From Saccharomonospora glauca K62 (lineage in GTDB: Bacteria > Actinomycetota > Actinomycetes > Mycobacteriales > Pseudonocardiaceae): a stretch of 64,000 nucleotides of DNA. Positions 1 through 64,000 of the stretch are shown piece by piece. The translations under genes and the position numbers were made by a program. Each line of letters opens with the position of its first letter. Positions within the stretch are counted from its first letter, which is position 1. Where the stretch lies: contig NZ_CM001484.1 of assembly GCF_000243395.2 (NCBI RefSeq), positions 1,537,568 through 1,601,567 on the forward strand. The letters are read 5' to 3'. A model generated the notes under the pieces. The model was not told the origin of the DNA. It saw nothing but the letters and a program-made list of their open reading frames with translations, and searched no databases.

Positions 1-4
1 GACG

Positions 5-937
5 GTGCGGCGAGCCGGTGTCGTCGGGCTCGTGGTGATCGCGGCGATCGCGTTCGCACTGATGCGCTCGGGCAGCGGACTCGTGGTGTGGCAGTCGGTG
101 GTCACCGGACTGCTCATGGGCGGACTCTACGGCCTGATCGCCATGGGACTCACGCTCATCTTCGGGGTCCTCGACATCGTGAACTTCGCCCACGGCGCGT
201 TGCTGGCGGTCGCGATGTTCCTCGCGTTCGGACTCGTGCGGGCCACGGGGGCGCACCCCTACCTGGCGTTGCTCGTCGCGGTTCCCGCGTTGTTCGCCCT
301 CGGCGCCATCGTGCATCGCACGCTGTTGTCGGGCTCGGGCGGGGGCTCGCTGGAGAACCAACTCCTCATCACGTTGGGTTTGTCGCTGTTGCTGGAAAAC
401 GGGCTGCTGTTCTTCTTCGGCGCCGAGCCCAAGAGCATCGCGCTTCCGGCCGAAGGCAGCGTGTCGCTGTTCGGGGCCGTGATCTCCGGCGGCAGGCTCT
501 ACGCGTTCCTGGGAGCACTGCTGCTGGGCGCGCTGCTGTACTGGCTGCTGCAGCGCACGTCGTTCGGCACCGCCATCCGCGCCGTCGCCGCCAACGGCAC
601 GGGCGCCGAACTCGTCGGCATCAACGTGCGCCGCGTCCACACGCTGACCTTCGCCATCGGCACCGCCTGCGCCGGAGCCGCGGCGGTCCTGGCGGCGCCA
701 CTGCTGTCCATCACCCCGACCCTGGGCGCGCAGTTCAACATCACGGCGTTTGTTGTGGTGGTCCTCGGCGGCATGGGCAACGTCGTGGGCGCGCTCGTCG
801 GCGGCTTGTTGATCGGGCTGGTCGAACAGCTCACCACCATCTACCTCGGCGGACAGAGCTCCCTGCTCGGGGTGTTCGTGGTGTTCGTCGTGGTGCTGTT
901 CCTCCGGCCGCAGGGACTGTTCGGGAGGCGCGCATGA
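5..937 (+). CDS. livH: Branched-chain amino acid-type ABC transporter permease (LivH family)
   Basis: Inner-membrane permease of a HAAT-family ABC importer. The 310-residue protein is almost entirely hydrophobic, with about eight membrane segments, and carries the LivH-like stretches GLYGLIAMGLTLIFGV and DIVNFAHG near residues 40-65 and GGMGNVVGALVGG near 255-268. Length is normal for LivH (about 290-310). It overlaps the next permease gene by ATGA, so both are translationally coupled. The GTG at position 5 is the first possible start, but only four bases precede it, so the true start could lie outside the window. The real substrate of this transporter is not shown by the sequence. The downstream catabolic genes suggest a small amide or acid rather than a branched-chain amino acid. 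Confidence 0.88.
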   Translation: MRRAGVVGLVVIAAIAFALMRSGSGLVVWQSVVTGLLMGGLYGLIAMGLTLIFGVLDIVNFAHGALLAVAMFLAFGLVRATGAHPYLALLVAVPALFALGAIVHRTLLSGSGGGSLENQLLITLGLSLLLENGLLFFFGAEPKSIALPAEGSVSLFGAVISGGRLYAFLGALLLGALLYWLLQRTSFGTAIRAVAANGTGAELVGINVRRVHTLTFAIGTACAGAAAVLAAPLLSITPTLGAQFNITAFVVVVLGGMGNVVGALVGGLLIGLVEQLTTIYLGGQSSLLGVFVVFVVVLFLRPQGLFGRRA

Positions 938-1992
938 CCACGAGTGTCACCGCGACGACACGGTCGGACGCCCCACCGGGCGGCTCGACGAAGACCCCGC
1001 CACTGCGCCCGGAGTACCGGCACCTCGCCGTGCTGGCCGTGCTGGTGGTCGTGGCGATCCCACTGCCCCTGCTGCTGCCCCCGGCACTGGGCGCCGTGGC
1101 GGTCCGCATCCTGATCTTCCTCATCATGGCGGTCGGCTGGAACATCATGAGCGGTTTCGGCGGGATGTTCAGCTTCGGCCATGCCGCCTACTTCGGACTC
1201 GGCGCGTACACCAGCGCGTACCTGCTCGTGGAGCACGGTGCCTCACCGTGGGTGGGCATGCTCGCCGGCATGGCGGTCGCGGCGTTCGTGGCCGTGGTCA
1301 TCGGCTACTTCTCCTTCCGTTACAAGCTCCAGGGCGCCTACTTCGCGTTGGCGACGTTCGCGTTCGCCGAGATGCTGCGACTGATCGCCACCAGCAGCGA
1401 CGTCGTCAACGCGGCCATGGGCTACCAGGTGCCGCTGATCCAGGAGTCGTCGCTGTGGCTGCTGCAGTTCCCCGCGGACTCGCCCGCCTACTTCTGGGTC
1501 GCGCTGGTGTTGGCCGGTGCCGCGGTGGCCGTCAGCATCGTCTTCCTGCACTCCCGCACCGGCCGCTATGTCACCGCCGTCCGGGACGACGAACTCGCGG
1601 CCGCCTCGCTGGGCACCCCCGTGATGCGGTGCAAACTCGTCACGGTGGCGCTGTCGGCGGCCATCACCGCCGTGGCCGGGGCCTTCTACACGCAGTACTA
1701 CCTGTTCATCAACCCCGAGCTGGCGTTCGGCTCGGCGGTGTCTATCGAGGCCATCGTGCCCGTGGTGATCGGCGGCATCGGAACGATCTGGGGCCCGGTG
1801 GTCGGAGCGATCATCGTCGGCTCGTTGAGCGACGTCACCGCGACCCTGCTGCGCACCCCGCCCGAGTTCCTGTCCTTCCTCCAGGGCCGTAGCGGACTCG
1901 ACGTGATGCTGTACGCGGTGCTGCTGATCCTCATCGTCCGGTTCCTGCCCAAGGGCATCGTCGGAACACTGCTCGCGAGGAGGCGCCGATGA
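934..1992 (+). CDS. livM: Branched-chain amino acid-type ABC transporter permease (LivM family)
   Basis: Second membrane permease of the same HAAT importer, 352 residues. A proline/threonine-rich N-terminal tail of about 30 residues precedes roughly nine membrane helices. Typical LivM signatures are present: GWNIMSGFGGMFSFGHAAYFGLGAY and, near the C-terminus, GGIGTIWGPVVGA followed by FLPKGIVGTLL. The ATG start at 934 overlaps the stop of livH, and its own stop overlaps the ATG of livG, the tight coupling expected for subunits of one complex. Family assignment is secure; the substrate is unknown. Confidence 0.88.
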   Translation: MTTSVTATTRSDAPPGGSTKTPPLRPEYRHLAVLAVLVVVAIPLPLLLPPALGAVAVRILIFLIMAVGWNIMSGFGGMFSFGHAAYFGLGAYTSAYLLVEHGASPWVGMLAGMAVAAFVAVVIGYFSFRYKLQGAYFALATFAFAEMLRLIATSSDVVNAAMGYQVPLIQESSLWLLQFPADSPAYFWVALVLAGAAVAVSIVFLHSRTGRYVTAVRDDELAAASLGTPVMRCKLVTVALSAAITAVAGAFYTQYYLFINPELAFGSAVSIEAIVPVVIGGIGTIWGPVVGAIIVGSLSDVTATLLRTPPEFLSFLQGRSGLDVMLYAVLLILIVRFLPKGIVGTLLARRRR

Positions 1993-2673
1993 CCATTCTC
2001 GACATCGCGGGAGCCGGAATCTCCTTCCGCGGCCTGCGCGCCTTGTCCGATGTGGACATTTCGGTGGAACGGGGCGAGGTCCTCGGCATCATCGGCCCCA
2101 ACGGCGCGGGAAAGACGACGTTGTTCAACGTGATCTGCGGGGCACTGCGACCCGACACCGGGCACGTGGTGTTCGACGGCCGCGACATCACGGGACACTC
2201 GCCCGACCGCATCGCCCGTGCCGGACTGGTGCGCACGTTCCAGCTCATGCGGCCGTTCGCCAGCATGACCGTGGTGGACAACGTCGCGCTCGCCGCGCAG
2301 CACCGCCGGACGTCACGCCGGCGACTGCGCGAGTGGGCCGCCGAGGTCGTCGACCGCGTCGGACTCGGACCGTGGGCCCACCGGCTCGCCACCGAACTGC
2401 CCACGGCGGGCCTGAAACGACTGAGTCCTCGCCGGACTGGTGCCCTCCGAACGCGAGCCGGTGCTGGAGCTGTTGGGCCTGCTGCGGGAACGCGACGGCG
2501 TGACGCTGCTGTTCATCGAACACATCATGGCCGCGGTGATGCGCTTGTCCGACCGCGTGCTCGTGCTCGACCAGGGCCGCGTGCTGACCACCGGCTCACC
2601 CGAGGACGTCACCAGCGATCCCCGTGTCATCGACGCCTATCTCGGTGAGGAGCCCACGCATGCTGACGCTTGA
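1989..2673 (+). pseudogene. livG: livG ABC ATPase, broken by internal deletion/frameshift
   Basis: The first frame (from ATG 1989) reads a normal LivG start with Walker A GPNGAGKTT (about residues 35-43) and continues to the LPTAGLKRL signature-like segment. Just after this, around 2421-2431, the frame is lost. The LivG C-terminus (LAGLVPSE..., VTLLFIEHIM, RVLVLDQGRVL) resumes in another frame and ends at 2673. The segment normally linking the two, with the Walker B LLLLDE and most of the ATP-binding region after the signature, about 18 residues, is absent. Unlike a single-base error, this needs a deletion of roughly 50 bases that is not a multiple of three. Without Walker B the ATPase should not work, so transport would depend on LivF or another ATPase. 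An assembly or sequencing collapse is the alternative. Confidence 0.8.
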
Positions 2674-3361
2674 GAAGGTGTGCGCCGGATATGGCCGGAT
2701 GCGCATCCTGCACGAGATCGACTTGCACCTCGGCGAGGGCGAGATCGTGGCACTGGTCGGTGCGAACGGCGCGGGCAAGACCACGACCTTGCGCACCATC
2801 TGCGGGCAACTGCGCCCGATGTCGGGGCGGCTGATCTTCAACGGCACTTCCGTCGCGGGACGCCGGTCCGACCAACTCGTCCGGGACGGTCTCGTGCACG
2901 TCCCCGAGGACCGGGCCCTGTTCGGCACGCTCACCGTCGAGGAGAACCTGCGGATGGGCGCCTGGACCCGCCCGGCGGGGGAGATCGAGGCCCGCATGCG
3001 TGAGGTCTTCGACCTTTTCCCCGTGCTGGCCGAACGACGGAACCAGATCGCACAGACCTTCAGCGGCGGACAACAGCAGATGCTGGCCATCGGGCGAGCG
3101 CTCATGGCCGCGCCGAAATTGCTCTTGCTCGACGAACCCTCCACGGGACTGTCACCGAAGTTGACCTGGCACATGTTGGACGCCGTCCGACGCATTCGCG
3201 ACACCGGGGTGTCGGTGCTGCTGGTGGAACAAAACGCCCGGCAGGCCCTCGGGATCGCCGATCGCGCCTACGTCCTGGAAAGCGGCGCGACGGTGCTGGA
3301 GGGCACGGGAAGGCAACTGTCCGAGGACAGCCGAGTCCGAAAGGCATACCTGGGGCTATGA
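2660..3361 (+). CDS. livF: Branched-chain amino acid-type ABC transporter ATPase (LivF family)
   Basis: Cytoplasmic ATPase subunit, 233 residues, normal for LivF. It has Walker A GANGAGKTT, Q-loop region, ABC signature FSGGQQQMLAIGRAL, Walker B LLLLDEPSTGLSP and the H-loop-side VEQNARQAL. The ATG at 2660 is preferred because the LivF family starts MLTLEKVCAGYG, and a GGTGAGG purine run lies about nine bases upstream. An in-frame GTG at 2624 would add 12 residues lying inside the coding end of livG. Stop overlaps the ATG of the next gene (ATGA). It is intact, in contrast with its partner livG. Confidence 0.9.
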   Translation: MLTLEKVCAGYGRMRILHEIDLHLGEGEIVALVGANGAGKTTTLRTICGQLRPMSGRLIFNGTSVAGRRSDQLVRDGLVHVPEDRALFGTLTVEENLRMGAWTRPAGEIEARMREVFDLFPVLAERRNQIAQTFSGGQQQMLAIGRALMAAPKLLLLDEPSTGLSPKLTWHMLDAVRRIRDTGVSVLLVEQNARQALGIADRAYVLESGATVLEGTGRQLSEDSRVRKAYLGL

Positions 3362-4734
3362 CGGGGGAGAACGCACCCGCGTGGGCGCGGGAGGCGACGG
3401 AACGACTCGGACACTGGGTGTCCACACTCGACGTTCGAGAGGTCGACGACGCCGTGCTGGAGCGGCTCGGACTCGTGTTGCTCGACACCGTCGGCGTCAC
3501 CGCGCTCGGCGCGGCACTCGACGAGCATCGCGCGCTCCGCGCCGCCTGGGACCCGCCACCGGGACCGGCCCCGCTCGTCGGCGCGGGCCGCTGCACGACG
3601 GTGGACGCCGCCGCCTGGCTCAACGCGACCGCCCTCGTGTCCCTGGAACTCGACGAGGGCAACAAGTACGCCAAGGGACACCCCGCCGCGCACGGCTTCC
3701 CGGCGGTGCTCGCCCTGGCGGCCCAACGCGACAGCAGCGGCGCCGACACCGCGGCCGCACTGCTGGCCGCTTACGAGGTCGCGGCCCGCTTCGGACGCGC
3801 CACCCGGCTCGCCCCCGGTGCGCACCCGCACGGAAGCTGGGGTGTCACCGGGGCGGCGGCGGGCTGTGCCCGGCTGCTCGGACTCGGGCCACGCGAGTGC
3901 GCCGCGGCCATCGACACGGCCGCCGGAATGCCGATCGCCGGGCACTTCGACTCCGCCCTCGACGGCAACGTGGTGCGCGACGCCTGGATCGGCGCGTCCA
4001 ACACCTCCGGACTCGCCGCCGCACGCCTGGCCGCGGCCGGCGTCGCCCGCAACACCGGCACGGCCGCACTGTCGCTGGGCACACTACTCGGCGAGTTCGA
4101 CGCCGACGAGCTGACCGCCGACCTCGCCGAGACGTGGCAGCTCACCCGCGGCTACCTGAAACGACACGCCTCCTGCTCGTTCACCCACCCCGCCGCCGAC
4201 GCCGTACTCCAACTCCGCGCCCACGGCGAGATCCACGACGTCCGGGTGGAGATCCACGTCCTCGGCGCCGGACTGGCGAGAACCGAGTGGGACAACCGCC
4301 TCTCGGCGATGTTCTCCATCCCCTTCGTCGTGGCGGTCGCGGCACTCACCGGCGAGGTCGGCCCGGCGGCGTACGCGCCGGAAGCCCTGACCGACGAACG
4401 GGTGCGGGCATTGGCCCGCCGCGTGCGCGTCGTGGCCGCCGACGACTTGACCGCACGCCTGCCCGACGAACGGGCCGTTCGGGTCACCGCGCGTTACGCC
4501 GACGGCACCAGCCACACCGTCGAGGTGCCGAACCCGATCGGCGACGCCGACCACCACCCGCTGACCGAGGACGACGTCGTGGCGCTGCTCGCGGCGTGGC
4601 TTCCCGAACGGTCCCCAGTCCCGGAACACGCGGTGCGGCTGGCCCACGACCTGCCCGCACTGCCACGGACCGGCGAGGCGTTACGCGCGCTCGCCGGAGA
4701 CGAGGAGGTGCCCGAGTGCGTGCCCTCGCGGTGA
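3358..4734 (+). CDS. MmgE/PrpD family protein
   Basis: A 458-residue MmgE/PrpD superfamily protein. The family includes 2-methylcitrate dehydratase, cis-aconitate decarboxylase and iminodisuccinate epimerase, all acting on small di- or tricarboxylates in the cytoplasm. Recognisable parts are the helical N-terminus (VLLDTVGVTALGA), KGHPAAHGFPAVLALA, HPHGSWGVTGAAAGCARLLGL near residues 155-180, and GYLKRHASCSFTHPAADA near 268. Start overlaps livF by ATGA; its end overlaps the racemase-like gene by 19 bases. The cluster context suggests isomerisation, dehydration or decarboxylation of a carboxylate made by the neighbouring enzymes. The exact reaction cannot be read from the sequence. Confidence 0.8.
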   Translation: MTGENAPAWAREATERLGHWVSTLDVREVDDAVLERLGLVLLDTVGVTALGAALDEHRALRAAWDPPPGPAPLVGAGRCTTVDAAAWLNATALVSLELDEGNKYAKGHPAAHGFPAVLALAAQRDSSGADTAAALLAAYEVAARFGRATRLAPGAHPHGSWGVTGAAAGCARLLGLGPRECAAAIDTAAGMPIAGHFDSALDGNVVRDAWIGASNTSGLAAARLAAAGVARNTGTAALSLGTLLGEFDADELTADLAETWQLTRGYLKRHASCSFTHPAADAVLQLRAHGEIHDVRVEIHVLGAGLARTEWDNRLSAMFSIPFVVAVAALTGEVGPAAYAPEALTDERVRALARRVRVVAADDLTARLPDERAVRVTARYADGTSHTVEVPNPIGDADHHPLTEDDVVALLAAWLPERSPVPEHAVRLAHDLPALPRTGEALRALAGDEEVPECVPSR

Positions 4735-5357
4735 CGCCGATTCATCTGCCGGAGTCCGAGATCGCTCGACGCCAAGCCCGCTACGACCGCCTCGCGCCGC
4801 CCGGCCTGCGGATCGAGCTGCGCGACGTCGGACCCGCGGCACCACCCGCACTCGACGCCACCGAGGACGTGCGGGCGTCGGAACGCGAGGTCGCCGCGAC
4901 CCTGGCCGAGGCCGACGAGAGCTACGACGTCGTGTTCCCCGACTGCGTGCTCGACCCCGGCGTGCCCGACCGGGCCTCCTCCGGCCGACCGCGCGTGCAC
5001 GGGCTGCTGAAGCTCGCCGCCGGACACCTCGCGGCGTCGGGGGAGCGGTTCGGGGCGGTCGTGCGGAACGAGGCCATCGCCACGGAACTGGAGAAACGCT
5101 TGAAGAACTACGGGCTCGGCGACTACGTTGCCGGGATCGCCGTGCTCGACCTGCCGTTCGAGGCTATCGCGGACACGGCGGCGTGGAACGCCGCGCTCGC
5201 ACGAGCGGTGGGCGGCCTCGCACGATCCGGCGCCGATGCCGTGCTCAACGGGTGCTCGGCCGTCGACGTCGAGCCCGGTGCACTGCCCGCGCGAGTCGTG
5301 GACCCCACGGCCCTGGCCTTGCGCCTGCTGACCGTCGAGCACGGGAGTCACCGATGA
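4716..5357 (+). CDS. Asp/Glu/hydantoin racemase superfamily protein
   Basis: A 213-residue member of the Asp/Glu racemase superfamily (aspartate racemase, hydantoin racemase, maleate isomerase, arylmalonate decarboxylase). Both catalytic cysteine regions are visible: VVFPDC (about residue 72) and LNGCSAVD (about residue 180). The GTG at 4716 is chosen because GAGGAGG sits eight bases upstream and the family's expected N-terminal strand (LAVTPIHLP) follows at once. It overlaps the MmgE/PrpD gene by 19 bases and the FAD gene by ATGA. Beside a hydantoinase-like gene, a hydantoin racemase or cis-trans isomerase role is plausible but is inference. Confidence 0.75.
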   Translation: MRALAVTPIHLPESEIARRQARYDRLAPPGLRIELRDVGPAAPPALDATEDVRASEREVAATLAEADESYDVVFPDCVLDPGVPDRASSGRPRVHGLLKLAAGHLAASGERFGAVVRNEAIATELEKRLKNYGLGDYVAGIAVLDLPFEAIADTAAWNAALARAVGGLARSGADAVLNGCSAVDVEPGALPARVVDPTALALRLLTVEHGSHR

Positions 5358-6736
5358 GCGGCTTCGTAGGTCCGGACCTGCTCGTCGCGGGCGCCGGAGG
5401 AGGGCTCGCCGGGGCCCTGCGCGCCGCCGAACGGGGACTCTCCGTGGTCGTGGTCGAGGCCAGTCCGCACTTCCGGCGAGGCAACAACACCTCGATGTCC
5501 ACGGCCATGTTTCCCGGCGCGGGGTCGCGCTGGCAGGCCGAGGCGGGCATCGACGACTCACCCGAGCGCTTCGTCGCCGACATCATGGCCAAGACCTCCC
5601 GCCAAGCCGACGCGCGGCTGGCCCGCACCCTCGCCGAGGTGAGCGCGCCGCTGGTGGAGTGGCTGGCCGACTCGGTGGGCCTGCCACTGTCGCTGGTGAC
5701 CGACTTCAACTATCCCGGTCACGCCGTGCCGCGCTGCCACTCGATTCCCGGCCGCCACGGCTCGCGCGTGGTGGACCACCTGGTGCGCGAGGTCGACCAG
5801 CACCCGAACATCGACCTGCTCACCCCCGCGAAGCTGGTGGCGGTGCGCACCGACGACACCGGGGCGGTGCGCGCGGGCGTGGTGCGCTACCCGGACGGCG
5901 TCGAGGAGGAGATCCCCACCGGGGCCGTGCTGCTGGCCACCAACGGTTTCGGCGCGAACCGCGACCTCGTCGCCCGCCATCTGCCCGAGATCGCCGACGC
6001 GCACTACCAGGGCAGCGACCAGTCGCTGGGCGACGCTCTGCGCATCGGCACCGAACTGGGGGCGGCGACGGGATTCCTCGACGCCTACCAGGGACACGGT
6101 GCCGTCTCACCCGTCGCGGGCACGCTCGTGGGCTGGGCGACGATCATCCACGGCGGGGTGCTGGTCGACCGCACCGGCCGCCGCTTCGGCGACGAGACCC
6201 GAGGTTATTCGGAATACGCCGCCGAACTCGCCGCTCGCCCCGGAGCCACCGGATGGATCGTGCTCGACGAGACCATCCACCGGCAGTGCCTGCCGTTTCA
6301 GGACTACCGCGACACCGTGTCCTCCGGCGCGCTCGTGTGGGCCGACGACGTCGCCGCTCTCGCCGCGGCGCTGGAGGTCCCGGCCGACGCCCTGGCCGCC
6401 GAGTTGCGACGGTCCGCGGAGGCGGCGCGGGGCGAGCGTGACGATGAGTTCGGGCGCACTCACTGGGAACGACCACTGCGGCCGCCGTTCGCGGCGGTGC
6501 GGGTGGTGCCCGCTCTCTTCCACACCCAGGGCGGACTGCTCGTCGACGAGCACGCCGCCGTGGTGGACCTCGACGACCGGCCGATCCCCGGTCTCTACGC
6601 GGCGGGGGGAGCGGCGGCCGGGATCTCCGGCCACGGCGCCGCGGGCTATCTGCCGGGCAACGGACTACTGCCCGCCTTCGGGCTGGCATACCTGGCCGCC
6701 GATCACGTGGCGAGCAAGGTGAGAACGCACGAGTGA
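5354..6736 (+). CDS. FAD-dependent oxidoreductase (fumarate reductase/ketosteroid dehydrogenase-like)
   Basis: A 460-residue flavoprotein of the FAD-binding-2 family (fumarate reductase/succinate dehydrogenase flavoprotein, 3-ketosteroid dehydrogenase, tricarballylate dehydrogenase). N-terminal Rossmann fold GAGGGLAGALRAAERG followed by VVVVEA binds FAD. The C-terminus carries the second FAD-contact segment GLYAAGGAAAGISGHGAAGYLPGNG. The middle segment (about residues 230-390) is the capping substrate domain. ATG 5354 overlaps the preceding stop. It would introduce or remove a C=C bond next to a carboxyl or keto group in the pathway substrate. No signal peptide, so it is cytoplasmic. Confidence 0.82.
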   Translation: MSGFVGPDLLVAGAGGGLAGALRAAERGLSVVVVEASPHFRRGNNTSMSTAMFPGAGSRWQAEAGIDDSPERFVADIMAKTSRQADARLARTLAEVSAPLVEWLADSVGLPLSLVTDFNYPGHAVPRCHSIPGRHGSRVVDHLVREVDQHPNIDLLTPAKLVAVRTDDTGAVRAGVVRYPDGVEEEIPTGAVLLATNGFGANRDLVARHLPEIADAHYQGSDQSLGDALRIGTELGAATGFLDAYQGHGAVSPVAGTLVGWATIIHGGVLVDRTGRRFGDETRGYSEYAAELAARPGATGWIVLDETIHRQCLPFQDYRDTVSSGALVWADDVAALAAALEVPADALAAELRRSAEAARGERDDEFGRTHWERPLRPPFAAVRVVPALFHTQGGLLVDEHAAVVDLDDRPIPGLYAAGGAAAGISGHGAAGYLPGNGLLPAFGLAYLAADHVASKVRTHE

Positions 6737-6747
6737 GGAGTAAGAGC

Positions 6748-8217
6748 ATGGCCACGACGGAACTACTGATCACCAACGTGCGGGTGGTGCGTCCGGATGC
6801 CCCGGAGGGCACCGAACCCCAGCTCACCGACATCGCCGTCAACGACGGTGTGATCGCGCGCATCGCCCCGAACCTCGATCGCGCCGACGCGGCGAAGGTG
6901 GTCGACGGCCGTGGATTGCTGGCATTCCCCGGCGTCGTCGACGCGCACCAGCACTGGGGCATCTACAACGAGCTGTCCACCGACGCGCGCACCGAGAGCC
7001 GCGCCTCGGCGCAGGGCGGTGTCACGACCGCGCTGACCTACATGCGCACCGGACAGTACTACCTGAACAAGGGCGGCTCCTACCGCGAGTTCTTCCCGGA
7101 GGTGCTGTCCGCCACCGATGGCAACGCCCACGTGGACTACGCCTTCCACCTCGCGCCGATGATGGCCCGGCACATCGACGAGATCCCGTACCTCATCGAG
7201 GAACACGGCGTCACGTCGTTCAAGATCTTCATGTTCTACGGCAGCCACGGCCTGCACGGGCGGTCGTCCAGCCAGAGCGACTTCCTCATGATCCCGCCGG
7301 ACGAGCGCTACGACCTCGCGCACTTCGAGTTCGTCATGCGCGGCGTGCAGCGGGCGCGTGAGGTGCTCACCGAGTACGCGCCGTACGTGTCGCTGTCGCT
7401 GCACTGCGAGACCGCCGAGATCATGACGGCGTACACGAAACTCGTCGAGCGGGACGACTCCCTGTCCGGCCTCCGCGCCTACAGCGCCTCCCGACCCCCG
7501 CACTCCGAGGGCCTCGCCGTCACCATCGCGTCCTATCTGGCCCACGAGACGGGACTGCCGAACATCAACCTGCTCCACCTGTCGTCGGAGAAGGCACTCG
7601 ATGCGGCGCTGCGGATGCAGTTGACGTTCCCGCAGGTGGACTTCCGGCGCGAGGTCACCATCGGACACCTGCTGGCCGATGTGGACACCGCCAGCGGCAT
7701 CGGTGGCAAGGTGAACCCGCCGTTGCGGGAACGCGACGACGTGGAGGCGTTGTGGCGGCACGTGCTGGCCGGTGAGGTCGACTGGATCGTCAGCGACCAC
7801 GCCTGCTGCCGGGACGAGCTGAAGTTCGGCGCCGACCGCGAGGACGTGTTCCTCGCCAAGTCGGGATTCGGCGGCGCCGAGTACCTCCTTCCCGGCTTGG
7901 TCGGGGAGGGCACCAAGCGGGGCCTGTCACTGCAACGCATCGCGCAGTTGACGGCGTGGAACCCCGCCCAGCGTTACGGCCTTCGCCGCAAGGGCACCAT
8001 CGCCGAGGGCTACGACGCCGACATCGCGCTGGTCGACCCGGAGGCGCGGTGGACCGTGCGGGCGGCGGAGTCGGAGTCGACCCAGGAGTACTCGCCGTTC
8101 GAGGGGTTCGAGATGACGGCGAAGGTCACTGACACCTTCGTGCGGGGCCACCACGTGTTCGCCGATGGCAAGGTGGTCGGCGACCCGGTGGGCCGCTACG
8201 TGCGTCGCGGCCGGTGA
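6748..8217 (+). CDS. Hydantoinase/dihydropyrimidinase-like amidohydrolase
   Basis: A 489-residue cyclic amidohydrolase of the dihydroorotase/hydantoinase/allantoinase group. Metal-site features are in order: DAHQHW (about residues 63-68, HxH ligands), a candidate carboxylated lysine in TSFKIFMFY (about 160), NLLHLSSEKAL (about 275) and SDHACC (about 350). It opens the amide ring of hydantoins, dihydropyrimidines or related imides. ATG 6748 has GAGGAG about eight bases upstream; the GTG at 6733 overlapping the previous stop would add five residues. A strong inverted repeat just downstream closes the operon. The substrate is not evident; an allantoinase is less likely given the racemase and MmgE neighbours. 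Confidence 0.8.
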   Translation: MATTELLITNVRVVRPDAPEGTEPQLTDIAVNDGVIARIAPNLDRADAAKVVDGRGLLAFPGVVDAHQHWGIYNELSTDARTESRASAQGGVTTALTYMRTGQYYLNKGGSYREFFPEVLSATDGNAHVDYAFHLAPMMARHIDEIPYLIEEHGVTSFKIFMFYGSHGLHGRSSSQSDFLMIPPDERYDLAHFEFVMRGVQRAREVLTEYAPYVSLSLHCETAEIMTAYTKLVERDDSLSGLRAYSASRPPHSEGLAVTIASYLAHETGLPNINLLHLSSEKALDAALRMQLTFPQVDFRREVTIGHLLADVDTASGIGGKVNPPLRERDDVEALWRHVLAGEVDWIVSDHACCRDELKFGADREDVFLAKSGFGGAEYLLPGLVGEGTKRGLSLQRIAQLTAWNPAQRYGLRRKGTIAEGYDADIALVDPEARWTVRAAESESTQEYSPFEGFEMTAKVTDTFVRGHHVFADGKVVGDPVGRYVRRGR

Positions 8218-8226
8218 CGCTGAGGT

Positions 8227-8255
8227 CGGGGGCACCGGCCGTCGCGGTGCCCCCG
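8227..8255. terminator. Bidirectional hairpin terminator
   Basis: Perfect 11-bp inverted repeat CGGGGGCACCG / CGGTGCCCCCG around a seven-base loop, sitting between two convergent genes (the hydantoinase-like gene and the IclR regulator). No T-run follows, as is usual for high-GC actinobacterial terminators. Confidence 0.75.
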
Positions 8256-8284
8256 AGCGGACCCGACGCTTCCCACGGGGCCGG

Positions 8285-9070
8285 TCACGACTTCCGCAGC
8301 CAGCCCCAATGCTGTTGGATCTCCTTCGCCGCGTCGCGGATCAGCGTGCGATACCGCTCGATCAGGTCCGGGGTGAACCGGTACTCCGGACCGCAGATGC
8401 TGATGGCGCCGTGGATCTCGCCGTCGGGGCCGAACAACGGCGCCGCCACCGAGCCCGCCCCGCTCTGCCGCTCCCCGAGCGACACGGCGACGCCCTCCCT
8501 CGCGATCTGCGCGAGCTGCTCACGGAGCTCGTCGTGCGAGGTGATGGTGCGGTCGGTGAGCGCGGGGAGTTCGCCGGCCAGGACGGCGTCGCGGCGATCC
8601 TCGGGAAGACAGGCCAGGATGACCTTGCCGGACGACCCCGCGTGCAGGGGGAAGCGCCGCCCGATGTCCACGGTCATCTTGATCTCGCGCGGACTTTCGA
8701 ACTGTTGCAGATACACGCGCTCGTTGCCCACGAGCCCGGACAGGGTCGTGGTCTCCCCGGTCTCCTCGCACAATCTGCGGAGCACGGGAGCGGCGGCCAC
8801 GCGGGCGTCGTAGCGGCGCAGCGCGCTCGCCCCGAGCGCCACCGCCGCCGGACCGAGTCGGTAGCCGGAGACGCCGGGGTCGGTGGCGAGCAACTCACGG
8901 GAGACCAGGGACTGCAGGATGCGGTAGACGACGGCCTTGGACAGGCCCAGGGCGCGGCTGATGGCGGTGACCCCGAGATACTGGTCGCCGTCGACGAACA
9001 ACAGGAGGACGTCGGCGACCCGCCCGGCTGTCTCGGTGCCGCTGTTCTCGGTAGGAAGTCGCGTCGGCAC
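8285..9070 (-). CDS. IclR family transcriptional regulator
   Basis: A 261-residue IclR repressor/activator: N-terminal winged HTH (VADVLLLFVDGDQYLGVTAISRALGLSKAVVYRILQSL split over residues about 18-55) and the C-terminal effector domain with AGSSGKVILACLPEDRR, SLGERQSGAGSVAAPLF and GAISICGPEYRF. Start is a GTG at 9070; longer in-frame extension upstream reads as arginine/serine-rich non-coding sequence. It faces the liv/hydantoinase operon tail to tail and is the obvious candidate regulator of it, responding to a pathway acid. That link rests on proximity alone. Confidence 0.85.
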   Translation of the reverse strand: MPTRLPTENSGTETAGRVADVLLLFVDGDQYLGVTAISRALGLSKAVVYRILQSLVSRELLATDPGVSGYRLGPAAVALGASALRRYDARVAAAPVLRRLCEETGETTTLSGLVGNERVYLQQFESPREIKMTVDIGRRFPLHAGSSGKVILACLPEDRRDAVLAGELPALTDRTITSHDELREQLAQIAREGVAVSLGERQSGAGSVAAPLFGPDGEIHGAISICGPEYRFTPDLIERYRTLIRDAAKEIQQHWGWLRKS

Positions 9071-9240
9071 GAAGTCGATGTTCCCCTCAGTGGAACAGAA
9101 GCTGTGATGTCGCGGCTCATCGTAGCGTGTTTGGATGTCGATCGCCCGTCGAGGGGTGAGGATTGTTCCGCTGACCGGTCCGCGCTTCAGTGGGGTGGTC
9201 AGCGGTCCCGGACAACCCGCCTCGGGAGGTGAAACGTCGA
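9071..9240. other. Intergenic, promoter region of the IclR gene
   Basis: The 170 bases between the IclR start and the stop of the PP2C phosphatase gene (also on the minus strand) should hold the IclR promoter. No convincing -10/-35 pair or palindrome was found by eye. Confidence 0.4.
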
Positions 9241-10476
9241 TCAGGTGTCGTGCCGGGGCGCCGAGGTCTCCGGGGGAAGCGTCTCCGTGGGCGGACGCCA
9301 GTCGATCATCATCAACGTCGCGTCGTCGTCGATCCGGCCCCACTGGTAGTCGAGCACCGCGTGCATCACCCGGCGCAGGGTCTCGGGTGCGGCGAGGTTG
9401 GCGGCCGAGTCCCGTTCGATGAACTCCACCAGCCGTTGGAAGCCGAACGGACGCCCCTCGTCGTCGCGGGACTCCACGATGCCGTCGGTGAAGAACAGCA
9501 GGCGATCCCCCGGTTCGAGGTGCTCCCGCCCCGTCGCCGCCGCGATGGGACGGTCGGAGATCCCGAGCGGAATCCTGGGACGGACCCGCAACTGTTTCAC
9601 CGCCGAGTTGGCCCGCAGAAGCAGCGGTGGAGGATGCCCCGCCAGCACATACGTCAGCTCGCCCGTGCCGAGGTCGAGCCAACTGAGGATCGCGGTCACG
9701 TACCGGGTACCCACCGGCCGGTTCTCGATGATCAGCCGGTCCGCCGTTCCGGCCAGCTCACCCAAGTCCCGCACCCCGCCGCGCCGTGCGTTGCGGATCG
9801 CGGCGAGCGCGACCGCCGTGGTCAGCCCCGACTGCATGTCGTGGCCCACGCTGTCGAACAGCGCGCAGAACGCGTTCCGCTCGTCCACCGCGTAGTCGAA
9901 CGCGTCACCGCCGACCCGCTGGTACGGTTCGAGAACCACACTGATCATGATGTCCTCGGACGCGAAGGTCAGCGGCGGCAGCAACTGCCACAGCAACTCC
10001 GCGTCCGGGGTGAAGGGCGTCGTCCGACGCGCGACGTGCAGGGCGTCGCCGTAGGCGAACTTCGAGGCGACGATGTGCCCCAACAGGTCCGCGAGCGCGA
10101 TGCACCGCTCCCGGACCTCCACGTCCCACGGGCTCAGGTCGTCGGGCAACCCGAAACGCACCGCCCCGATCCGCTCCGTCCCGTCGACCATCGGCACCCA
10201 CAACTCCGTGGCGGGACCACGAGTGGGAGCCCAGGTGGGTTCCTGGAGTTGGAACGCGCGGCCCGCGAGAGTGCCCTCGATCGCTATCGGAGCGCGGCCC
10301 TCGGCGGTGATGGGGGTGAGGACGCGTTGTCCGTGGTCGGCGAGATAGAGCTCAGCGGCCATCCCCAGGCGACGCATCGCGTGGTCGGCCACACGGCCGA
10401 GATCCGGCCCGGACGCCCTGTGCGTCTCACCGACGATGTCGGCCACCACGTCCCACCACGCGTTCGGCTCCACCAC
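9241..10476 (-). CDS. GAF-domain PP2C (SpoIIE/RsbU-type) serine phosphatase
   Basis: A 411-residue regulatory phosphatase. The N-terminal about 160 residues look like a GAF sensor (ending in LADLLGHIVASKFAYG). The C-terminal half is a SpoIIE/RsbU PP2C domain: YQRVGGDAFDYAV with the metal-binding Asp, FDSVGHDMQSGLTTA, TYVLAGHPPPLLLRA, and GDRLLFFTDGIVESRD. Such enzymes dephosphorylate anti-sigma antagonist proteins and steer alternative sigma factors. No anti-sigma kinase or antagonist gene is adjacent, so the partner is elsewhere. The start at 10476 gives a normal PP2C length; the next gene upstream on the same strand ends 74 bases away. Confidence 0.85.
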   Translation of the reverse strand: MVEPNAWWDVVADIVGETHRASGPDLGRVADHAMRRLGMAAELYLADHGQRVLTPITAEGRAPIAIEGTLAGRAFQLQEPTWAPTRGPATELWVPMVDGTERIGAVRFGLPDDLSPWDVEVRERCIALADLLGHIVASKFAYGDALHVARRTTPFTPDAELLWQLLPPLTFASEDIMISVVLEPYQRVGGDAFDYAVDERNAFCALFDSVGHDMQSGLTTAVALAAIRNARRGGVRDLGELAGTADRLIIENRPVGTRYVTAILSWLDLGTGELTYVLAGHPPPLLLRANSAVKQLRVRPRIPLGISDRPIAAATGREHLEPGDRLLFFTDGIVESRDDEGRPFGFQRLVEFIERDSAANLAAPETLRRVMHAVLDYQWGRIDDDATLMMIDWRPPTETLPPETSAPRHDT

Positions 10477-10550
10477 CTGATCCGCTTACCCACTGCGAAC
10501 CGGGGGAAACGCGTTGTCTCGGCCCCACCGGCCGGGCCGAGGACGTACCC

Positions 10551-11291
10551 TCACCCGGAGATCCGTTGCGCCAGCGTGTCGAGCACCTGCCTCATGGCCT
10601 TCGTCGGCTGCCGGAAAACCTTCTCGACCAGGTATGTGTGCTCGTCGTCGAGGACCATTTCCGGCCGGTCGTCCTGATTCGCCCGCGCCCGGAAGACTTT
10701 GGCGGCGTTGCGTCGTCCCGTCGTGTTGGCGACCGCGATCAGGAAGGTGTAGGCGCTTGCCTGCGGACCTTTGCCGACCGACTCGGCGTTCGCCACGGCG
10801 TGTGCCCAGTAGTAGAGGGCCTCCGCGCTGCGACCGCGTCTCAGCATGGCGGTGCCGGCGAGATCGAGCAGCGCGTACTTGCGCGGGCAGCTCCGCAGCC
10901 CCTGCCCTATCAGTTCCAGCTCCCGCTTCGTGCCCCGATACACGGGCACCAACCAGCTGTACAGGGCGTCCAAGTCGGTGTAGCGGGGATCGGCGAGGAG
11001 CTCGGTGACCACCTCCGCCATCTCCGGGGAGGTCGAGCCGTCGAACTTCGCGACTTCGATGATCCGGTTCAGGGCGTATCCGTCGTTGAGGACGCGGGTC
11101 TCGGGTTCCTCCGGAAAGGTCGGGGTCAGGCACGCGGCGACGTACTCGGGGTCGTCCGCACGCAGGTCGGGGCGGCGCCAGAGTTCCAGCGGCCATCGCG
11201 GTGTTCCGGGTGGTGTGCTCCGCGTGTCCGGGGCCGAATTCGGTGCCCTTCGCGGTGTGTTCGCGCGGGAGCGCTTGAAGAAGCCGAACAC
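10551..11291 (-). CDS. Hypothetical protein with helical-repeat (TPR-like) middle
   Basis: Not a named family to me. The 246-residue product starts FGFFKRSR, has a basic, proline-rich N-terminal 40 residues, then an alpha-helical body. The body contains PRKYALLDLAGTAMLRRGR and AEALYYWAHAVANAES, which look like tetratricopeptide-type helices. GTG 11291 is preferred because GGGGAGGA lies seven bases upstream; an in-frame ATG at 11336 would add 15 residues with no ribosome site. No signal peptide or membrane segment. It lies upstream of the PP2C phosphatase on the same strand, 74 bases apart, and could be co-transcribed with it. Confidence 0.65.
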   Translation of the reverse strand: MFGFFKRSRANTPRRAPNSAPDTRSTPPGTPRWPLELWRRPDLRADDPEYVAACLTPTFPEEPETRVLNDGYALNRIIEVAKFDGSTSPEMAEVVTELLADPRYTDLDALYSWLVPVYRGTKRELELIGQGLRSCPRKYALLDLAGTAMLRRGRSAEALYYWAHAVANAESVGKGPQASAYTFLIAVANTTGRRNAAKVFRARANQDDRPEMVLDDEHTYLVEKVFRQPTKAMRQVLDTLAQRISG

Positions 11292-11476
11292 GCTGTCCTC
11301 CCCAGTGATCCGGCGGCGCGGCCCGTGGTTCCCCACTCTCGGCGAGGGGCGGTCACCGCATACTGCCCCGCGTCGCCTCGAGGTTCAAGGCGAATGGCAG
11401 CAACAGGACGAGCCGGTGGGGCGGAGCTGCGCGGCGGGTTTTCGTGGCCTTGCGTCCGTACCCTGGAAGAATGCGG

Positions 11477-12376
11477 ATGAGACCGACCCTGAGTTGGACA
11501 CCGTCCGGCGTGACAGCTCCCCGCACCACGGAGCTGACCGAGATCGTGCGAGTGGTCGGCGAAGGCGGCGTCGTCGTGCTGAGCGGAGCGGGACTGTCGA
11601 CCGAATCCGGCATCCCCGACTACCGCGGCGTCGACGGGACCCTTCGCCGGCACCTGCCGATGACCCACCAGGAGTTCGTCGGCAGCGAGGAGAACAGGCG
11701 CCGGTACTGGGCTCGCAGCCATCTCGGCTGGGCCGCCTTTTCCCGAGCCCGTCCCAACGCCGGCCACGAGGCGGTGGCGGCACTGCAACACGGCGGCTAC
11801 CTCACCGGAGTGATCACGCAGAACGTCGACGGACTGCATCAGGCGGCGGGCGCCGAGGACGTGATCGAACTGCACGGCAACCTCGGCCGGGTGGTGTGCC
11901 TGGACTGCGGCCGGGTCAGCTCCCGCTGGGTGCTCGAACAGCGGCTGACGGAGGCGAACCCCGGCTTTCGCGCCGAGGTGACCCGCATCAACCCCGACGG
12001 CGACGTGGAGGTGCCCGAACACGTCGTGCGTGATTTCCGAGTGGTGTCGTGTTCGGCGTGCGGAACCGGGGTGTTGAAGCCGGACGTGGTGTTCTTCGGT
12101 GACAGCGTGCCGCGGTCGCGGGTCGAGGAGTGCAGGCGGCTGATCGATGCCGCGAACGCCGTGCTCGTGCTCGGCTCCTCCCTGGCCGTCATGTCCGGGC
12201 TGCGGTTCGTCCGGCAAGCCGCCGGGGCGGGCAAACCCGTGTTGATCATCAACAAGGGGGAGACCCGCGGCGATGCTCACGCTCTGGTCCGGGTCGACCG
12301 CGCGCTGGGGTCGGCGCTGACGGAGCTGACCGAACGCCTCGGCTGCCGGTGGCCTGCCGCCGAGGACACCGCGTGA
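11477..12376 (+). CDS. Sir2-family NAD-dependent protein deacylase
   Basis: A 299-residue sirtuin. NAD-binding GAGLSTESGIPDYRG (about residues 40-54), TQNVDGLH, the catalytic His in ELHGNLG, a zinc ribbon with CLDC and CSAC pairs, and LGSSLAVMSG are all present. It removes acyl groups from lysines using NAD+. A GGAAG purine run seven bases before ATG 11477 favours that start; ATG 11471 is two codons earlier and equally in frame. The protein is longer than class-III bacterial CobB types (about 240) because of an insert between the zinc pairs (about 45 residues apart). It is divergent from the helical-repeat gene. Confidence 0.9.
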   Translation: MRPTLSWTPSGVTAPRTTELTEIVRVVGEGGVVVLSGAGLSTESGIPDYRGVDGTLRRHLPMTHQEFVGSEENRRRYWARSHLGWAAFSRARPNAGHEAVAALQHGGYLTGVITQNVDGLHQAAGAEDVIELHGNLGRVVCLDCGRVSSRWVLEQRLTEANPGFRAEVTRINPDGDVEVPEHVVRDFRVVSCSACGTGVLKPDVVFFGDSVPRSRVEECRRLIDAANAVLVLGSSLAVMSGLRFVRQAAGAGKPVLIINKGETRGDAHALVRVDRALGSALTELTERLGCRWPAAEDTA

Positions 12377-12380
12377 GGGA

Positions 12381-12806
12381 TCAGACGCCCGAGTCGTGTT
12401 CGCAGTGGGCCTTCAGCGAGCGCGCCTCGGTGTCCACGAATTCCCGGATGGTGCCCGCGAGGGGACGGGCGAAGAAGGCCAAGGCTCCTCGGACGGCGAA
12501 GTCGAGCGTCACGACGGTGCCCTCGTCGTCCGCTCGGAGCCGGTGCCCCGCGTCCAGCCGCAGCAAGCGCGGGCCGCTCGTCCAGGCGAAGAACTCTCCC
12601 GGCACCAGCTCCGTCACCGTCCACACGCGAGAAGGTTGTTTCGGCTGGTGCAACTCGGTCCTGCTGCCGACCCGCAACGGTCCCTCGTCCAGTCTGCGTG
12701 CCGTGGTGACGGTGGGCGTCCACGTGGGCCACGACTCCACGGCGCTGAGGACCTCCCACACCCGTTGCGGAGCCGCGTCGATCGCCACCGTCGTCGTGTA
12801 TCGCAT
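12381..12806 (-). CDS. SRPBCC (START/polyketide cyclase-like) family protein
   Basis: A 141-residue SRPBCC-fold protein. The usual opening strand and helix (RYTTTVAIDAAPQRVWEVLSAVESWPTWTP), central strands RVWTVTELVPGEFFAWTS and the long C-terminal helix (AGTIREFVDTEARSLKAHCE, split) are visible. Length matches the family. ATG 12806 has a strong GGGGGAA ribosome site seven bases upstream; an ATG 11 codons earlier (12839) lacks one. The fold binds hydrophobic ligands; the ligand here is unknown. Convergent with Sir2, with only four bases between the stops. Confidence 0.8.
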   Translation of the reverse strand: MRYTTTVAIDAAPQRVWEVLSAVESWPTWTPTVTTARRLDEGPLRVGSRTELHQPKQPSRVWTVTELVPGEFFAWTSGPRLLRLDAGHRLRADDEGTVVTLDFAVRGALAFFARPLAGTIREFVDTEARSLKAHCEHDSGV

Positions 12807-12960
12807 GGCTTTCCCCCGGAAGTCGTCCTTGGCCGGCATCGTGACACGTCTTTGGGCGGAAGGCCAAGCACCGCGAGGTGATGTCGGCCGGAACGGAAAG
12901 CCCGGCCCCCGAGTGGGGTGTCGAAGTTGATCTCCGTGAAGCATGCGGCTGTCGCCGAGA

Positions 12961-13464
12961 TCAGACGTTGAGAGTGGCTGGGCGTGTCCGCTCGCTCCAA
13001 CCGAGCACCGAGAAGGGGGTCCCACGGCGGTAGGCCGCGATACCGGCGGCCGGGTACTCGATGAGGTCGTCAGGCAGATGATTCAGGTCGAACCAGCCGA
13101 GATCGGAGCACTTTTCCGGCTCGCGGTTGAACGGCTCACCAATCCAGGTGGTCGTGGCGAAGAACGGGCCCAGGCGAGGTTCGGGACCCGAACCGTTGAC
13201 GTGGATGGTGTGAACATGGGTGAAGTCGTCGGGATCGATCAGAACGCCGACCTCTTCTTCGGCCTCACGGGCAGCGGCGGTGAGCACGTCCTCGCCCGTG
13301 TCGAGTTTGCCGGAGGGGAGATGCCACCTGCCATCGAACGCCCCACCTCGACGCTTGGTGAGTAGCAGTTCAGTGCCACGAAGCAGCAGAACATGAACAT
13401 CGATGAGATGGCGGTCGGGCACGGTCCGTCCTCGCGTTAGGGATCCGTCGTCGGTCCGGGACAC
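12961..13464 (-). CDS. NUDIX hydrolase
   Basis: A 167-residue NUDIX-fold pyrophosphohydrolase. The Nudix box runs GKLDTGED...REAEEEVG (about residues 53-76) with the metal-binding glutamates intact, preceded by FDGRWHLPSG. NUDIX enzymes cleave nucleoside diphosphates linked to another moiety; the substrate cannot be assigned. The first about 16 residues may not be translated, since the core begins at DRHLIDVHVLL. It is the last gene of a short minus-strand run with the dTMP-kinase-like gene 30 bases upstream. Codon use by eye is less GC-rich at third positions than in neighbouring genes. Confidence 0.85.
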   Translation of the reverse strand: MSRTDDGSLTRGRTVPDRHLIDVHVLLLRGTELLLTKRRGGAFDGRWHLPSGKLDTGEDVLTAAAREAEEEVGVLIDPDDFTHVHTIHVNGSGPEPRLGPFFATTTWIGEPFNREPEKCSDLGWFDLNHLPDDLIEYPAAGIAAYRRGTPFSVLGWSERTRPATLNV

Positions 13465-13494
13465 CGAGGGAATGGTGCCCCGGCTGACGGCAGC

Positions 13495-14141
13495 TTACGC
13501 GGTGGCCCTCTGATCACGGGAGTTTTGACCGAACTCCGCGATTCGCTGTGCGATCTTCTCCATGACCTGGTGAGGCCTCTGGCTCGTGGTGTCGATGGTC
13601 AGGACGGCAGGTGTTCCGAGCCGAGACAGATAGGATGCCGCGGTCCGGTACATCTTGGCTTCCGCTTCACTAGCGCTGATTCCGCTTTGAAACCTGTCAT
13701 GTGCGCCTCGGGTGGCGATGCGGGAAGCGGCCACGGCTGGGTCCGCGATGAGTAGCACAGCTAGATCGGGGCGCCTGGCTCGGCTGTTCAGAGCATCGAC
13801 GAACCCAAGAGGTACACCGTCCAACTGTTGCAATGCGTAGGAAGAGGCGAGGTACCGGTCGCATACGACGACTGCTCCTTCTCGGAGGCGAGGTTTGATT
13901 TCTGTCTCCAAGTGGTGATACCGGTCGGCCGCGATCAGGCACGCAAGCGTTTCTTTCCGGTATAGATCGACGTGCTGTCGAGCCAACGTTCCCAGCGCAT
14001 TCTTGTCGGCTCCGCTGTGGTATGGACGTGGTAGCCCAGGTTGCGAAGATAGGGACCAAGAAGGCGGACAGTGGTGGTTTTGCCCGCACCTGCCATGCCG
14101 TCGAGGGTGACGAAAAGACTGGGGCGGTTACCGGAGGTCAT
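13495..14141 (-). pseudogene. dTMP kinase-like gene with single-base frameshift
   Basis: The N-terminal part, from ATG 14141, carries the P-loop DGMAGAGKTTTV and TTAEPTR. The rest (ARQHVDLYRKETLACLIAADRYHH split, CDRYLASSYALQQLDG with the DR motif, and the lid region near RFQSGISASE) is in another frame down to 13495. The two join if one base is restored at about 14000-14006, in the short A-run of the coding strand after the EPTR codons. Total length 647 is one base short of 216 codons. The product would be a dTMP-kinase-fold nucleotide kinase of about 215 residues. A real pseudogene and a sequencing indel are both possible. The base composition is lower in GC than around it. Confidence 0.75.
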
Positions 14142-14344
14142 GTCGAGACCTTCCGTTCGTATTGTTCACGGCTGAGGGAAACGAGATTGCGGCGTACGTA
14201 GTTAATGGATGCTTCGGACAGCTGAATGTTGACTGAGAAGTTGAATTCGTCGCGCTCCCTCATCGCTTCTTCCTCTCCGCTACTGGTGAGATCGACAGCC
14301 GTGTAGTTGAGCAGTTGCTCGGCGGTGTAGCGACCGGTCCGCAT
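14138..14344 (-). CDS. Small hypothetical protein upstream of the dTMP-kinase-like gene
   Basis: Unrecognised short reading frame whose stop overlaps the ATG of the kinase-like gene (TGA/ATG), suggesting translational coupling. Two starts are possible: ATG 14344 (68 residues) and ATG 14263 (41 residues), the latter with AGGAAG five bases upstream. The product is polar, with FNFSVNIQLSEASINYVRRN and a basic end (SREQYERKV). It resembles the short companion proteins next to phage- or island-type kinases only in size and position. Function unknown. Confidence 0.45.
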   Translation of the reverse strand: MRTGRYTAEQLLNYTAVDLTSSGEEEAMRERDEFNFSVNIQLSEASINYVRRNLVSLSREQYERKVST

Positions 14345-14594
14345 CAATCGTGTCCGGTCAGGGGTCTCCGGATGGGGGCGATATTCGAACGCTGATGCGC
14401 GGAAGTTCCGGATTTCCGGTGAGTTGCGAGTGACCTTTGAGGACGGAAACACGCTGTGGGGCCACTCGAACGACGAGTTCGAGACAGGGGCCCTGACCCG
14501 GCCGAACGCGTTCGGGATCGCCTGCGTGCCCGGCGGGAAACCGGCGGTGTGGTCGCACTGGAGGGGACTGACCGTGTCGTGCCGGTCCCCACCT
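14345..14594. other. Unassigned stretch, possible gene remnant
   Basis: 250 bases with no convincing gene. On the plus strand, 14424 to about 14600 reads protein-like without a proper start or end (VTFEDGNTLWGHSNDEF, then NAFGIACVPGGKPAVW). This could be the relic of an interrupted gene at the edge of the NUDIX/kinase segment. No repeats or terminator seen. Confidence 0.35.
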
Positions 14595-15791
14595 TCACCC
14601 CCGCTCGGCGAACGGCCCGTCCGGTCCGAAGGCCAGCGCGGCGAATCGCTCGCCGATACGGCGGTGCGCCGCGGCATCCGGGTGAAGCGCGTCGGGCAGC
14701 GGCAGTTCGGCGAAGTCCGACTCGCCGTAGAGGTCGCGGCCGTCGAGATAGTGCAGGTGGGGATCGTCGGCTGCGCGCTGCGCCACGATGCGGGCCAGCT
14801 CGTCGCGGACGACGTTCAATGTGAGTTTGCCCGCCGCGCGTTCCGTCGGGTCGCCCGTGGCGCGGAACCGCAGCGTTCCCGCGCGCAGGGCGGCGACGTC
14901 GAAATCGCCCGGCCCCGGAGTGTCCTCGTGGATGGGGCAGTAGATCGGGGAGACGACCAGCAGCGGCGTGGTGGGATGCCCGTCGCGGACGGTGTCGAGG
15001 AAACCGTGCACCGCCGCGGTGAACGCCCGCAGCCGCATCACGTCGCCGCCCACCACGTTGATGCCGAGCTTGAGGCTGATCAGGTCGGCCGGGGTGTCGC
15101 GCAGAACGCGGGCGGTGAACGGGTCGAGCAGGGCACTCCCACTGAGCCCGAGGTTGACCAGCTCCACGCCGCCGAGCGAGGCGGCGAGCGCGGGCCAGGT
15201 CGTGCTGGGGCTCGCGGCGTTGGATCCTTGGCTGATCGAGCTGCCGTGATGCAGCCAGACCCTGCGGTCCACGCTCGGCGCGGGTTCCACGGGAGCGTCG
15301 GTGCGCAGGGCGACCAGGCGGGTGATCTCGTTGTGTGGCAACCAGATCTCCACGTCCTTGGCGCGATCGGGCAGGTCGGTGAAGCGCACGGTGACCACCG
15401 AGCCGGGGCGGGGCTCGGCGCTTCCCGTGCCGGGGTCGAGGGTCAGCACGTCCCCGCCCGGCGCGCTCGCCCGCCCGGCCGCTCGACCGTCCACGAGCAG
15501 GTCGTACGTCCCGTCCGGGCGACGCGGCGCACCTCGAAAGCCGATCTTGGTGGGAAGGGTGTCCAACTCGATCGTGGTGGCGCGGGTCCGCAACACCAGA
15601 CGTACCCCCGAGGGCTGGCTCTCCGCCAGGTGCAGTTGCCGGTCGGGGCACTGCGCACGGGCACGGGCGGGCAGCCGATGAGGTAACAGCCCGCGTTCGG
15701 TCGGTTCCAGCTCCAGCGCACCGCGCACGAAAGCCGCCGTGATGGGAGTGGTGATCCAGCCGGACGCAGCGGCGCCGTCAGGGGCGTTCAT
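14595..15791 (-). CDS. SGNH/GDSL-type hydrolase (two-domain esterase)
   Basis: A 398-residue SGNH hydrolase. Residues about 1-190 form a beta-rich N-terminal domain, followed by the catalytic domain with nucleophile motif HHGSSISQG (about 195), NLGLSGSALLDP (Gly block), LKLGINVVGGD (Asn block) and the C-terminal catalytic pair in LPDALHPDAAAH. This arrangement is seen in lipase/acyl-hydrolase proteins annotated as GDSL-like. No signal peptide, so the enzyme appears to be cytoplasmic. ATG 15791 precedes MNAPDGAAASG; no strong ribosome site. It is divergent from the aldo/keto reductase gene. Acyl substrate unknown. Confidence 0.82.
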   Translation of the reverse strand: MNAPDGAAASGWITTPITAAFVRGALELEPTERGLLPHRLPARARAQCPDRQLHLAESQPSGVRLVLRTRATTIELDTLPTKIGFRGAPRRPDGTYDLLVDGRAAGRASAPGGDVLTLDPGTGSAEPRPGSVVTVRFTDLPDRAKDVEIWLPHNEITRLVALRTDAPVEPAPSVDRRVWLHHGSSISQGSNAASPSTTWPALAASLGGVELVNLGLSGSALLDPFTARVLRDTPADLISLKLGINVVGGDVMRLRAFTAAVHGFLDTVRDGHPTTPLLVVSPIYCPIHEDTPGPGDFDVAALRAGTLRFRATGDPTERAAGKLTLNVVRDELARIVAQRAADDPHLHYLDGRDLYGESDFAELPLPDALHPDAAAHRRIGERFAALAFGPDGPFAERG

Positions 15792-15953
15792 GGCCGCCAG
15801 CGTTCCAGACCCATGGGGAAACGTCCTCTCTTTTTTCGGCTCCGACCTCGTCACATCGTCGCGTGAGAGAGATGACAGCACGATCACGACGATGGATACT
15901 GCGGATAGCTTTCGCCAGCGAGACGGCATGGGCCGGGAGAGGACGGGAACAGC

Positions 15954-16829
15954 ATGGCCGGCGACACCCTCGGTGGGACGTACACGATGGCCGAGGGGCT
16001 CACGGTCCACCGAATGGGATACGGAGCGATGCAGCTCGCCGGACCGGGCGTGTTCGGACCTCCCAAGGACCGGGACGAGGCGATCGCCGTGCTGCGCACC
16101 GCCGTCGAGCTCGGCGTCGACCACATCGACACCGCCGACTTCTACGGCCCGCACGTGACCAACGAACTGATCCGCGAGGCACTCGCGCCCTACGGCGACG
16201 ACCTCCACATCGTCACCAAGGTCGGGGCCGTGCGCGACGAGCAGGGCGGTTGGCCGCACGCGCGGTCGCCGGAGCAGCTGCGCCAGCAGGTGGAGTCGAA
16301 CCTGCGCACGCTCGGCGTGGACGTGCTCGACGTCGTCAATCTGCGGGTCGGCGGCGGCCCGGACGGACACTCGCCGGTGCCCGGCTCGATCGCCGAACCG
16401 TTCGGCGCCTTGGCCGAGATGCGGGAGCAAGGACTGATCCGGCACCTCGGGATCAGCGTGGTCGACGAGGAGCAGGTGCGGGAGGCGCAGTCGATCGCGC
16501 CGGTCGTGACCGTCCAGAACTGGTACAACGTCGTGCACCGCGGTGACGAGCGGCTCATCGCGTCGTTGGCGGAGCAGGGCATCTCCTACGTGCCGTTCTG
16601 GCCATTGGGCGGATTCAGCCCGATCCAGTCCGAGACCCTGGAGACCGTGGCGAAGGACCTCGGCGCCTCGCCGCAGGCGGTCGCGCTGGCGTGGCTGCTG
16701 CACCAGTCGCCGAACATCTGCGTCATCCCCGGCACGTCGTCGGTGGCACACTTGCGCGAGAACATCGCGGCGGCGTCGTTGGAGCTTCCCGAGGACGCGC
16801 TCGCGACACTCGACGGCATCGCGGGCTGA
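15954..16829 (+). CDS. Aldo/keto reductase
   Basis: A 291-residue NADPH-dependent oxidoreductase of the AKR superfamily: GYGAMQLAGPGVFG at the N-terminus, DTADFYG with catalytic Asp and Tyr (about residues 61-67), VTKVG with catalytic Lys (about 91), and the C-terminal cofactor segment VIPGTSSVAHLREN. The usual catalytic His position (D-LLLH in relatives) here reads DVVNLRVGG, so one tetrad member may be replaced. That is a common variant of the actinobacterial oxidoreductase subgroup. Overlaps nothing; the stop is four bases from the convergent GNAT gene. Confidence 0.88.
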   Translation: MAGDTLGGTYTMAEGLTVHRMGYGAMQLAGPGVFGPPKDRDEAIAVLRTAVELGVDHIDTADFYGPHVTNELIREALAPYGDDLHIVTKVGAVRDEQGGWPHARSPEQLRQQVESNLRTLGVDVLDVVNLRVGGGPDGHSPVPGSIAEPFGALAEMREQGLIRHLGISVVDEEQVREAQSIAPVVTVQNWYNVVHRGDERLIASLAEQGISYVPFWPLGGFSPIQSETLETVAKDLGASPQAVALAWLLHQSPNICVIPGTSSVAHLRENIAAASLELPEDALATLDGIAG

Positions 16830-16832
16830 GAC

Positions 16833-17699
16833 TCAGCGGTCGAGCCGGAGGTCGGCAACCGCGGCCTCCGGTCGGAAGCCGGCGGAGACGTAGGTGGCGA
16901 TGCCGCCGACGTTGGAGCTCGGCGTGCACACGAGTGCGCTCGACGCACCCAGCTTCCGCAGGGTCGCCGCGGCGGCCAAGGTGACGGCGCGGCCGTGACC
17001 GCGTCCGCGATGGTCTCGGTGCACGCCCATCGGTTCCACGAGCCCCGGCCGTCCCCGTCCCGCCGACCACACCGTCACGGCGGCGACGGCGGTGTCCTCG
17101 TCGTCGTAGGCGACCAGGCAGCGCGCATCGGCGTAGGTGGGAGCGGCGGCCATCGCGTACCAGTGCTCGGCGGTGAACGTCGAGCCGTCGAACGCGGCGC
17201 GCTGGACCTCGGCGCGGACGCCAGCGCGTTCGGGGCCGATCACCTCCACGCGGGTGGCGGACCGTGGCACCGGGGCCGTGAGGTCGCGACGCAGTGGCGT
17301 CCACGGTTCGTGGGGAACCCAACCACGGTCGGTCAGGACCTCGCGCAGCACGGCGTCCGAGGGCGTTTCGAGCGACACCGGCCCCGCGGGCAGCACGCCG
17401 CGTCGCGGGTCGGTGAGGTCGTCGGCGAGCTGCCGGGCGAGGCGGTCGTCCCGGCGTGCGTCCGGGGCGAGGGTCAACCGCAGCAGCGTCGCGCCGTCCC
17501 GCAGTCCTATCGCGACGATGCGCCCGGCGTCGCTCCAGGTTCGCACCGCGGCGGCCGTCGCCTCGGCCCCGAACCGCCGATACCAGCCGAGGTCACCGGG
17601 GTGCAGCTGCCAGGGAGCGGCATCGGACTGCCAGTCCCGCAACACGGCCACCACCGTGTCCAGCGTGTCGACGGTCGGGGTGTCGAGGGTGAGGCTCAT
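16833..17699 (-). CDS. GNAT family N-acetyltransferase
   Basis: A 288-residue protein with a C-terminal GNAT domain: LVEPMGVHRDHRGRGHGRAV (split; acetyl-CoA pyrophosphate loop R-G-x-G-x-G/A, about residues 222-240), then ALVCTPSSNVGGIATYVSAGF, the typical last strand. The N-terminal half is a degenerate second GNAT-like fold, as in tandem-GNAT proteins of mycothiol-synthase type. ATG 17699 begins MSLTLDTP; the ribosome site is weak. Substrate unknown. Confidence 0.8.
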   Translation of the reverse strand: MSLTLDTPTVDTLDTVVAVLRDWQSDAAPWQLHPGDLGWYRRFGAEATAAAVRTWSDAGRIVAIGLRDGATLLRLTLAPDARRDDRLARQLADDLTDPRRGVLPAGPVSLETPSDAVLREVLTDRGWVPHEPWTPLRRDLTAPVPRSATRVEVIGPERAGVRAEVQRAAFDGSTFTAEHWYAMAAAPTYADARCLVAYDDEDTAVAAVTVWSAGRGRPGLVEPMGVHRDHRGRGHGRAVTLAAAATLRKLGASSALVCTPSSNVGGIATYVSAGFRPEAAVADLRLDR

Positions 17700-17751
17700 G
17701 ACGCGATCCCACACCGGGAGCCCGAGTCCGCGTATCCCCTTTTCGGCCGGT

Positions 17752-18054
17752 TCAGGTGTTCCACACCAATGCCGCCAGCACCGCGAACACGGGCAGGCCG
17801 ACGAGCACGACCTCGCGGAACGGCCGGGGCCGACGCCAGGCGAACGCGTAGGTGAGGGGCGTGCCCATGAGGGCGACCACGGTCATCCTCGGGCCGAATT
17901 CGTAGTAGAGCATGTCGCCGTCGGGCGGTCCCAGGGCGAGCACGAGCACGGCCGTGGACGTGACCGCCCAGAGCACCATCGCGCCCAGGGCCAGCAGCCA
18001 ACCGCGCGGGCGGTGGCGTTCCCGCGTTCGTGGTTCGGGCCGATAATTCGTCAT
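17752..18054 (-). CDS. Small integral membrane protein
   Basis: A 100-residue protein with a basic N-terminus (RTRERHRPR) and three hydrophobic segments (WLLALGAMVLWAVTSTAVLVL; MTVVALMGTPLTYAFAW; VVLVGLPVFAVLAALVW). No family recognised. ATG 18054 chosen because it directly precedes MTNYRPEP; the longer in-frame extension is cysteine- and arginine-rich and unlikely to be coding. Lies between the GNAT gene and the broken hydrolase, all on the minus strand. Confidence 0.6.
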   Translation of the reverse strand: MTNYRPEPRTRERHRPRGWLLALGAMVLWAVTSTAVLVLALGPPDGDMLYYEFGPRMTVVALMGTPLTYAFAWRRPRPFREVVLVGLPVFAVLAALVWNT

Positions 18055-18147
18055 GGCAGGAGACGGTGGGGCGGCGCGTCCCCTCCTGTCTAGCTCGTGG
18101 CAGCAACAGGACACCGTGCGCCGGTGGGACGCGCCGCCCGGCGACGG

Positions 18148-18881
18148 CTACCGCAGGTGCCGGACGAAGAACTGGGTCGCGGCATCCCCCGCCGATTCCG
18201 GGACGCCGGTGTGCCCGCCCAGGTTGGCGATCAGCGTTTTCTCCGCCGACCCGAAGGCGTCGAACAGCTCCGGGGCCGCCTGCCGGTCGTTGCGTTCGTC
18301 GTCCCACTGCAGCAGCACATGCAGCGGGATGGTGACCCGGCGAGCCTCCTCGGACATCGAGCGAGGCACGAAACTCCCGGTGAACAGGCCGGCGGCCACG
18401 ATGCGGGGTTCCACCACCACCGCCAGTCGGATGCCGAGGAAGATCACCCCTCCCGAGTAGCCGCACGGGCCGTCGATCCCGGACAGCGCCAGCAGGGCGG
18501 CGAGGGCGGCTCGCCATTCCGGGACCGCCTTGTCGACGAGGGGAAGGACGAGGGAGCCGACGATCTCGTCGCCGATCGCCTCACCGGCCTCCAGAGCCCG
18601 GTTCAGGCCGCCGCGGGCACGTTCGAGGGCCTCCCAGCGGGGGCGATCCCCGCTTCCGGGAAGCTCGACGGTGGCCGTGGCGAAACCCGACGCCGCGGAG
18701 TGCCGGGCCCGAGCCACCAGCCGGGGATACATCCGGGGCAGCCCACCGGGGTGACCGAGCAGGATCAGCGGTGTCGGTTCGCGGCGGACACGGGTGTCCG
18801 GAGGAAGCCGGGAATCTCGCCGAGCTCGAATCCGCGTTCGAGGACACTGCCGTCGAGACGGTGCTCGGAAGTGAATCGCAT
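18148..18881 (-). pseudogene. Alpha/beta hydrolase (dienelactone-hydrolase-like) with frameshift
   Basis: From ATG 18881 the frame reads an intact N-terminus (RFTSEHRLDGSVLERGF, PGFLRTP) but meets a stop after SAANRHR. The following LILLGHPGGLPRMYPRLV is in another frame and continues to 18148. One base is missing around 18760-18780; total length 734 is one short of 245 codons. The hydrolase parts are otherwise complete: oxyanion region GHPGGLP, nucleophile elbow GYSGG, acid in QWDDE and His in GGHTG. The intact product would be about 244 residues. The downstream half could begin at an internal ATG (18732) but would lack the first strands. Pseudogene or sequencing error. Confidence 0.72.
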
Positions 18882-18918
18882 GGTCGTACCTTTCGGAAGC
18901 GCTGCGAAACGGCGCTCC

Positions 18919-18936
18919 CGGACGACCTATCGTCCG
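18919..18936. promoter_or_regulatory. Operator-like palindrome upstream of the hydrolase gene
   Basis: Perfect 7-4-7 inverted repeat CGGACGA CCTA TCGTCCG, 38 bases upstream of the hydrolase ATG on the minus strand, in the position of a repressor site. TetR-type regulators bind such sites, but no regulator gene is adjacent. Confidence 0.5.
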
Positions 18937-19212
18937 ACAAAGCTAGCGGGGACCGCCGTGGTGCGTCATCGGATTTCCGCAGGCCCGAACGGTGCGTGCA
19001 CCGGCCGATGTGGAGGAACCCGGAAACGTCTCGCCGCCGGGTGCGGTGTGATCGCCGAGGTCGAGCCGGTGCGTGGTGCTCCCCACCCGACTTTCCGAAC
19101 GTCGCGGCGGAGCTGCCCGGCGTGTCATCGAATCCTCATGTAGGCGCCGGGATCGTGGACACCGGGCCGTCCGGGAGGGGACGGCGCAGTTCCACGGAAC
19201 GGGGAGTCGATC
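18937..19212. other. Intergenic stretch between divergent genes
   Basis: About 275 bases between the hydrolase operator and the 19213 membrane-protein gene. No coding frame with a plausible start was found. It presumably holds the promoter of the membrane-protein gene; a GGGGAG run (19199-19204) precedes its ATG. Confidence 0.4.
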
Positions 19213-19647
19213 ATGAGGGAAGTCAAGGGTCGGGCGCGGATGCCGCTGTCGTTGAAGACCGCGGTGGCGGTTCTCGCGTTTCAGGTGCTGGCCAACACGG
19301 CGGTCGGCGTACTGCTGTTCGTCTTCGCGGCGGAGGACATCGAGCACGGAAGGGACGTGCCGACGCTGACTTACGTGCTCGCCGTCGCCTCGCTCGCCAT
19401 CGGTGTGACGTTGCTGGCGTGCGCGGTGCTGTTCGTCCGGAGGAGTCCGCTCGCGCGACCGATCGTGACGGTGCTCGAGATATTCGGCATGATCAGCGGC
19501 TTGATCGGAATCGTCTACGGTGCGCCGCAGGCCGTGGTGGGGCTGGTGCTGTCCTTCCTCGTCCTGCTCCACGTGTATCGCCCGGAGTCGACCGAATGGC
19601 TGACGGCGTCTCCCGACACGTGGGAGGACGTCGCGACGGTCGACTGA
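19213..19647 (+). CDS. Four-helix integral membrane protein
   Basis: A 144-residue protein with four hydrophobic segments (about residues 15-40, 53-75, 82-104, 106-122) and an acidic C-terminal tail ending TWEDVATVD. It is the kind of small actinobacterial membrane protein with no defined role. The ATG at 19213 has GGGGAG eight bases upstream. Its 3' end faces the Lrp-type regulator. Confidence 0.65.
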   Translation: MREVKGRARMPLSLKTAVAVLAFQVLANTAVGVLLFVFAAEDIEHGRDVPTLTYVLAVASLAIGVTLLACAVLFVRRSPLARPIVTVLEIFGMISGLIGIVYGAPQAVVGLVLSFLVLLHVYRPESTEWLTASPDTWEDVATVD

Positions 19648-19669
19648 CCGCCGGGACCGGGACGGATGT

Positions 19670-20647
19670 TCAGTCGTCGAGGCGACCGCCGGTGCGGCCG
19701 AGCCAGTAGCGCTTGCGGACCTCGCGGACTACGGACACGTCGAACGTCGCGACGCCGGGAAGGTCCGCGAGGTCCTCGGTCAGCAGCTCGGAGAGGGCGT
19801 CCTCGTCGCGGAAGATGCCGTGGTGCACCACCGACGACGTGCCCGCGACGATGGTGACGTAGCGGGCGGAGGGATGCTCGGCCAGTGCCTCGGCGACCGG
19901 TTTGACGGAGGCGGGGGTGACGGTGAGGGCCACGATCGCCTCCAGCGCGTAGCCGAGCAGGCTCGGTTCGATCTCCACCCGCGGCCGGACCAGCTTCCGG
20001 CGCAGCAGTGACTGCACCATGCGGTAGGCGGTCGACTGGCCGACGCCGAGCTCACGCGCCACCTGCGCGGTCGAGATGCGCCCGTTCCGCCGCAGCAGGC
20101 GCAGCGTCGCCCACATGTCGTCGTCGAGTTCGACGGGCTCGTCACAGGGCGGCCCGTCGTTCGCGCTGAGGGCGGCCACCTGTTCGGCACTGAGCCGGGG
20201 CAACCGCCACGAGTCCGCTTTCTTGACCCCACGGAGCACGAGTTCGGTGTGCGTGGAACGCACTCCTCGGATCGCGGAGATGCGGTTCAGCAGCTGGTGG
20301 ACACCGTTCGGCTCCGCGGCCTGCATCGTGCAGAAGACGTCGGCGCGCCCGGCCGTGGTCGCGACGAACTGGGTCTGGGGGATCTCGCTGAGCGCGTTCG
20401 CGACCTCGTTGATCTGCTCGGGAGCCGTCTCGACCCACACGTGCCACGGGTTCCCGTGCCCGGTGATCGACCAGTCGAGTTGGCCGATGACCCGCAGCAG
20501 CCGAGCGGACTCCAGGCGGGCGAGGCGGCGGCTCACGGTGCTCGACGACCAACCGAGGACCTCCGCGACGCGGGACAGGGGAGCGCGGGGATCGACTTGT
20601 AGTGCCGCGACCAGGTCCAGATCTTCCGCGTCGAGGAACACGCTCAT
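19670..20647 (-). CDS. Double-module Lrp/AsnC family regulator
   Basis: A 325-residue protein, twice the usual Lrp length, made of two complete HTH plus ligand-binding modules. Module one: DLDLVAALQVDPRAPLSRVAEVLGWSSSTVSRRLARL (HTH, split) followed by a RAM-like domain to about residue 150. Module two starts near residue 170 (MWATLRLLRRNGRISTAQVARELGVGQSTAYRMV, split) and ends with a second RAM-like domain. It lies divergently next to abgT and the M20 peptidase gene, so it is the likely regulator of that pair, sensing an amino acid or amidated glutamate. The ATG at 20647 directly precedes MSVFLDAED. Confidence 0.88.
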   Translation of the reverse strand: MSVFLDAEDLDLVAALQVDPRAPLSRVAEVLGWSSSTVSRRLARLESARLLRVIGQLDWSITGHGNPWHVWVETAPEQINEVANALSEIPQTQFVATTAGRADVFCTMQAAEPNGVHQLLNRISAIRGVRSTHTELVLRGVKKADSWRLPRLSAEQVAALSANDGPPCDEPVELDDDMWATLRLLRRNGRISTAQVARELGVGQSTAYRMVQSLLRRKLVRPRVEIEPSLLGYALEAIVALTVTPASVKPVAEALAEHPSARYVTIVAGTSSVVHHGIFRDEDALSELLTEDLADLPGVATFDVSVVREVRKRYWLGRTGGRLDD

Positions 20648-20708
20648 GAGCGGAACCTAACATTAGCCCCAGGTGCTGTGAATAAATACTGCAGTTTCAA
20701 CCCCACTC

Positions 20709-20737
20709 TTGACTAATCCGCTCATTGTCCTTGTAAT
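20709..20737 (+). promoter_or_regulatory. Probable promoter of abgT
   Basis: TTGACT (20709-20714), a 17-base spacer, then TGTAAT (20732-20737): a good sigma-70-type pair in an AT-rich patch, 43 bases before the abgT start and inside the gap shared with the divergent Lrp gene. Confidence 0.65.
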
Positions 20738-20779
20738 TCTCGGAACTTCCCTTCATACGACCGAACGGATGCACTGACC

Positions 20780-22336
20780 GTGGCCGAGAAGACTGAGACG
20801 GTCTCCTCCGAGAAGACCTCCCGTAGCGTGCGCGTGACGCTGCGTGTACTCGCGGGCATCGAGCGGCTGGGCAACAAGCTGCCGCACCCCTTCTGGCTCT
20901 TCGTGATCATGGCCGGGATCGTGGTCGTCCTCAGCGCCGTCCTCGACGCGCTGGGCGCCTTCGCCATCTCCCCGACCACCGGCGAACGCGTCGAGATCAC
21001 AAGCCTGCTCTCCGGTGAGGGCATACAGATGATGATCGGCGAGGCGGTGGACAACTTCGCCGCGTTCCCGCCGTTGGCGCTCATCATCGTGGTCATGCTC
21101 GGCGTGGCGGTGGCCGAGCGCAGCGGGATGCTCTCCGCGCTGCTGCGCCGTACCGTGACGCGTGTTCCCCCGAAGTACCTGACCTTCGCGTTGGCGTTCA
21201 CCGGCGTGTGCGCGAGCGTGCTCTCCGACGCCGCGTACGTGGTGTTGATCCCGCTCGGCGCGCTGGTGTTCAAGGCGGCGGGTCGCAGCCCGATCCTGGG
21301 CACGGTCGTGGCGTTCGGCTCGATCTCGGCCGGATACGACGCGTCGGTGCTCGTCACCGCGGGTGACGTCCTGTTCGCGGGCATCAGCACGAGTGCCGCC
21401 GACCTCATCGAGCCGGGCTACGTGGTCAACCCGCTGGCGAACTACTTCTTCACGGCGGTGTCGGCGGTCGTCCTCGGCCTCGTCATCACGCTGGTCACCG
21501 AGTTCCTGCTCACCAAGCGCACGGCGAACATGACCGTGGACGGCGACAGCAGCGACGACGACCTCGGCGAGATGGAGCTCACCGCCGCCGAGCGCAAGGG
21601 CCTGCGCTACGCCGGGCTGGTGCTGCTCGGGTTCGCGGTGCTCATCGCCGCCGCGCTGATTCCGTCCGGCTCCCCGTTCCGCGGTGAGGACGGCGGTGTG
21701 CTGACCTCCCCGATCATCACCGGCATCGCGCTGGTGCTCGGCCTGGCGTTCCTCATCATGGGCGCCGTCTACGGCCGCGTCGTGGGCACGTTGCCCAAGG
21801 CCGCCGACATCCCGGCCGCGATGGCCACGGGTGTGCGCGACCTGGCGCCGGTGATGGTGCTGTTCTTCGCGGCGAGCCAGTTCATCGCCTACTTCAAGTG
21901 GACGTCGATGGGCGAGGTCATCGCCGTCCGAGGGGCGGACCTGCTCGGTTCCCTGGGCGTGCACCCGCTGGTGATGCTTCTCGGTCTGATCGCCGTCGCC
22001 GCGGTGATGAACCTCTTCATCACGAGCGGTTCGGCCCAGTGGACGCTGATCGCTCCGGTCTTCGTGCCGATGTTCATGCTGCTGGACGTGCCGCCGGAGA
22101 CCACGCAGGCCGCCTACCGCATCGCCGACTCCGCCACCAACCTCATCAGCCCCATGAGCCCGTACTTCGTCATGGCGCTGGGCTTCCTGCAGCGCTACCG
22201 CAAGAACGCGGGCATCGGCACGTTGATGTCGCTGACGCTGCCCATCTCGATCGTGGTGCTGACGTCGTGGACGTTGCTCTTCGTCGCCTGGTGGCTGACC
22301 GGGGTCCCGCTGGGACCGGGCGCGCCCGTGCGCTGA
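20780..22336 (+). CDS. abgT: AbgT family transporter (p-aminobenzoyl-glutamate-type)
   Basis: A 518-residue secondary transporter of the AbgT family, about 12 membrane segments. Family landmarks: GNKLPHPFWLFV near residues 34-45, GVAVAERSGMLSALLRR, DAAYVVLIPLGALVF, SGSAQWTLIAPVFVPMFM, and PYFVMALGFLQRY near the end. Known members take up p-aminobenzoyl-glutamate or export sulfonamides, driven by proton motive force. GTG 20780 follows an AT-rich leader with a clear promoter. The adjacent M20 carboxypeptidase, 30 bases downstream, supports an uptake-and-cleavage role. Confidence 0.9.
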   Translation: MAEKTETVSSEKTSRSVRVTLRVLAGIERLGNKLPHPFWLFVIMAGIVVVLSAVLDALGAFAISPTTGERVEITSLLSGEGIQMMIGEAVDNFAAFPPLALIIVVMLGVAVAERSGMLSALLRRTVTRVPPKYLTFALAFTGVCASVLSDAAYVVLIPLGALVFKAAGRSPILGTVVAFGSISAGYDASVLVTAGDVLFAGISTSAADLIEPGYVVNPLANYFFTAVSAVVLGLVITLVTEFLLTKRTANMTVDGDSSDDDLGEMELTAAERKGLRYAGLVLLGFAVLIAAALIPSGSPFRGEDGGVLTSPIITGIALVLGLAFLIMGAVYGRVVGTLPKAADIPAAMATGVRDLAPVMVLFFAASQFIAYFKWTSMGEVIAVRGADLLGSLGVHPLVMLLGLIAVAAVMNLFITSGSAQWTLIAPVFVPMFMLLDVPPETTQAAYRIADSATNLISPMSPYFVMALGFLQRYRKNAGIGTLMSLTLPISIVVLTSWTLLFVAWWLTGVPLGPGAPVR

Positions 22337-22366
22337 CTTCCTCGATAGGCAAGGAGAACCGAAACG

Positions 22367-23521
22367 ATGGCATTGGACGACGTCGCCACCTGGACCAAGC
22401 AGGCGCTGCCCGAGCTGACCGACGACCTGCGGATGCTCGTGGAGCTGGAGACCCCCAGCAACGACAAGGCGCTGCTCGACCGCGGACTCGACGCTCTCTC
22501 GCGGTGGCTGGTGGACCGCCTCGGCGAGCCGGACGAGTCGGTCCGCCACGACGGTGGCGAGCACGGCGACGCGCTCGAAGCGACCTACACCGGAACCAAG
22601 CCGGGCACCGTGCTGGTGCTGTGCCACTACGACACCGTGTGGCCCGCGGGCACGCTCGCGGAGTGGCCGTTCGAGGTGCGTGACGGGCGCGCGAGCGGCC
22701 CCGGCGTGTTCGACATGAAGCACGGCATCGTGCAGGCGGTGTGGGCGCTGCGGTGCCTGCGTGAGCTGGACCTGCCGAGGCCGACGGTGCGGTTTCTGTT
22801 CAACGGGGACGAGGAGATCGGCAGCCCGTCCGCCCGCCCCCACATCGAACGGCTCAGCGAGGACGCCCTCGCCACCCTCGTGTTGGAGGCGTCGGTCGAC
22901 GGCGCGTTGAAGACGGCGCGCAAGGGCGTCGGTCTCTTCGACGTCACCGTGGAGGGCATCGAGTCACACGCCGGCCTGGACCCCGAGGCCGGCGTCAGCG
23001 CCATCCACCAGCTCGCCGAGCTGATCCCCCGGATCGTCGCCGCCGCCGCGCCGGAGAAGGGCACGACGATCAACGTCGGCCTCGTCGAAGGCGGCAGCGG
23101 GCGCAACGTCGTGGCCCGGCACGCGACGTGCGGCATCGACATCCGCGTCTCCGACCCGGCCGAGCAGACGCGGCTCGACGAGATGTTCGCGGCCCTGCGG
23201 CCGTCGGACTTCCGCGCGCGCCTGATCGTCGAGGGGCAGTGGAACCGGCCGCCCATGGTCGAGCACGAGGAGTCCCGGAAGCTGTTCGCCGTGGCACGGG
23301 GAGTGGCCGACGAACTCGGGTGGGCGAAGCTCGACGGGGTCGCCGTCGGCGGCGCGAGCGACGGCAACTTCGTGTCCGGGCTCGGGCGTCCGGTGCTGGA
23401 CGGGCTCGGCGCGGTCGGCGCGGGCGCGCACGCCCGCCACGAGCACGTGTTGCTCGACCACATGCCCGCCAGGACCGCGCTCGTGGCCGGAATCCTGACC
23501 GCGCTGGCCGACCGGAGCTGA
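22367..23521 (+). CDS. M20 family metallopeptidase, glutamate carboxypeptidase (CPG2-like)
   Basis: A 384-residue zinc peptidase of the M20A carboxypeptidase G2 group. Metal-binding and catalytic motifs: LCHYDTVWPAGT (His/Asp), GPGVFDMKHG (bridging Asp), FNGDEEIGS (catalytic Glu pair), and ARHEHVLLDHMPAR at the C-terminus (His ligand). The dimerisation domain lies at about residues 190-300 (IESHAGLDPEAG). CPG2 enzymes release glutamate from folate or p-aminobenzoyl-glutamate, matching the AbgT importer just upstream. A GGAGA ribosome site precedes ATG 22367. No signal peptide, so cleavage would follow uptake. Confidence 0.87.
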   Translation: MALDDVATWTKQALPELTDDLRMLVELETPSNDKALLDRGLDALSRWLVDRLGEPDESVRHDGGEHGDALEATYTGTKPGTVLVLCHYDTVWPAGTLAEWPFEVRDGRASGPGVFDMKHGIVQAVWALRCLRELDLPRPTVRFLFNGDEEIGSPSARPHIERLSEDALATLVLEASVDGALKTARKGVGLFDVTVEGIESHAGLDPEAGVSAIHQLAELIPRIVAAAAPEKGTTINVGLVEGGSGRNVVARHATCGIDIRVSDPAEQTRLDEMFAALRPSDFRARLIVEGQWNRPPMVEHEESRKLFAVARGVADELGWAKLDGVAVGGASDGNFVSGLGRPVLDGLGAVGAGAHARHEHVLLDHMPARTALVAGILTALADRS

Positions 23522-23555
23522 ATCGGCGAGCCGGAACGCGGAGAGCGCAAGGCCT

Positions 23556-23601
23556 CGGCGATCGCCCGCAGCGACGCAGTTCCCGCTGCGGGCGATCGCC
23601 G
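23556..23601. terminator. Long-armed hairpin terminator between convergent genes
   Basis: Perfect 17-bp inverted repeat CGGCGATCGCCCGCAGC / GCTGCGGGCGATCGCCG around a 12-base loop, each arm itself containing the palindrome GCGATCGC. It lies between the M20 peptidase and the convergent SMI1/KNR4 gene, as expected for a bidirectional terminator. Confidence 0.75.
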
Positions 23602-23626
23602 ATCCAACGACGCCGTGTTTCGGCAG

Positions 23627-24349
23627 CTAGTCCGACGCGTACTCGACGGCCGTGCCGAGATCGTCCCCGGCACGGTCACGTCGGAGCTGGACCGCGATCG
23701 GTCCCCGGAGACGCATGGCCTCCACCGCGTCAACGACCTTGAGGTTGTCGAGACTGACTTCGCCCCCGAGCTCGAAGAACCGCAACGGGAGGAGCCGCTC
23801 GTGGGGCTCCAGTGCTCCGTTCCGATCCTGCCAAACCTTGGCGAGCGTGGCCGTCGCGTTGATGTTCGTCCTGCTCAGCAGCCACGCTGCCCAGTCCTCG
23901 AGAGAGTTTCCGACCGGATAACTGCGTGCGTTCTCGGGATCGAAGCGCACGACCTCGGAACCGTTCCTGATCGCGAACTGCATGCCGAGGACGTCCTGAC
24001 CGAAACAGAAGACGTCGTCGGCCAACCCTTCGAACACCTCCTTCCACATCTCCCCGGAGTTCCATTGGGACAACTCCGGACCGACCCCCTCGTCGCCTAC
24101 GCGGAAGATCTGGAGACCGGCGTTGAACGCGAAGAATCCGTTCATTTCGGACAAAAGCTCGGCCAGTTCCGCGAGCGGTCCGTGTTCACATCCGAAGTCG
24201 ACGGACACTGTCGGTCCGAGCGGACCGCGTGCCCTGTCGAGCAGCTCCCGAGTCTTCGTGCCGAGCATAGGGTTTTTCACCGCCGAGTGTCGTTCGTGGG
24301 CGCACGGGCCGCCACCGCTGGGCGTGAGGAATTTCGGGTTAGTCGCCAT
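23627..24349 (-). CDS. SMI1/KNR4 (SUKH) family immunity-type protein
   Basis: A 240-residue SMI1/KNR4-superfamily protein. Telltale stretches are LLSEMNGFFAFNAGLQIFRVG, FGQDVLGMQFAIRNGSEVVRFDPE (split), SLEDWAAWLLS and the late RLLPLRFFELGGEVSLDNLK. In bacteria SUKH proteins commonly neutralise nuclease-type polymorphic toxins. Here there is no toxin gene nearby. ATG 24349 (MATNPKFLT) is the first good start; a second ATG about 27 codons later is possible. It is the last gene of a minus-strand array of immunity-type genes. Confidence 0.75.
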   Translation of the reverse strand: MATNPKFLTPSGGGPCAHERHSAVKNPMLGTKTRELLDRARGPLGPTVSVDFGCEHGPLAELAELLSEMNGFFAFNAGLQIFRVGDEGVGPELSQWNSGEMWKEVFEGLADDVFCFGQDVLGMQFAIRNGSEVVRFDPENARSYPVGNSLEDWAAWLLSRTNINATATLAKVWQDRNGALEPHERLLPLRFFELGGEVSLDNLKVVDAVEAMRLRGPIAVQLRRDRAGDDLGTAVEYASD

Positions 24350-24378
24350 CGGGCCGAGGGAGAAGCCGACGAAAGCCG

Positions 24379-25317
24379 TCAGGCTTCCGCGAGGCGTTTC
24401 CGGAACCAGTCGGGTATCCGTTCGGCACTGCGCGGGAACAGCTCCAGTTCCTTCGCGAAGCTCTCGGCCTCCGCGTTCCACGGCGGCTCGTTGTTCCAGT
24501 TGTAGAAGACCTCGTAGGTGCGAGGCCGACGCATCCGGAAGAACGTGGAAAGCCAGGCTCCGTCGCCCTCGCGGTACATGCCCACCCGGAGTTTCCAGAA
24601 GATCCCGTCCACGTCGCGGGGAGGCTCCCAGCCGATCGGCTGGCCGTTCGAGTCCTTCACACCGACCCGAAGCTCGACATGGCGACCGACGCACATGTAC
24701 TCGAGCACGATGAGAGCCCAGTCGTCCGGAGCGGAGTCGAGCAGCACGGAAGCCAGCTCGTCCAGAAGTTCCCGCTGTCCTTCCGGCCCCAGCCCACCGG
24801 GCCGCGACGTCGGTGTCCTTCCCACTTCGTCCGATGTGTCGACCTCGGGGCCGGGATCGGAGGCGGGCACGTTGTTGTCGGAAGCGGCGGCCTCCTCCAG
24901 ACGTTCGGCCAACCAGCTCGGGACGTGATCGACATCGCGAGGGAAGGCTTCGTGATCCAACGCGAACACCGTGGGCGGGACCGGAGGCGACCACTTCGGG
25001 TCCTCCGTGAAGTTGAACTCGAAGTCGGCGTCGCTGCCGGGTCGCAGCGTGAGCCGCAGGGAGAACCAGGTCCCGACCCCGGGTTCGTACATGGCCGCGC
25101 GGAGCTGCCGGAGGAGCCCTGAGAGCTCCTGCGGTGGTGAGATCAACAGTTGTTTCCCGGATGAGGTGGAGCCGCCGAGTTCCAGCTGGCAGACCGTGCT
25201 GCTGGCGCGAAAGGTCACCTGAAGCTCCGCCCATTCCGGCGGCAGGTGCGCGGCGAACGCGTCGGAAATTGCCTTTTTGAGGTCCTCGACCTCGTGAGTT
25301 GGTTGGTCGTTTGTCAT
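24379..25317 (-). CDS. Tandem YezG-like (DUF600-type) immunity protein
   Basis: A 312-residue protein with two copies of a domain of about 140 residues. Each ends with a W-rich strand and a helix with the pattern EAFPRDVDHVPSWLAERLEEA (copy one, about residues 120-140; split) or ELFPRSAERIPDWFRKRLAEA (copy two, end; split). This is the signature end of YezG-family immunity proteins, which pair with YeeF-like LXG/WXG toxins in other bacteria. A hydrophilic linker (NNVPASDPGPEVDTSDE) joins the copies. ATG 25317 has GGAGG 12 bases upstream. Two fused immunity domains may bind two toxins; no toxin is next door. Confidence 0.72.
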   Translation of the reverse strand: MTNDQPTHEVEDLKKAISDAFAAHLPPEWAELQVTFRASSTVCQLELGGSTSSGKQLLISPPQELSGLLRQLRAAMYEPGVGTWFSLRLTLRPGSDADFEFNFTEDPKWSPPVPPTVFALDHEAFPRDVDHVPSWLAERLEEAAASDNNVPASDPGPEVDTSDEVGRTPTSRPGGLGPEGQRELLDELASVLLDSAPDDWALIVLEYMCVGRHVELRVGVKDSNGQPIGWEPPRDVDGIFWKLRVGMYREGDGAWLSTFFRMRRPRTYEVFYNWNNEPPWNAEAESFAKELELFPRSAERIPDWFRKRLAEA

Positions 25318-25487
25318 CTCTTGTGGTTCCTCCCGCGAGACGGTTGAAGGTGGGAGCGGAGGGGTGGGTCGATGGAGTAGTTCCGCGTTTCCGAATGGCC
25401 CGACACGCGGGCAAGCGAGTTTTCGCCAGAACCCATTCGGGCGCGAATCCCGTTCGGGTCCATCGCATGGCACGCGATGTAGGTCAC
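25318..25487 (-). pseudogene. Remnant of a YezG-like gene N-terminus
   Basis: Upstream of the tandem gene, GTG 25487 opens VTYIACHAMDPNGIRARMG, which aligns at DNA and protein level with the start of the gene at 26511 (MTYVAHHAVESDRIRCRID). The similarity fades after about 35 codons and the frame runs out near 25314. It looks like the relic of a duplicated copy of the upstream gene. Confidence 0.5.
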
Positions 25488-25504
25488 GGGCGACATCCAG
25501 GGGA

Positions 25505-26068
25505 TCAAACGGCCGACGGACGGCGGATGTCGAAGAGGTTGGTCCGGTTCTCCCGGAACTTCTCGAAGAGTGCTTCCGAACCTCGCTCCTTGACCAGTTC
25601 GTGCTCGTTGGCGGTGATCGGGATCAGCGAGATGATCTGCAACTTGGCGGCGTCTCGGCTGGGGAAGAGGTCGAAACCGCCCCCGAAGTACGGGCTGGGG
25701 TGGACGAGGACGGCTCGGATCTCGGTCTCGTCGATGATCGGTTCCTCACTGCCGACGACGACTCCGTAGTCGAGGCCGCGCCCGTTGCGGAGGATGATCG
25801 ACGCCATCGTGTCCACGAGGTAGTGGGCGATGTGCGCGTGTGCTTCCCACAGGGTGCAGACGAGTTCTTCCGGCAACATCGAGGTGATCTGCTGGAACCT
25901 CAGCCCGTTCGTGGCCACCGTGGTGATTCCGGGGTCTTCCCTGTGGAAGACGACCAGGTCGTAGCCTCGGTTTCCCTCCTCGGAGCGGGCGGACTCGATC
26001 TGTCGGATGGTGCCCAAATAGGACTTGAGGTGTTCGAGCAATTCCGTCTGATTATCCGATGTGGACAT
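25505..26068 (-). CDS. Suppressor-of-fused (SUFU) domain protein
   Basis: A 187-residue SUFU-superfamily protein: helix LLEHLKSYLGTI, then YDLVVFHREDPGITTVATNGL (split), MLPEELVCTLWEAHAHIAHYL, GLDYGVVVGSEEPI, and the terminal LISLIPITANEHELVKERGSEALFEKF (split). Bacterial SUFU proteins are immunity proteins in polymorphic toxin systems. ATG 26068 precedes MSTSDNQ and overlaps the end of the frame-disrupted YezG-like gene by 17 bases. The overlap implies the two were once co-translated. No toxin partner visible. Confidence 0.78.
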   Translation of the reverse strand: MSTSDNQTELLEHLKSYLGTIRQIESARSEEGNRGYDLVVFHREDPGITTVATNGLRFQQITSMLPEELVCTLWEAHAHIAHYLVDTMASIILRNGRGLDYGVVVGSEEPIIDETEIRAVLVHPSPYFGGGFDLFPSRDAAKLQIISLIPITANEHELVKERGSEALFEKFRENRTNLFDIRRPSAV

Positions 26069-26511
26069 GTTCGGTTCCGATCGTCGTTGAGCGTGAGGAC
26101 GGGTGCGACCAGGACGCGGAGCGCTCGCGGAGCCGGAGCGGGATCTTCTCCGGACGGCGTGGGAACATCTCCAACTCCTCCCGGAAACGTTGGTCAGGAG
26201 GCGATACGTCCCGGTCCGGCTCTTCGTCCCAGCTGCAGAGCACGGTGAAACGCGTGGTGCCCGGCAGGTGGTATTTGAGGGAGGTCCAGGTCTCCTCGCC
26301 CTCGGCGTGCCTGTTCTTCCGGAGGTCGGCGAAGAACGATGTGGTGTCCACGGGAGGCGTCCGGGCACGAGACTGTCCCAGCACCGTCAGCAGTTGTGAG
26401 TCGAGTTCGATGTAGGTGCCGACTGAGCGGGTAAGTGAGTTCGGCCTCGCTGGAGTCGATTCGGCACCGAATTCTGTCCGACTCCACCGCGTGGTGCGCG
26501 ACGTATGTCAT
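26052..26511 (-). pseudogene. YezG-like immunity gene with frameshift
   Basis: ATG 26511 opens MTYVAHHAVESDRIRCRIDS and reads to about AELTYPLS, then loses the frame near 26430-26435. From there another frame reads TYIELDSQLLTVLGQSRAR, W-T-SLKYHLPGTTRFTVLCSWDEEP and finishes ELEMFPRRPEKIPLRLRERS, the YezG-type C-terminus. Total length 460 is one base more than 153 codons, so one extra base or two missing bases explain it. A repaired product would be about 152 residues, the usual length. It shares family with the tandem protein downstream. Confidence 0.65.
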
Positions 26512-26644
26512 GTTCCCCCAGGCGTCCGTGTCGTGGTTCGGGTTCCCCGGCTTCCGGACGCGGCCATCGTACAGGTGGCCACTCCCAATTGATCACTCCC
26601 CGGCGGACGCGGGGCGAAGTCGTTTCTCCGGACGGCGAAGCCGA

Positions 26645-27433
26645 TCACCCGGAGCGCCCGGCGACGCGGGCGGTGAGTTCGGTGGCCGCGGCCCGCACCT
26701 CGGCCGCCAGCTCCGGCCACTGCTGCCCGCACTCGGTGTCGCCGTCGCACTCGTGACGGAACGTCACGCTGATCGCTGCGATCGGCCTGCCGTCCGGGTT
26801 GACCACCGGCGCGGCCACCGAGGCGAAGCCCTCCGTGACGTAGCCGTCCTCGATGGCCCAACCTCGGCGGCGTTCCACCGTCAGCAGCCGCCGCAGCTTC
26901 GGCAGATCGCTCGGCCCTCGGCCGGTGCGGAGCACGAAACTCTCCGTGCGGGGGAACAGTGCGCGCACCTGGGCCTCGGGAAGGTGCGCCAGGATCGCCC
27001 GGCCGGACGCGGGTAGGTGGGCGGGCAACCGCACGCCCACCTCCGTCACCAGCCCCAGTGGCCACCGCGGCTGCTCCCGCAGCAGGTACAGCGTCTCGGC
27101 ACCGTGCAGGACCCCCAGGTGGGCGGTGAGGTCGATACGGGAGGTGAGCTTGCGCAGCAACGGCCGGGCCAGTCCCTCCAACGGGTCGTGCCGCAGGTAG
27201 GCCGCTCCCACCTCGAAGGCTGCCACCCCGAGGCCGTACCGGCGCTGCTCGGGCAGATGGGTCACGAAACCGGCCGCCGACAGCTCGGCCAGCAGATGGT
27301 AGGTCGTGGATCGGGGCAGGCCCAGCTCCCGCGCCACCGAGCTGGCCGTCACCGGCTCGGCCTTCGCCGCCAACAGCCGCAGCACCGCCAGCCCACGCCG
27401 CAGCGCGGGCACGTCACTGCTTTGACCCATCAC
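26645..27433 (-). CDS. IclR family regulator, probable regulator of the hut operon
   Basis: A 262-residue IclR protein: HTH (LRRGLAVLRLLAAKAEPVTASSVARELGLPRSTTYHLLAEL, split, residues 11-50) and effector domain with PLGLVTEVGVRLPAHLPASGRAILA (split) and EDGYVTEGFASVAAPVVNPDGRPIAAIS (split). It is divergent from hutH with an 80-base gap holding a palindrome, so it very likely controls histidine degradation, with histidine or urocanate as effector. ATG 27433 or 27430 both give the same protein within one residue. Confidence 0.88.
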   Translation of the reverse strand: MMGQSSDVPALRRGLAVLRLLAAKAEPVTASSVARELGLPRSTTYHLLAELSAAGFVTHLPEQRRYGLGVAAFEVGAAYLRHDPLEGLARPLLRKLTSRIDLTAHLGVLHGAETLYLLREQPRWPLGLVTEVGVRLPAHLPASGRAILAHLPEAQVRALFPRTESFVLRTGRGPSDLPKLRRLLTVERRRGWAIEDGYVTEGFASVAAPVVNPDGRPIAAISVTFRHECDGDTECGQQWPELAAEVRAAATELTARVAGRSG

Positions 27434-27443
27434 ATCCCCTTCC

Positions 27444-27459
27444 GTCTGGGACTCCAGAC
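27444..27459. promoter_or_regulatory. Operator-like palindrome between iclR and hutH
   Basis: GTCTGG GACT CCAGAC, a perfect 6-4-6 inverted repeat, lies 10 bases from the IclR start and 54 from the hutH start. Its size and place fit an IclR operator acting on both genes. Confidence 0.6.
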
Positions 27460-27513
27460 AGTCTCGCGCGTCGTGGTCTCGCTCGCGAGCCTCGCGCGGG
27501 GTGTGATGGGGAC

Positions 27514-29049
27514 ATGCGAGCTGTTGCCATCGGACTCACGCCGCTGTCGCGTGAGGAGGTCGTCGCCGTCGCCAGGGAAGGCGCGCCCGTGGAGCTGACC
27601 ACGGAGGCGTTGAAGGCCGTCACGACGGCGAGAGCCCACGTCGACGCGCTGGCCGCCTCCGAGCGTCCCGTCTACGGCGTGTCCACCGGGTTCGGCGCGC
27701 TGGCGGTGAAGTACATCCCCGACGAGCGCCGGGCCGCCCTGCAACGATCCCTCGTGCGCTCCCACGCCGCCGGAGCCGGTCCAGAGGTGGAGCGGGAGGT
27801 CGTGCGCGCATTGACACTGCTGCGGCTGCGCACCCTCACCACCGGTCACACCGGCGTGCGACCGACCACGGTGCGGGCCATGGCCGACCTGCTCAACGCC
27901 GGGATCGCGCCCGTCGTGCACGAGTACGGCTCGCTCGGCTGCTCCGGCGACCTCGCGCCGCTGTCGTCGATCGCACTGGCCCTCACCGGTGAGGGCGAGG
28001 TCCGCGACGGCCACGGACGGCTCCGGCCCGCCGCCGAGGCACTCGCCGACGCGGGACTGGAGCCGATCGAGCTGGGGGAGAAAGAAGGGCTCGCCCTCAT
28101 CAACGGCACCGACGGCATGCTCGGCATGCTCGTGCTGGCACTCGCCGACCTCCGCCGCCTGCTCGACACCGCCGACCTCACCGCCGCGATGAGCGTGGAG
28201 AGCCTGCTGGGCACCGACCGGGTCTTCGCCGAGGACCTCCAGCAGCTCCGCCCCCACCCCGGCCAGGCCGAGTCGGCGCGGCGCATGCGGCGCTTCCTCG
28301 CGGGCTCCGAGATCGTGGCCAGCCACCGCGGGCCCGACTGCACGCGCGTGCAGGACGCCTACTCCCTGCGTTGCGCCCCCCAGGTGCACGGCGCGGCACG
28401 AGACACGATGGCCCACGCCGAGACCGTCGCCGACCGGGAGCTCGCCGCCGTCGTCGACAACCCCGTGGTGCTGGCCGACGGCCGCGTGGAGTCCAACGGC
28501 AACTTCCACGGCGCCCCACTGGCATACGTGCTGGACTTTCTCGCCATCGCGGTGGCCGACGTGGCGAGCATGGCCGAACGCCGCACCGACCGGCTGCTCG
28601 ACGTCGCCCGCTCCCACGGCCTGCCGCCGTTCCTCGCCGACGACCCCGGCGTCGACTCCGGCCACATGATCGCCCACTACACCCAGGCGTCCGTGGTCGC
28701 CGAGCTGAAGCGACTGGCCGTGCCCGCCTCCGTGGACTCCATCCCCACCAGCGCCATGCAGGAGGACCACGTGTCCATGGGCTGGGCCGCGGCCCGCAAG
28801 CTGCGCCGGGCGATCGACGGCCTGACCACCGTGCTCGCCGTCGAGCTCCTCACGGCCGCGCGGGCTCTCGACCTGCGCGCCCCGCTTGCCCCGGCCCCGG
28901 CCACGGCGGCGGCCCTGGCCGAGCTGCGTCGCCACGTTCCCGGTCCCGGACCCGACCGGCACCTCGCTCCGGAACTCGCCGAGGCAGGCGAGCTGATCCG
29001 CTCCGGCACCGCGTTGCGCGCTGCCGAAACCTGTGGGGAGGAATCATGA
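27514..29049 (+). CDS. hutH: Histidine ammonia-lyase
   Basis: Converts L-histidine to trans-urocanate and ammonia, the first step of histidine degradation. The 511-residue protein has the family N-terminus ([12 protein letters not shown]), the MIO-forming loop [17 protein letters not shown] and active-site segments [10 protein letters not shown] and [15 protein letters not shown]. The MIO triad is Cys143-Ser144-Gly145, not the textbook Ala-Ser-Gly; I believe this is a known actinobacterial variant. ATG 27514 leads a five-gene operon; its stop overlaps the hutU ATG. Length is normal (500-515). Confidence 0.95.
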
Positions 29050-30719
29050 GCACACCCGTGCGAGCGGCCCGCGGCACCACTTTGACCGCGCGGTCGTGGG
29101 CCACCGAAGCACCACTGCGCATGTTGTGCAACAACCTCGACCCCGAGGTGGCCGAGCGGCCCGAGGACCTCGTGGTCTACGGCGGCACCGGCAAGGCGGC
29201 GCGCGACTGGCCCAGCTTCCACGCCATCACCCGCGAACTCACCGACCTCCGCGACGACGAGACGCTGCTCGTGCAGTCGGGCCGCCCGGTGGGCGTGCTG
29301 CGCACCCACGAGTGGGCGCCACGAGTCCTCATCGCGAACAGCAACCTGGTGCCCGACTGGGCGAGCTGGCCCGAGTTCCGCCGCCTGGATGCGCTCGGCC
29401 TGACGATGTACGGGCAGATGACGGCCGGTTCGTGGATCTACATCGGCACGCAGGGCATCCTGCAGGGCACCTACGAGACGTTCGCGGCCGTGGCGGAGAA
29501 GCGGTTCGGCGGTTCGCTGCGCGGCACACTGACCGTCACCGCCGGTCTCGGCGGGATGGGCGGGGCCCAACCGCTGGCCGTCACCATGAACGAGGGCGTG
29601 GCGCTGGTGGTCGAGTGCGACGCCGAGCGCGCGCGCCGCCGGGTCGAGACCCGCTACCTCGACGAGATCGCCTCCGATCTCGACAGTGCGATTCGGACGG
29701 TGGAGCAGGCGAAGCGGGACGGCACGCCGCTTTCGGTGGCCGTCATCGGCAACGCCGCCGAGGTGCTGCCCGAGCTGCTGCGGCGCGGGGTGGCGGTCGA
29801 CGTCGTCACTGACCAGACCTCCGCGCACGACCCGCTGGCCTACCTGCCCAAGGGCGTCGCCGTCGCGGACTGGCACGACTACGCCGAGACCAAACCCGAC
29901 GAGTTCACCGACCGCGCGCGCGAGTCGATGGCCGAGCACGTCGAGGCGATGGTCGGCTTCCTCGACGCGGGCGCGGAGGTGTTCGACTACGGCAACTCGC
30001 TGCGCAGCGAGGCGAAACTCGGCGGCTGCGAGCGGGCGTTCGACTATCCCGGATTCGTGCCCGCCTACATCCGGCCGCTGTTCTGCGAGGGCAAGGGCCC
30101 GTTCCGCTGGGCGGCGCTGTCGGGCGAGGCGTCGGACATCGCCGCCACCGACCGCGCCGTGCTCGACCTCTTCGGCGACAACGAACGACTGGCACGCTGG
30201 ATTCGTCTCGCGGGGGAGCGCGTGGCGTTCCAGGGGCTGCCCGCGCGGATCTGCTGGCTCGGCTACGGCGAGCGGCACCTCGCGGGCGAGCGGTTCAACG
30301 ACATGGTCGCGCGCGGGGAGCTGGCCGCTCCCGTTGTGATCGGCAGGGACCACCTCGACTGCGGCTCGGTGGCCTCGCCGTACCGGGAGACGGAGGGCAT
30401 GGCCGACGGCTCCGACGCCATCGCCGACTGGCCGCTGCTCAACGCGCTGGTCAACACGGCATCGGGGGCCACCTGGGTGTCGATCCACCACGGCGGCGGA
30501 GTCGGCATGGGCCGGTCGATCCACGCCGGCCAGGTCACCGTCGCCGACGGCACCGAGCTCGCGGCCCGCAAGATCGAACGCGTCCTCACCAACGACCCCG
30601 CCACGGGTGTGCTGCGCCACGCCGACGCGGGGTACGAGCGGGCGCGGCGGGTGGCCGACGAGCGAGGACTGCGCATCCCCGTCCGAAAGCCCGTTCGCGA
30701 GCCGGAGGTCACGGCATGA
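29046..30719 (+). CDS. hutU: Urocanate hydratase
   Basis: Adds water to urocanate to give imidazolone propionate, with tightly bound NAD+. The 557-residue protein matches the family length. Landmarks: [22 protein letters not shown] (split) near the N-terminus, [27 protein letters not shown] (split), the NAD-binding [12 protein letters not shown], and [20 protein letters not shown] (split) near the end. Starts at the ATG overlapping hutH's stop and ends overlapping the M20 gene, so it is coupled at both ends. Confidence 0.96.
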
Positions 30720-31927
30720 CGACCGCGATCGCGTTGCTGGAGACCCTCGCCGACGTGGGCGTCGACCGCCTCCGGGGCGGCTACTCCCGGCACGGCTTCG
30801 ACCGGGCCGACGCCGAGCTGCGGGAGTGGTTCACCGCCGAGGCCACGGCGCGGGGACTGGACGTGAGCACCGACCGCAACGGCAACCTCTGGGCGTGGTG
30901 GGGGACGCCGGGGCCGAACGCCGTGGTCACGGGCAGCCACCTCGACTCCGTGCCGGGCGGCGGGGCGTTCGACGGGCCGCTCGGCGTCGTGGCGGCGCTT
31001 TCGGCCCTCGACGCGCTGCGCGCCGAGGGCTTCCGCCCCACCCGCCCGCTGGCGGTGGTCGTGTTCGCCGAGGAGGAGGGCGGGCGCTTCGGGGTGCCCT
31101 GTCTGGGCTCGCGGCTGCTGGCGGGAACGCTGGACGCCGACCGGGCCCGCAACCTGAAGGACGCGGACGGCACCACCCTCGCCGAGGCGGTCCGCGCGGC
31201 GGGACTCGACCCCCGGTGGCTCGGACCGGAACCCGAGCTGGTGTCCCGCATCGGGTGCTTCGTGGAGCTGCACGTGGAGCAGGGACGCGGGCTGGCGGAC
31301 CTCGACGCGCCCGTGGGCGTGGCGAGCTCGATCCTCGCGCACGGCCGATGGCGGTTGACCTTCCACGGCGAGGGCAACCACGCCGGAGCCACCCCGCTCG
31401 CCGATCGCCGCGACCCGATGGTGCCCGCGGCCTCGCTCGTGCTGGCCGCCCGGCGGGTGGCGGGGTCGGTTCCCGGCGCCCGTGCCACCGTGGGCCGCCT
31501 CGTCCCCACACCGGGCGGCACGAACGTCATCCCCTCCACCGTGGACGTCTGGCTGGACGCGCGCGCACCCGGCGACGCCGACACGCGGCACCTCGTCGAC
31601 GACGTCGTGGCGGCGGCGCGCGAGGCCGCCGAGGCCGAGGGCTGCACCGTCACCGTCCGCGAGGAGTCCTACGGCGACACGGTGATCTTCGACGGCGGAC
31701 TACGGGACGAGCTGACGAGCCTGCTCGGGGGAGCACCCGCCCTGCCGACCGGCGCCGGACACGACGCGGGAGTGCTCGCTGGACGCGTGCCCACCGCGAT
31801 GCTGTTCGTGCGCAACCCCACCGGGGTCAGTCACGCCCCGGCCGAACACGCCGAGCCCGACGACTGCGAGGCCGGGGTCGCCGCGCTCGCCCGTGTCCTC
31901 ACTCACCTCGCGGGGGCGCCGTGCTGA
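30716..31927 (+). CDS. M20 family amidohydrolase (allantoate amidohydrolase-like) in the hut operon
   Basis: A 403-residue zinc-dependent M20 amidase of the allantoate amidohydrolase/N-carbamoyl-amino-acid hydrolase/beta-ureidopropionase group. Seen motifs: [18 protein letters not shown] (metal-binding His and Asp), [19 protein letters not shown] (catalytic Glu), [10 protein letters not shown], and [11 protein letters not shown]. It sits between hutU and hutF, four-base overlaps on both sides, where other bacteria carry hutG. Inference: it hydrolyses N-formyl-L-glutamate, the product of HutF, taking the place of a HutG deformylase. Allantoate hydrolysis is possible, but no other purine-degradation gene is nearby. 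Confidence 0.82.
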
Positions 31928-33240
31928 GCTACTGGTGTGAGAACGCGTGGCTGCCGGACGGCCTCACCGACGGGGTGCTCGTCACGGTGTCGGCCGACGG
32001 GGTGATCACCGCCGTGGACCGCGCGCGGCCCCGGCCCGACTCGCAACGCCTGGCCGGGGTGGTGCTTCCCGGCTTCGCCAACGCGCACTCCCACGCGTTC
32101 CACCGCGCGTTGCGGGGCCGGACCCACGACGGGAGCGGGACGTTCTGGACCTGGCGCGACACCATGTATCGGCTGGCGGAGCGGTTGGACCCCGACTCCT
32201 ACTACCGCCTCGCCAGGGCCGTCTACGCCGAGATGGTGCTCGCCGGGGTGTCGTGCGTGGGCGAGTTCCACTACCTGCACCACGCCCCGGACGGCCGCCG
32301 CTACGCGGAGCCGAACGCGATGGGCCGGGCGCTGCGGCAAGCCGCCGCCGACGCCGGACTGCGCCTGACCCTGCTGGACACGTGTTATCTCACCGGGGGC
32401 GTCGACAAGCCGTTGGAAGGCGTGCAGCGCAGGTTCGGCGACGGCGGCGTGTGGTCATGGCGGGAGCGGGTCGAGGAACTGGCCGTGAGCGGGACCGACG
32501 CCACCACGCGCGTCGGCGCGGCCGTGCACTCGGTGCGAGCCGTGCCCGCGTCCGCGTTGCCCGACGTGGCCACGGCGCTGCCGGGATGTCCCTTGCACGT
32601 CCACGTCTCCGAGCAGCCCGCCGAGAACACGGCGTGCCGGGCCGCGTACGGCCGCAGCCCGGTGGAACTGTTGCACGCCACCGGCGTGCTGTCCCCGCGC
32701 ACCACCGCCGTGCACGCCACGCACGTGAGCGATGGCGACGTGGCGTTGCTCGGCGAGTCCGGGACGGCGGTGTGCTGCTGCCCGAGTACCGAGGCCGACC
32801 TCGCCGACGGCCTCGGACCGGCACGCGAACTGGCCGACGCGGGCTCCCGCCTCTGCCTCGGCAGCGACCAGCACGCCGTGGTGGACCCGCTCGCGGAGGC
32901 CCGCGCCCTCGAACACGGCGAGCGGCTGCGCTCGGGGAGGCGCGGACGGTTCACGCCCGGCGAGCTCCTCGCCGCGCTCACTGTGGACGGACACGCGGCG
33001 CTGGGGTGGCCGGAGGCCGGGAGGATCGCCCCCGGAGCGCCGTGCGACCTGGTTGCCGTCCGGGACGACACCCCGCGCACGGCGGGGGCGGCACCCGAGC
33101 AGATACCGCTGGTGGCCTCGGCCGTCGACGTCGCGACGGTGGTCGTCGGCGGCCGCGTCGTGGCGACGGAGGGAAAACACACCACACTCGGTGACGTGGG
33201 AGCACTGCTGGCACGCGAGATCGGAACGTTGTGGGCATGA
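31921..33240 (+). CDS. hutF: Formimidoylglutamate deiminase
   Basis: A 439-residue amidohydrolase-superfamily enzyme converting N-formimidoyl-L-glutamate to N-formyl-L-glutamate plus ammonia. Metal and substrate sites: [17 protein letters not shown] (HxH), the HVHVSEQ motif, THVSDGDV, and [15 protein letters not shown]. Family hallmarks FHYLHH and the [11 protein letters not shown] segment near residue 75 separate HutF from chlorohydrolases. The GTG at 31921 overlaps the preceding stop by seven bases. Its stop overlaps hutI. Its presence shows that this organism uses the two-step formylglutamate route rather than direct formimidoylglutamase. Confidence 0.92.
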
Positions 33241-34397
33241 CATCGACACTGATCACGGGCATCGGCGAGCTGACGACGAACGACGAGGAACTCGGCACGC
33301 TCACCGACGCGGCGCTGGTCCTGGCCGGATCGCGTGTGGAGTGGGTGGGAGCCGCTGCGCGGGCACCGGAGGCGGACGAACGCGTCGACGTCGAGGGGCG
33401 CGCCGTGCTGCCCGGCTGGGTGGACAGCCACACACACCTGCTGTTCGCGGGCGACCGCTCGGCCGAGTTCGCCGCCCGGCTCGCCGGACGCCCCTACGAA
33501 GCGTCGGGCATCGCCGTCACCGTGGAGGCGACCCGCGCCGCACCGGACTACGCGCTCGTGGCGAACCTGCGGCGCCTCGTCCGGGAGGCCGTGGCGCAGG
33601 GCACCACCTGCCTGGAGACCAAGACGGGCTACGGCCTCACCGTCGGCGACGAGACACGGGCGGCCCGCCTCGCGGGAGGGCTCGTGGACGAGGTGACGTT
33701 CCTCGGCGCCCACGTGGTGCCACCGGGGTGGGACGCCGACGACTACCTCCGTCTGGTGTGCGGCGAGATGCTCGACTCGGTGGCGCCGTACGTGCGGTGG
33801 GCCGACGTGTTCTGCGAACGCGGGGCCTTCGATGCCGACGCCGCGAAGGAGGTGCTCACCGCGGCCGCCGAGGCCGGACTGGGACTGCGGGTCCACGGCA
33901 ACCAGCTCGGCCCCGGTCCGGGAGTGCGGCTCGCGGTCGAACACGGTGCGGCCAGTGTGGACCACTGCACCTACCTCACCGACTCGGACGTGGACGCCTT
34001 GGCCGACTCCGACACCGTGGCCACCCTGCTGCCCGCCTGCGATTTGTCCACCCGCCAGCCGTTGCCGGACGCGCGCGCCCTGCTGGACGCGGGAGTCACC
34101 GTGGCGCTGGCCTCCAACTGCAATCCCGGATCGTCGTACACGACGTCCATGGCGTTCTGCGTCGCCACCGCGGTGCTGCAGATGGGAATGACGGTGGAGG
34201 AGGCCGTGCGTGCGGCGACCCTGGGCGGGGCGAGGGCACTGCGGCGGCATCGCGGCGAGGGAGCCGTCGGAGTGCTGCGGCCGGGTGCGCGAGCGGACGT
34301 GCACGTGCTCGACGCCCCCTCGGCGGTCCACCTCGCCTACCGCCCCGGAGTCCCCCTGACGCACGCGGTGTGGCGCAAGGGCCGACGCGTGCGCTGA
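33237..34397 (+). CDS. hutI: Imidazolonepropionase
   Basis: A 386-residue amidohydrolase that opens the imidazolone ring to give N-formimidoyl-glutamate. Sequence landmarks: [26 protein letters not shown] (split; HxH metal site), [37 protein letters not shown] (His/Gln), DHCTYL and [14 protein letters not shown]. Start ATG 33237 overlaps the stop of hutF. It ends the hut operon, so hutI is last although it acts third; the order in the path is H, U, I, F, then the M20 amidohydrolase. Confidence 0.93.
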
Positions 34398-34400
34398 CGG

Positions 34401-34463
34401 CGTGTCCGCAAGTTACGCACACGTGTCCGCAGCTTGCGTACGCGTGTTCGCACCTGACGTACG
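34401..34463. repeat. Tandem repeat, 3 x 21 bp
   Basis: Three head-to-tail units of exactly 21 bp: CGTGTCCGCAAGTTACGCACA, CGTGTCCGCAGCTTGCGTACG and CGTGTTCGCACCTGACGTACG. Constant positions are CGTGT-CGCA and ACG/TACG near the end. It starts three bases after the hutI stop. The role is unknown: terminator-like, protein-binding, or a dispersed intergenic repeat. Confidence 0.75.
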
Positions 34464-34582
34464 CCCGAAGCATGCCGCCGAGTGTGGTTTGTCCCAATTG
34501 GAGTCGGCACCGGTGCGGACTCGGAACCGACACGGGGCGAGGGGAGTGCCGTGCACTGGTCGAGAGGGTTTACGGTGCGGGC

Positions 34583-35380
34583 GTGACGCGATCGACGACA
34601 ACGGGCGAGAACGCATCTAAACCACGTCGGCGCCTGTCCCGCAAGCGCGCCGCGATCTGGGCGGGGTCGACCCTCGCCTGCTACGCCACGACGCTGTGCC
34701 TGCTCTCGGACGTCTTGTTCCCCTTGGCGATTCCGGGAATCATCGGCCTATTGGTGATCGCCATCCTCGGGGTGATCCGGTTCCTGCACGCCAGGCCGCG
34801 CCCGTACGAGGTCAGGGACGTCCGCCACGCCCTGCGCAGGCATCGGCTGGTGGTGTGGCGTCGCTTCGGGGGGCTGCTCGTGCTCGCCGTGGCGTTGTGC
34901 GCGTTGCCTCCGCTGCTCGACGTCACCGCGCTGTATCCGCTTCTGGCCGTCGGTGTCGTCCTGCCGGAGTGCGGTCTCGCCTTCTTCGGTCAGCAGCTGT
35001 GGCTGTTGCGACGGTGTTCCAAAGTGCTCTCGGTGTACGAACCTCGGCCACATGTGCCCATAACTATCCTCAGTGGACTGAAATACGGTCAGGTGTCCCT
35101 ACGGCTCGGCGAGGAGTCCCGGCGTTTGCCGAGGATGGCGGCACAAGGGGTCGCCCACTTCGACATCCACGACTCGGACATCGCCGGGGAGGGATGGTAC
35201 GCCGGTGACGACGAACTGGGCGGCGTGCTGGTGCCCGCCACCGGCGACCTCCTGTTGCTGGTTCCCCTGGACGGAAAGGAACGAGCGCGTCACCGTAGTC
35301 GCGCGGATTCCGAACGGAAGGCGAAGGAACGGCGCGCCGGCCTGGACCGGGTGCGTCCGAAGAGCGCGCGCTCGTGGTGA
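34583..35380 (+). CDS. Hypothetical membrane protein
   Basis: A 265-residue protein of unknown family. A basic N-terminus (KPRRRLSRKRAAIW) leads into two helices (residues about 25-70). A cytoplasmic RRHRLVVWRRF stretch is followed by two further hydrophobic segments (LLVLAVALCALPPLLDV; LYPLLAVGVVLPECGLAFFG). The C-terminal 100 residues are soluble with a strand-rich look (GYAGDD/ELGGVLVPATGDLLLLVPL). The basic tail ends KSARSW. The GTG at 34583 follows weak ribosome-site sequence. It stands alone on the plus strand. Confidence 0.6.
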   Translation: MTRSTTTGENASKPRRRLSRKRAAIWAGSTLACYATTLCLLSDVLFPLAIPGIIGLLVIAILGVIRFLHARPRPYEVRDVRHALRRHRLVVWRRFGGLLVLAVALCALPPLLDVTALYPLLAVGVVLPECGLAFFGQQLWLLRRCSKVLSVYEPRPHVPITILSGLKYGQVSLRLGEESRRLPRMAAQGVAHFDIHDSDIAGEGWYAGDDELGGVLVPATGDLLLLVPLDGKERARHRSRADSERKAKERRAGLDRVRPKSARSW

Positions 35381-35441
35381 GTCGCGGCCGGTCGTGACGT
35401 CGGGAGGTGGTGCGGCTCGCGGGACGAAAGTCGCCGATCGG

Positions 35442-35690
35442 TCACGCGTTCTCCGGAAGCGGCGGGATGTCGTGAGCCGGGAACCCGGACCGGACCCGCC
35501 ATTCGCGGTCGCAGACCCAGCAGGTGGGGTCGTGCCACCAGCCGGACAGCTCCACGAAGTCCCGTTCCCGAGGGGTGACCTCGGCCCCGCACAGGGCGAC
35601 GAACGCGATGCCGGGATGCGGGGTGGCGGTCTTCTCGACGTTGTAGGCGTGGCGTCTTCCTTCGGCCTGTTGCCAGCGAAACGGTCCCAT
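35442..35690 (-). CDS. Small zinc-finger-like protein
   Basis: An 82-residue protein with a possible zinc site made of LCGAE, a CWVCDREW knuckle and a nearby histidine (GWWHDPTC). Small proteins of this type are common next to XRE/DUF397 genes in Pseudonocardiaceae. ATG 35690 has GGGGAAG six bases upstream. It is divergent from the XRE gene and may be controlled by it. Function unknown. Confidence 0.65.
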   Translation of the reverse strand: MGPFRWQQAEGRRHAYNVEKTATPHPGIAFVALCGAEVTPRERDFVELSGWWHDPTCWVCDREWRVRSGFPAHDIPPLPENA

Positions 35691-35789
35691 CGTCTTCCCC
35701 CAGCCTGCTCGTCTTTGTCGATGACGGTGACTGTCTACGGGCTGTAGTTGCAATCTCCCGATCGTGTGACTTCTGGACCCTGTGTGGTG

Positions 35790-36665
35790 ATGGCTACGAT
35801 CCGGCTCGTGCCTGTTGACACCACCGGCTTGACGACCCGAGCTCGGGCATTGACGGCGGCGATCCGCAAGTTGGTCGAGGCGTCCGGAATGAGTGGCCGA
35901 GAGCTTTCGCAACGGCTGGGGTTCAGCCATGGCACGGTATCGCACTGGGCCACGGGGCGTCGCCTGCCGGGTCCCGAGGACGTGGCGTCGTTGCTGACCC
36001 TGCTCGGCATCAAGGGGGAGGAAAAGCAACGCCTCATCGAGCTCGCCAGGCACGCGGCGGAGCCGAACTGGCTGGTGGTGGGCATGCCGGGGATACCGCA
36101 ACAACTCGCCGGCGCCATCGAGTCGGAACGTCACGCGTCGGCCATGGTCGAATGGTCCAGAGACATTGTGCCGGGGCTGTTGCAGACCGCGGACTACGCT
36201 CGTGCGCTCGCCACGGCGACCGGGCTTTCGGAGTCCGAGGTCGACGCTCGGGTGCTGCTTCGGGTCGGACGATCCGAGGTGATCACGCGGCGCGATCCCG
36301 TCGAGCTGCTGGCGTTGATCAGCGAGGACGCGCTGCACGAGAAGATCTGCGTGCCCGAGGTGATGCTCGATCAACTTCGGCATCTGCTGGACATGGCGCA
36401 GCGGCCCAACGTCACCATCCAGGTCGTGCCACCGCGGGTCGGGTGGCATCCCGGACTGATCGGGCCGTTCGTGCTGTATTCGTTCCCCGACGCGCAACCC
36501 GTCGTGCATTTCGAACACTACAGTTCGGGCGCCTTCGTCATAGACGAAGACGACGTGCACGCCTACCAGGAAGCGGTGAAGATCATTCGCGGTGTCGCGA
36601 GAAGTCCCGAGGATTCCGCGAAGCTCATCGCGACGATCGCTGACGATTTGGAGAAGACACTATGA
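35790..36665 (+). CDS. XRE family regulator with DUF5753 (Scr1-type)
   Basis: A 291-residue regulator: N-terminal helix-turn-helix (LVEASGMSGRELSQRLGFSHGTVSHWATGRRLP, split, residues about 27-60) and a C-terminal DUF5753-like domain (WSRDIVPGLLQTADYARAL, RPNVTIQVVPPRVGWHPG, GPFVLYSFPD, VVHFEHYSSGAFVIDED). ATG 35790 is the start used; a GTG seven codons later is possible. The following DUF397 gene overlaps its stop by ATGA. Such pairs are abundant in actinomycetes and often touch development or antibiotic genes; Scr1/Scr2 pairs can behave like a toxin-antitoxin. Confidence 0.88.
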   Translation: MATIRLVPVDTTGLTTRARALTAAIRKLVEASGMSGRELSQRLGFSHGTVSHWATGRRLPGPEDVASLLTLLGIKGEEKQRLIELARHAAEPNWLVVGMPGIPQQLAGAIESERHASAMVEWSRDIVPGLLQTADYARALATATGLSESEVDARVLLRVGRSEVITRRDPVELLALISEDALHEKICVPEVMLDQLRHLLDMAQRPNVTIQVVPPRVGWHPGLIGPFVLYSFPDAQPVVHFEHYSSGAFVIDEDDVHAYQEAVKIIRGVARSPEDSAKLIATIADDLEKTL

Positions 36666-36862
36666 CAGGCCCCCTCCTGTGGAAGAAGTCGAGCTACTCG
36701 GGTCCCAACGGCAACTGTGTCGAGTTCGCGACCACCAGTGACGGCACCGGCGATGTGCTGATCCGTCATTCGAAACGCCCGGACGACACGGTGATCCGCT
36801 ACACGGCGGCGGAGTGGTCGGCGTTTCTGGCGGGCGCCAAGGACGGCGAATTCGACATCTAG
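36662..36862 (+). CDS. DUF397 protein
   Basis: A 66-residue DUF397 protein: LWKKSSYSGPNGNCVEFA at the N-terminus, IRHSKRPDDTVIRYTAAEWSAFLAGAKDGEFD (split) at the end, exactly the family pattern. Start ATG overlaps the XRE stop (ATGA). DUF397 proteins act with the XRE partner, as partner or antagonist; which one is not shown here. Confidence 0.9.
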   Translation: MTGPLLWKKSSYSGPNGNCVEFATTSDGTGDVLIRHSKRPDDTVIRYTAAEWSAFLAGAKDGEFDI

Positions 36863-37001
36863 ACCGGTCTTTCACGCCGATTTCCGTTGTCTCGGCGGAG
36901 TCGTCCGCGCGGCGCGGGCCGCCACCAAAATTCCGTGACCGATAGGTGACCCTGCGTAAAATGATTTTTCGTCCCGTCGAAGATGACGAGGAGGAATCCC
37001 G

Positions 37002-37169
37002 ATGACCCTTGTTCGAAAGGTCGCAGCGATCGCGGCGATCGCGGTCAGCGCGCTCACCGTGGGCGTGTCGGCGGCGTCGGCCGAGCCCGCCACGACCGCG
37101 GCCTGTCCGCCCGGACACGTCGAGCACCCCGTCGAGGGCTGTATCCCCCTGCCTCCCGGACCGTACTGA
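37002..37169 (+). CDS. Small secreted peptide
   Basis: A 55-residue protein too short for many gene callers. A basic start (MTLVRKVAAIA) and hydrophobic core form a signal peptide ending in ASA before EPATTA. The mature part of about 28 residues has two cysteines (AACPPGH, EGCIPLPPGPY), which may form a disulphide, and several prolines. ATG 37002 has GAGGAG seven bases upstream. It follows the XRE/DUF397 pair with a 139-base gap and ends at a strong hairpin. No family known to me; it could be a surface or signalling peptide. Confidence 0.65.
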   Translation: MTLVRKVAAIAAIAVSALTVGVSAASAEPATTAACPPGHVEHPVEGCIPLPPGPY

Positions 37170-37180
37170 TTCTTCGATGA

Positions 37181-37223
37181 CGAACGGCCGGTGCCGCGAG
37201 AGTTCCGCGACACCGGCCGTTCG
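37181..37223. terminator. Hairpin terminator between convergent genes
   Basis: Perfect 13-bp arms CGAACGGCCGGTG / CACCGGCCGTTCG with a GC-rich interior that can extend the stem, followed by TGTGTGT. It separates the secreted-peptide gene from the convergent transport operon. Confidence 0.75.
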
Positions 37224-37232
37224 TGTGTGTGA

Positions 37233-37511
37233 CTAGTCGTTCTTCCGCTGTTGCTCCGGGCGTTCGGATTCCTCGGCCGGGACGGTCACGGGACGCAGCC
37301 GCGCCCACAGGGTGAACAGTCCGGCGAAGATCAGCATGCCGATGCCGGTCCACAGGTTGATGTTGATGTCGGCCGCCTTGGCGATGTCCTCGTCGGTGGT
37401 GAAGCCGATCCCCATCACCGTCAGCACGACACCGTAGACGCCGATCAGCAAGGCGATGATCAGGCGGATGTCGAAGGCCTGGGCACCGCGGTTTCCGGAG
37501 GAGTTCGTCAT
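37233..37511 (-). CDS. Small two-helix membrane protein beside the symporter
   Basis: A 92-residue protein with two hydrophobic helices (LIIALLIGVYGVVLTVMGIGF; LWTGIGMLIFAGLFTLWARL) and a polar charged tail. It sits 12 bases downstream of the SSS symporter and is surely co-transcribed. Small partners of this size accompany many SSS transporters, but its role is not known. Confidence 0.7.
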   Translation of the reverse strand: MTNSSGNRGAQAFDIRLIIALLIGVYGVVLTVMGIGFTTDEDIAKAADININLWTGIGMLIFAGLFTLWARLRPVTVPAEESERPEQQRKND

Positions 37512-37523
37512 GGTTCCCGCCCC

Positions 37524-39224
37524 TTAGAAGATGATGTTGAACAGGATGGTGACGACCAGCACGATGCCCGCGAGCAGGCCCGGACGACGGTACCAGCCCG
37601 CGTCCTCGCCGGTGGTGGAGTGCTTCAGGTTCTCCTTCGGAGTCAAGGAGTAGACGAGCCCCACCAGCTGAGCCTCGGGTTTCGGCTGCGTGGCGTAGGT
37701 GACGGCGACGCTGACCGCGATGTCGACCACGAACGCGGCACCCGCACCGACGAACGACGCACCCTGCCCCGGAAGGTCCCACACGCCGGTCTCGGCCAGC
37801 AGGAACACCCCAACGGCCGCGGCGGTGCCGCTGACCAGACCGGTCCAACCGGCCGTGGGCGTCATGCGCTTCCAGAACATACCGAGGATGAACGTGGCGA
37901 ACAGCGGCGCGTTGAAGAACGAGAACAGCTGCTGCAGGTAGTCCATCAGGTTGGCGTACGAGGCGGCGATGAACGCCGTCCCGATGGCCAGCAGCGTGGC
38001 GAGAGCCGTCACGACACGACCCGCCCGCAGGTAGTAGCCGTCGGGGCGATCTTTGACCACGTAGGTCTGCCAGATGTCGTACGTAAAGACCGTGTTGAAC
38101 GAGCTGAGGTTCGCCGCCATACCGGCCATAAACGACGCCAGCAGACCGGCGATCGCGATACCGAGCATGCCGTTGGGCAGCAGGTCCCGCATCAGCAGCA
38201 ACAGCGCGTCGTTGAACGTCGCGCCGCTCGGCGCGGACTCCCCGGCCAGCAACGCGGCCTTGTTGTCGCCCGCCAACTCCGTCACCGTGACGCCCGCGAC
38301 CATGCCCGGAATGATGACGATGAACGGGACGAGCATCTTCGGGATCGCGCCGATGATGGGAGTCCGGCGCGCCGCCGACATGCTCTTCGACGCCATGGCG
38401 CGCTGCACCTCGACGAAGTTCGTCGTCCAGTAACCGAACGACAGCACGAAGCCCAGGCCGAACACGATGCCGAGCACCGACAGGAAGTTGCTGCCGAAAC
38501 CGGTGAGCTGATTGCCGGGCCAGGAGTCGAGCTGTTCCGGGCCGCCGGGGCCCGCCGACACCTTGTCGACCAGACCCTGCCAGCCGCCCACCTTGGCCAG
38601 CCCCACGATCGTCAGGGGCAGTAGGGCGGCCACGATGACGAAGAACTGGAGCACCTCGTTGTAGATGGCGGCGGACAGGCCACCGAGCGCGGTGTAGGCG
38701 AGGACGATGACCGCCGCGAGGATCACCGACACCCAGATGGGCCAGCCGAGCAGCAGGTTGACCACCAGGGCGAGCAGGTACAGGTTCGCGCCCGCGATGA
38801 GGATCTGCGCCAACGCGAAGCTGATGCCGTTGACGAGGTGAGCGGGTTTGCCGAAGCGGCGCAGCATGAACTCGGGAACGCTACGGACCTTCGATCCGTA
38901 GTAGAACGGCATCATCACGATGCCGAGGAACAGCATGGCCGGCACCGCGCCGATCCAGAAGTAGTGCGCGGTCGGCATGCCGTACTGGGCACCGTTGGCC
39001 GACATGCCCATGACCTCGATCGCGCCGAGGTTGGCGGCGACGAAGGCCAGACCGGTCACCCACGCGGGCAGCGACCGGCCGGACAGGAAGAAGTCGAGAC
39101 TTGTCGATACCTGTCTGCGGGCCAGGTAGCCGATACCGAGCACGAGTAGGAAATAGAAAGCGAGCAACACGTAGTCGATCGCTTGTGCATCAAGCCGTAG
39201 GTCCGCTTCAGCGAGGACGTGCAC
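37524..39224 (-). CDS. Sodium:solute symporter (SSS family), probable sugar carrier
   Basis: A 566-residue SSS (SLC5-like) protein with about 14 membrane helices. It has FFLSGRSLPAWVTGLAFVAANLGAIEVMGMSANG (split), the vSGLT-like start of the core, YTALGGLSAAIYNEVLQFF, and AGLLASFMAGMAANLSSFNTVFTYDI (split) with the sodium-site serines. The C-terminal helix is followed by NIIF. It lies downstream of galT and beside galactoside genes, so galactose or a related hexose is the likely cargo. The substrate is inferred from context. ATG 39224 precedes MHVLAEADLRLD. Confidence 0.85.
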   Translation of the reverse strand: MHVLAEADLRLDAQAIDYVLLAFYFLLVLGIGYLARRQVSTSLDFFLSGRSLPAWVTGLAFVAANLGAIEVMGMSANGAQYGMPTAHYFWIGAVPAMLFLGIVMMPFYYGSKVRSVPEFMLRRFGKPAHLVNGISFALAQILIAGANLYLLALVVNLLLGWPIWVSVILAAVIVLAYTALGGLSAAIYNEVLQFFVIVAALLPLTIVGLAKVGGWQGLVDKVSAGPGGPEQLDSWPGNQLTGFGSNFLSVLGIVFGLGFVLSFGYWTTNFVEVQRAMASKSMSAARRTPIIGAIPKMLVPFIVIIPGMVAGVTVTELAGDNKAALLAGESAPSGATFNDALLLLMRDLLPNGMLGIAIAGLLASFMAGMAANLSSFNTVFTYDIWQTYVVKDRPDGYYLRAGRVVTALATLLAIGTAFIAASYANLMDYLQQLFSFFNAPLFATFILGMFWKRMTPTAGWTGLVSGTAAAVGVFLLAETGVWDLPGQGASFVGAGAAFVVDIAVSVAVTYATQPKPEAQLVGLVYSLTPKENLKHSTTGEDAGWYRRPGLLAGIVLVVTILFNIIF

Positions 39225-39366
39225 GGCCCACCTCCGGGGTCAACGAGAAGTCACGCCAATCTGTTGGGACAGCCGCCGCGCGCAGCGTTGTCGACTCGCG
39301 CGGCGGGAACCTGGTTGTCGGTGCCGGCGAGGGCCGGTCACCGGGGACGTATCGGTCGTCGCCTGG

Positions 39367-40443
39367 CTACACCTCCCGAAGTCTCTGCGCGACGTCTTCG
39401 GGCAACACGTCGGTGATGAAGGCGTGCATCCCCGACTCGGAGCCCGCCAAGTATTTCAGCTTGTCGGCCGACCGTCGTATCGAGAACAACTGCAGGTGGA
39501 GTCGGCTCAGACCCTCGTCGTCGCCGACGGGCGCCTGGTGCCACGCCGAGATGTACGGCAAGGGAGCGTCGTAGAGCCGGTCGAACCGCCGCAGGATGTC
39601 GAGGTAGAGCGTCGCGAAGTCGTCGCGTTCGGCGTCGTCGAGCTCGGGGATGGTTCGTACCCGGCGCAGCGGGTGGATGTGCACCTCCACCGGCCACCGC
39701 GCGGCCGCGGGCACGAACGCCACCCAGTGAGCGGTCTCGGCGATCACGCGCACTCCGGCGTCCCGCTCGGCGGCCACGACGTCGTCGTGCAGGTCGCGGC
39801 CGGTGCGTTCGCGGTAGTCGCGGGCCACGTCCAGCATCCGCCGGGTGCGCGGCGTCACGAACGGGTAGGCGTAGATCTGGCCGTGGGGGTGGGACAGCGT
39901 GACCCCGATCTCGCGTCCTCTGCTCTCGAAGCAGAACACCTGTTCCACACCGTCGAGCTCGGACAGTTCCGCGGTGCGGTCGGCCCAGGCGTCCACGACC
40001 AGCCGGGCCTGTTCGGGGGTGAGGTCGGCGAACCGGGCGTTGTGGTCGCTGGTGAAGCAGACCACTTCGCAGCGGCCGTAGCCGGGACGGACGTCGACGA
40101 GCGGATGCCGCACGTCGACGTCGTCGAGGTGCGCGCCCGTGGACAGGCTGGGGAAGCGATTCTCGAAGATCGCGACGGTGTACTCGGGGGCGGGGATCTC
40201 GGTCTGCCTGCCGTCGCTCGACGGGCACAGCGGGCAGTCGTCACGCGCGGGCATGAACGTGCGGTTCTGGCGGTGGGACGCCATCATCACCCACTCGCCC
40301 AGCAACGGATCCCACCGCAGTTGGGAGGCCGTGCTGACGGGAGGCAGCTGTCGCGGGTCCGGTGGGGCGGGCACGGCCTCGCCATCGGCGGCGAAGTACA
40401 GCAGTTCGCGGCCGTCGGCCAACCTCGTGCGCGTCCTCTTCAC
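39367..40443 (-). CDS. galT: Galactose-1-phosphate uridylyltransferase
   Basis: A 358-residue GalT, second enzyme of the Leloir pathway: it exchanges UDP-glucose and galactose-1-phosphate through a uridylyl-histidine. Active-site HPH is at residues 185-187 in SHPHGQIYAYP; a zinc knuckle CPLC at about 70-73; EVHIHPLRR and SAWHQAP supply the remaining metal-site and product-site histidines. Starts at ATG 40443 (MKRTRTRLADGREL). It leads the minus-strand operon galT-symporter-small membrane protein, 142 bases before the symporter, and is divergent from the GH2 gene. Confidence 0.93.
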   Translation of the reverse strand: MKRTRTRLADGRELLYFAADGEAVPAPPDPRQLPPVSTASQLRWDPLLGEWVMMASHRQNRTFMPARDDCPLCPSSDGRQTEIPAPEYTVAIFENRFPSLSTGAHLDDVDVRHPLVDVRPGYGRCEVVCFTSDHNARFADLTPEQARLVVDAWADRTAELSELDGVEQVFCFESRGREIGVTLSHPHGQIYAYPFVTPRTRRMLDVARDYRERTGRDLHDDVVAAERDAGVRVIAETAHWVAFVPAAARWPVEVHIHPLRRVRTIPELDDAERDDFATLYLDILRRFDRLYDAPLPYISAWHQAPVGDDEGLSRLHLQLFSIRRSADKLKYLAGSESGMHAFITDVLPEDVAQRLREV

Positions 40444-40789
40444 CGGTTTCGCACCCTCTCGAACTCACTCGATGTGCTGATTGGAGGAATTCAACCACGA
40501 AGCAACATAAACGAACAGGAGAGGGTGGTAACCAGCGCGTATCCGTTTGGCTACGCCGAACGAGTCAGGATCACCCGGCCGCCTTCGGGCCGCTGCACGG
40601 AGGGTGCCGGCCCGTGACGGCGGATTCGTTGAGAGTTGGTGTTGGAACCTGGGTGTTGTTGATCGCAAGTGTTGACACCTGAGGGGTTCATGTGTGAAAT
40701 GCTTCACGCCGGAGATCACCCGCGAAAGCGGACCGGCGTGCCCGGCGTCGGTGAGGAACCGACGCGGTCCCCTGCCAGGAGGGTGTTCG
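40444..40789. promoter_or_regulatory. Shared promoter region of galT and the GH2 gene
   Basis: 346 bases between divergent genes. It contains several close copies of GTGTTG/GTTG on the plus strand between about 40630 and 40680 (for example GGTGTTGGAACCTGGG, GTGTTGTTGATCGC and AGTGTTGACACC). These could be repressor sites or a TTGACA-like -35 box. An in-frame GTG/ATG upstream of 40790 would extend the GH2 protein but lacks a ribosome site. No RNA gene seen. Confidence 0.45.
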
Positions 40790-43321
40790 ATGCTGCCACC
40801 CGCACCACAGACTCGACCACGCGGCCGCCGGTTCCGCTCGGGAGCCGTGCTCGCCGCCCTGTCCGCCCTGCTCGCCGCGACACTGACCCCGACGGCCGCC
40901 GCGGAACCCGCGGACGGCTGGATCATGGGCGAGCCGCCGCTGGTGACGCCGTGGACCCACGAGGTGTCACCCGACAATGCGCTCCCGGAGTACCCCCGAC
41001 CGCAACTCACCCGTTCCGAGTGGCGCAACCTCAACGGCGTCTGGGAGTTCGCGTCCGCCACCGAGGGGGAGGACCCGCCGTTCGGCGAAACGCTGCCGGA
41101 ACGCATTCTCGTGCCGTACCCGACGGAATCGGCGTTGTCGGGTATCCAACGGCACTCCGACCACATGTGGTACCGCCGCACGTTCGAGGTACCCGAGAAG
41201 TGGCGGATCGGTGAGCGCAACAGGCTCCTGCTGCACTTCGGGGCCGTCGACTACGAGGCCACGGTGTACGTCAACGGGCAGGAGGTCGCCTCGCACACCG
41301 GCGGCTACGACGCTTTCTCCGCCGACGTCACCGACGCGTTGAAACCGCGCGGTGAACAGGAGCTCGTCGTGGCCGTCACCGACCGCACCGACGCCACGTG
41401 GCAGCCGGTGGGCAAGCAACGCCGGGTTCCCGACCGCGGCATCTTCTACGAAAGCGCCTCGGGCATCTGGCAGACCGTGTGGCTGGAGCCGGTGTCCGCC
41501 GCCGGTTATGTCACCACGCTCGACACCGTGTCGGACGTCGATTCGTCCACAGTGAACCTCACGGTGAACACCGCGGGAGCCTCCGACCACCTGACGGTGG
41601 AGGCCGTGGTACGCGACGGACGTCGGGTCGTCAGCCGGACGCGGGGTGCCGCGGACGAACCGCTGACGGTGCGCGTGCCCGACGCCAAACTGTGGTCGCC
41701 GGACTCACCGTTCCTCTACGACCTCGACGTCGTACTGCGCGATCGGGGCCGCCCGGTGGACCGCGTGTCCTCCTACTTCGGCATGCGCGAGATCGGCACG
41801 ACCGAAGGCGAGGACGGCAAGCTGCGGATCACCCTCAACGGCGAGATCCTCTTCCTGATGTCCACTCTCGACCAGGGTTACTGGCCCGACGGCATCTATA
41901 CCGCGCCCACCGACGAGGCCCTGCGCTGGGACCTCGAACAGCACAAGCGCCTGGGCTTCAACACCGTGCGCAAGCACATCAAGACCGAGCCCGACCGCTG
42001 GTACTACCACGCCGACCGACTCGGACTGCTCGTCTGGCAGGACATGCCGTCGATGCGCACGGGCGGCAGGCCACCCGCCGAGGCGACGGAGCAGTTCGAG
42101 GCCGAACTCCACGAACTCGTGGAAGAGAAGAAGAACTGGACCTCGATCGTCGGCTGGGTACCGTTCAACGAGGGCTGGGGCGAGTGGGCGCGCGAGGACA
42201 CCGGCCGCATCGCCGAGGAGATCGCCGAACGGGACCCGACGCGGCTCGTCAACGCGCACAGCGGGGTCAACTGCTGCGACTCACTCGGGGACTCCGGCAA
42301 GGGACACGTCATCGACTGGCACTCCTACGTCGGACCGGCCACCCCGACCCCCGACGGGCACCGCGTGGCCATCGACGGCGAACACGGCGGCTTCGGCCTG
42401 GAGGTCGACGGACACATGTGGTTCGGCGAGGGCCACGCCTACCAGATGTTGCCCGACTCCGAGAGCCTGACCGCCGCCTACGTCGACAACCAGCGGGCCG
42501 TGCTGCGCGCCGCGCAGTCGTGCGGCATCAGCGGGGCGATCTACACCCAGCTCACCGACGTCGAGCACGAGGTCAACGGCTTTTTCACCTACGACCGGCA
42601 GGTGGAGAAGATGGACTTCGAGGCCGTACGCCGGATCAACGAGGAGATCATCGAGAACGCCGACGGCTCCGGTGGCGGCGGACCCGCTCCCGAGCCGGGA
42701 ACCCCCGGACTCGACGGGGTGCACGCCTACCCCTTCGACGAAGGCTCCGGCACGGTCGCCGCGGACGCGGTCGGCGACGCCGACGCCACCCTCACCGGCG
42801 CCGAGTGGGTGGACGGCGTACGAGGGGGAGCGGTCTCGTTCCACGGAGCGGGTGAGGCGGACACCGGCGCGGCCCTGGTCGACACGCAGGGCAGCTACTC
42901 GGTGTCGGCCTGGGTGCGTCTCGACGAGGTGGGCGACGGCTTCCAGACCGCCGTCAGCCAGGACACCGGCAACCACAGCGCCTTCTTCCTCCAGTACTCC
43001 GGACAGGACCAGCGGTGGGCGATGAGCTACGCCGGACTGCGCGCGCTCTCGCCGGAGAAACCGGAACCCGGCCGCTGGTACCACCTGACGGGCGTGCGCG
43101 ACGCGCGAGCCGGAACCCTCTCGCTGTACGTGGACGGAGAGCACGTGGACACCAAGAGCGCGTGCCTGTCCGAGGGCGGGGACGGCAACACCGTGATCGG
43201 CCGCGCTCAGTACGGCGGCCAAAAGGTCGACCACCTCCGCGGCGACGTCGACGAGGTCAGGATCTTCGACCGTGCCCTCTCGCCCGAGGAGATCGCCGAG
43301 CTGGCCTCGATGAGGAACTGA
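40790..43321 (+). CDS. Secreted glycoside hydrolase family 2 protein with LamG domain
   Basis: An 843-residue exported enzyme. A signal peptide with a basic front (RPRGRRFRSG) and a hydrophobic core ends near AAAEPAD. The GH2 sugar-binding domain (WYRRTFEVPEKWR, ATVYVNGQEV) and immunoglobulin-like domain follow, then the TIM barrel. Acid/base FNEGWGEW (E about 461) and nucleophile DGEHGGFG (E about 531) are in place. A Gly/Pro linker joins a LamG/concanavalin-like domain (FDEGSGTVAADAVGDADATL to FDRALSPEEIAEL; split) of about 180 residues. It probably releases galactose or a related sugar outside the cell. ATG 40790 has AGGAGGG seven bases upstream. The exact linkage cleaved is unknown. Confidence 0.85.
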   Translation: MLPPAPQTRPRGRRFRSGAVLAALSALLAATLTPTAAAEPADGWIMGEPPLVTPWTHEVSPDNALPEYPRPQLTRSEWRNLNGVWEFASATEGEDPPFGETLPERILVPYPTESALSGIQRHSDHMWYRRTFEVPEKWRIGERNRLLLHFGAVDYEATVYVNGQEVASHTGGYDAFSADVTDALKPRGEQELVVAVTDRTDATWQPVGKQRRVPDRGIFYESASGIWQTVWLEPVSAAGYVTTLDTVSDVDSSTVNLTVNTAGASDHLTVEAVVRDGRRVVSRTRGAADEPLTVRVPDAKLWSPDSPFLYDLDVVLRDRGRPVDRVSSYFGMREIGTTEGEDGKLRITLNGEILFLMSTLDQGYWPDGIYTAPTDEALRWDLEQHKRLGFNTVRKHIKTEPDRWYYHADRLGLLVWQDMPSMRTGGRPPAEATEQFEAELHELVEEKKNWTSIVGWVPFNEGWGEWAREDTGRIAEEIAERDPTRLVNAHSGVNCCDSLGDSGKGHVIDWHSYVGPATPTPDGHRVAIDGEHGGFGLEVDGHMWFGEGHAYQMLPDSESLTAAYVDNQRAVLRAAQSCGISGAIYTQLTDVEHEVNGFFTYDRQVEKMDFEAVRRINEEIIENADGSGGGGPAPEPGTPGLDGVHAYPFDEGSGTVAADAVGDADATLTGAEWVDGVRGGAVSFHGAGEADTGAALVDTQGSYSVSAWVRLDEVGDGFQTAVSQDTGNHSAFFLQYSGQDQRWAMSYAGLRALSPEKPEPGRWYHLTGVRDARAGTLSLYVDGEHVDTKSACLSEGGDGNTVIGRAQYGGQKVDHLRGDVDEVRIFDRALSPEEIAELASMRN

Positions 43322-43326
43322 CCTTC

Positions 43327-43365
43327 CTCGGGTGCGGGGCGGTTCGCGGCCGGCCCGCACCCGAG
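43327..43365. terminator. Bidirectional hairpin terminator
   Basis: Perfect 12-bp arms CTCGGGTGCGGG / CCCGCACCCGAG around a 15-base loop, in the 48-base gap between the convergent GH2 and galK genes. Confidence 0.78.
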
Positions 43366-43369
43366 AGGT

Positions 43370-44536
43370 TCAGAAGAGCCGCCGCGCTCCCGGAGCGGGG
43401 ACGGCCGTGAACGCGCTCGGCTCGGCGTAACCCGCGTCGGAGAACGCCGCGCGGACCGCCTCGACCACCGTGTCGGCGCGGTCGCGCGGCACCAGGGCGA
43501 TGACGCAGCCGCCGAACCCGCCACCGGTCATGCGCGCGCCCAGCGCTCCCGCGGAGAGGGCGGCCTCCACCGCCGTGTCCAGCTCGCCGACGGTGACCTC
43601 GTAGTCGTCGCGCAACGAGGCGTGCGACGCCGTGAGCAGCGGACCGATTTCGTCGAGCTCCCCGGTGCGCAACGTGCGCACCACGTCCTCCACGCGGGCG
43701 TTCTCGCTGACCACGTGCCGCACGCGCCGACGTTGCGTCGCGTCGTCGAGCCGCGCCAACGCGGTGTCCAGCTCGTCGAGGGCGACGTCGCGCAACGCGG
43801 CCACCCCGAGCGTCGCGGCGGCGGCCTCGCAGGCCGCGCGACGCTTGGCGTACTCGCCGTCGACCAGCCGGTGCGGGGCATGGGTGTCGATCACGAGCAG
43901 GGTCCGGCCGCGACTCGCCGGGTCGAACGGCACCTGCTCGGTGACCATCGACCGCGTGTCCAGGAACAACACGTGCCCTTCCCGGCAGTTGACGGACGCC
44001 ATCTGGTCCATCACCCCGCAGGGCATGCCGACGAAGTCGTTCTCGGCGCGCTGCGCCAACCGCGCCAGGTCGACGGGCTCGATGCCCAGCCCGAACAGCT
44101 CGTTCAACGCGCACGCCACGGAGCACTCCAGGGCGGCCGACGACGACAACCCCGCTCCGGCCGGGACGTCACCGTCCACGGCGAGGTCCACGCCACCCAC
44201 GTCGTATCCCGCCGTGCGCAGACTCCACACCACACCGGCGACGTAGGCGGCCCAGCCGGTGACGTCACCGGGCCGGGCGTCGAGCTCCACCGTCACCGGA
44301 GCACCGGGTTCCTGCAGCGACAGCACGCGGACCCGCGCGTGCCGGGACCGGCCGGCCGCGGCCCGCACCCCGTGCGGTAGGGCCATCGGCAGTACGAAGC
44401 CGTCGTTGTAGTCGGTGTGCTCACCGATGACGTTGACCCGTCCCGGTGCGGCCCACACCCCGTTGGGCCGCCTGCCGAAAGCTTCGGTGAACGCCGTGGA
44501 CACCGAGGAGATCTCGGCTGTCGGCTCGGGGGTCAT
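43370..44536 (-). CDS. galK: Galactokinase
   Basis: A 388-residue GHMP kinase that phosphorylates galactose at C1. The galactokinase signature GRVNVIGEHTDYNDGFVLP is complete; the ATP loop GDVPAGAGLSSSAALE and the third GHMP motif GARMTGGGFGGCVIAL follow at about residues 120 and 345. Start ATG overlaps the stop of the DeoR gene (ATGA), so the regulator and kinase are co-translated. No galE lies in the window, so the epimerase must be elsewhere. Confidence 0.94.
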   Translation of the reverse strand: MTPEPTAEISSVSTAFTEAFGRRPNGVWAAPGRVNVIGEHTDYNDGFVLPMALPHGVRAAAGRSRHARVRVLSLQEPGAPVTVELDARPGDVTGWAAYVAGVVWSLRTAGYDVGGVDLAVDGDVPAGAGLSSSAALECSVACALNELFGLGIEPVDLARLAQRAENDFVGMPCGVMDQMASVNCREGHVLFLDTRSMVTEQVPFDPASRGRTLLVIDTHAPHRLVDGEYAKRRAACEAAAATLGVAALRDVALDELDTALARLDDATQRRRVRHVVSENARVEDVVRTLRTGELDEIGPLLTASHASLRDDYEVTVGELDTAVEAALSAGALGARMTGGGFGGCVIALVPRDRADTVVEAVRAAFSDAGYAEPSAFTAVPAPGARRLF

Positions 44537-45354
44537 GCGCCGGCCTCACTTTCACTGCTTTCGTTCGAGTCGTTCTCCGCCGCGACGTCCGCCACGATGA
44601 GGTCCCCGACGCGCTCACGCAGCGCCTGCTGGTGTTCCTCCGCGAGGCCGGAGTCGGTGATCAGGACGTCGGCGGCGTCGATGTCGGCGATGGTGCTGAT
44701 GCCCAGCACCCCGTACTTCGTGTGGTCGGCCAGCACCACGAACCGGCGGGAGACTTCCACGAACGCGCGGTCCGCCTCGGCCTCCATGAGGTTGGGCGTG
44801 GTGTAGCCGCTGTGGACGTCCATGCCGTGCACGCCCATGAACATGATGTCCAAGTTCACCGACCGGATCGCGGCTACGGCGAACGGGCCGACCAGTGCCT
44901 CCGACGGGGTGCGGATGCCCCCGGTGAGCACCACGGTCTGGTCGGTGCGCGGGCGTCGGGAGAACACGTCGGCGACCTGCACGGAGTTGGTGACCACCGT
45001 GATGTCGGGCAGGTCGCACAGCAGCCGGGCGAACGTCCACGTGGTGGTGCCCGCGGACACGCCCACGGCCATGCCGGGTTCGACCAGCCGGACGGCCTCG
45101 GTGGCGATGGCGAGCTTCTCGGCGTTCTCCCGGACCGACTTGGCGGCGAAGCCGGGCTCCTCCGTGCTGCGTCCGCCGGGCAGGATGGCCCCGCCGTGGA
45201 CCTTCTGGAGCTGTCCCTGCTGCGCCAGCACCTCCAGGTCGCGGCGCACCGTCATGTCGGAGACTCCGAGCCGCTCGACCAGCGCGCTCACCCGGACCGC
45301 GCCGGAGCGGCGGATCTCCTCAAGAATTCGCGACCGACGTTGGCTCGCCAACAT
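44533..45354 (-). CDS. DeoR/GlpR family regulator of galactose genes
   Basis: A 273-residue DeoR-family repressor: N-terminal HTH (QRRSRILEEIRRSGAVRVSALVERLGVSDMTVRRDLEVL, split) and the sugar-phosphate-sensing isomerase-like domain (GVSAGTTTWTFARLL, TVVTNSVQVADVF, VLTGGIRTPSEALVGP, VLADHTKYG). ATG 45354 has GAGGA about 11 bases upstream; a start 17 codons earlier is also open. Being co-translated with galK, it should respond to a galactose-derived sugar phosphate and control galK and possibly galT and the GH2 gene. Confidence 0.88.
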   Translation of the reverse strand: MLASQRRSRILEEIRRSGAVRVSALVERLGVSDMTVRRDLEVLAQQGQLQKVHGGAILPGGRSTEEPGFAAKSVRENAEKLAIATEAVRLVEPGMAVGVSAGTTTWTFARLLCDLPDITVVTNSVQVADVFSRRPRTDQTVVLTGGIRTPSEALVGPFAVAAIRSVNLDIMFMGVHGMDVHSGYTTPNLMEAEADRAFVEVSRRFVVLADHTKYGVLGISTIADIDAADVLITDSGLAEEHQQALRERVGDLIVADVAAENDSNESSESEAGA

Positions 45355-45624
45355 GGGGCCCGTCCTCCTCGTGTCGGTGGCGCTCTGGCCGTGGTACGCC
45401 GTCATCGGCGTCTTTCAGCACAGGATCGCACAATTTCGCAAGTGTATCGAGCGGGCCCCCTTGCCGACTCGGGTGTGGGGTACGCCGTCCTTCGCAGGTC
45501 ATCCGGGGGAAAGCTTCCCGGTACTCACGCCGAAGCGGAGGCTTGCTGTGGGAAAGCTATCTGTTTTGCAACAGAATCCGACAGGAGATACCCGGTCGGG
45601 TGTCGTGCGGTGACCGGGCCGTGC
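45355..45624. promoter_or_regulatory. Promoter region of deoR-galK and end of the KAP operon
   Basis: 270 bases without a gene. The half next to deoR is AT-richer (around 45421-45450, with CGCACAATTTCGCAAG) and is the likely promoter/operator. At 45591-45618 the arms CCCGGTC / GACCGGG could form a weak terminator for the operon arriving from the right. Confidence 0.4.
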
Positions 45625-46116
45625 TCACGTGGGGTTGCGGGACGTCTCCTCCCCGCTGTCGTCGAGGATGTTGCGCAGGCTCTTCTTGATCAGACGGAGC
45701 CGGTACTCGACCTGGTCGGGCGATGCCGTGGCGCCGATGTTGGCGAGCTGCTCGGCGGTCTTGCGCAGGGTGTCCATGCCTTCGGTCACCAGCTCGGGGT
45801 CTTTCGCGACCCGCGCTCGCTCGACGGCGAGCAGGAGGTCGTTCAACTCGCCCCTGATGTCGGTCTCGTGCGGCGGCAACGTCTGCATGGCACGCAAGCA
45901 CTGGACGAAGTAGTCGTGCTCGTTCTGCTTCGGGGTGCGCTCCTGTCCGGAGAGGAGGACGGTCGCCAACCACATCGAACCGTGGACCGCGGCGGCGATG
46001 GCCACCGCGGCGAGCAACCCCCACCAGCCCTGTTTGAAGGCGGTGATCACCCCGCCCACGGCCCCGAAAAGAACTGGGAGGAAGAGCCGGAAAGGGTCAG
46101 AAGTTGCTGAACGCAC
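45625..46116 (-). CDS. Small membrane protein, third gene of the KAP/VWA operon
   Basis: A 163-residue protein with two N-terminal hydrophobic helices (FRLFLPVLFGAVGGVITAF; WGLLAAVAIAAAVHGSMWLATVLL, split). These are followed by about 100 soluble, helical, charged residues (RGELNDLLLAVERARVAKDPELV, split, to IKKSLRNILDD). The GTG at 46116 is the start used; it overlaps the end of the VWA gene by 20 bases, and the upstream open frame is unlikely to be coding. No family recognised. It probably anchors or couples the complex formed with the two genes before it. Confidence 0.6.
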   Translation of the reverse strand: MRSATSDPFRLFLPVLFGAVGGVITAFKQGWWGLLAAVAIAAAVHGSMWLATVLLSGQERTPKQNEHDYFVQCLRAMQTLPPHETDIRGELNDLLLAVERARVAKDPELVTEGMDTLRKTAEQLANIGATASPDQVEYRLRLIKKSLRNILDDSGEETSRNPT

Positions 46117-47848
46117 TGAGGAACACCTGGTCGATCTCGTGGGGGTCACGGGCATCGTAGTGCCGTGCTTGGGAAGTCGCGGCGATCTCGGAGAGGGTGT
46201 CGCGGTCGGCGTCCTTTCCGTAGGAGATGGTGAAGATGCGGACCGACGAGTCCAGATATTCCGGGTCGATGGCTTGCAACAGCTCGTCCAGCGACATGTC
46301 GTGTGTCGTGTCGTGGCCGTCGGTCAACAGCACGATGGCGTTGATGCGTTCGACGTCGAGGTTCGCGCGCATCGCCTCGTGCGCCCGGTACGTGGCCTTG
46401 TAGAGGGCGGTTCGGTCGCCCCGCACCCGGAGAGCGTCGGACACCCGCTGGGTGAGTTCCTCGCGTACCTGCTTCACCGGACTCATCGGCATGACCTCGT
46501 GGACGTTGGGGTCTTCGGAGAACGTCCACAAAGCCACCTCGTCATCGTCGTCGAGCAGTTCCAGACCACGCAGCACCGCGGGTTCGAGCAGTTCCAACTT
46601 CGACTGCGGCTCCGTGGCACCGGGATCGGCGAGCTCCGTCATCGATTTCGACACATCCAACAGGAGAAGGACGCTGCCCCGACGACGCGCGTCTTCCCAC
46701 GCGCGGAGCATGTGCTCGACCTGTGCGGCGGAGGGCGGGTCGATCGGTCGGGGCTCGGGGCTGTTCCGGCCCTCGGAGTTCACGACGCGGGCGACTTCGT
46801 CGTCGATCCCGCCTTCGTGGTCACGGAATCCCTCCTCCGAGAACTTCCGCTGTGCCTCCTCGGACAGCAGGAAGTCGCGGAAGTCGTTGGCGACGGCGCG
46901 TTTCGCCTCGTCGACGTCTCGCAGGACCAGGAAGGGGTGATCCACCAGGACGGTGCCGTCGTCGGGATGGATGGCTACCAGCGGGTCGACGGGTCCGTCC
47001 CCGCTTGAGCTCGGGGCATCACCCGCCAGCCCGCCCGTGTTGTAGAGGTAGACCATCTGTTCCTGGATCGCCATGGCGCTGATGACGGGCTCGGGGTAGC
47101 TGATGGAGAGCTTTTCCAGGAACGCCACCGAGTCGTCGGAGTAGTGCGTCACCGACGACTCGATGTCGCGCACGAACTTCAGCACGTCGGCGTTGGCGGA
47201 CAGGTTCTGCTCGGTGAAGCCGCCGATGTCACGGGTCGCCGCGTAGTACGTGGCGATGGTGGCGGCGAGGCCCGAGCTGGACAGCCGGGGGTTGTCCTTG
47301 CCCATCGCGAAATGCCCCCACTCGGGATGCCCGTACCGGCTCCAGTCCCTGGTGGCGGCCAGCTCTCGCAGATCGGACCAACCCAGGGACTTCTCCGGCC
47401 AGCCGAGCGCTCTCGCCATCTTCTCGGGCATGGCGATCACGAGCGGGCTCGTGGTGATGGAGTCGTCCTCGCCGGAGACCAGGTCCCGACCCGTGCGGTA
47501 TTCGAGCAGGCCCGCCCACAAGGAGGTGCTCGGCAACCAGATGTCGGGCCTCCGGGACCCCGTGGCCTGCTCGTCCCAGCCGTGCTGGAGCTGCTCGGAG
47601 GCGGCGCCGGAACTCACGGCGTTCACCTCGATCTCGCCGCACCACTGGTCGGCCACCCTGTGCGCGTCGTTGTACTGCTCGGCCAGCTCGGTGATGAGGT
47701 GGTCCTTCTCGGTGGACGAGACGACCGTGATCTCGACGCAGTGGGAGAAGTCCACCCCCGGTGCGGAGGGCAGCAGAAGCGTGCCCGTGACCAGAACGGC
47801 TCCCACGAGGGAACCGACGGTCAACGGCACGGTGCGATGCGCGTCCAC
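46097..47848 (-). CDS. Solute-binding-like plus von Willebrand A (VWA) membrane protein
   Basis: A 583-residue protein. An N-terminal membrane anchor (PLTVGSLVGAVLVTGTLLL) is followed by a periplasmic-binding-protein-like region (about residues 38-345: ITVVSSTEKDHLITELAEQYN, DIWLPSTSLWAGLL, ITTSPLVIAMPE, DFLLSEEAQRKF). The C-terminal VWA domain has an intact MIDAS DVSKS (about 398-402) and the second metal motif VLLTDGHDTTH. GTG 47848 is preferred over 47890 because GGGGGAGG lies seven bases upstream. It sits between the WD40-KAP gene and the small membrane protein. VWA domains bind protein partners through metal; this one should face outside the cell. The fusion itself occurs in other actinobacteria. 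Confidence 0.8.
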   Translation of the reverse strand: MDAHRTVPLTVGSLVGAVLVTGTLLLPSAPGVDFSHCVEITVVSSTEKDHLITELAEQYNDAHRVADQWCGEIEVNAVSSGAASEQLQHGWDEQATGSRRPDIWLPSTSLWAGLLEYRTGRDLVSGEDDSITTSPLVIAMPEKMARALGWPEKSLGWSDLRELAATRDWSRYGHPEWGHFAMGKDNPRLSSSGLAATIATYYAATRDIGGFTEQNLSANADVLKFVRDIESSVTHYSDDSVAFLEKLSISYPEPVISAMAIQEQMVYLYNTGGLAGDAPSSSGDGPVDPLVAIHPDDGTVLVDHPFLVLRDVDEAKRAVANDFRDFLLSEEAQRKFSEEGFRDHEGGIDDEVARVVNSEGRNSPEPRPIDPPSAAQVEHMLRAWEDARRRGSVLLLLDVSKSMTELADPGATEPQSKLELLEPAVLRGLELLDDDDEVALWTFSEDPNVHEVMPMSPVKQVREELTQRVSDALRVRGDRTALYKATYRAHEAMRANLDVERINAIVLLTDGHDTTHDMSLDELLQAIDPEYLDSSVRIFTISYGKDADRDTLSEIAATSQARHYDARDPHEIDQVFLSAFSNF

Positions 47849-47886
47849 GACAACCTCCCCCAACCCTCTCCGGCCTTCCCGGCCGG

Positions 47887-50472
47887 TCACGGTGTCACCA
47901 GGTCGTGGGTCTCAAAACCGAAGCGCGCGATCGTTCCGACCCAGTGGCGATATGTTTGAAGATCATCGTCCATGTCGTCGTGCCATTCAAGTGGAATGGC
48001 GGAAAAGAGGTCGTCCGTGGTTTGAATCGCGATGAATACCTTCCGTGCCGCCACCGGGTCGGCGACCAGTATTCCCAGCAGGGTGAGCACGGTGCGGTAG
48101 GGAAAGGAAGAAAATTGGTCGTCCCGCACCCCGACCCGGACGAGGCGGTACAGATTCACCAGTTTCTTCACCGCCCGCGGGGTGGAGAGCCGGGGCGCGA
48201 TTCGGTGGAGGTATTCGCGTTCCTCCGGTCGGAAGCGGAGCTGTTCGGCGCGCAATTTCCGGCTCATGGACCGGGGCGGGGCGGCCCGGCGCTCGGACGG
48301 GCGCGCGTCCGCCACGGTGGTCGCGGGCCGGACCGGCTCGGCCGTCGTGGGCTCGGTCGTCGGAATCCGCTCCGCCGGGTCCTCCCGCACCGGCAGCATC
48401 GAGTCCACCAGCGCCGCCGTGTTCCCGCCCAGCGGCCGCAGCGTGTAGACGATCTGGAAGACCTTGTCCAGGTACTCCGACGACAGGCCGACCTCGTCGA
48501 GACAGCGACGCAGCCACCGGGGGTCCACCGCCACGACCACCACGAACAGCGGCATGGCGAGCAGCAGGTGCACGGCCGCCAGGACGTCGACGACCTTACG
48601 GGGAGAGCAACGGTCGAGGTCGTCGATGTAGAGCACGATGCGTTCCAACGGCGGGGGACCCTGCGCCCCGGCGAGCTGCCATTCGGTCCACGCGTCTCGG
48701 ATGTCCCGATCGAGCGCGCGCAGGTCCTCGTGGACGCGGCTGAGCAGGCCACGGTACTGCTCGTACCGGTCGCGGCGGACGTCGTCGATCAGCTTGCGCA
48801 TCCGCTCCACCGCGTCGAGTTGATGCAACCGTTTGCTGACGGCGCGGATCTCGGTGTCCAGCTCCTCCCGACGGGCACGCAGCATGTCACGTATCCCGGA
48901 CGCCAGAGGCGCCAGGGAGGTGCGGACTGTGTCGATCGCGCTGAGCACCGACGTCACGCCGGTGACGACGGCGACGACCGTTCCCACGGCGGTGATCAAC
49001 AGATCCCGCAGGAAGAGCCAACCCACGAGCGCCGCCGCGACTCCCAAGAGACCAACCACAATGGACACCACCGTGGCTCGCCGGCGACGACGTCGGGTCT
49101 CCGGGTCCACACCGGAGGTCAGCAGTCGCAGCGTGCGGGTGAGCCGGGAGCGGTCGGCGTTGTCGCGCACCGTCTCCAGGCTCTGCAATCGGCTCCGGAG
49201 TTCCTTGCGGGAACGTGCGTTGTCGGTGTCGTCGGCGAGCTCGGCGAACAGCCGTTCCACCATGCCGACCCACAACTCGTCGTCGTGGTAGTGCCAGGCG
49301 TTGAACCGCACCTGCCGCACGGTGGCGGCGAACACGCTGCGTCCGGGGTTGTTGCGGGACAACGCGGACAACGTGTCGACCTGGTCGTGCAGTTGCCGCA
49401 GGAAGCTCGACTTGCCCGAGCCCCACGGGCCGAGCAGCGCCACGCACAGCGGCGGTTCGGTGGTCCGGTCGGCGATCACGGTGGCGAGCGTCTGGACGTC
49501 CTGCCGGAACCCCAACAGGTCACGCGAGCTGGGCTCGTCGCTCGTGGGGGTCGCGCGCGGGGTGACTGGGGGATCGGTGAATCCGGTGCCCGAGACCTGC
49601 TCGCCGTCGAGGTAGTTCCACACCCGGATGGTGCCGTCCTCGCCGATGCTCACGACGTGCTCGCCGTCGGGCGCGACGGCGAGGGCGCGCACGGCGCCGA
49701 TGTGCCCGGTGAGGACCGTCGGTTCGGTGGGTCGGGTGCTCTCCCACACCAGCAGTGTGTCGTCGACGGCGGCGAAGACATGGGAGTTGTCGGGGCCGAA
49801 GGCCACCGCCGAGACGGGTGAGGGGCCCCCGGTGAACCGGACGAGCTCGGCGCCCTGCGTGGTGGTCCACAGGATCACGCTGCCGTCGGCTCCGCCCGTG
49901 AGGAGGTCGCCGTGCCCCACCTCGCGTATCGCCACGGCCGTCACGGTGCCGGTGCCGAGCTGCCACACGTCTCCGGCGGCCACGTCCACCACGCGGGCTC
50001 CCCGGTGCTCGACGCCGATCGCGACTCGGGTGGCTCCCGGCGTGGTGGCGACCGCGTCGATCCACACTCCGGCGGAGTACACCGTCCGGGTCAGGCCGTC
50101 GGCCATGTCGTGCACCACCACGTCGCCGTTGGCGAGGCCCGCCACGACGGCGCCCGTGGCCGCACGTCCCGCGGCGCAGGCCGTGGTGGTCAAGGCCCAT
50201 TGCGACCGCACCATGTCGCGACCGAGGGGAAGACCGGAGGCGTACGACCACGTCCGGATCTCCCCGGACTCGTCGCAGCTCACCATCGTGTCGCGGTGAA
50301 CGGTCAACGCCCTCACGGGCCGGGCGTGGCCGACCAGTTCACGCCGCTGCCCACCCGTGCGCAGGTCCCACTCGCGCACCACCCGGTCCTCGCCCGCCGT
50401 GATGATCCGTGTCCCGTCCGGGGAGACGGCTACGGCGTGGAGACCACCTTCGTGCCCGAGGAAGCGTTTCAT
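47887..50472 (-). CDS. WD40-repeat KAP-family P-loop NTPase
   Basis: An 861-residue protein. Residues about 1-290 are six or seven WD40 repeats (FLGHEGGLHAVAVSPDGTRI, LTGHIGAVRALAVAPDGEHV). The KAP NTPase follows, with Walker A GPWGSGKSS at about 348-356 and Walker B RIVLYIDDLDRCSP at about 611-624. Two membrane helices (about 467-490 and 492-512) lie between Walker A and B, a hallmark of KAP NTPases. The C-terminal part is helical and contains a proline/threonine linker near 690-720. ATG 50472 (MKRFLGHE) is the family-like start. KAP NTPases include the plasmid PifA protein, which blocks phage T7. It leads a three-gene minus-strand operon. Confidence 0.85.
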   Translation of the reverse strand: MKRFLGHEGGLHAVAVSPDGTRIITAGEDRVVREWDLRTGGQRRELVGHARPVRALTVHRDTMVSCDESGEIRTWSYASGLPLGRDMVRSQWALTTTACAAGRAATGAVVAGLANGDVVVHDMADGLTRTVYSAGVWIDAVATTPGATRVAIGVEHRGARVVDVAAGDVWQLGTGTVTAVAIREVGHGDLLTGGADGSVILWTTTQGAELVRFTGGPSPVSAVAFGPDNSHVFAAVDDTLLVWESTRPTEPTVLTGHIGAVRALAVAPDGEHVVSIGEDGTIRVWNYLDGEQVSGTGFTDPPVTPRATPTSDEPSSRDLLGFRQDVQTLATVIADRTTEPPLCVALLGPWGSGKSSFLRQLHDQVDTLSALSRNNPGRSVFAATVRQVRFNAWHYHDDELWVGMVERLFAELADDTDNARSRKELRSRLQSLETVRDNADRSRLTRTLRLLTSGVDPETRRRRRRATVVSIVVGLLGVAAALVGWLFLRDLLITAVGTVVAVVTGVTSVLSAIDTVRTSLAPLASGIRDMLRARREELDTEIRAVSKRLHQLDAVERMRKLIDDVRRDRYEQYRGLLSRVHEDLRALDRDIRDAWTEWQLAGAQGPPPLERIVLYIDDLDRCSPRKVVDVLAAVHLLLAMPLFVVVVAVDPRWLRRCLDEVGLSSEYLDKVFQIVYTLRPLGGNTAALVDSMLPVREDPAERIPTTEPTTAEPVRPATTVADARPSERRAAPPRSMSRKLRAEQLRFRPEEREYLHRIAPRLSTPRAVKKLVNLYRLVRVGVRDDQFSSFPYRTVLTLLGILVADPVAARKVFIAIQTTDDLFSAIPLEWHDDMDDDLQTYRHWVGTIARFGFETHDLVTP

Positions 50473-50504
50473 GGTGCTAGTCCACCAGGCCGACACGGAA
50501 ATGA

Positions 50505-50560
50505 GGGACCACCTCGCGGGTGTGTCCGAATCGAATTCGGTTTCCCGCTCGGGTGGTCCC
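50505..50560. terminator. Compound hairpin between the SGNH hydrolase and the KAP operon
   Basis: Arms GGGACCACC / GGTGGTCCC enclose a second small stem CCGAAT/ATTCGG. It lies downstream of the SGNH gene stop (minus strand) and just upstream of the KAP start, so it can terminate the former and insulate the latter. Confidence 0.65.
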
Positions 50561-50579
50561 TTTCAGTAGAACTTGGTTT

Positions 50580-51815
50580 TCAGCAGATGGTGCGGAGGTC
50601 GATGGCAGCGGCCATCGCGCCGAACCCGGCGTCGTTCGGGTGCAGGTGGTCGCCGACGTCGTAGGCGGGCAGGAAACGCGTCGGGTGCTCGGGGTCGCGC
50701 ACGGCGGCGTCGAAGTCCACGACGGCGTCGAACTCACCCGACGTCCTGATCCACTCGTTGACCGCCTGCCGGTCGGCCTCCCCGGCCTCGGTGTAGTAGT
50801 CGGCGCCCTCGAACGGGGTCAGCGTCGCCCCGATCACCTTGATGCCCGCGTCGTGGGCCCTGGCGATGAACTGCCGGTAGATGCCGATGAGCTGCTCCGG
50901 CTCCACCGCACCCTGGCTGGAACCGATGTCGTTGATGCCCTCCAACAGCACCACCGAGCGCACGCCGGGTCGACTCAGGACGTCACGGTCGAACCGGGAC
51001 AGTGCCGAGTCGCCCCACGACCCGGCGTCCGTCAGCAGCCGGTTGCCGCTGATCCCGCTGTTGAGCACGCCGCACCGGAGCGGGTCGGGACGCTCCAGCA
51101 GTCGGTCGGCGACCTGGTCGGGATAACGCAGATTCGCATCTACAGTGGACACATCGCCGTCGGTGATGGAGTCGCCGAAGAACACCACGGAGCCCTTCGC
51201 GCGCGTGGTGACGTCGACGCCGGTGAGGAAGTAGCGTGAGGCGTCGAGCTTCGAAAACGCCCGCCCCGGGTCGGTGGTGGCATCCCCCGGCGCGGTGAAC
51301 GACGTCGCGTATCCCTGGGAGTGGAACGTCGCCGGTCCGGTGGGGCCGGGCAGGTACATGCTGACGACCAGATCGGAGTCGTCCCGCACGGTGAGGTCCA
51401 CGGGATCGGAGATCCAGTCCGCGCCCGCCGGAATGGTCACCGACGTCTCGCCCCCGAAGGTCACGGGAGTGAGGGCGTCGGCGTCGACGTCCGGGGTTCC
51501 CGCGGCGTCGTCCGATCTCGGAGCCACGGTGACCGAGCCGACGGTGAGCGGGGTTTCGCCGTAGGCGTTGCTGAGGCGGACCCGCACGGAGTCGCCGCCC
51601 ACGGAAAGGTGCGCGACCTGGCGCAGGGTGGTGTCGGTGAATCCCTCGGCGGAGGGGCCACTCCCGGCGGGTTCCGTCATGGCAGCGTGCCAGCTTCCGA
51701 CCCAGTCGGCGTGGGGGACGGCGGGCTCGGCCCGGACGGGGAGCGGTGCGATCAGCGCCAGTGAGGTGAAAGCGCTTGCCAACCCAACCGCGATGCGTGA
51801 TCGCGTTCGTGACAT
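50580..51815 (-). CDS. Secreted SGNH/GDSL hydrolase
   Basis: A 411-residue exported esterase-like enzyme. A signal peptide (SRTRSRIAVGLASAFTSLAL, ending PVRAEPAVP) is followed by a beta-rich segment, then the SGNH core: GDSITDG (Ser), NSGISGNRLL (Gly block), LLEGINDIGSS (Asn) and DHLHPNDAGFGAMA (Asp and His). This arrangement is known for actinobacterial carbohydrate esterases and lipases. ATG 51815 has AAAGGA about eight bases upstream; 51824 is an earlier in-frame ATG with no spacing for a ribosome site. A terminator-like hairpin follows the stop. Substrate unknown; it may remove acyl groups from plant polymers. Confidence 0.87.
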   Translation of the reverse strand: MSRTRSRIAVGLASAFTSLALIAPLPVRAEPAVPHADWVGSWHAAMTEPAGSGPSAEGFTDTTLRQVAHLSVGGDSVRVRLSNAYGETPLTVGSVTVAPRSDDAAGTPDVDADALTPVTFGGETSVTIPAGADWISDPVDLTVRDDSDLVVSMYLPGPTGPATFHSQGYATSFTAPGDATTDPGRAFSKLDASRYFLTGVDVTTRAKGSVVFFGDSITDGDVSTVDANLRYPDQVADRLLERPDPLRCGVLNSGISGNRLLTDAGSWGDSALSRFDRDVLSRPGVRSVVLLEGINDIGSSQGAVEPEQLIGIYRQFIARAHDAGIKVIGATLTPFEGADYYTEAGEADRQAVNEWIRTSGEFDAVVDFDAAVRDPEHPTRFLPAYDVGDHLHPNDAGFGAMAAAIDLRTIC

Positions 51816-51973
51816 GGAAGACATCCTTTCTGTCCGACCGCTTCGCACTGGTATGCCGGGTCTTCCATGCCAACAGGCTGGTGATCACTGTCACAAGTGG
51901 CCGACGATCAACGGCCGTTCGACGGGTCGAGCGGTGCCTTTCGCGCGACGAACGGCTCGATTCGAGCGCGCGG

Positions 51974-52825
51974 TCAGCCGAGAAGCGTGCGCAATTCCTC
52001 GACGAGTTCCCGAGCGCGGGCCAGATCCCGCTCGGCGGGCCGCGGTTTCCCGCCCGATTCGGTGCCTTCGGCCTTCGGCAGGGTGTCGAGGGTCAGCGTC
52101 TCGGCCGTCTCCGAGACGTCGATGTCGAACACGACGCGATCGGAGCGATGCCACGCGGAGAACCATTCGAGGGGCCGCCCGTGCTGGTCGGCCGTCTCTC
52201 CTTCGAGCAGCAGCAACGGCGTCCCCGGATCGATGGCCAGCGCGGAGGCGAGTCGTTCGTCCGCCGCGACGGCGCGCACCTGCCGCTGCCCGCTCACCGG
52301 GCGCAAGCCGTACCGGTGGGAGAGCAGTCGGTGCAGCGAGGCGTCGACGAGGTCCTCGGCGCGCAGGTCCGGCACCCGGGCGGCGGGCAACCACGTCCGG
52401 ACGTAGGAGAGCGGCTCGTCGTCGAGCAGCCGCACGCGTTCCAGCCTCAGGCACGCCTTCGTCCCGAGCGAGGCCCTCGCGGGTTCGGGCGGCGTGGCCT
52501 CCACCAGTTCCAGCACGGTGGTCCTGATGTCGTGGCCACGCCGCGCGAACTGTTCGAACAGGCCGGTCGCCCGCTGCACCAACCGGCGGTACTCGGTGGG
52601 CGCGGCCACCACTGTCGGCCTGCCCTGGCGCCGGATCACCAGGCCGTCGGCGGCGAGTCCCGCGACGGCCTGCCGGACGACGCTGCGTCCCACTCCGAAA
52701 CGCGAGCACAGTTCCGCCTCGCTGGGCAGGGTCGAGCCGGGAGGCAGGTCGTGGCCCAGGATCTCCCGACGTAACGACTCCGCGACCTGCCGGTGCAGCG
52801 GTCGGCCGTCCTTGCGGTCGAGCAT
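51974..52825 (-). CDS. GntR family regulator (HutC/UTRA type)
   Basis: A 283-residue GntR regulator: winged HTH with GSTLPSEAELCSRFGVGRSVVRQAVAGLAADGLVIRRQG (split, residues about 28-70) and a UTRA effector domain (LRLERVRLLDDEPLSYVRTWLP; split) to about residue 245, then an acidic/basic tail. It is 10 bases downstream of pdxA2 and is the last gene of the kdgT-dtnK-pdxA2-gntR operon, so it most likely controls that operon through the palindromes upstream of kdgT. Confidence 0.88.
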   Translation of the reverse strand: MLDRKDGRPLHRQVAESLRREILGHDLPPGSTLPSEAELCSRFGVGRSVVRQAVAGLAADGLVIRRQGRPTVVAAPTEYRRLVQRATGLFEQFARRGHDIRTTVLELVEATPPEPARASLGTKACLRLERVRLLDDEPLSYVRTWLPAARVPDLRAEDLVDASLHRLLSHRYGLRPVSGQRQVRAVAADERLASALAIDPGTPLLLLEGETADQHGRPLEWFSAWHRSDRVVFDIDVSETAETLTLDTLPKAEGTESGGKPRPAERDLARARELVEELRTLLG

Positions 52826-52835
52826 GGCGGGGAGT

Positions 52836-53879
52836 CTACGAGACCTCGCCGGCGCGGGCGGTCTCCCACACCTCGTGCCAGGCGGGGGCCAGCTCGGCGG
52901 CCCTGCGGGTGGCCAGCACCAGACTCGCCTCCCTGGCGACGCCCTTGCCCGCGATGTCGAACGCGGTGCCGTGGTCCACCGACACCCGCACGACGGGCAG
53001 CCCGACGGTGATGTTGACGCCGTCGTCGCCGTAGACCGCCTTGAACGGCGCGTGACCCTGGTCGTGGTAGCACACGACCACGAACTTCCACTTGCCCTTC
53101 ACCGCGGCCGGGATCAGCGCGTCGGCGGGCAGGGGACCCACGGCGTTGATGCCCGCGGCCTTCGCCCGCTCCACGGCGGGCGCGAGCACGTCGGCGTCCT
53201 CGTCGCCGAACAGCCGGTTCTCACCCGCGTGCGGGTTCAGACCGGCCAGCCCGATGGGCTCGTCGGGGCGGCCGAGCGCCCGTGCGAACGAGCCGACGAG
53301 TCGCAACACGCTGTCGGTGCGCTCCGGGGTGATCCCCTCGATCGCGTCGCGGAGCGAGACGTGGGTGGTGAGGTGGAAGAAGAACAGTTCCCCGGCCGAC
53401 AGCACGAGGCTGAAGTTCTTCACGCCGAACTCGTGAGCCAGCAGTTCGGTGTGACCGGGCCAGTTGTGGCCACCCGCGTGCATGGCCGCCTTGTTGAGCG
53501 GCGCGGTGACGATGCCGTCGACCTTCCCGTCGCGGGCGAGCGCGCAGGCGGTCATCACGAACCGGGCGGCGGCGTCGCCCGCGCGCGGGTTCAGCTCCCC
53601 GTAGGGCACGTCGTCCAGCGACGGCCCGTCCTGGATCACCTCGACGAGCGCCGGGTCTCCCGTGGCGTCGGCCGGAGAGTCGACGACCCGCACCGCCTCG
53701 GGATCCTTGCCGAGCAACGTCGCCGCCTTGCGGAGCGCGGCGGCGTCCCCGATCACCACGGGCTTGCAGAGGGTGCGCAGCTCGTCGTGGTCGAGCAGGG
53801 TCCGGATGGTGATCTCCGGTCCGATCCCGGCGACATCGCCCAGGGTGAGGGCGAGCGTGGGCACCTGCTGGTCGTTCAC
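52836..53879 (-). CDS. pdxA2: PdxA2-type 4-phospho-D-threonate/erythronate dehydrogenase
   Basis: A 347-residue PdxA-family dehydrogenase: LTLGDVAGIGPEIT at the N-terminus, GIVTAPLNKAAM and PGHTELLAHEFG (metal and substrate), YHDQGHAPFKAVYGD (His ligand) and VRVSVDHGTAFDIAGKG (split) near the end. True vitamin-B6 PdxA is similar in sequence. The adjacent four-carbon acid sugar kinase makes the catabolic PdxA2 role much more likely: NAD-dependent oxidation of 4-phospho-D-threonate or erythronate with CO2 loss, giving dihydroxyacetone phosphate. Three bases separate it from the kinase gene. Confidence 0.85.
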   Translation of the reverse strand: MNDQQVPTLALTLGDVAGIGPEITIRTLLDHDELRTLCKPVVIGDAAALRKAATLLGKDPEAVRVVDSPADATGDPALVEVIQDGPSLDDVPYGELNPRAGDAAARFVMTACALARDGKVDGIVTAPLNKAAMHAGGHNWPGHTELLAHEFGVKNFSLVLSAGELFFFHLTTHVSLRDAIEGITPERTDSVLRLVGSFARALGRPDEPIGLAGLNPHAGENRLFGDEDADVLAPAVERAKAAGINAVGPLPADALIPAAVKGKWKFVVVCYHDQGHAPFKAVYGDDGVNITVGLPVVRVSVDHGTAFDIAGKGVAREASLVLATRRAAELAPAWHEVWETARAGEVS

Positions 53880-53882
53880 CGG

Positions 53883-55067
53883 TTACTCCTTGTCATTTCG
53901 GGTCTTCCTGACCGCCTCCGCGGCCTTGATCAACACGTCGGGTTCGCCGAACCCACCCGCCTTCGTGGCCACGGGCAGGCCGGCGTTCGGGCCGCCGACC
54001 ACGGCGCCGAGCGGCACGCCCGGAGCCACCTGGCCGGTCACGCGGATGCCGCCGGCCCCCAGCGCGGCGAGGACGGCCCGCGCGCCGTCGCCACCGGTGG
54101 CCACGAGCCCCGCGACGTCGCCTTCGCGGACGAGGTCCGCGGCGAGGGCGGCGAGCCGGGAGGACACCACGTCCGGTGGCAGGGAGCCGTCCCCGCGGTC
54201 CGGAGCCCGCAGCAGCAACACCGGCGGGCGCCGAGTCGCCTCGGCGACGGCGGTGTCGGTGAAGTCGGCCCAGGCGGCGTCGTCGAGCAACTGGTGCCGG
54301 GTCGGTGCCAGCACGGGCACGCCGGAGGCGCTCAACCGCTCCACCTGTTCACCCGTCGCGGCGTGCAGTGTGGTGACGACCACCAGGGCGGTGCCCGCCG
54401 CCGGGGAGCGCCAATGCCGTGCCAGGGGAGCGGCCAGGCCGGCCGAGCCCACGGCCACGGCGCGGTCGCCGAGTGCGGCCGTCAACGCGGCGACGCGGTC
54501 GAGATCGGCCTCGTCGGCGGCGTCGACCACCACGACGCGCCCCGCGGAGCGGGCCCGGCGAGCCCACTCAGCGGGAGTGCCGTCCGGGTCGAGCGACAGC
54601 AGGGGCGCGTCGAGCAGCGTCGGCACGTGGCTGCACGTCACGGGGGTCACGGGGTCGCGTCCCACCGGCGTCTCCGCCACGGGGGTGCCGGCCACGAGCA
54701 GCGTGCCGTCCACCAGCGTCCGGCCGACGGCGGGAAACGCCGGGCACACCACGGCGGTCACCTCGTCGCCGAGCGCGTCGAGCACCGCGTCGATCTCCGC
54801 GCGCAGCGGTCCGCGCACGGTGGAGTCGATCTTCTTGTAGATCCGGGGGACCCCGGAGCGCACGAGGTCCGCCGTGACCGCTCGGACGCGGTCCGCCGCC
54901 TCGGTGGGAGGAAGGGCTCGCGAGTCGGTGGTGACGGCCACGACTTCCGCGGAGCTCGCCCCGAGGTCCAGCATCAGCTCGGCCGTCCAGCCGGCCTCGG
55001 TGAACTGCAGTGCGGTGTCCCCCGCCCCCGTGAGGTCGTCGGCGATCACCGCTACCCGTGGTGTCAT
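53883..55067 (-). CDS. dtnK: Four-carbon acid sugar kinase (DUF1537/DtnK family)
   Basis: A 394-residue kinase of the DUF1537 family. The N-terminal motif VAVIADDLTGAGDTALQF binds the acid sugar; KKIDSTVRGPLRAEID and CPAFPAVGRTLVDG follow. The C-terminal nucleotide-binding half has VATGGDGARAVLAALG and GVPLGAVVGG. Related enzymes phosphorylate D-threonate, D-erythronate or L-threonate at C4. It overlaps the permease gene's stop by ATGA and precedes pdxA2 by three bases. D-threonate is one option; the sugar acid isomer cannot be fixed from sequence. Confidence 0.85.
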   Translation of the reverse strand: MTPRVAVIADDLTGAGDTALQFTEAGWTAELMLDLGASSAEVVAVTTDSRALPPTEAADRVRAVTADLVRSGVPRIYKKIDSTVRGPLRAEIDAVLDALGDEVTAVVCPAFPAVGRTLVDGTLLVAGTPVAETPVGRDPVTPVTCSHVPTLLDAPLLSLDPDGTPAEWARRARSAGRVVVVDAADEADLDRVAALTAALGDRAVAVGSAGLAAPLARHWRSPAAGTALVVVTTLHAATGEQVERLSASGVPVLAPTRHQLLDDAAWADFTDTAVAEATRRPPVLLLRAPDRGDGSLPPDVVSSRLAALAADLVREGDVAGLVATGGDGARAVLAALGAGGIRVTGQVAPGVPLGAVVGGPNAGLPVATKAGGFGEPDVLIKAAEAVRKTRNDKE

Positions 55068-56065
55068 GACAGCTGCTCCCGCGAGGTGGCGGGGGGTGCG
55101 CTCAGCGCACCGGCCCGTTTGAGGACGAACGAGGCCAGCAGGGGAGCGAGGATCGCGGTCACCAGGACCGACGACGCCACCTGTGCGGTCGCCGTGCCGA
55201 CGTACGGTGCGAACGACGGGTCGGCCGCCGCCACGATGGCCGGGGTGGCGATCGCGTTACCCGCCGTCGTGCCCGCGGCGAATCCGAGGCCCGACTGCTT
55301 GCCGCGCCGCAGGATGAAGCGGTAGCCGAGGTAGACGAGGAAACCGGTGAACGGCGCGACCACCAGGCCCACCAGGATGCCGGTCAGGCCGCCGGTGAGC
55401 ACGTCACCGAGGTCGATGCCGGTGCCCAGGGAGAACGCGAAGAACGGGATGACGATGTTGGGCACCGGGTCCATGACCCGTCGCCACTCGCCGTCGAGGT
55501 TGCCGACGATCACACCGAGTAGGAACGGGACGATGGCCGCGATCAGGTCGGTCAGCGGGATGTCGCCGAAGCCGGAGGCCCCGAGGAAGAGCATGGTCAG
55601 GAAGGGGCCGTCGTTCACCGCGCTCGCGATGTAGGCACCTCGGTCGCGTTCGTCGCCGTACTGGCCCGCGAACGCCAGCCACAGCCCGCCGTTGCTGTTG
55701 TCCACGCAGGCGAGCAGGCCGAGCAGCGAGATGCCGAGGATGCCGTCGACCCCGACGACGAGCCCGAGCAACACCACGAGGCCCGCCGGGATGAGGCTCT
55801 TCATCAACAGCACGGTGCCCGCGTGCGCGAGGACGGGGCCGCTCGTTCGTGCCGTGACCTGCATACCGGTGGCGAAGATGAGCAGCGCGATGAACGGGGT
55901 CGCGCTGTCCTTGAACAGGCCGGTGGTGAAGCTGCCGATCTCCAGCGCTCCCGGCGCCAGCGTCGCGACGAGCGTGCCCAGCACCAGCGGGATCAGCATG
56001 AGCCCGCCGGGAATGCGTTGCATCGTGGCGAACAGTGGGACTCGGGAGGTCTCCGTACTGCTCAA
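55064..56065 (-). CDS. 2-keto-3-deoxygluconate permease family (KdgT) acid-sugar transporter
   Basis: A 333-residue membrane carrier of the KdgT family with about ten helices. Landmarks: MQRIPGGLMLIPLVLG, CVDNSNGGLWLAF, FLGASGFGDIPL, and TTAGNAIATPAIVAAADPSF (all typical of the family). Start is a TTG at 56065 six bases after AAGGAGG; no ATG or GTG with a ribosome site lies near it. A start at the internal ATG (about codon 15) would remove the first helix edge. It is the first gene of the four-gene operon, so its cargo is probably the four-carbon acid sugar used by DtnK and PdxA2. Confidence 0.85.
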   Translation of the reverse strand: MSSTETSRVPLFATMQRIPGGLMLIPLVLGTLVATLAPGALEIGSFTTGLFKDSATPFIALLIFATGMQVTARTSGPVLAHAGTVLLMKSLIPAGLVVLLGLVVGVDGILGISLLGLLACVDNSNGGLWLAFAGQYGDERDRGAYIASAVNDGPFLTMLFLGASGFGDIPLTDLIAAIVPFLLGVIVGNLDGEWRRVMDPVPNIVIPFFAFSLGTGIDLGDVLTGGLTGILVGLVVAPFTGFLVYLGYRFILRRGKQSGLGFAAGTTAGNAIATPAIVAAADPSFAPYVGTATAQVASSVLVTAILAPLLASFVLKRAGALSAPPATSREQLS

Positions 56066-56104
56066 TGCCGGCCTCCTTGTCGGCAGTGCGGCACTGGTGC
56101 CGCA

Positions 56105-56131
56105 CTTGTACGTATAGCTTGTGCGTACAAG
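56105..56131. promoter_or_regulatory. Double GntR-type operator upstream of the acid-sugar operon
   Basis: Two adjacent copies of a 13/14-bp palindrome, CTTGTACGTATAG and CTTGTGCGTACAAG, make an inverted repeat 40-66 bases upstream of the TTG start of the permease gene. Sites with central GT-AC halves are typical for GntR regulators, matching the GntR gene at the end of the operon. Confidence 0.7.
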
Positions 56132-56335
56132 ATGACACAGGTGTCGGCCGACGTCACGCGCGGCCCTCCGAAAACCGGTCCCCACGGTATGGCCGGGCCC
56201 ATGGCGAGAGCCCGGAGTGAGACGCGGGTCGCCCGCCCCGGCCGCCGTGCCACGTTTGGGTGAGGGGTGGGCCGGGTATCTCACGAACGGCCCGGTGGAT
56301 CGCCGGGCGAAGTCGTGTGACTGGTCGGAGTGTCC
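56132..56335. other. Intergenic gap
   Basis: About 200 bases between the acid-sugar operon and the next plus-strand gene. The left edge will carry the -35/-10 for the minus-strand operon. A GGGTGAGG stretch (56259-56266) lies well before the next gene. No other signal seen. Confidence 0.35.
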
Positions 56336-56809
56336 ATGGAATGGGAACTGGGATCCGCGGATCCTGTCGTCAGGGGTTTGCGGAACTACGTTCGCAACGT
56401 CGTGGAAACGCTGGGGTTGAACGGTGACTCCTCGTACGCGCAGTCGGAGCCGTTGAGCCTGTACCTCGCGGTGGACGGGCACCTCCCCGAATTCCCGTAC
56501 CGTGACGTCGCCCTGTTGTGGGACGAGGAGCACGGTTGGGCCGGGGCCCTGGAGACCGGGTGTGGCGAGGACCTCATCGTGGTGAGCTACCTCGGCGACG
56601 ACCCGCTTCCGAAGCCCGAGGTCGTGGCCTCCTACACCGCCGCCCTGTTGCGCGGCGAGTCGCCGGGACAGCCCGTACCGCCCGAGTTCCCCGTGGCCGA
56701 GGTGCGCCGGGGGCTGCGCTGGTTGGCACGCGTCCCGGACCTCGCCGGTTCGCCGCTCGGCGGGCATCGCGGCGTGTCGAGGACCCCGGTCCCGGCCAAG
56801 GCCAGTTGA
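56336..56809 (+). CDS. DUF6292-like protein
   Basis: A 157-residue protein with the pattern of an actinobacterial family I recognise as DUF6292-like: VVRGLRNYVRNVVETLGL at the N-terminus, EPLSLYLAVDGHLPEFPYRDVALLWDEEHGWAGALET (split) and EDLIVVSYLGDDPLPKPEVVA (split). It is an acidic soluble protein without signal peptide. ATG 56336 is preferred; a GTG two codons upstream overlaps the GGAG run. Function unknown; it is not clearly linked to the neighbours. Confidence 0.6.
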   Translation: MEWELGSADPVVRGLRNYVRNVVETLGLNGDSSYAQSEPLSLYLAVDGHLPEFPYRDVALLWDEEHGWAGALETGCGEDLIVVSYLGDDPLPKPEVVASYTAALLRGESPGQPVPPEFPVAEVRRGLRWLARVPDLAGSPLGGHRGVSRTPVPAKAS

Positions 56810-57008
56810 CCTCATGCCCCGGCGGCCTCGGGGGAGGAACCGGCGCCGGGGCGATCACCGAATCGACATCGATCGAACGGCGGAGCCCGAGTCGGCGGCC
56901 TCTCCGTGAAACGGCGGAAATCGTGTGCGCGCCCGTGACGTGGGCGCGGTGGCGTGGCTAGCGTGCGGAACCGATCCCATCGAAAAGCCCGAGAAAGGCT
57001 TGGTGTCC

Positions 57009-57458
57009 ATGGATCGGATTTCGCGAGTCCGTCGCCACGCGGTGGTGGCCTTGATCGCCGCCGGTGCGGCACTGACTCCCGTCGCGTACGCCTCCGCGGC
57101 CGATGAGTCCACAACGGACGGTATGCGGGCAGCGTCCACCGAGTGGTCGACGGAGTATGTGGGAGCCCGGGCATCCGGCATCCGCTGGGTCGAAGGGGCG
57201 TTTCCCGAACGCTACCTCCACGTCGAGGGTGAGCTGACCGGGCCCGCCGACGGCTGCGCGTCCGTGTGGGAGCAGTGGACCCACGACTTCGTCGTCTTCC
57301 CGAAGAAGAAGATCGCCACGGCCTGCGACGGGGAGAGTGTCCCGGTCCGGACGGGTAACTCCGTCAACTTTCCCACGATAAGCGGTCAGCTGTGGCTCTG
57401 TGAGGGCACGACGAGCGCCGACAACTGTGGCCAGCCGGTCCGTCTCACCGGTTCGTGA
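57009..57458 (+). CDS. Secreted hypothetical protein
   Basis: A 149-residue exported protein: basic start (MDRISRVRRH), hydrophobic signal core (AVVALIAAGAALTPVAYA), cleavage near ASA, then a mature strand-rich domain with three or four cysteines (DGCASVWEQW, TACDGES, LWLCEGTTSADNCG). No family recognised. ATG 57009 or GTG 57003 are both possible, with GAAAGG upstream. It overlaps the start of the M16 gene, which hints at co-expression with the peptide-processing genes downstream. Confidence 0.6.
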   Translation: MDRISRVRRHAVVALIAAGAALTPVAYASAADESTTDGMRAASTEWSTEYVGARASGIRWVEGAFPERYLHVEGELTGPADGCASVWEQWTHDFVVFPKKKIATACDGESVPVRTGNSVNFPTISGQLWLCEGTTSADNCGQPVRLTGS

Positions 57459-58743
57459 CCGACTGCCGAACGGGCTGCGGGTCGTGGTGGACCCGCGGCC
57501 CGAGGTGCCCGTCGTCGGCGTCGCCGTGGTGTACGGCTCCGGAAGCCGGGCCGAGCGCCCCGGAGAAGCGGGGCTGGCCCACCTCGTCGAACACCTGATG
57601 TTCCGGGGCTCGGCCCACGTCGCGCCGGGGGAACACGCCCGGCTCGTGGAACGCGGCGGCGGGGTGTTCAACGCGGTCACCAGGGCCGACGACACGGTCT
57701 ATCACCAGGTCGTGCCCGTCGGCGCGCTCGAACAGGTGTTGTTCTGCGAGGCGGACCGAATGCGCGGGCTGCGACTGACTCCGCAGTCGCTGCACCGGGA
57801 GGTCGAGGTCGTCGATCGCGAGATCCGCGACACGGTTCGTGACGTGCCCTACGGCGGTTTCCCGAGGAACGCGCTCAAGGCGGTGTTGTTCGACCGATTC
57901 GCCAACGCCCACGACACCTACGGCGACGTGGAGGTGCTCCGCGCGCTCACGGTGGCCGACGTCGAACGATTCCTCCACGACCACTACACCCCGCGCAACG
58001 CCGCCGTGGCGGTGTCGGGACCGGTCACCGTGGACCAGGTGAGGGAACTGGTGTCCGACCACTTCGGAGACATCCCGGCCGGGGCGGCCGTGCCGCGTCC
58101 CGACCTGACCGAACCGGTACCGGACCGGCCGCGACACGACACCCGGTACGACCCGCGCGCCCCCTTTCCCGCCGTCGCGATGGGCTGGCGGGTACCCGAT
58201 CCCCTCGGCGACCCCGACGCCTTCCTGCCGTACGTGGTGTTGGCGGAGCTGCTCGCCGGGGACGGCCGGGCCCCGCTGCCCCGACGCCTGGTGCGTACCG
58301 AGGGCGTCGCGGTGACCGTCGACGCCGCCGTGAACCTCATGGGCGATCCGTTCGGCGTGCGCGACCCCACCGGTTTCCATATCACCGTCCACTTCCGACC
58401 CGGAGTCGCCGTCGAGCGAGTCGTGGCCGCCATCGAGGAGGAGTGCCGAGCGGTGGCGGACACCGGACCGACGCCGGGGGAGCGTGCTCGCGTGCTCGGC
58501 AAACTCACGGCAAGACTGTCCGGTCGCCTCGACGACGTCAGCGCGCGGGCCGTGTGGGCGGCGCGCTTCGCGCTCCAACGGAACACACCGGACCTCGGCG
58601 GGGAACTCCTCGGCGGACTTGCCGCGGTGGACGACGACGCCGTCCGGGCCGCCGCCCGCGCCGTGAGCTCGCGACCCCACGCCACGGTGGAAGTCGTCAC
58701 CGAACCACCGTCCCGCACCGTGACCACGGCGGGGGCGGCGTGA
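57427..58743 (+). CDS. M16 family zinc metallopeptidase (catalytic subunit)
   Basis: A 438-residue M16B peptidase. The inverted zinc motif HLVEH (about residues 52-56) is intact, with the third ligand expected in the ...EVEVVDREI... helix about 75 residues on. The usual RLPNGLRVVVDPRPEVP opening and the two-domain M16 pattern (PVTVDQVRELVSDHFG; FHITVHFRPGVA) are present. The start is uncertain (GTG 57427 or 57400) and overlaps the preceding gene. No signal peptide, so it is cytoplasmic. Its stop overlaps the GTG of a second M16-like protein lacking the zinc site. The pair should be one heterodimeric protease, as in other M16B pairs, and could trim a peptide leader. Confidence 0.85.
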   Translation: MASRSVSPVRDRLPNGLRVVVDPRPEVPVVGVAVVYGSGSRAERPGEAGLAHLVEHLMFRGSAHVAPGEHARLVERGGGVFNAVTRADDTVYHQVVPVGALEQVLFCEADRMRGLRLTPQSLHREVEVVDREIRDTVRDVPYGGFPRNALKAVLFDRFANAHDTYGDVEVLRALTVADVERFLHDHYTPRNAAVAVSGPVTVDQVRELVSDHFGDIPAGAAVPRPDLTEPVPDRPRHDTRYDPRAPFPAVAMGWRVPDPLGDPDAFLPYVVLAELLAGDGRAPLPRRLVRTEGVAVTVDAAVNLMGDPFGVRDPTGFHITVHFRPGVAVERVVAAIEEECRAVADTGPTPGERARVLGKLTARLSGRLDDVSARAVWAARFALQRNTPDLGGELLGGLAAVDDDAVRAAARAVSSRPHATVEVVTEPPSRTVTTAGAA

Positions 58744-60044
58744 CCCGAACGATTCCACCCACCCGGCCCCCGGAGACGATCACCGTGCCCGCGCACGGTC
58801 GACGACGAGCGGCGACGGGCCTTCGGGTGTTCGCCGCTTCCCGACCGGCGCCGTTGACCGAAGTGCGGTTGTACGTACCACTGCCCGGCGCGGGCCACGC
58901 GACGACCGCCGCCGTCCTGGCCGAGATGCTGTTCGCGGGCCGAAGCCGGCTGCGCGACCGGTTGGACGCCATCGGAGGACACCTGTTCGCCGTCGCGGGC
59001 GCCGACAGCCTCGTCGTCAGCGGCAACGCGCTCGCCGCCCACACCCGCGAGCTGTTCACGTTGCTCGCGGGCGCGTTGCGGGAAAAGGTCCGCTCCCGGC
59101 CCGAGCTGCACCTGGCTCGCGCGCGGATCGCCGACGGCTTCCGCCTGGCGCGCAGCCGTCCCGAACTCGTCGTGCACCAGGCGCTGAGCACCATCAGGTA
59201 CGCGGGCCACCCTTACGGGCAACCCCCGCCCGAACCGACGGTGGTGGACGCGGTGACCGAGCACGACGTGATCGAGTTGTGGGAGTCGCTGCGCCCCGCC
59301 GACGCCACGCTGTGCGTGGTCGCCTCCGCCCCGGTCGAGCAGACCCTGGACCTCGCCGCCGAGACGTTCGCGGAATGGCGCGGGTCGGCGCGGCCCGCAC
59401 CCGAGGAGGTCCCCGTTCCGCCACCACGCCCCGGCCCGGTGACGCTCGTGCACCGGGACTCGGCCGACCGGGTGTTGCTCCGGTGGGGGCTGGACGTCGT
59501 CGGGCCGGCCCATCCCGAGCTGCCCGCCGTCGAACTGACCCACACCGCGCTGGGCGGCTCGTACTCCTGCCGCCTGGTGGAGACGCTGCGGCAACGACAC
59601 GGCTGGGCCTACACGCCGTCGACCTCGCTGCTCCACCAGCGACGAGCGAGCCTGCTGGTGGTCTCGGCCGACGTGCCCACAGAGGCCGCCGAGGCAGTAC
59701 TCGACCTGGTGCGGGACGAGCTGCGCGGGCTCGCGGAGAATCCCGTCCGCGGCGAGGAACTCGAACGGGCCCGAGGGAAGACCCTGGGGGCGCACGCGTT
59801 GAGTCTGCGATCGGCCGCCCACGTGGCCGACGTGATGCTGACCCTCGCCGAACACGACCTCGAACTCGACGCCGTCGAACGGCGGGTACGAAAGCTGCAT
59901 GCCGTCCGTGAGTCCGATATGGAATCGGTGGCACGGCGACTGTTCACCCCGGAACGGGCGACCGAGGTCGTGCTCGGCGACGCCGTCCTGCTGTACGCGA
60001 AGCTGAGCGCGTTCTATCCGGTCGTGCACCGATCGATGGAGTAG
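58740..60044 (+). CDS. M16 family protein without zinc site (partner subunit)
   Basis: A 434-residue M16-fold protein. It keeps the family's structural stretches (TEVRLYVPLPGAGH, FAGRSRLRDRLDAIGGHLFAV (split), YGQPPP, LGGSYSCRLVETLRQRHGWAYT (split)). It has no HxxEH, so it is the non-catalytic half of the pair with the preceding gene (GTG start overlapping its stop). The RLVETLRQRHG-Y segment is the conserved substrate-clamp motif of M16B second subunits. A heterodimeric peptidase is thus expected. Confidence 0.85.
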   Translation: MTRTIPPTRPPETITVPAHGRRRAATGLRVFAASRPAPLTEVRLYVPLPGAGHATTAAVLAEMLFAGRSRLRDRLDAIGGHLFAVAGADSLVVSGNALAAHTRELFTLLAGALREKVRSRPELHLARARIADGFRLARSRPELVVHQALSTIRYAGHPYGQPPPEPTVVDAVTEHDVIELWESLRPADATLCVVASAPVEQTLDLAAETFAEWRGSARPAPEEVPVPPPRPGPVTLVHRDSADRVLLRWGLDVVGPAHPELPAVELTHTALGGSYSCRLVETLRQRHGWAYTPSTSLLHQRRASLLVVSADVPTEAAEAVLDLVRDELRGLAENPVRGEELERARGKTLGAHALSLRSAAHVADVMLTLAEHDLELDAVERRVRKLHAVRESDMESVARRLFTPERATEVVLGDAVLLYAKLSAFYPVVHRSME

Positions 60045-60134
60045 CGGAGACCGCGGATCAGTCGGCTGGTGGAGGACACCGTTCGCGCACCGTTCCTAGC
60101 ATCGACACGTCGTGCGAGGCGGCGTGGAGGCACA

Positions 60135-61640
60135 GTGAACGAGTGGGCCGAAAAGACCGTGCCGGTGGCCGCGCCCGCCGGACGGGTGTGGTCCCTGCTG
60201 GCGACGTCGCAGTGCTGGCCGTGGCTGTTCGGCACGGGAATCTCCGTGGACTTCGCGGGCCGCGAGGGCGGCCGAACGCGATACCGCCTGCGGAAGGACG
60301 AGACCGAGAGCGAGATCGAGGTCGTCCCCGCTCCGAACGACCGGACGGTCGAGGTGCGCCATGCTGATCGCGGTGTCCTGACCTGCCGTGTCGATGCCGT
60401 CGGGCACGAAGCCGTCAGTAAGTGGACGGTGAGTCCCGAAGCCGGGGAACCCCTCGCGGCCGTGTGGCGCACGGTCGAGTCCTGCGCTCCCGCGATCGAG
60501 AAGACCAGTCGAGCCATCGACACCGCGCTCGCCCCCGACGACCCGCTCGACCGCGCGAAGGCACTCGTTCCGCTCGCCCGCGACCGCGCCGACGACTCCC
60601 GGACCGCCCGCACGCTCGACCCCGCGGTGGTCACCGCGCTGCGCGAGTGCGGGATCTTCCGGATCGGACTGCCGCGTTCGCTCGGCGGCGCGGACCTGCC
60701 CGCCCGCACCGTCGTGGCCGTCGTCGAGGAGCTGAGCCGGGCCGACTCCGCCACCGGGTGGTGTGGCTTCATCGGCAACCAGAACGCCTACGCGGCGTGG
60801 CTGCCGCCCGACACGCTCGCGCGCATGGTGGGGCCGGACGGCTCCTTCGTCCTGGCGGGATCGACGGCGGTGCTGGGCACGGCCGAACCGACCGGCGACG
60901 GCGGCTACCGCGTCAACGGGCGGTGGCGGTTCAACAGCGGATGCCTGCACGCCGACTGGATCATGGCCGGGGTGACGGTGCCCGCCGAGGACGGGACACG
61001 GGTGCCCCGGCTGGTGTTCGTCCCGTGGCGACGAGCCACCGTGCTCGACACCTGGCACGTCGCCGGACTGGCGGGCACGGGTAGCCACGACGTCGTGCTC
61101 GCCGACGTGGAGGTGCCCGAGGACTTCGTCGCGCCCCTGTTCAGCGGCCCGTCCCGTGCCCCGGACCCTTTGCACCGGCTCAGCCCCTACAACATCCAGG
61201 GCGTGCTCATGGTCGGCCTGCCGCTCGGCCTGGCACGTCGCGCCCTCGACGAACTCGACGCGTTGCTGTCCTCGGCCGCGGAGGCGTGCCCGGACGACCT
61301 CGTCGTGGAGGCGGCCCGGTTGGAGACCCGCCTGGAGGCCGCTCGCGCGCTCGCGCTGAGCACAGTGGACGCGTACTGGGACGAACTGCGCACCCGGCCC
61401 CAGCTCACGCCGCGCTCGGCCGCGCGGTTGGCGCTCGTGCTCCGACACGCCGTGGACACGGCCAAGCACGTCGTCGAGAGCGTCTCGGCGATCGCGGAGC
61501 ACGGCGGCGACGCCGGTGCGGCCCGGACCCTGCGCGTGCTGCTGCGCGACGTCTACGGCGCCGGCGCGCACTTCGCCTGTAGTGACGACGTGTACCTGCG
61601 CAACGCGACACGGTTCGCCGGACGTGCCGGGGACCCGTGA
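60135..61640 (+). CDS. SRPBCC-acyl-CoA dehydrogenase-like fusion flavoprotein
   Basis: A 501-residue two-domain protein. Residues about 1-125 look like an SRPBCC fold (VPVAAPAGRVWSLLATSQCWPW, split). The rest is an acyl-CoA dehydrogenase/flavin monooxygenase fold: GIFRIGLPRSLGGADLPA, VEELSRADSATGWCGFIGNQN (split), GGYRVNGRWRFNSGCLHADWIMAG (split), AGTGSHDVVLADVEVP, then a C-terminal helical bundle with EHGGDAGAARTLRVLLRD. The fold is close to HsaA/nitrososynthase-type flavoproteins, which use reduced flavin on non-CoA substrates. GTG 60135 has GGAGG four bases upstream. A fusion of these folds is uncommon. It could oxidise a modified peptide. Confidence 0.75.
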   Translation: MNEWAEKTVPVAAPAGRVWSLLATSQCWPWLFGTGISVDFAGREGGRTRYRLRKDETESEIEVVPAPNDRTVEVRHADRGVLTCRVDAVGHEAVSKWTVSPEAGEPLAAVWRTVESCAPAIEKTSRAIDTALAPDDPLDRAKALVPLARDRADDSRTARTLDPAVVTALRECGIFRIGLPRSLGGADLPARTVVAVVEELSRADSATGWCGFIGNQNAYAAWLPPDTLARMVGPDGSFVLAGSTAVLGTAEPTGDGGYRVNGRWRFNSGCLHADWIMAGVTVPAEDGTRVPRLVFVPWRRATVLDTWHVAGLAGTGSHDVVLADVEVPEDFVAPLFSGPSRAPDPLHRLSPYNIQGVLMVGLPLGLARRALDELDALLSSAAEACPDDLVVEAARLETRLEAARALALSTVDAYWDELRTRPQLTPRSAARLALVLRHAVDTAKHVVESVSAIAEHGGDAGAARTLRVLLRDVYGAGAHFACSDDVYLRNATRFAGRAGDP

Positions 61641-61657
61641 CCGGGCGGGAGGCGACT

Positions 61658-62758
61658 GTGACCACAGCGATTTCCACGACGGACGTGTCCGCGCGTCCCG
61701 AGGAACGACCCGATCCACTGGAGGCGGCCCGCGAAGCGGTGGCGGCTGTACACGGCGGGACGCGGCCGGAGGAGGCACTCCGGGACACGGGACTGCTCGA
61801 CCTGAGTGCCCCGTGGCGGCCACCGGTCTCACCCGAGACCCTGCTGAGCGTCGGTGAGGAACTCGGTCACGGCGACGGCGCGCTGGGCAGGGTGTTCGTC
61901 GCCGCGCAGGCCGCCGCCGTGCTGCACTGGGCGGCCCCCTCGCCGGAGGGGAAGCTCGGTGAGGGCTCCCACGTCACGGGAGCCGACGAGGACTCCGGGG
62001 TGCTCACCGACGACGGGTCCGGCGCGGTCCTCACCGGCCGGTGGCGGGAAGTCGTCGGCGCGACCACCGCGGACTGGCTCGTGCTGCCGTGCCGCTCGGG
62101 GCCTCGACGGGTCTTCGCCCTGGTGCCGACGACGGCGGTACGCCGAGGGCACGGCGTCGCGGGCCTGCTGGACGACCTCGCCGCGCCGGAGGTGGTCTGT
62201 GACGGCGTCACCGTCGCCCCGGAACGGATAGTCGACGCGAGTGGTCCGCCGTCGAGGGGATCGCGAATCCTGCCGTTCCCCCTGCACCTCAGACACATCG
62301 CCAGCGGGGTGGCACTCGGTATCGCCCGGCGCGCCGTCGGGGAGTTCGTCCGCACGGCACGACACCGCTCCCGAGCGGGGGCGGTGCAACGAATGATCGA
62401 GCAACCGGTGCTGCAACGCGAACTCACCCATGCCGTGCAGAGCTTCCGTGCCGCGAGGGAGCTGTTGGACGCCGAGACACGGCGGCTGACCTCCGGGTCC
62501 CCGCAGGCCGGTGCGTTGACACGGGGTGGCCGGGTCCGACTGGCGTCGGCCCAGCTGCACGCCCAGCGGTGCGCCCTCGCCGCCGTGCGCCTCGTGTTCA
62601 GCAAGGCGGGCGGCAGCGCGCTCTACAGTGGACATCCGTTGGAACGAGCCTGGCGCGAGTCGGAGACCCTGTCGACGCATCCGCTGTTCGGACCCGAGGC
62701 CGAACGGGAACTGGCGCGTGCGCAATTCGGTGGATACCCGTCCGGAGCCATGCTGTGA
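61658..62758 (+). CDS. Acyl-CoA dehydrogenase-like flavoprotein (short form)
   Basis: A 366-residue acyl-CoA-dehydrogenase-like protein with a weakly conserved N-terminus (VGEELGHGDGALGRVFVAAQ), middle strand domain (LTGRWREVVGATTADWLVLP, split) and the C-terminal helical half (LRHIASGVALGIARRAVGEFV; split). It is shorter and more divergent than true acyl-CoA dehydrogenases. GTG 61658 has GGGAGG five bases upstream and is preferred over the GTG at 61637, which overlaps the preceding stop. Two such flavoproteins side by side suggest a heteromer or consecutive oxidation steps. Confidence 0.7.
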   Translation: MTTAISTTDVSARPEERPDPLEAAREAVAAVHGGTRPEEALRDTGLLDLSAPWRPPVSPETLLSVGEELGHGDGALGRVFVAAQAAAVLHWAAPSPEGKLGEGSHVTGADEDSGVLTDDGSGAVLTGRWREVVGATTADWLVLPCRSGPRRVFALVPTTAVRRGHGVAGLLDDLAAPEVVCDGVTVAPERIVDASGPPSRGSRILPFPLHLRHIASGVALGIARRAVGEFVRTARHRSRAGAVQRMIEQPVLQRELTHAVQSFRAARELLDAETRRLTSGSPQAGALTRGGRVRLASAQLHAQRCALAAVRLVFSKAGGSALYSGHPLERAWRESETLSTHPLFGPEAERELARAQFGGYPSGAML

Positions 62759-62898
62759 ACGGAGTATCGCGAACCGAATTCGCTGGCAGATTCGCCGAGA
62801 ACCGCCTCGCCGAAATCGTTGATCTGATGGACGTGACTACGGATGCGGACTTCTACCGTGAGGGGCGCAAGCTCATGTCGAGTCATGAGGAGAAGCGA
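62759..62898. promoter_or_regulatory. Leader region before the candidate precursor peptide
   Basis: 140 bases between the flavoprotein and the preferred precursor start. The reading frame is open from GTG 62755, so a 131-residue form is possible. The strong ribosome site GAGGAG (62887-62892) just before ATG 62899 argues that translation begins there and that this stretch is a leader with a possible promoter. Confidence 0.4.
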
Positions 62899-63150
62899 AT
62901 GAGCATTGTGGAGAAGTTCGCCAACTCGCATGTGGACGAGACGCTCCGCCCGCTCCAGGTGGGTTCGGTCGCCGGTCCGGTGCTGGCCACCCCGGCCTAC
63001 GCCGGCTACGCGGCGGGTGCGTTCACGCTCGGTCTGATCACGGACCTGATCGAGAACCACCACGCGACCGAGGTCACGCCCACCGGCCCGGTGCCCGAGT
63101 CGGGCTCGGCCGACGAGCTGCTCGGGATGCGGGTCGAGAGCATCAGGTGA
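62899..63150 (+). CDS. Candidate RiPP (linaridin-like) precursor peptide
   Basis: An 83-residue peptide from ATG 62899. Polar N-terminal leader (MSIVEKFANSHVDETLRPLQ), then a hydrophobic, Gly/Ala/Thr-rich stretch VGSVAGPVLATPAYAGYAAG-AFTLGLITDLIEN, and a polar tail of about 30 residues. PVLATP (residues 27-32) fits the PxxxTP motif of linaridin precursors, where the mature peptide begins at the Ala before TP (as in cypemycin). Gene size, the upstream ribosome site, the hairpin after the stop, and the M16 peptidase pair and membrane protein around it all fit a modified-peptide locus. No lanthionine-type Cys; no recognised dehydratase in the window. A longer 131-residue form from 62755 cannot be excluded. 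Confidence 0.55.
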   Translation: MSIVEKFANSHVDETLRPLQVGSVAGPVLATPAYAGYAAGAFTLGLITDLIENHHATEVTPTGPVPESGSADELLGMRVESIR

Positions 63151-63156
63151 GTCACC

Positions 63157-63191
63157 GGGTGTGGTGCCGTGCTCGTTCGGGCACCACACCC
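63157..63191 (+). terminator. Attenuator-like hairpin after the candidate precursor gene
   Basis: Perfect 12-bp arms GGGTGTGGTGCC / GGCACCACACCC around an 11-base loop, starting seven bases after the precursor stop and ending 44 before the next gene. Hairpins in this place usually raise precursor transcript over downstream enzymes. Confidence 0.68.
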
Positions 63192-63234
63192 ACTTTCTCC
63201 GAACTTCGAGTACCAGGCACAAGGGAAGGCGTCC

Positions 63235-64000
63235 GTGGCCCTCATCGACTCTCTCGAGAAGCGATTCGGCTCCTCGATCGACCGTTCCTCACAGGACCGT
63301 GCCTTCGACCAGGTCGAGCGGCTGACCGCGCTGGGCGCGGCGGTGTCCTCGCTGGAGTACCTCGCCTCGTCCCGCGACTTCGACCGCGGTGAACTGCTGA
63401 GCTGGGACACCGCTCGTACCCGTTACCGGTGGATGACGGGCCGTTCGGCGAAGGCGTTGGGCGCGGTGTTCGACAAGCCCGGCATCCAAGCGTTGTTCGG
63501 GCTCCGGGTGCTCGCGGCGGCGACGCTGCTCAACCCTCGTGCCTCCCACGCGAGCAAGACCGCAGCGGCCACCTACCTCGCCACGACGAACTTCGCCGTC
63601 CACGCGCGCAGTCCCTACGGCTCCGACGGCTCGGAGACCGTGCTCACCATCTCGCTCACCAGCATCGCGCTCGGCCGCTGGTTCCGCTCCGACCCCCGTG
63701 CCCGCCACGCCTGCCTGTGGTTCATCGCCGCGCAGTCGTGTCTGTCGTACGGCATCGCCGGGCTCGCCAAACTGGTCTCGCCCGTGTGGCGGGACGGAAC
63801 CGCCGTGCGCGACATCTTCCGCACCCGGATGTTCGGCCACCGGAAGGTGTTCTCGTTCCTGCGTAACCGTCCCAAGCTGGCGCGAGCGGTGGGGATGGGA
63901 ACGATCGTGGGGGAGATGGCCTTCCCCTTGGTCCTCGTAGCCCCCGCTCCCGTGGCTCGTGCGCTGCTGGCCACGGGAGCGGGATTCCACGCCAGCAACG
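63235..64000 (+). CDS. HTTM-domain-type membrane protein (partial, runs off the window)
   Basis: The open frame from GTG 63235 (AAGGGAAGG 6-14 bases upstream) continues to the window end, 255 codons seen. It has a soluble charged N-terminus of about 60 residues, then a series of hydrophobic helices with AAQSCLSYGIAGLAKLVSPVWRDGTAVRDI (split) and FPLVLVAPAPVARALLATGAGFHAS (split). These match HTTM-type proteins (gamma-carboxylase-like membrane family that also holds SdpB of the sporulation-delaying peptide system). Lying 84 bases after the candidate precursor, it may mature or export the peptide. The C-terminus is missing here. Confidence 0.7.
   Translation, partial: MALIDSLEKRFGSSIDRSSQDRAFDQVERLTALGAAVSSLEYLASSRDFDRGELLSWDTARTRYRWMTGRSAKALGAVFDKPGIQALFGLRVLAAATLLNPRASHASKTAAATYLATTNFAVHARSPYGSDGSETVLTISLTSIALGRWFRSDPRARHACLWFIAAQSCLSYGIAGLAKLVSPVWRDGTAVRDIFRTRMFGHRKVFSFLRNRPKLARAVGMGTIVGEMAFPLVLVAPAPVARALLATGAGFHASN

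What the first reader, a model, noticed from the sequence alone, without database searches (positions are those of the whole stretch)
57009..64000. Putative linaridin-like or new-class RiPP locus
A small peptide with a leader, a hydrophobic core and a PVLATP match to PxxxTP lies next to an M16 peptidase pair, two acyl-CoA-dehydrogenase-like flavoproteins and an HTTM-type membrane protein, with a hairpin between the precursor and the membrane-protein gene. That set is not a textbook linaridin cluster: I see no LinH/LinL homologue I recognise, decarboxylase, methyltransferase or ABC transporter in the window. It could be a linaridin whose remaining genes lie beyond 64 kb, or a peptide family with flavoprotein-based tailoring.
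Basis: partly seen in the sequence, partly recalled or inferred. Interest (0 to 1): 0.85.

Follow-up and report, generated by a model that had tools for sequence, protein, structure and literature searches.

The report
Paired, sugar-decorated linaridin gene cluster
The end of this window is the first part of a gene cluster for linaridins (small antibiotic-like peptides that are chemically altered after they are made); it is unusual because it carries two different peptides, each with its own set of altering enzymes, plus sugar-attaching enzymes, which suggests a two-part peptide product.

Summary
In detail: precursor, PVLATP motif, M16 pair, two ACAD-fold flavoproteins, HTTM protein and hairpin are where stated. 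The HTTM protein is half of the linaridin enzyme LinH; the other half (alpha/beta hydrolase), LinL, an ABC exporter and a methyltransferase lie just past 64 kb. The same genes occur together in Streptomyces sp. CT34, the legonaridin strain. Contig length points to Saccharomonospora glauca K62.

New is the architecture. A second precursor lies about 6 kb downstream, and each precursor type comes with its own HTTM, hydrolase and LinL. The two HTTM types sit on distant branches of the linaridin tree, yet every genome there with one has the other (11 of 11), including a Leifsonia of another order. The cluster adds two glycosyltransferases, a P450-derived activator, flavoproteins and, in 5 of 7 syntenic loci, an M16 pair. 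I read it as a two-component, probably glycosylated linaridin. The HTTM protein models as the membrane domain of vitamin-K gamma-carboxylase and keeps the lysine aligned with its active-site base (36 of 36 rows), suggesting a testable quinone-superbase route to linaridin dehydration. No product was observed.

The parts
57009..57458 (+). small protein that looks secreted, 149 aa, no family
   Evidence: no Pfam match; relatives directly upstream of M16a in 2 of 6 other full syntenic loci, 40-44% identity
57400..58743 (+). M16 peptidase, catalytic subunit (HLVEH)
   Evidence: Pfam; HxxEH in own and 11 of 11 relatives
58740..60044 (+). M16 peptidase, second subunit without HxxEH
   Evidence: Pfam M16_C; no HxxEH in own and 8 of 8 relatives
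60135..61640 (+). flavoprotein ACAD1: weak SRPBCC-type N-terminus plus ACAD-fold flavin monooxygenase
   Evidence: in 7 of 7 syntenic loci
61637..62758 (+). flavoprotein ACAD2, of the same superfamily
   Evidence: in 7 of 7 syntenic loci
62899..63150 (+). linaridin precursor 1: leader, PVLATP, core AYAGY..., conserved tail
62977..62994 (+). PxxxTP motif (PVLATP) of precursor 1
   Evidence: sequence; invariant in 9 of 9 precursor-1 rows
63157..63191 (+). hairpin between precursor 1 and HTTM1 (attenuator or mRNA-stabilising element, inferred)
   Evidence: hairpin in 8 of 8 gaps folded; no terminator-like site
63235..64000 (+). HTTM1 = LinH membrane half (LinG), cut by the window end (the gene runs on to 64104 in window numbering); Lys179 at 63769-63771. 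The rest of the cluster lies beyond the window and is listed in the full report

Best explanation
A linaridin biosynthetic cluster of about 22 kb (M16a to LuxR regulator) that makes two partner peptides. Shown by sequence: two precursors with leader, PxxxTP and tail; two co-inherited HTTM/hydrolase/LinL sets; exporter, methyltransferase, glycosyltransferases, flavoproteins, M16 pair. Inferred mechanism: each HTTM-hydrolase-LinL set works at the membrane on its own precursor (set 1 on precursor 1, set 2 on precursor 2) and dehydrates Thr/Ser; the flavoproteins hydroxylate; the glycosyltransferases with their activator add a deoxysugar (best guess: on the AYAGY tyrosines of precursor 1); the M16 pair removes the leader inside PxxxTP; the methyltransferase dimethylates the new N-terminus; the ABC protein exports. 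The two products act together as a two-component bacteriocin. My separate probabilities: linaridin 0.95; each set serves one precursor 0.75; partners act together 0.55; glycosylated 0.65; M16 is the leader peptidase 0.5.
For: LinL is next to HTTM in 60 of 61 named loci and the hydrolase in 54 of 61, among them Streptomyces sp. CT34 (legonaridin strain according to PMC9927463, section 5). A locus with a precursor over the NCBIfam linaridin cut-off (108.8 bits against 35) carries homologues of HTTM (36%), hydrolase (29%), LinL (31%), methyltransferase (31%) and exporter (52%). PMC7380521 (passages) lists the related S. piscinae two-set locus as 'Linaridin', detected with antiSMASH. Two sets: 43/40/46% identical in the own genome; type 1 and type 2 split at 99-100 support in trees of all three proteins; in a 72-row HTTM tree they sit on distant branches, and Leifsonia's two HTTM proteins fall one with each type. 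All 11 genomes with a type-1 HTTM have a type-2 HTTM. Leifsonia (Micrococcales; Saccharomonospora is Pseudonocardiales) also has a type-1-like and a type-2-like precursor. Glycosylation: GT1 and MT in 7 of 7 syntenic loci, GT2 plus activator in 6 of 7, again in Leifsonia; a sugar aminotransferase (ArnB/PseC/DesI-like) close by in 3 of 7.
Against: No product, expression or activity data. Both precursors miss the NCBIfam linaridin cut-off (precursor 1: 15.5 bits against 35; precursor 2: no hit). Cores are poor in Thr/Ser in the sugar-gene group (2-3 in the first 18 residues), so few dehydrations are expected. No M16 match within about 10 kb upstream in 2 of 7 syntenic loci, nor in either sugar-free two-set locus. 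Hydrolase 1 has lost its nucleophile Ser in 3 of the two-set genomes. That each enzyme set serves only one precursor, and that the peptides cooperate, rest on co-inheritance; two independent products sharing tailoring and export would look the same. Leifsonia's precursor 2 lies next to set 1, not set 2; in two Prauserella loci precursor 2 is on the other strand. Saccharomonospora halophila shows both HTTM genes but no hydrolase or LinL. The 61 loci come from a two-pattern scan, not an exhaustive one. In S. glauca I saw no NDP-sugar genes beside the GTs.
Confidence: 0.6

Rival explanations
1. Two independent linaridins share one exporter and tailoring set; the two precursors and enzyme sets merely sit together and do not cooperate.
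For: Precursor number varies: 2 and 4 type-1 copies beside one type-2 in the sugar-free loci, one extra degenerate copy in G009. Single-set loci are the norm: 50 of the 61 named loci show one HTTM within the fetched stretch and are not the Leifsonia pair.
Against: Type 1 and type 2 come from distant branches of the linaridin HTTM tree and no genome in the tree has one without the other, across two orders.
Confidence: 0.3
2. Non-RiPP reading: the small peptides are membrane or holin-like proteins, or structural subunits, and HTTM/LinL assemble them without chemical modification.
For: Hydrophobic middle; conservation runs to the C-terminus.
Against: Same enzyme set as in Streptomyces sp. CT34 and beside a precursor over the linaridin model cut-off; core differs between sub-clades while leader and tail stay.
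Confidence: 0.05
3. The HTTM half (LinG) of linaridin enzymes is a quinone-superbase enzyme like vitamin-K gamma-carboxylase and removes the alpha-hydrogen of Thr/Ser (or epimerises residues); LinL and the hydrolase position or release the peptide. This adds to the main reading and competes with the view that LinL or the hydrolase half does the dehydration.
For: Model of L074 HTTM1 (pLDDT 92) gives gamma-carboxylase (GGCX) as Foldseek PDB ranks 1-14, probability 1.00, TM 0.56-0.64. Profile bridge: LinG to other HTTM proteins 96.5% probability, these to GGCX E=1.7e-9. Lys179, 36 of 36 rows (one HTTM from each of 36 of the 61 loci), aligns through the bridge with GGCX Lys218, the base that starts the vitamin-K superbase reaction (PMC9146348, passages).
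Against: Six other HTTM proteins, not checked for LinL neighbours, keep the same lysine, so it may mark the superfamily rather than this chemistry. GGCX His160 was not tested. Direct profile searches of the PDB with LinG gave nothing at E 10.
Confidence: 0.25
4. The conserved tail is a follower that guides the enzymes and is cut off by the M16 pair, rather than part of the product.
For: M16 genes in 9 of 18 loci with tail-bearing precursors, 0 of 34 without tail, 2 of 9 with no precursor found (tail called by a regular expression, by locus, so Leifsonia counts twice).
Against: Half of the tail-bearing loci have no M16 match in the fetched stretch; phylogeny alone could give the pattern.
Confidence: 0.3

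Closest known systems
Type B linaridins (legonaridin, mononaridin, corynaridin)
   Same: LinL, HTTM and alpha/beta hydrolase homologues, PxxxTP precursor; exporter and methyltransferase homologues in the CT34 and S. monomycini loci; no decarboxylase among the scanned genes, no Cys in the cores. Mononaridin from S. monomycini is recalled.
   Different: Two precursors and two enzyme sets, conserved tail, M16 pair, flavoproteins, glycosylation genes; PMC9927463 says that the corynaridin locus, like other linaridin clusters, has no leader protease gene
Class V lanthipeptide cacaoidin
   Same: Tyr O-glycosylation, N-terminal dimethylation and an M16 peptidase occur together there (PMC8068269, passages)
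   Different: No HopA1-type or phosphotransferase match among the 20 Pfam-scanned proteins; no Cys in either S. glauca core
Two-component lantibiotics (lacticin 3147, haloduracin type; recalled, not tested)
   Same: Two precursors, each with its own modification enzyme, inherited together
   Different: Different enzymes; cooperation untested here
Vitamin-K-dependent gamma-carboxylase (GGCX)
   Same: Fold of the membrane domain; lysine aligned with Lys218
   Different: 13-16% identity, HTTM1 is less than half as long, substrate and cofactor unknown

Membership tests
Linaridin | LinL homologue in the cluster | tested here: met
   two LinL-type (DUF5819) genes; the LinL profile finds its counterpart beside the NF033402-positive precursor (E=8e-27) and in 60 of 61 HTTM loci, CT34 and S. 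monomycini among them
Linaridin | LinH, fused or split as HTTM plus alpha/beta hydrolase | tested here: met
   both halves present twice; one ORF in 10 of 61 relatives
Linaridin | PxxxTP in the precursor | tested here: met
   PVLATP and PVLGTP; in 9 of 9 precursor-1 and 8 of 8 precursor-2 rows; absent from type-1 precursors of the two sugar-free loci and from Actinopolyspora
Linaridin | precursor over the NCBIfam NF033402 cut-off | tested here: inconclusive
   not reached: precursor 1 scores 15.5 bits over the leader (cut-off 35), precursor 2 has no hit; 1 of 396 phylum genomes passes at all, and I take the model to cover a sub-group only
Linaridin | Thr-derived dehydrobutyrine in the product | not testable with these tools
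   needs mass spectrometry
Type A linaridin | LinD decarboxylase and C-terminal Cys | tested here: not met
   no decarboxylase among the proteins scanned; no Cys in either core
Class V lanthipeptide | phosphotransferase and HopA1-type proteins, Cys for lanthionine | tested here: not met
   none among the proteins scanned; no Cys in the cores
Two-component bacteriocin | two precursors and two enzyme sets, co-inherited | tested here: met
   which set serves which precursor is inferred
Two-component bacteriocin | both peptides needed for full activity | not testable with these tools
   no activity data
Vitamin-K gamma-carboxylase (works-like question only) | membrane-domain fold and residue at the place of Lys218 | tested here: met
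Vitamin-K gamma-carboxylase (works-like question only) | His160, quinone use, Glu carboxylation | not tested
   not examined; I do not file LinG as a carboxylase

The most novel reading that the evidence does not exclude
A two-component glycosylated linaridin system, inherited as a unit across two bacterial orders, in which each precursor is dehydrated by its own membrane complex whose HTTM subunit is a bacterial cousin of vitamin-K gamma-carboxylase, using reduced menaquinone and oxygen as a superbase. Linaridin dehydration would then be a quinone-driven reaction, unlike the RiPP dehydratases I know of.
Probability: 0.15. Interest if true: 0.93.

Novelty: new variant of a known kind. Interest (0 to 1): 0.72.

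Why it matters
Linaridins are few and are described as single peptides in what I could read. A natural pair with dedicated enzyme sets would bring the two-component principle to the family and gives a built-in specificity test: which set modifies which precursor. In the held library the phrase 'glycosylated linaridin' occurred in none of the 8 papers, and the 8 papers were seen as listings apart from passages of two; subscription papers were not searched, so priority is not shown. The match to gamma-carboxylase offers a concrete, testable mechanism for linaridin dehydration, which PMC9927463 still calls unclear.

Tried and rejected
New RiPP class: rejected, since the core genes are linaridin genes. 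Type A linaridin and class V lanthipeptide: rejected (no decarboxylase seen, no Cys in the cores). LinL fold: the model (pLDDT 83) gave no PDB match (best E 0.33), and the profile no PDB sequence match at E 1; left open. Rfam gathering-threshold scan of L004: no match. Plasmid search with precursor 1: none. A methyltransferase like the one beside GT2 in G100 (DesVI-like from recall; its NCBIfam hit is daptide_MTase under the cut-off): in S. glauca the one match, 48% identical, lies about 0.5 Mb away in a stretch with NRPS-like and GT-like ORFs (by eye). Two-component reading from neighbour order alone: not used, because Leifsonia's precursor 2 sits next to set 1. Tail/M16 link: kept only as a rival. 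In the hydrolase tree the single sets of Actinopolyspora, labelled type 1 by HTTM, lie on the type-2 side of the midpoint root. Prior print: searches showed no two-component or glycosylated linaridin in the titles, abstract beginnings or passages I saw. One search matched 34 papers (20 listed), 18 (17 listed); of all papers listed I opened only passages of PMC8068269, PMC10885120, PMC7794033, PMC7990883, PMC7380521, PMC5719810 and PMC9146348, and abstract, section 5 and passages of PMC9927463.
Full report
WHERE IT IS. The window is G000:C1:1537568-1601567. Contig C1 has 4,538,746 bases. PMC7990883 (Table 1 passages) gives that number as N50 for Saccharomonospora glauca K62, size 4.56 Mb, chromosome plus plasmid, so I take the window to be from that strain (inference from length).

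OBSERVATION. All named elements are present. The precursor starts at ATG 62899 and ends at 63150. The M16 proteins are one HxxEH subunit and one without it, the make-up proposed or shown for heterodimeric M16 peptidases such as LxmP1/LxmP2 and PttP1/PttP2 (PMC8068269 and PMC10885120, passages). The two flavoproteins have the ACAD fold, but the best solved relative of both is Rv3094c (E=1.9e-40 and 1.7e-16), and others for the first are HsaA, XiaF and HpaH C2, monooxygenases (that Rv3094c is a monooxygenase is recalled). The HTTM match is under the Pfam cut-off (20.6 against 27.7 bits). The hairpin at 63157-63191 is real: a strong hairpin of unlike sequence lies in the same gap in 8 of 8 genomes folded, with z from -0.6 to -4.4. 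No terminator-like site was found, so I read it as an attenuator or 3'-end stabiliser that favours precursor over enzymes (inference).

BEYOND THE WINDOW. Extending to the right (L004 position p is window p+56432, L005 position p is window p+75433) gives, in order: HTTM1 L004:6803-7672; ABC exporter 7673-9496; alpha/beta hydrolase 1 9500-10465; LinL 1, a DUF5819 protein (29.2 bits, over the cut-off), 10455-11060; a Trp_halogenase/QhpG-like FAD enzyme 11057-12232; a 60-aa hydrophobic peptide 12537-12719 (possible immunity, untested; in 5 of 7 syntenic loci); precursor 2 12877-13137; HTTM2 13446-14336; hydrolase 2 14333-15310; LinL 2 15313-15906 (DUF5819 20.4 bits, under the cut-off, but 46% identical to LinL 1); a methyltransferase 15903-16631; a glycosyltransferase 16641-17912; a P450-derived glycosyltransferase activator 17909-18943 (TIGR04515, 156 bits, under its cut-off of 343); an EryCIII-like activator-dependent glycosyltransferase ending at L005:1210 (TIGR04516, 536 bits, over its cut-off); a second ABC pair L005:1228-2277 and to 3032 (the second gene not family-scanned); and a LuxR regulator on the minus strand, L005:3053-3742.

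IT IS A LINARIDIN CLUSTER. PMC9927463 (abstract, section 5 and passages) describes linaridin loci by LinL, an HTTM protein, an alpha/beta hydrolase and a PxxxTP precursor. I tested this by homology. The only genome of 396 in the phylum sample with a precursor over the NCBIfam linaridin cut-off (108.8 bits) has, beside it, homologues of HTTM (36%), hydrolase (29%), the DUF5819-type LinL (31%), methyltransferase (31%) and exporter (52%); the LinL profile finds its counterpart at E=8e-27. A named scan with HTTM, by two peptide patterns, gave 61 loci. The LinL profile is positive in 60 of 61 (the exception, L080, S. halophila, lacks hydrolase and LinL in a disrupted or badly assembled locus) and the hydrolase profile in 54 of 61. 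They include Streptomyces sp. CT34, the legonaridin strain according to PMC9927463, and S. monomycini (mononaridin producer, recalled). In 10 of 61 the HTTM and hydrolase are one ORF, so the window's HTTM protein is half of LinH. PMC7380521 (passages and Table 1) lists 'Linaridin', detected with antiSMASH, for S. piscinae contig 3, 990976-1014377, which covers our related two-set locus G006/L082. Against: the precursors themselves stay under the NF033402 cut-off (15.5 bits and no hit), so the call rests on the enzymes, the motif and the leader.

TWO PRECURSORS, TWO SETS. The precursors share 38% identity, with LRPL in the leader, PVLxTP and SxxELLxMR in the tail. The precursor profile finds 13 of 390 family genomes. 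Mapping the genes shows nearly one gene order in 7 genomes: G000, G009, G123, G132, G100, G274 and G269. The contig lengths name the last six: MAG DX1.bin91, Amycolatopsis marina, A. palatopharyngis, A. antarctica, Prauserella flavalba and P. rugosa. Exceptions: G132 lacks GT2 and activator; G274 and G269 lack M16 matches and carry precursor 2 on the other strand. S. halophila (G003) has fragments. Two further genomes (S. piscinae G006, P. cavernicola G272) have both sets, with 2 and 4 type-1 precursors and one type-2 precursor, but no M16, flavoprotein, methyltransferase or GT match in the fetched stretch. Trees of HTTM (22 rows), hydrolase (20) and LinL (20) each split type 1 from type 2 at 99-100 support. 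In a FastTree of 72 HTTM rows type 1 groups with Actinopolyspora, and type 2 with a group of mostly LinH-fused streptomycete loci. Leifsonia sp. ALI-44-B (Micrococcales; Saccharomonospora is Pseudonocardiales) has two sets on one contig, one HTTM falling with each type, plus two precursors of the two types, MT, GT1, activator, GT2 and an M16 gene. All 11 genomes with one HTTM type have the other. Two long-branch rows from non-actinobacteria (L125, L130) also fall beside type 1, next to Leifsonia; I suspect a long-branch artefact but did not test it. In an order-wide LinL search 18 of 298 genomes were positive, and 3 of them had two LinL genes close together. I conclude that the pair is an old partnership. 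That the products act together is inference.

TAILORING. MT and GT1 occur in 7 of 7 syntenic loci, GT2 with activator in 6 of 7, ACAD1, ACAD2 and FAD in 7 of 7, the M16 pair in 5 of 7. Three loci add, downstream of GT2, a sugar aminotransferase (best NCBIfam hits ArnB-, PseC- and DesI-like, all under their cut-offs) and a further methyltransferase, which hints at an amino-deoxysugar; S. glauca has a 48% homologue of that methyltransferase elsewhere. The motif AYA[GA]Y after PVLATP is present in 9 of 9 type-1 precursors of the group (G003 counted, although its contig shows no GT) and in 0 of 6 type-1 precursors of the two sugar-free loci. Tyrosine glycosylation as in cacaoidin is therefore my best guess, on correlation only, and phylogeny could explain it.

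CONSERVATION OF THE PEPTIDE. Mean column identity (sum of squared frequencies) for precursor 1 (9 rows): leader 0.70, PVLxTP 1.00, core 0.86, middle 0.74, tail 0.65; for precursor 2 (8 rows): 0.65, 0.94, 0.66, 0.55, 0.72. Against a plain membrane protein speak the linaridin enzymes and the different cores of the sub-clades. M16 genes were found in 9 of 18 tail-bearing loci, 0 of 34 tail-less and 2 of 9 unassigned, which leaves room for a follower role of the tail.

MECHANISM OF THE ENZYME. The HTTM1 model (from L074, 87% identical to ours; pLDDT 92, pTM 0.87) matches vitamin-K gamma-carboxylase in ranks 1-14 of the PDB fold search (probability 1.00, best E 3.9e-4), with a clear gap to rank 15 (probability 0.11). 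Sequence profiles connect them in two steps: LinG to six other HTTM proteins (96.5%, E=9.6e-10 for the pair), and these to GGCX (E=1.7e-9). Lys179 (window 63769-63771), 36 of 36 in the LinG alignment, falls on GGCX Lys218, the base that starts the vitamin-K superbase reaction (PMC9146348, passages). A superbase that takes the alpha-hydrogen from Thr would give dehydrobutyrine. Against: the lysine is also in the 6 of 6 other HTTM proteins, GGCX His160 was not tested, and direct PDB profile searches with LinG found nothing. LinL has no match of fold or sequence. Hydrolase 1 lacks the nucleophile Ser in G272, G006 and Leifsonia set 1, while the 9 hydrolase-2 rows and Leifsonia L099 keep it; in those three, serine-hydrolase chemistry by set 1 is unlikely.

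VERDICT. A linaridin cluster (0.95), a new variant by its paired enzyme sets and glycosylation genes, with a bold but testable enzyme mechanism.

Noticed in passing
L097 (S. piscinae, contig 60756-81568): A third linaridin-type HTTM/LinL locus in S. piscinae, also listed as Linaridin in PMC7380521 (60896-82094); the LinL frame holds one TGA.
   Followed up: no
L125 (Armatimonadetes MAG), L130 (Chitinophagaceae), L132/L133 (Mycetocola): HTTM next to LinL without a hydrolase match: linaridin-like pairs, two of them outside Actinobacteria.
   Followed up: no
L081, L082, L086: Hydrolase 1 has lost its nucleophile Ser (Ala in two, degenerate in Leifsonia), while hydrolase 2 keeps it (done on the G272, G006 and L086 sequences).
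   Followed up: partly
G009 joined stretch 14069-14323 (MAG DX1.bin91): A third precursor-like gene with type-2 leader and tail but no PxxxTP, next to precursor 2.
   Followed up: no
L049:10941-11315 and 11333-12001 (P. flavalba): DCC1-like thiol-disulfide oxidoreductase and a GPP34-family protein inside the cluster; ORFs that look alike by eye near the clusters of G100 and G272 (DCC) and G269 (GPP34).
   Followed up: partly
window 50580-51848: ORF that looks like a GDSL esterase; its 81% homologue lies about 1 kb from M16a in G009, so the roughly 5.5 kb block between them in S. glauca was gained here or lost there.
   Followed up: partly
G000:C1:2096000-2115999 (L139): By eye another glycosylated-product locus, with NRPS-like and three GT-like ORFs and a methyltransferase 48% identical to the one beside GT2 in G100, about 0.5 Mb from the window.
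   Followed up: no
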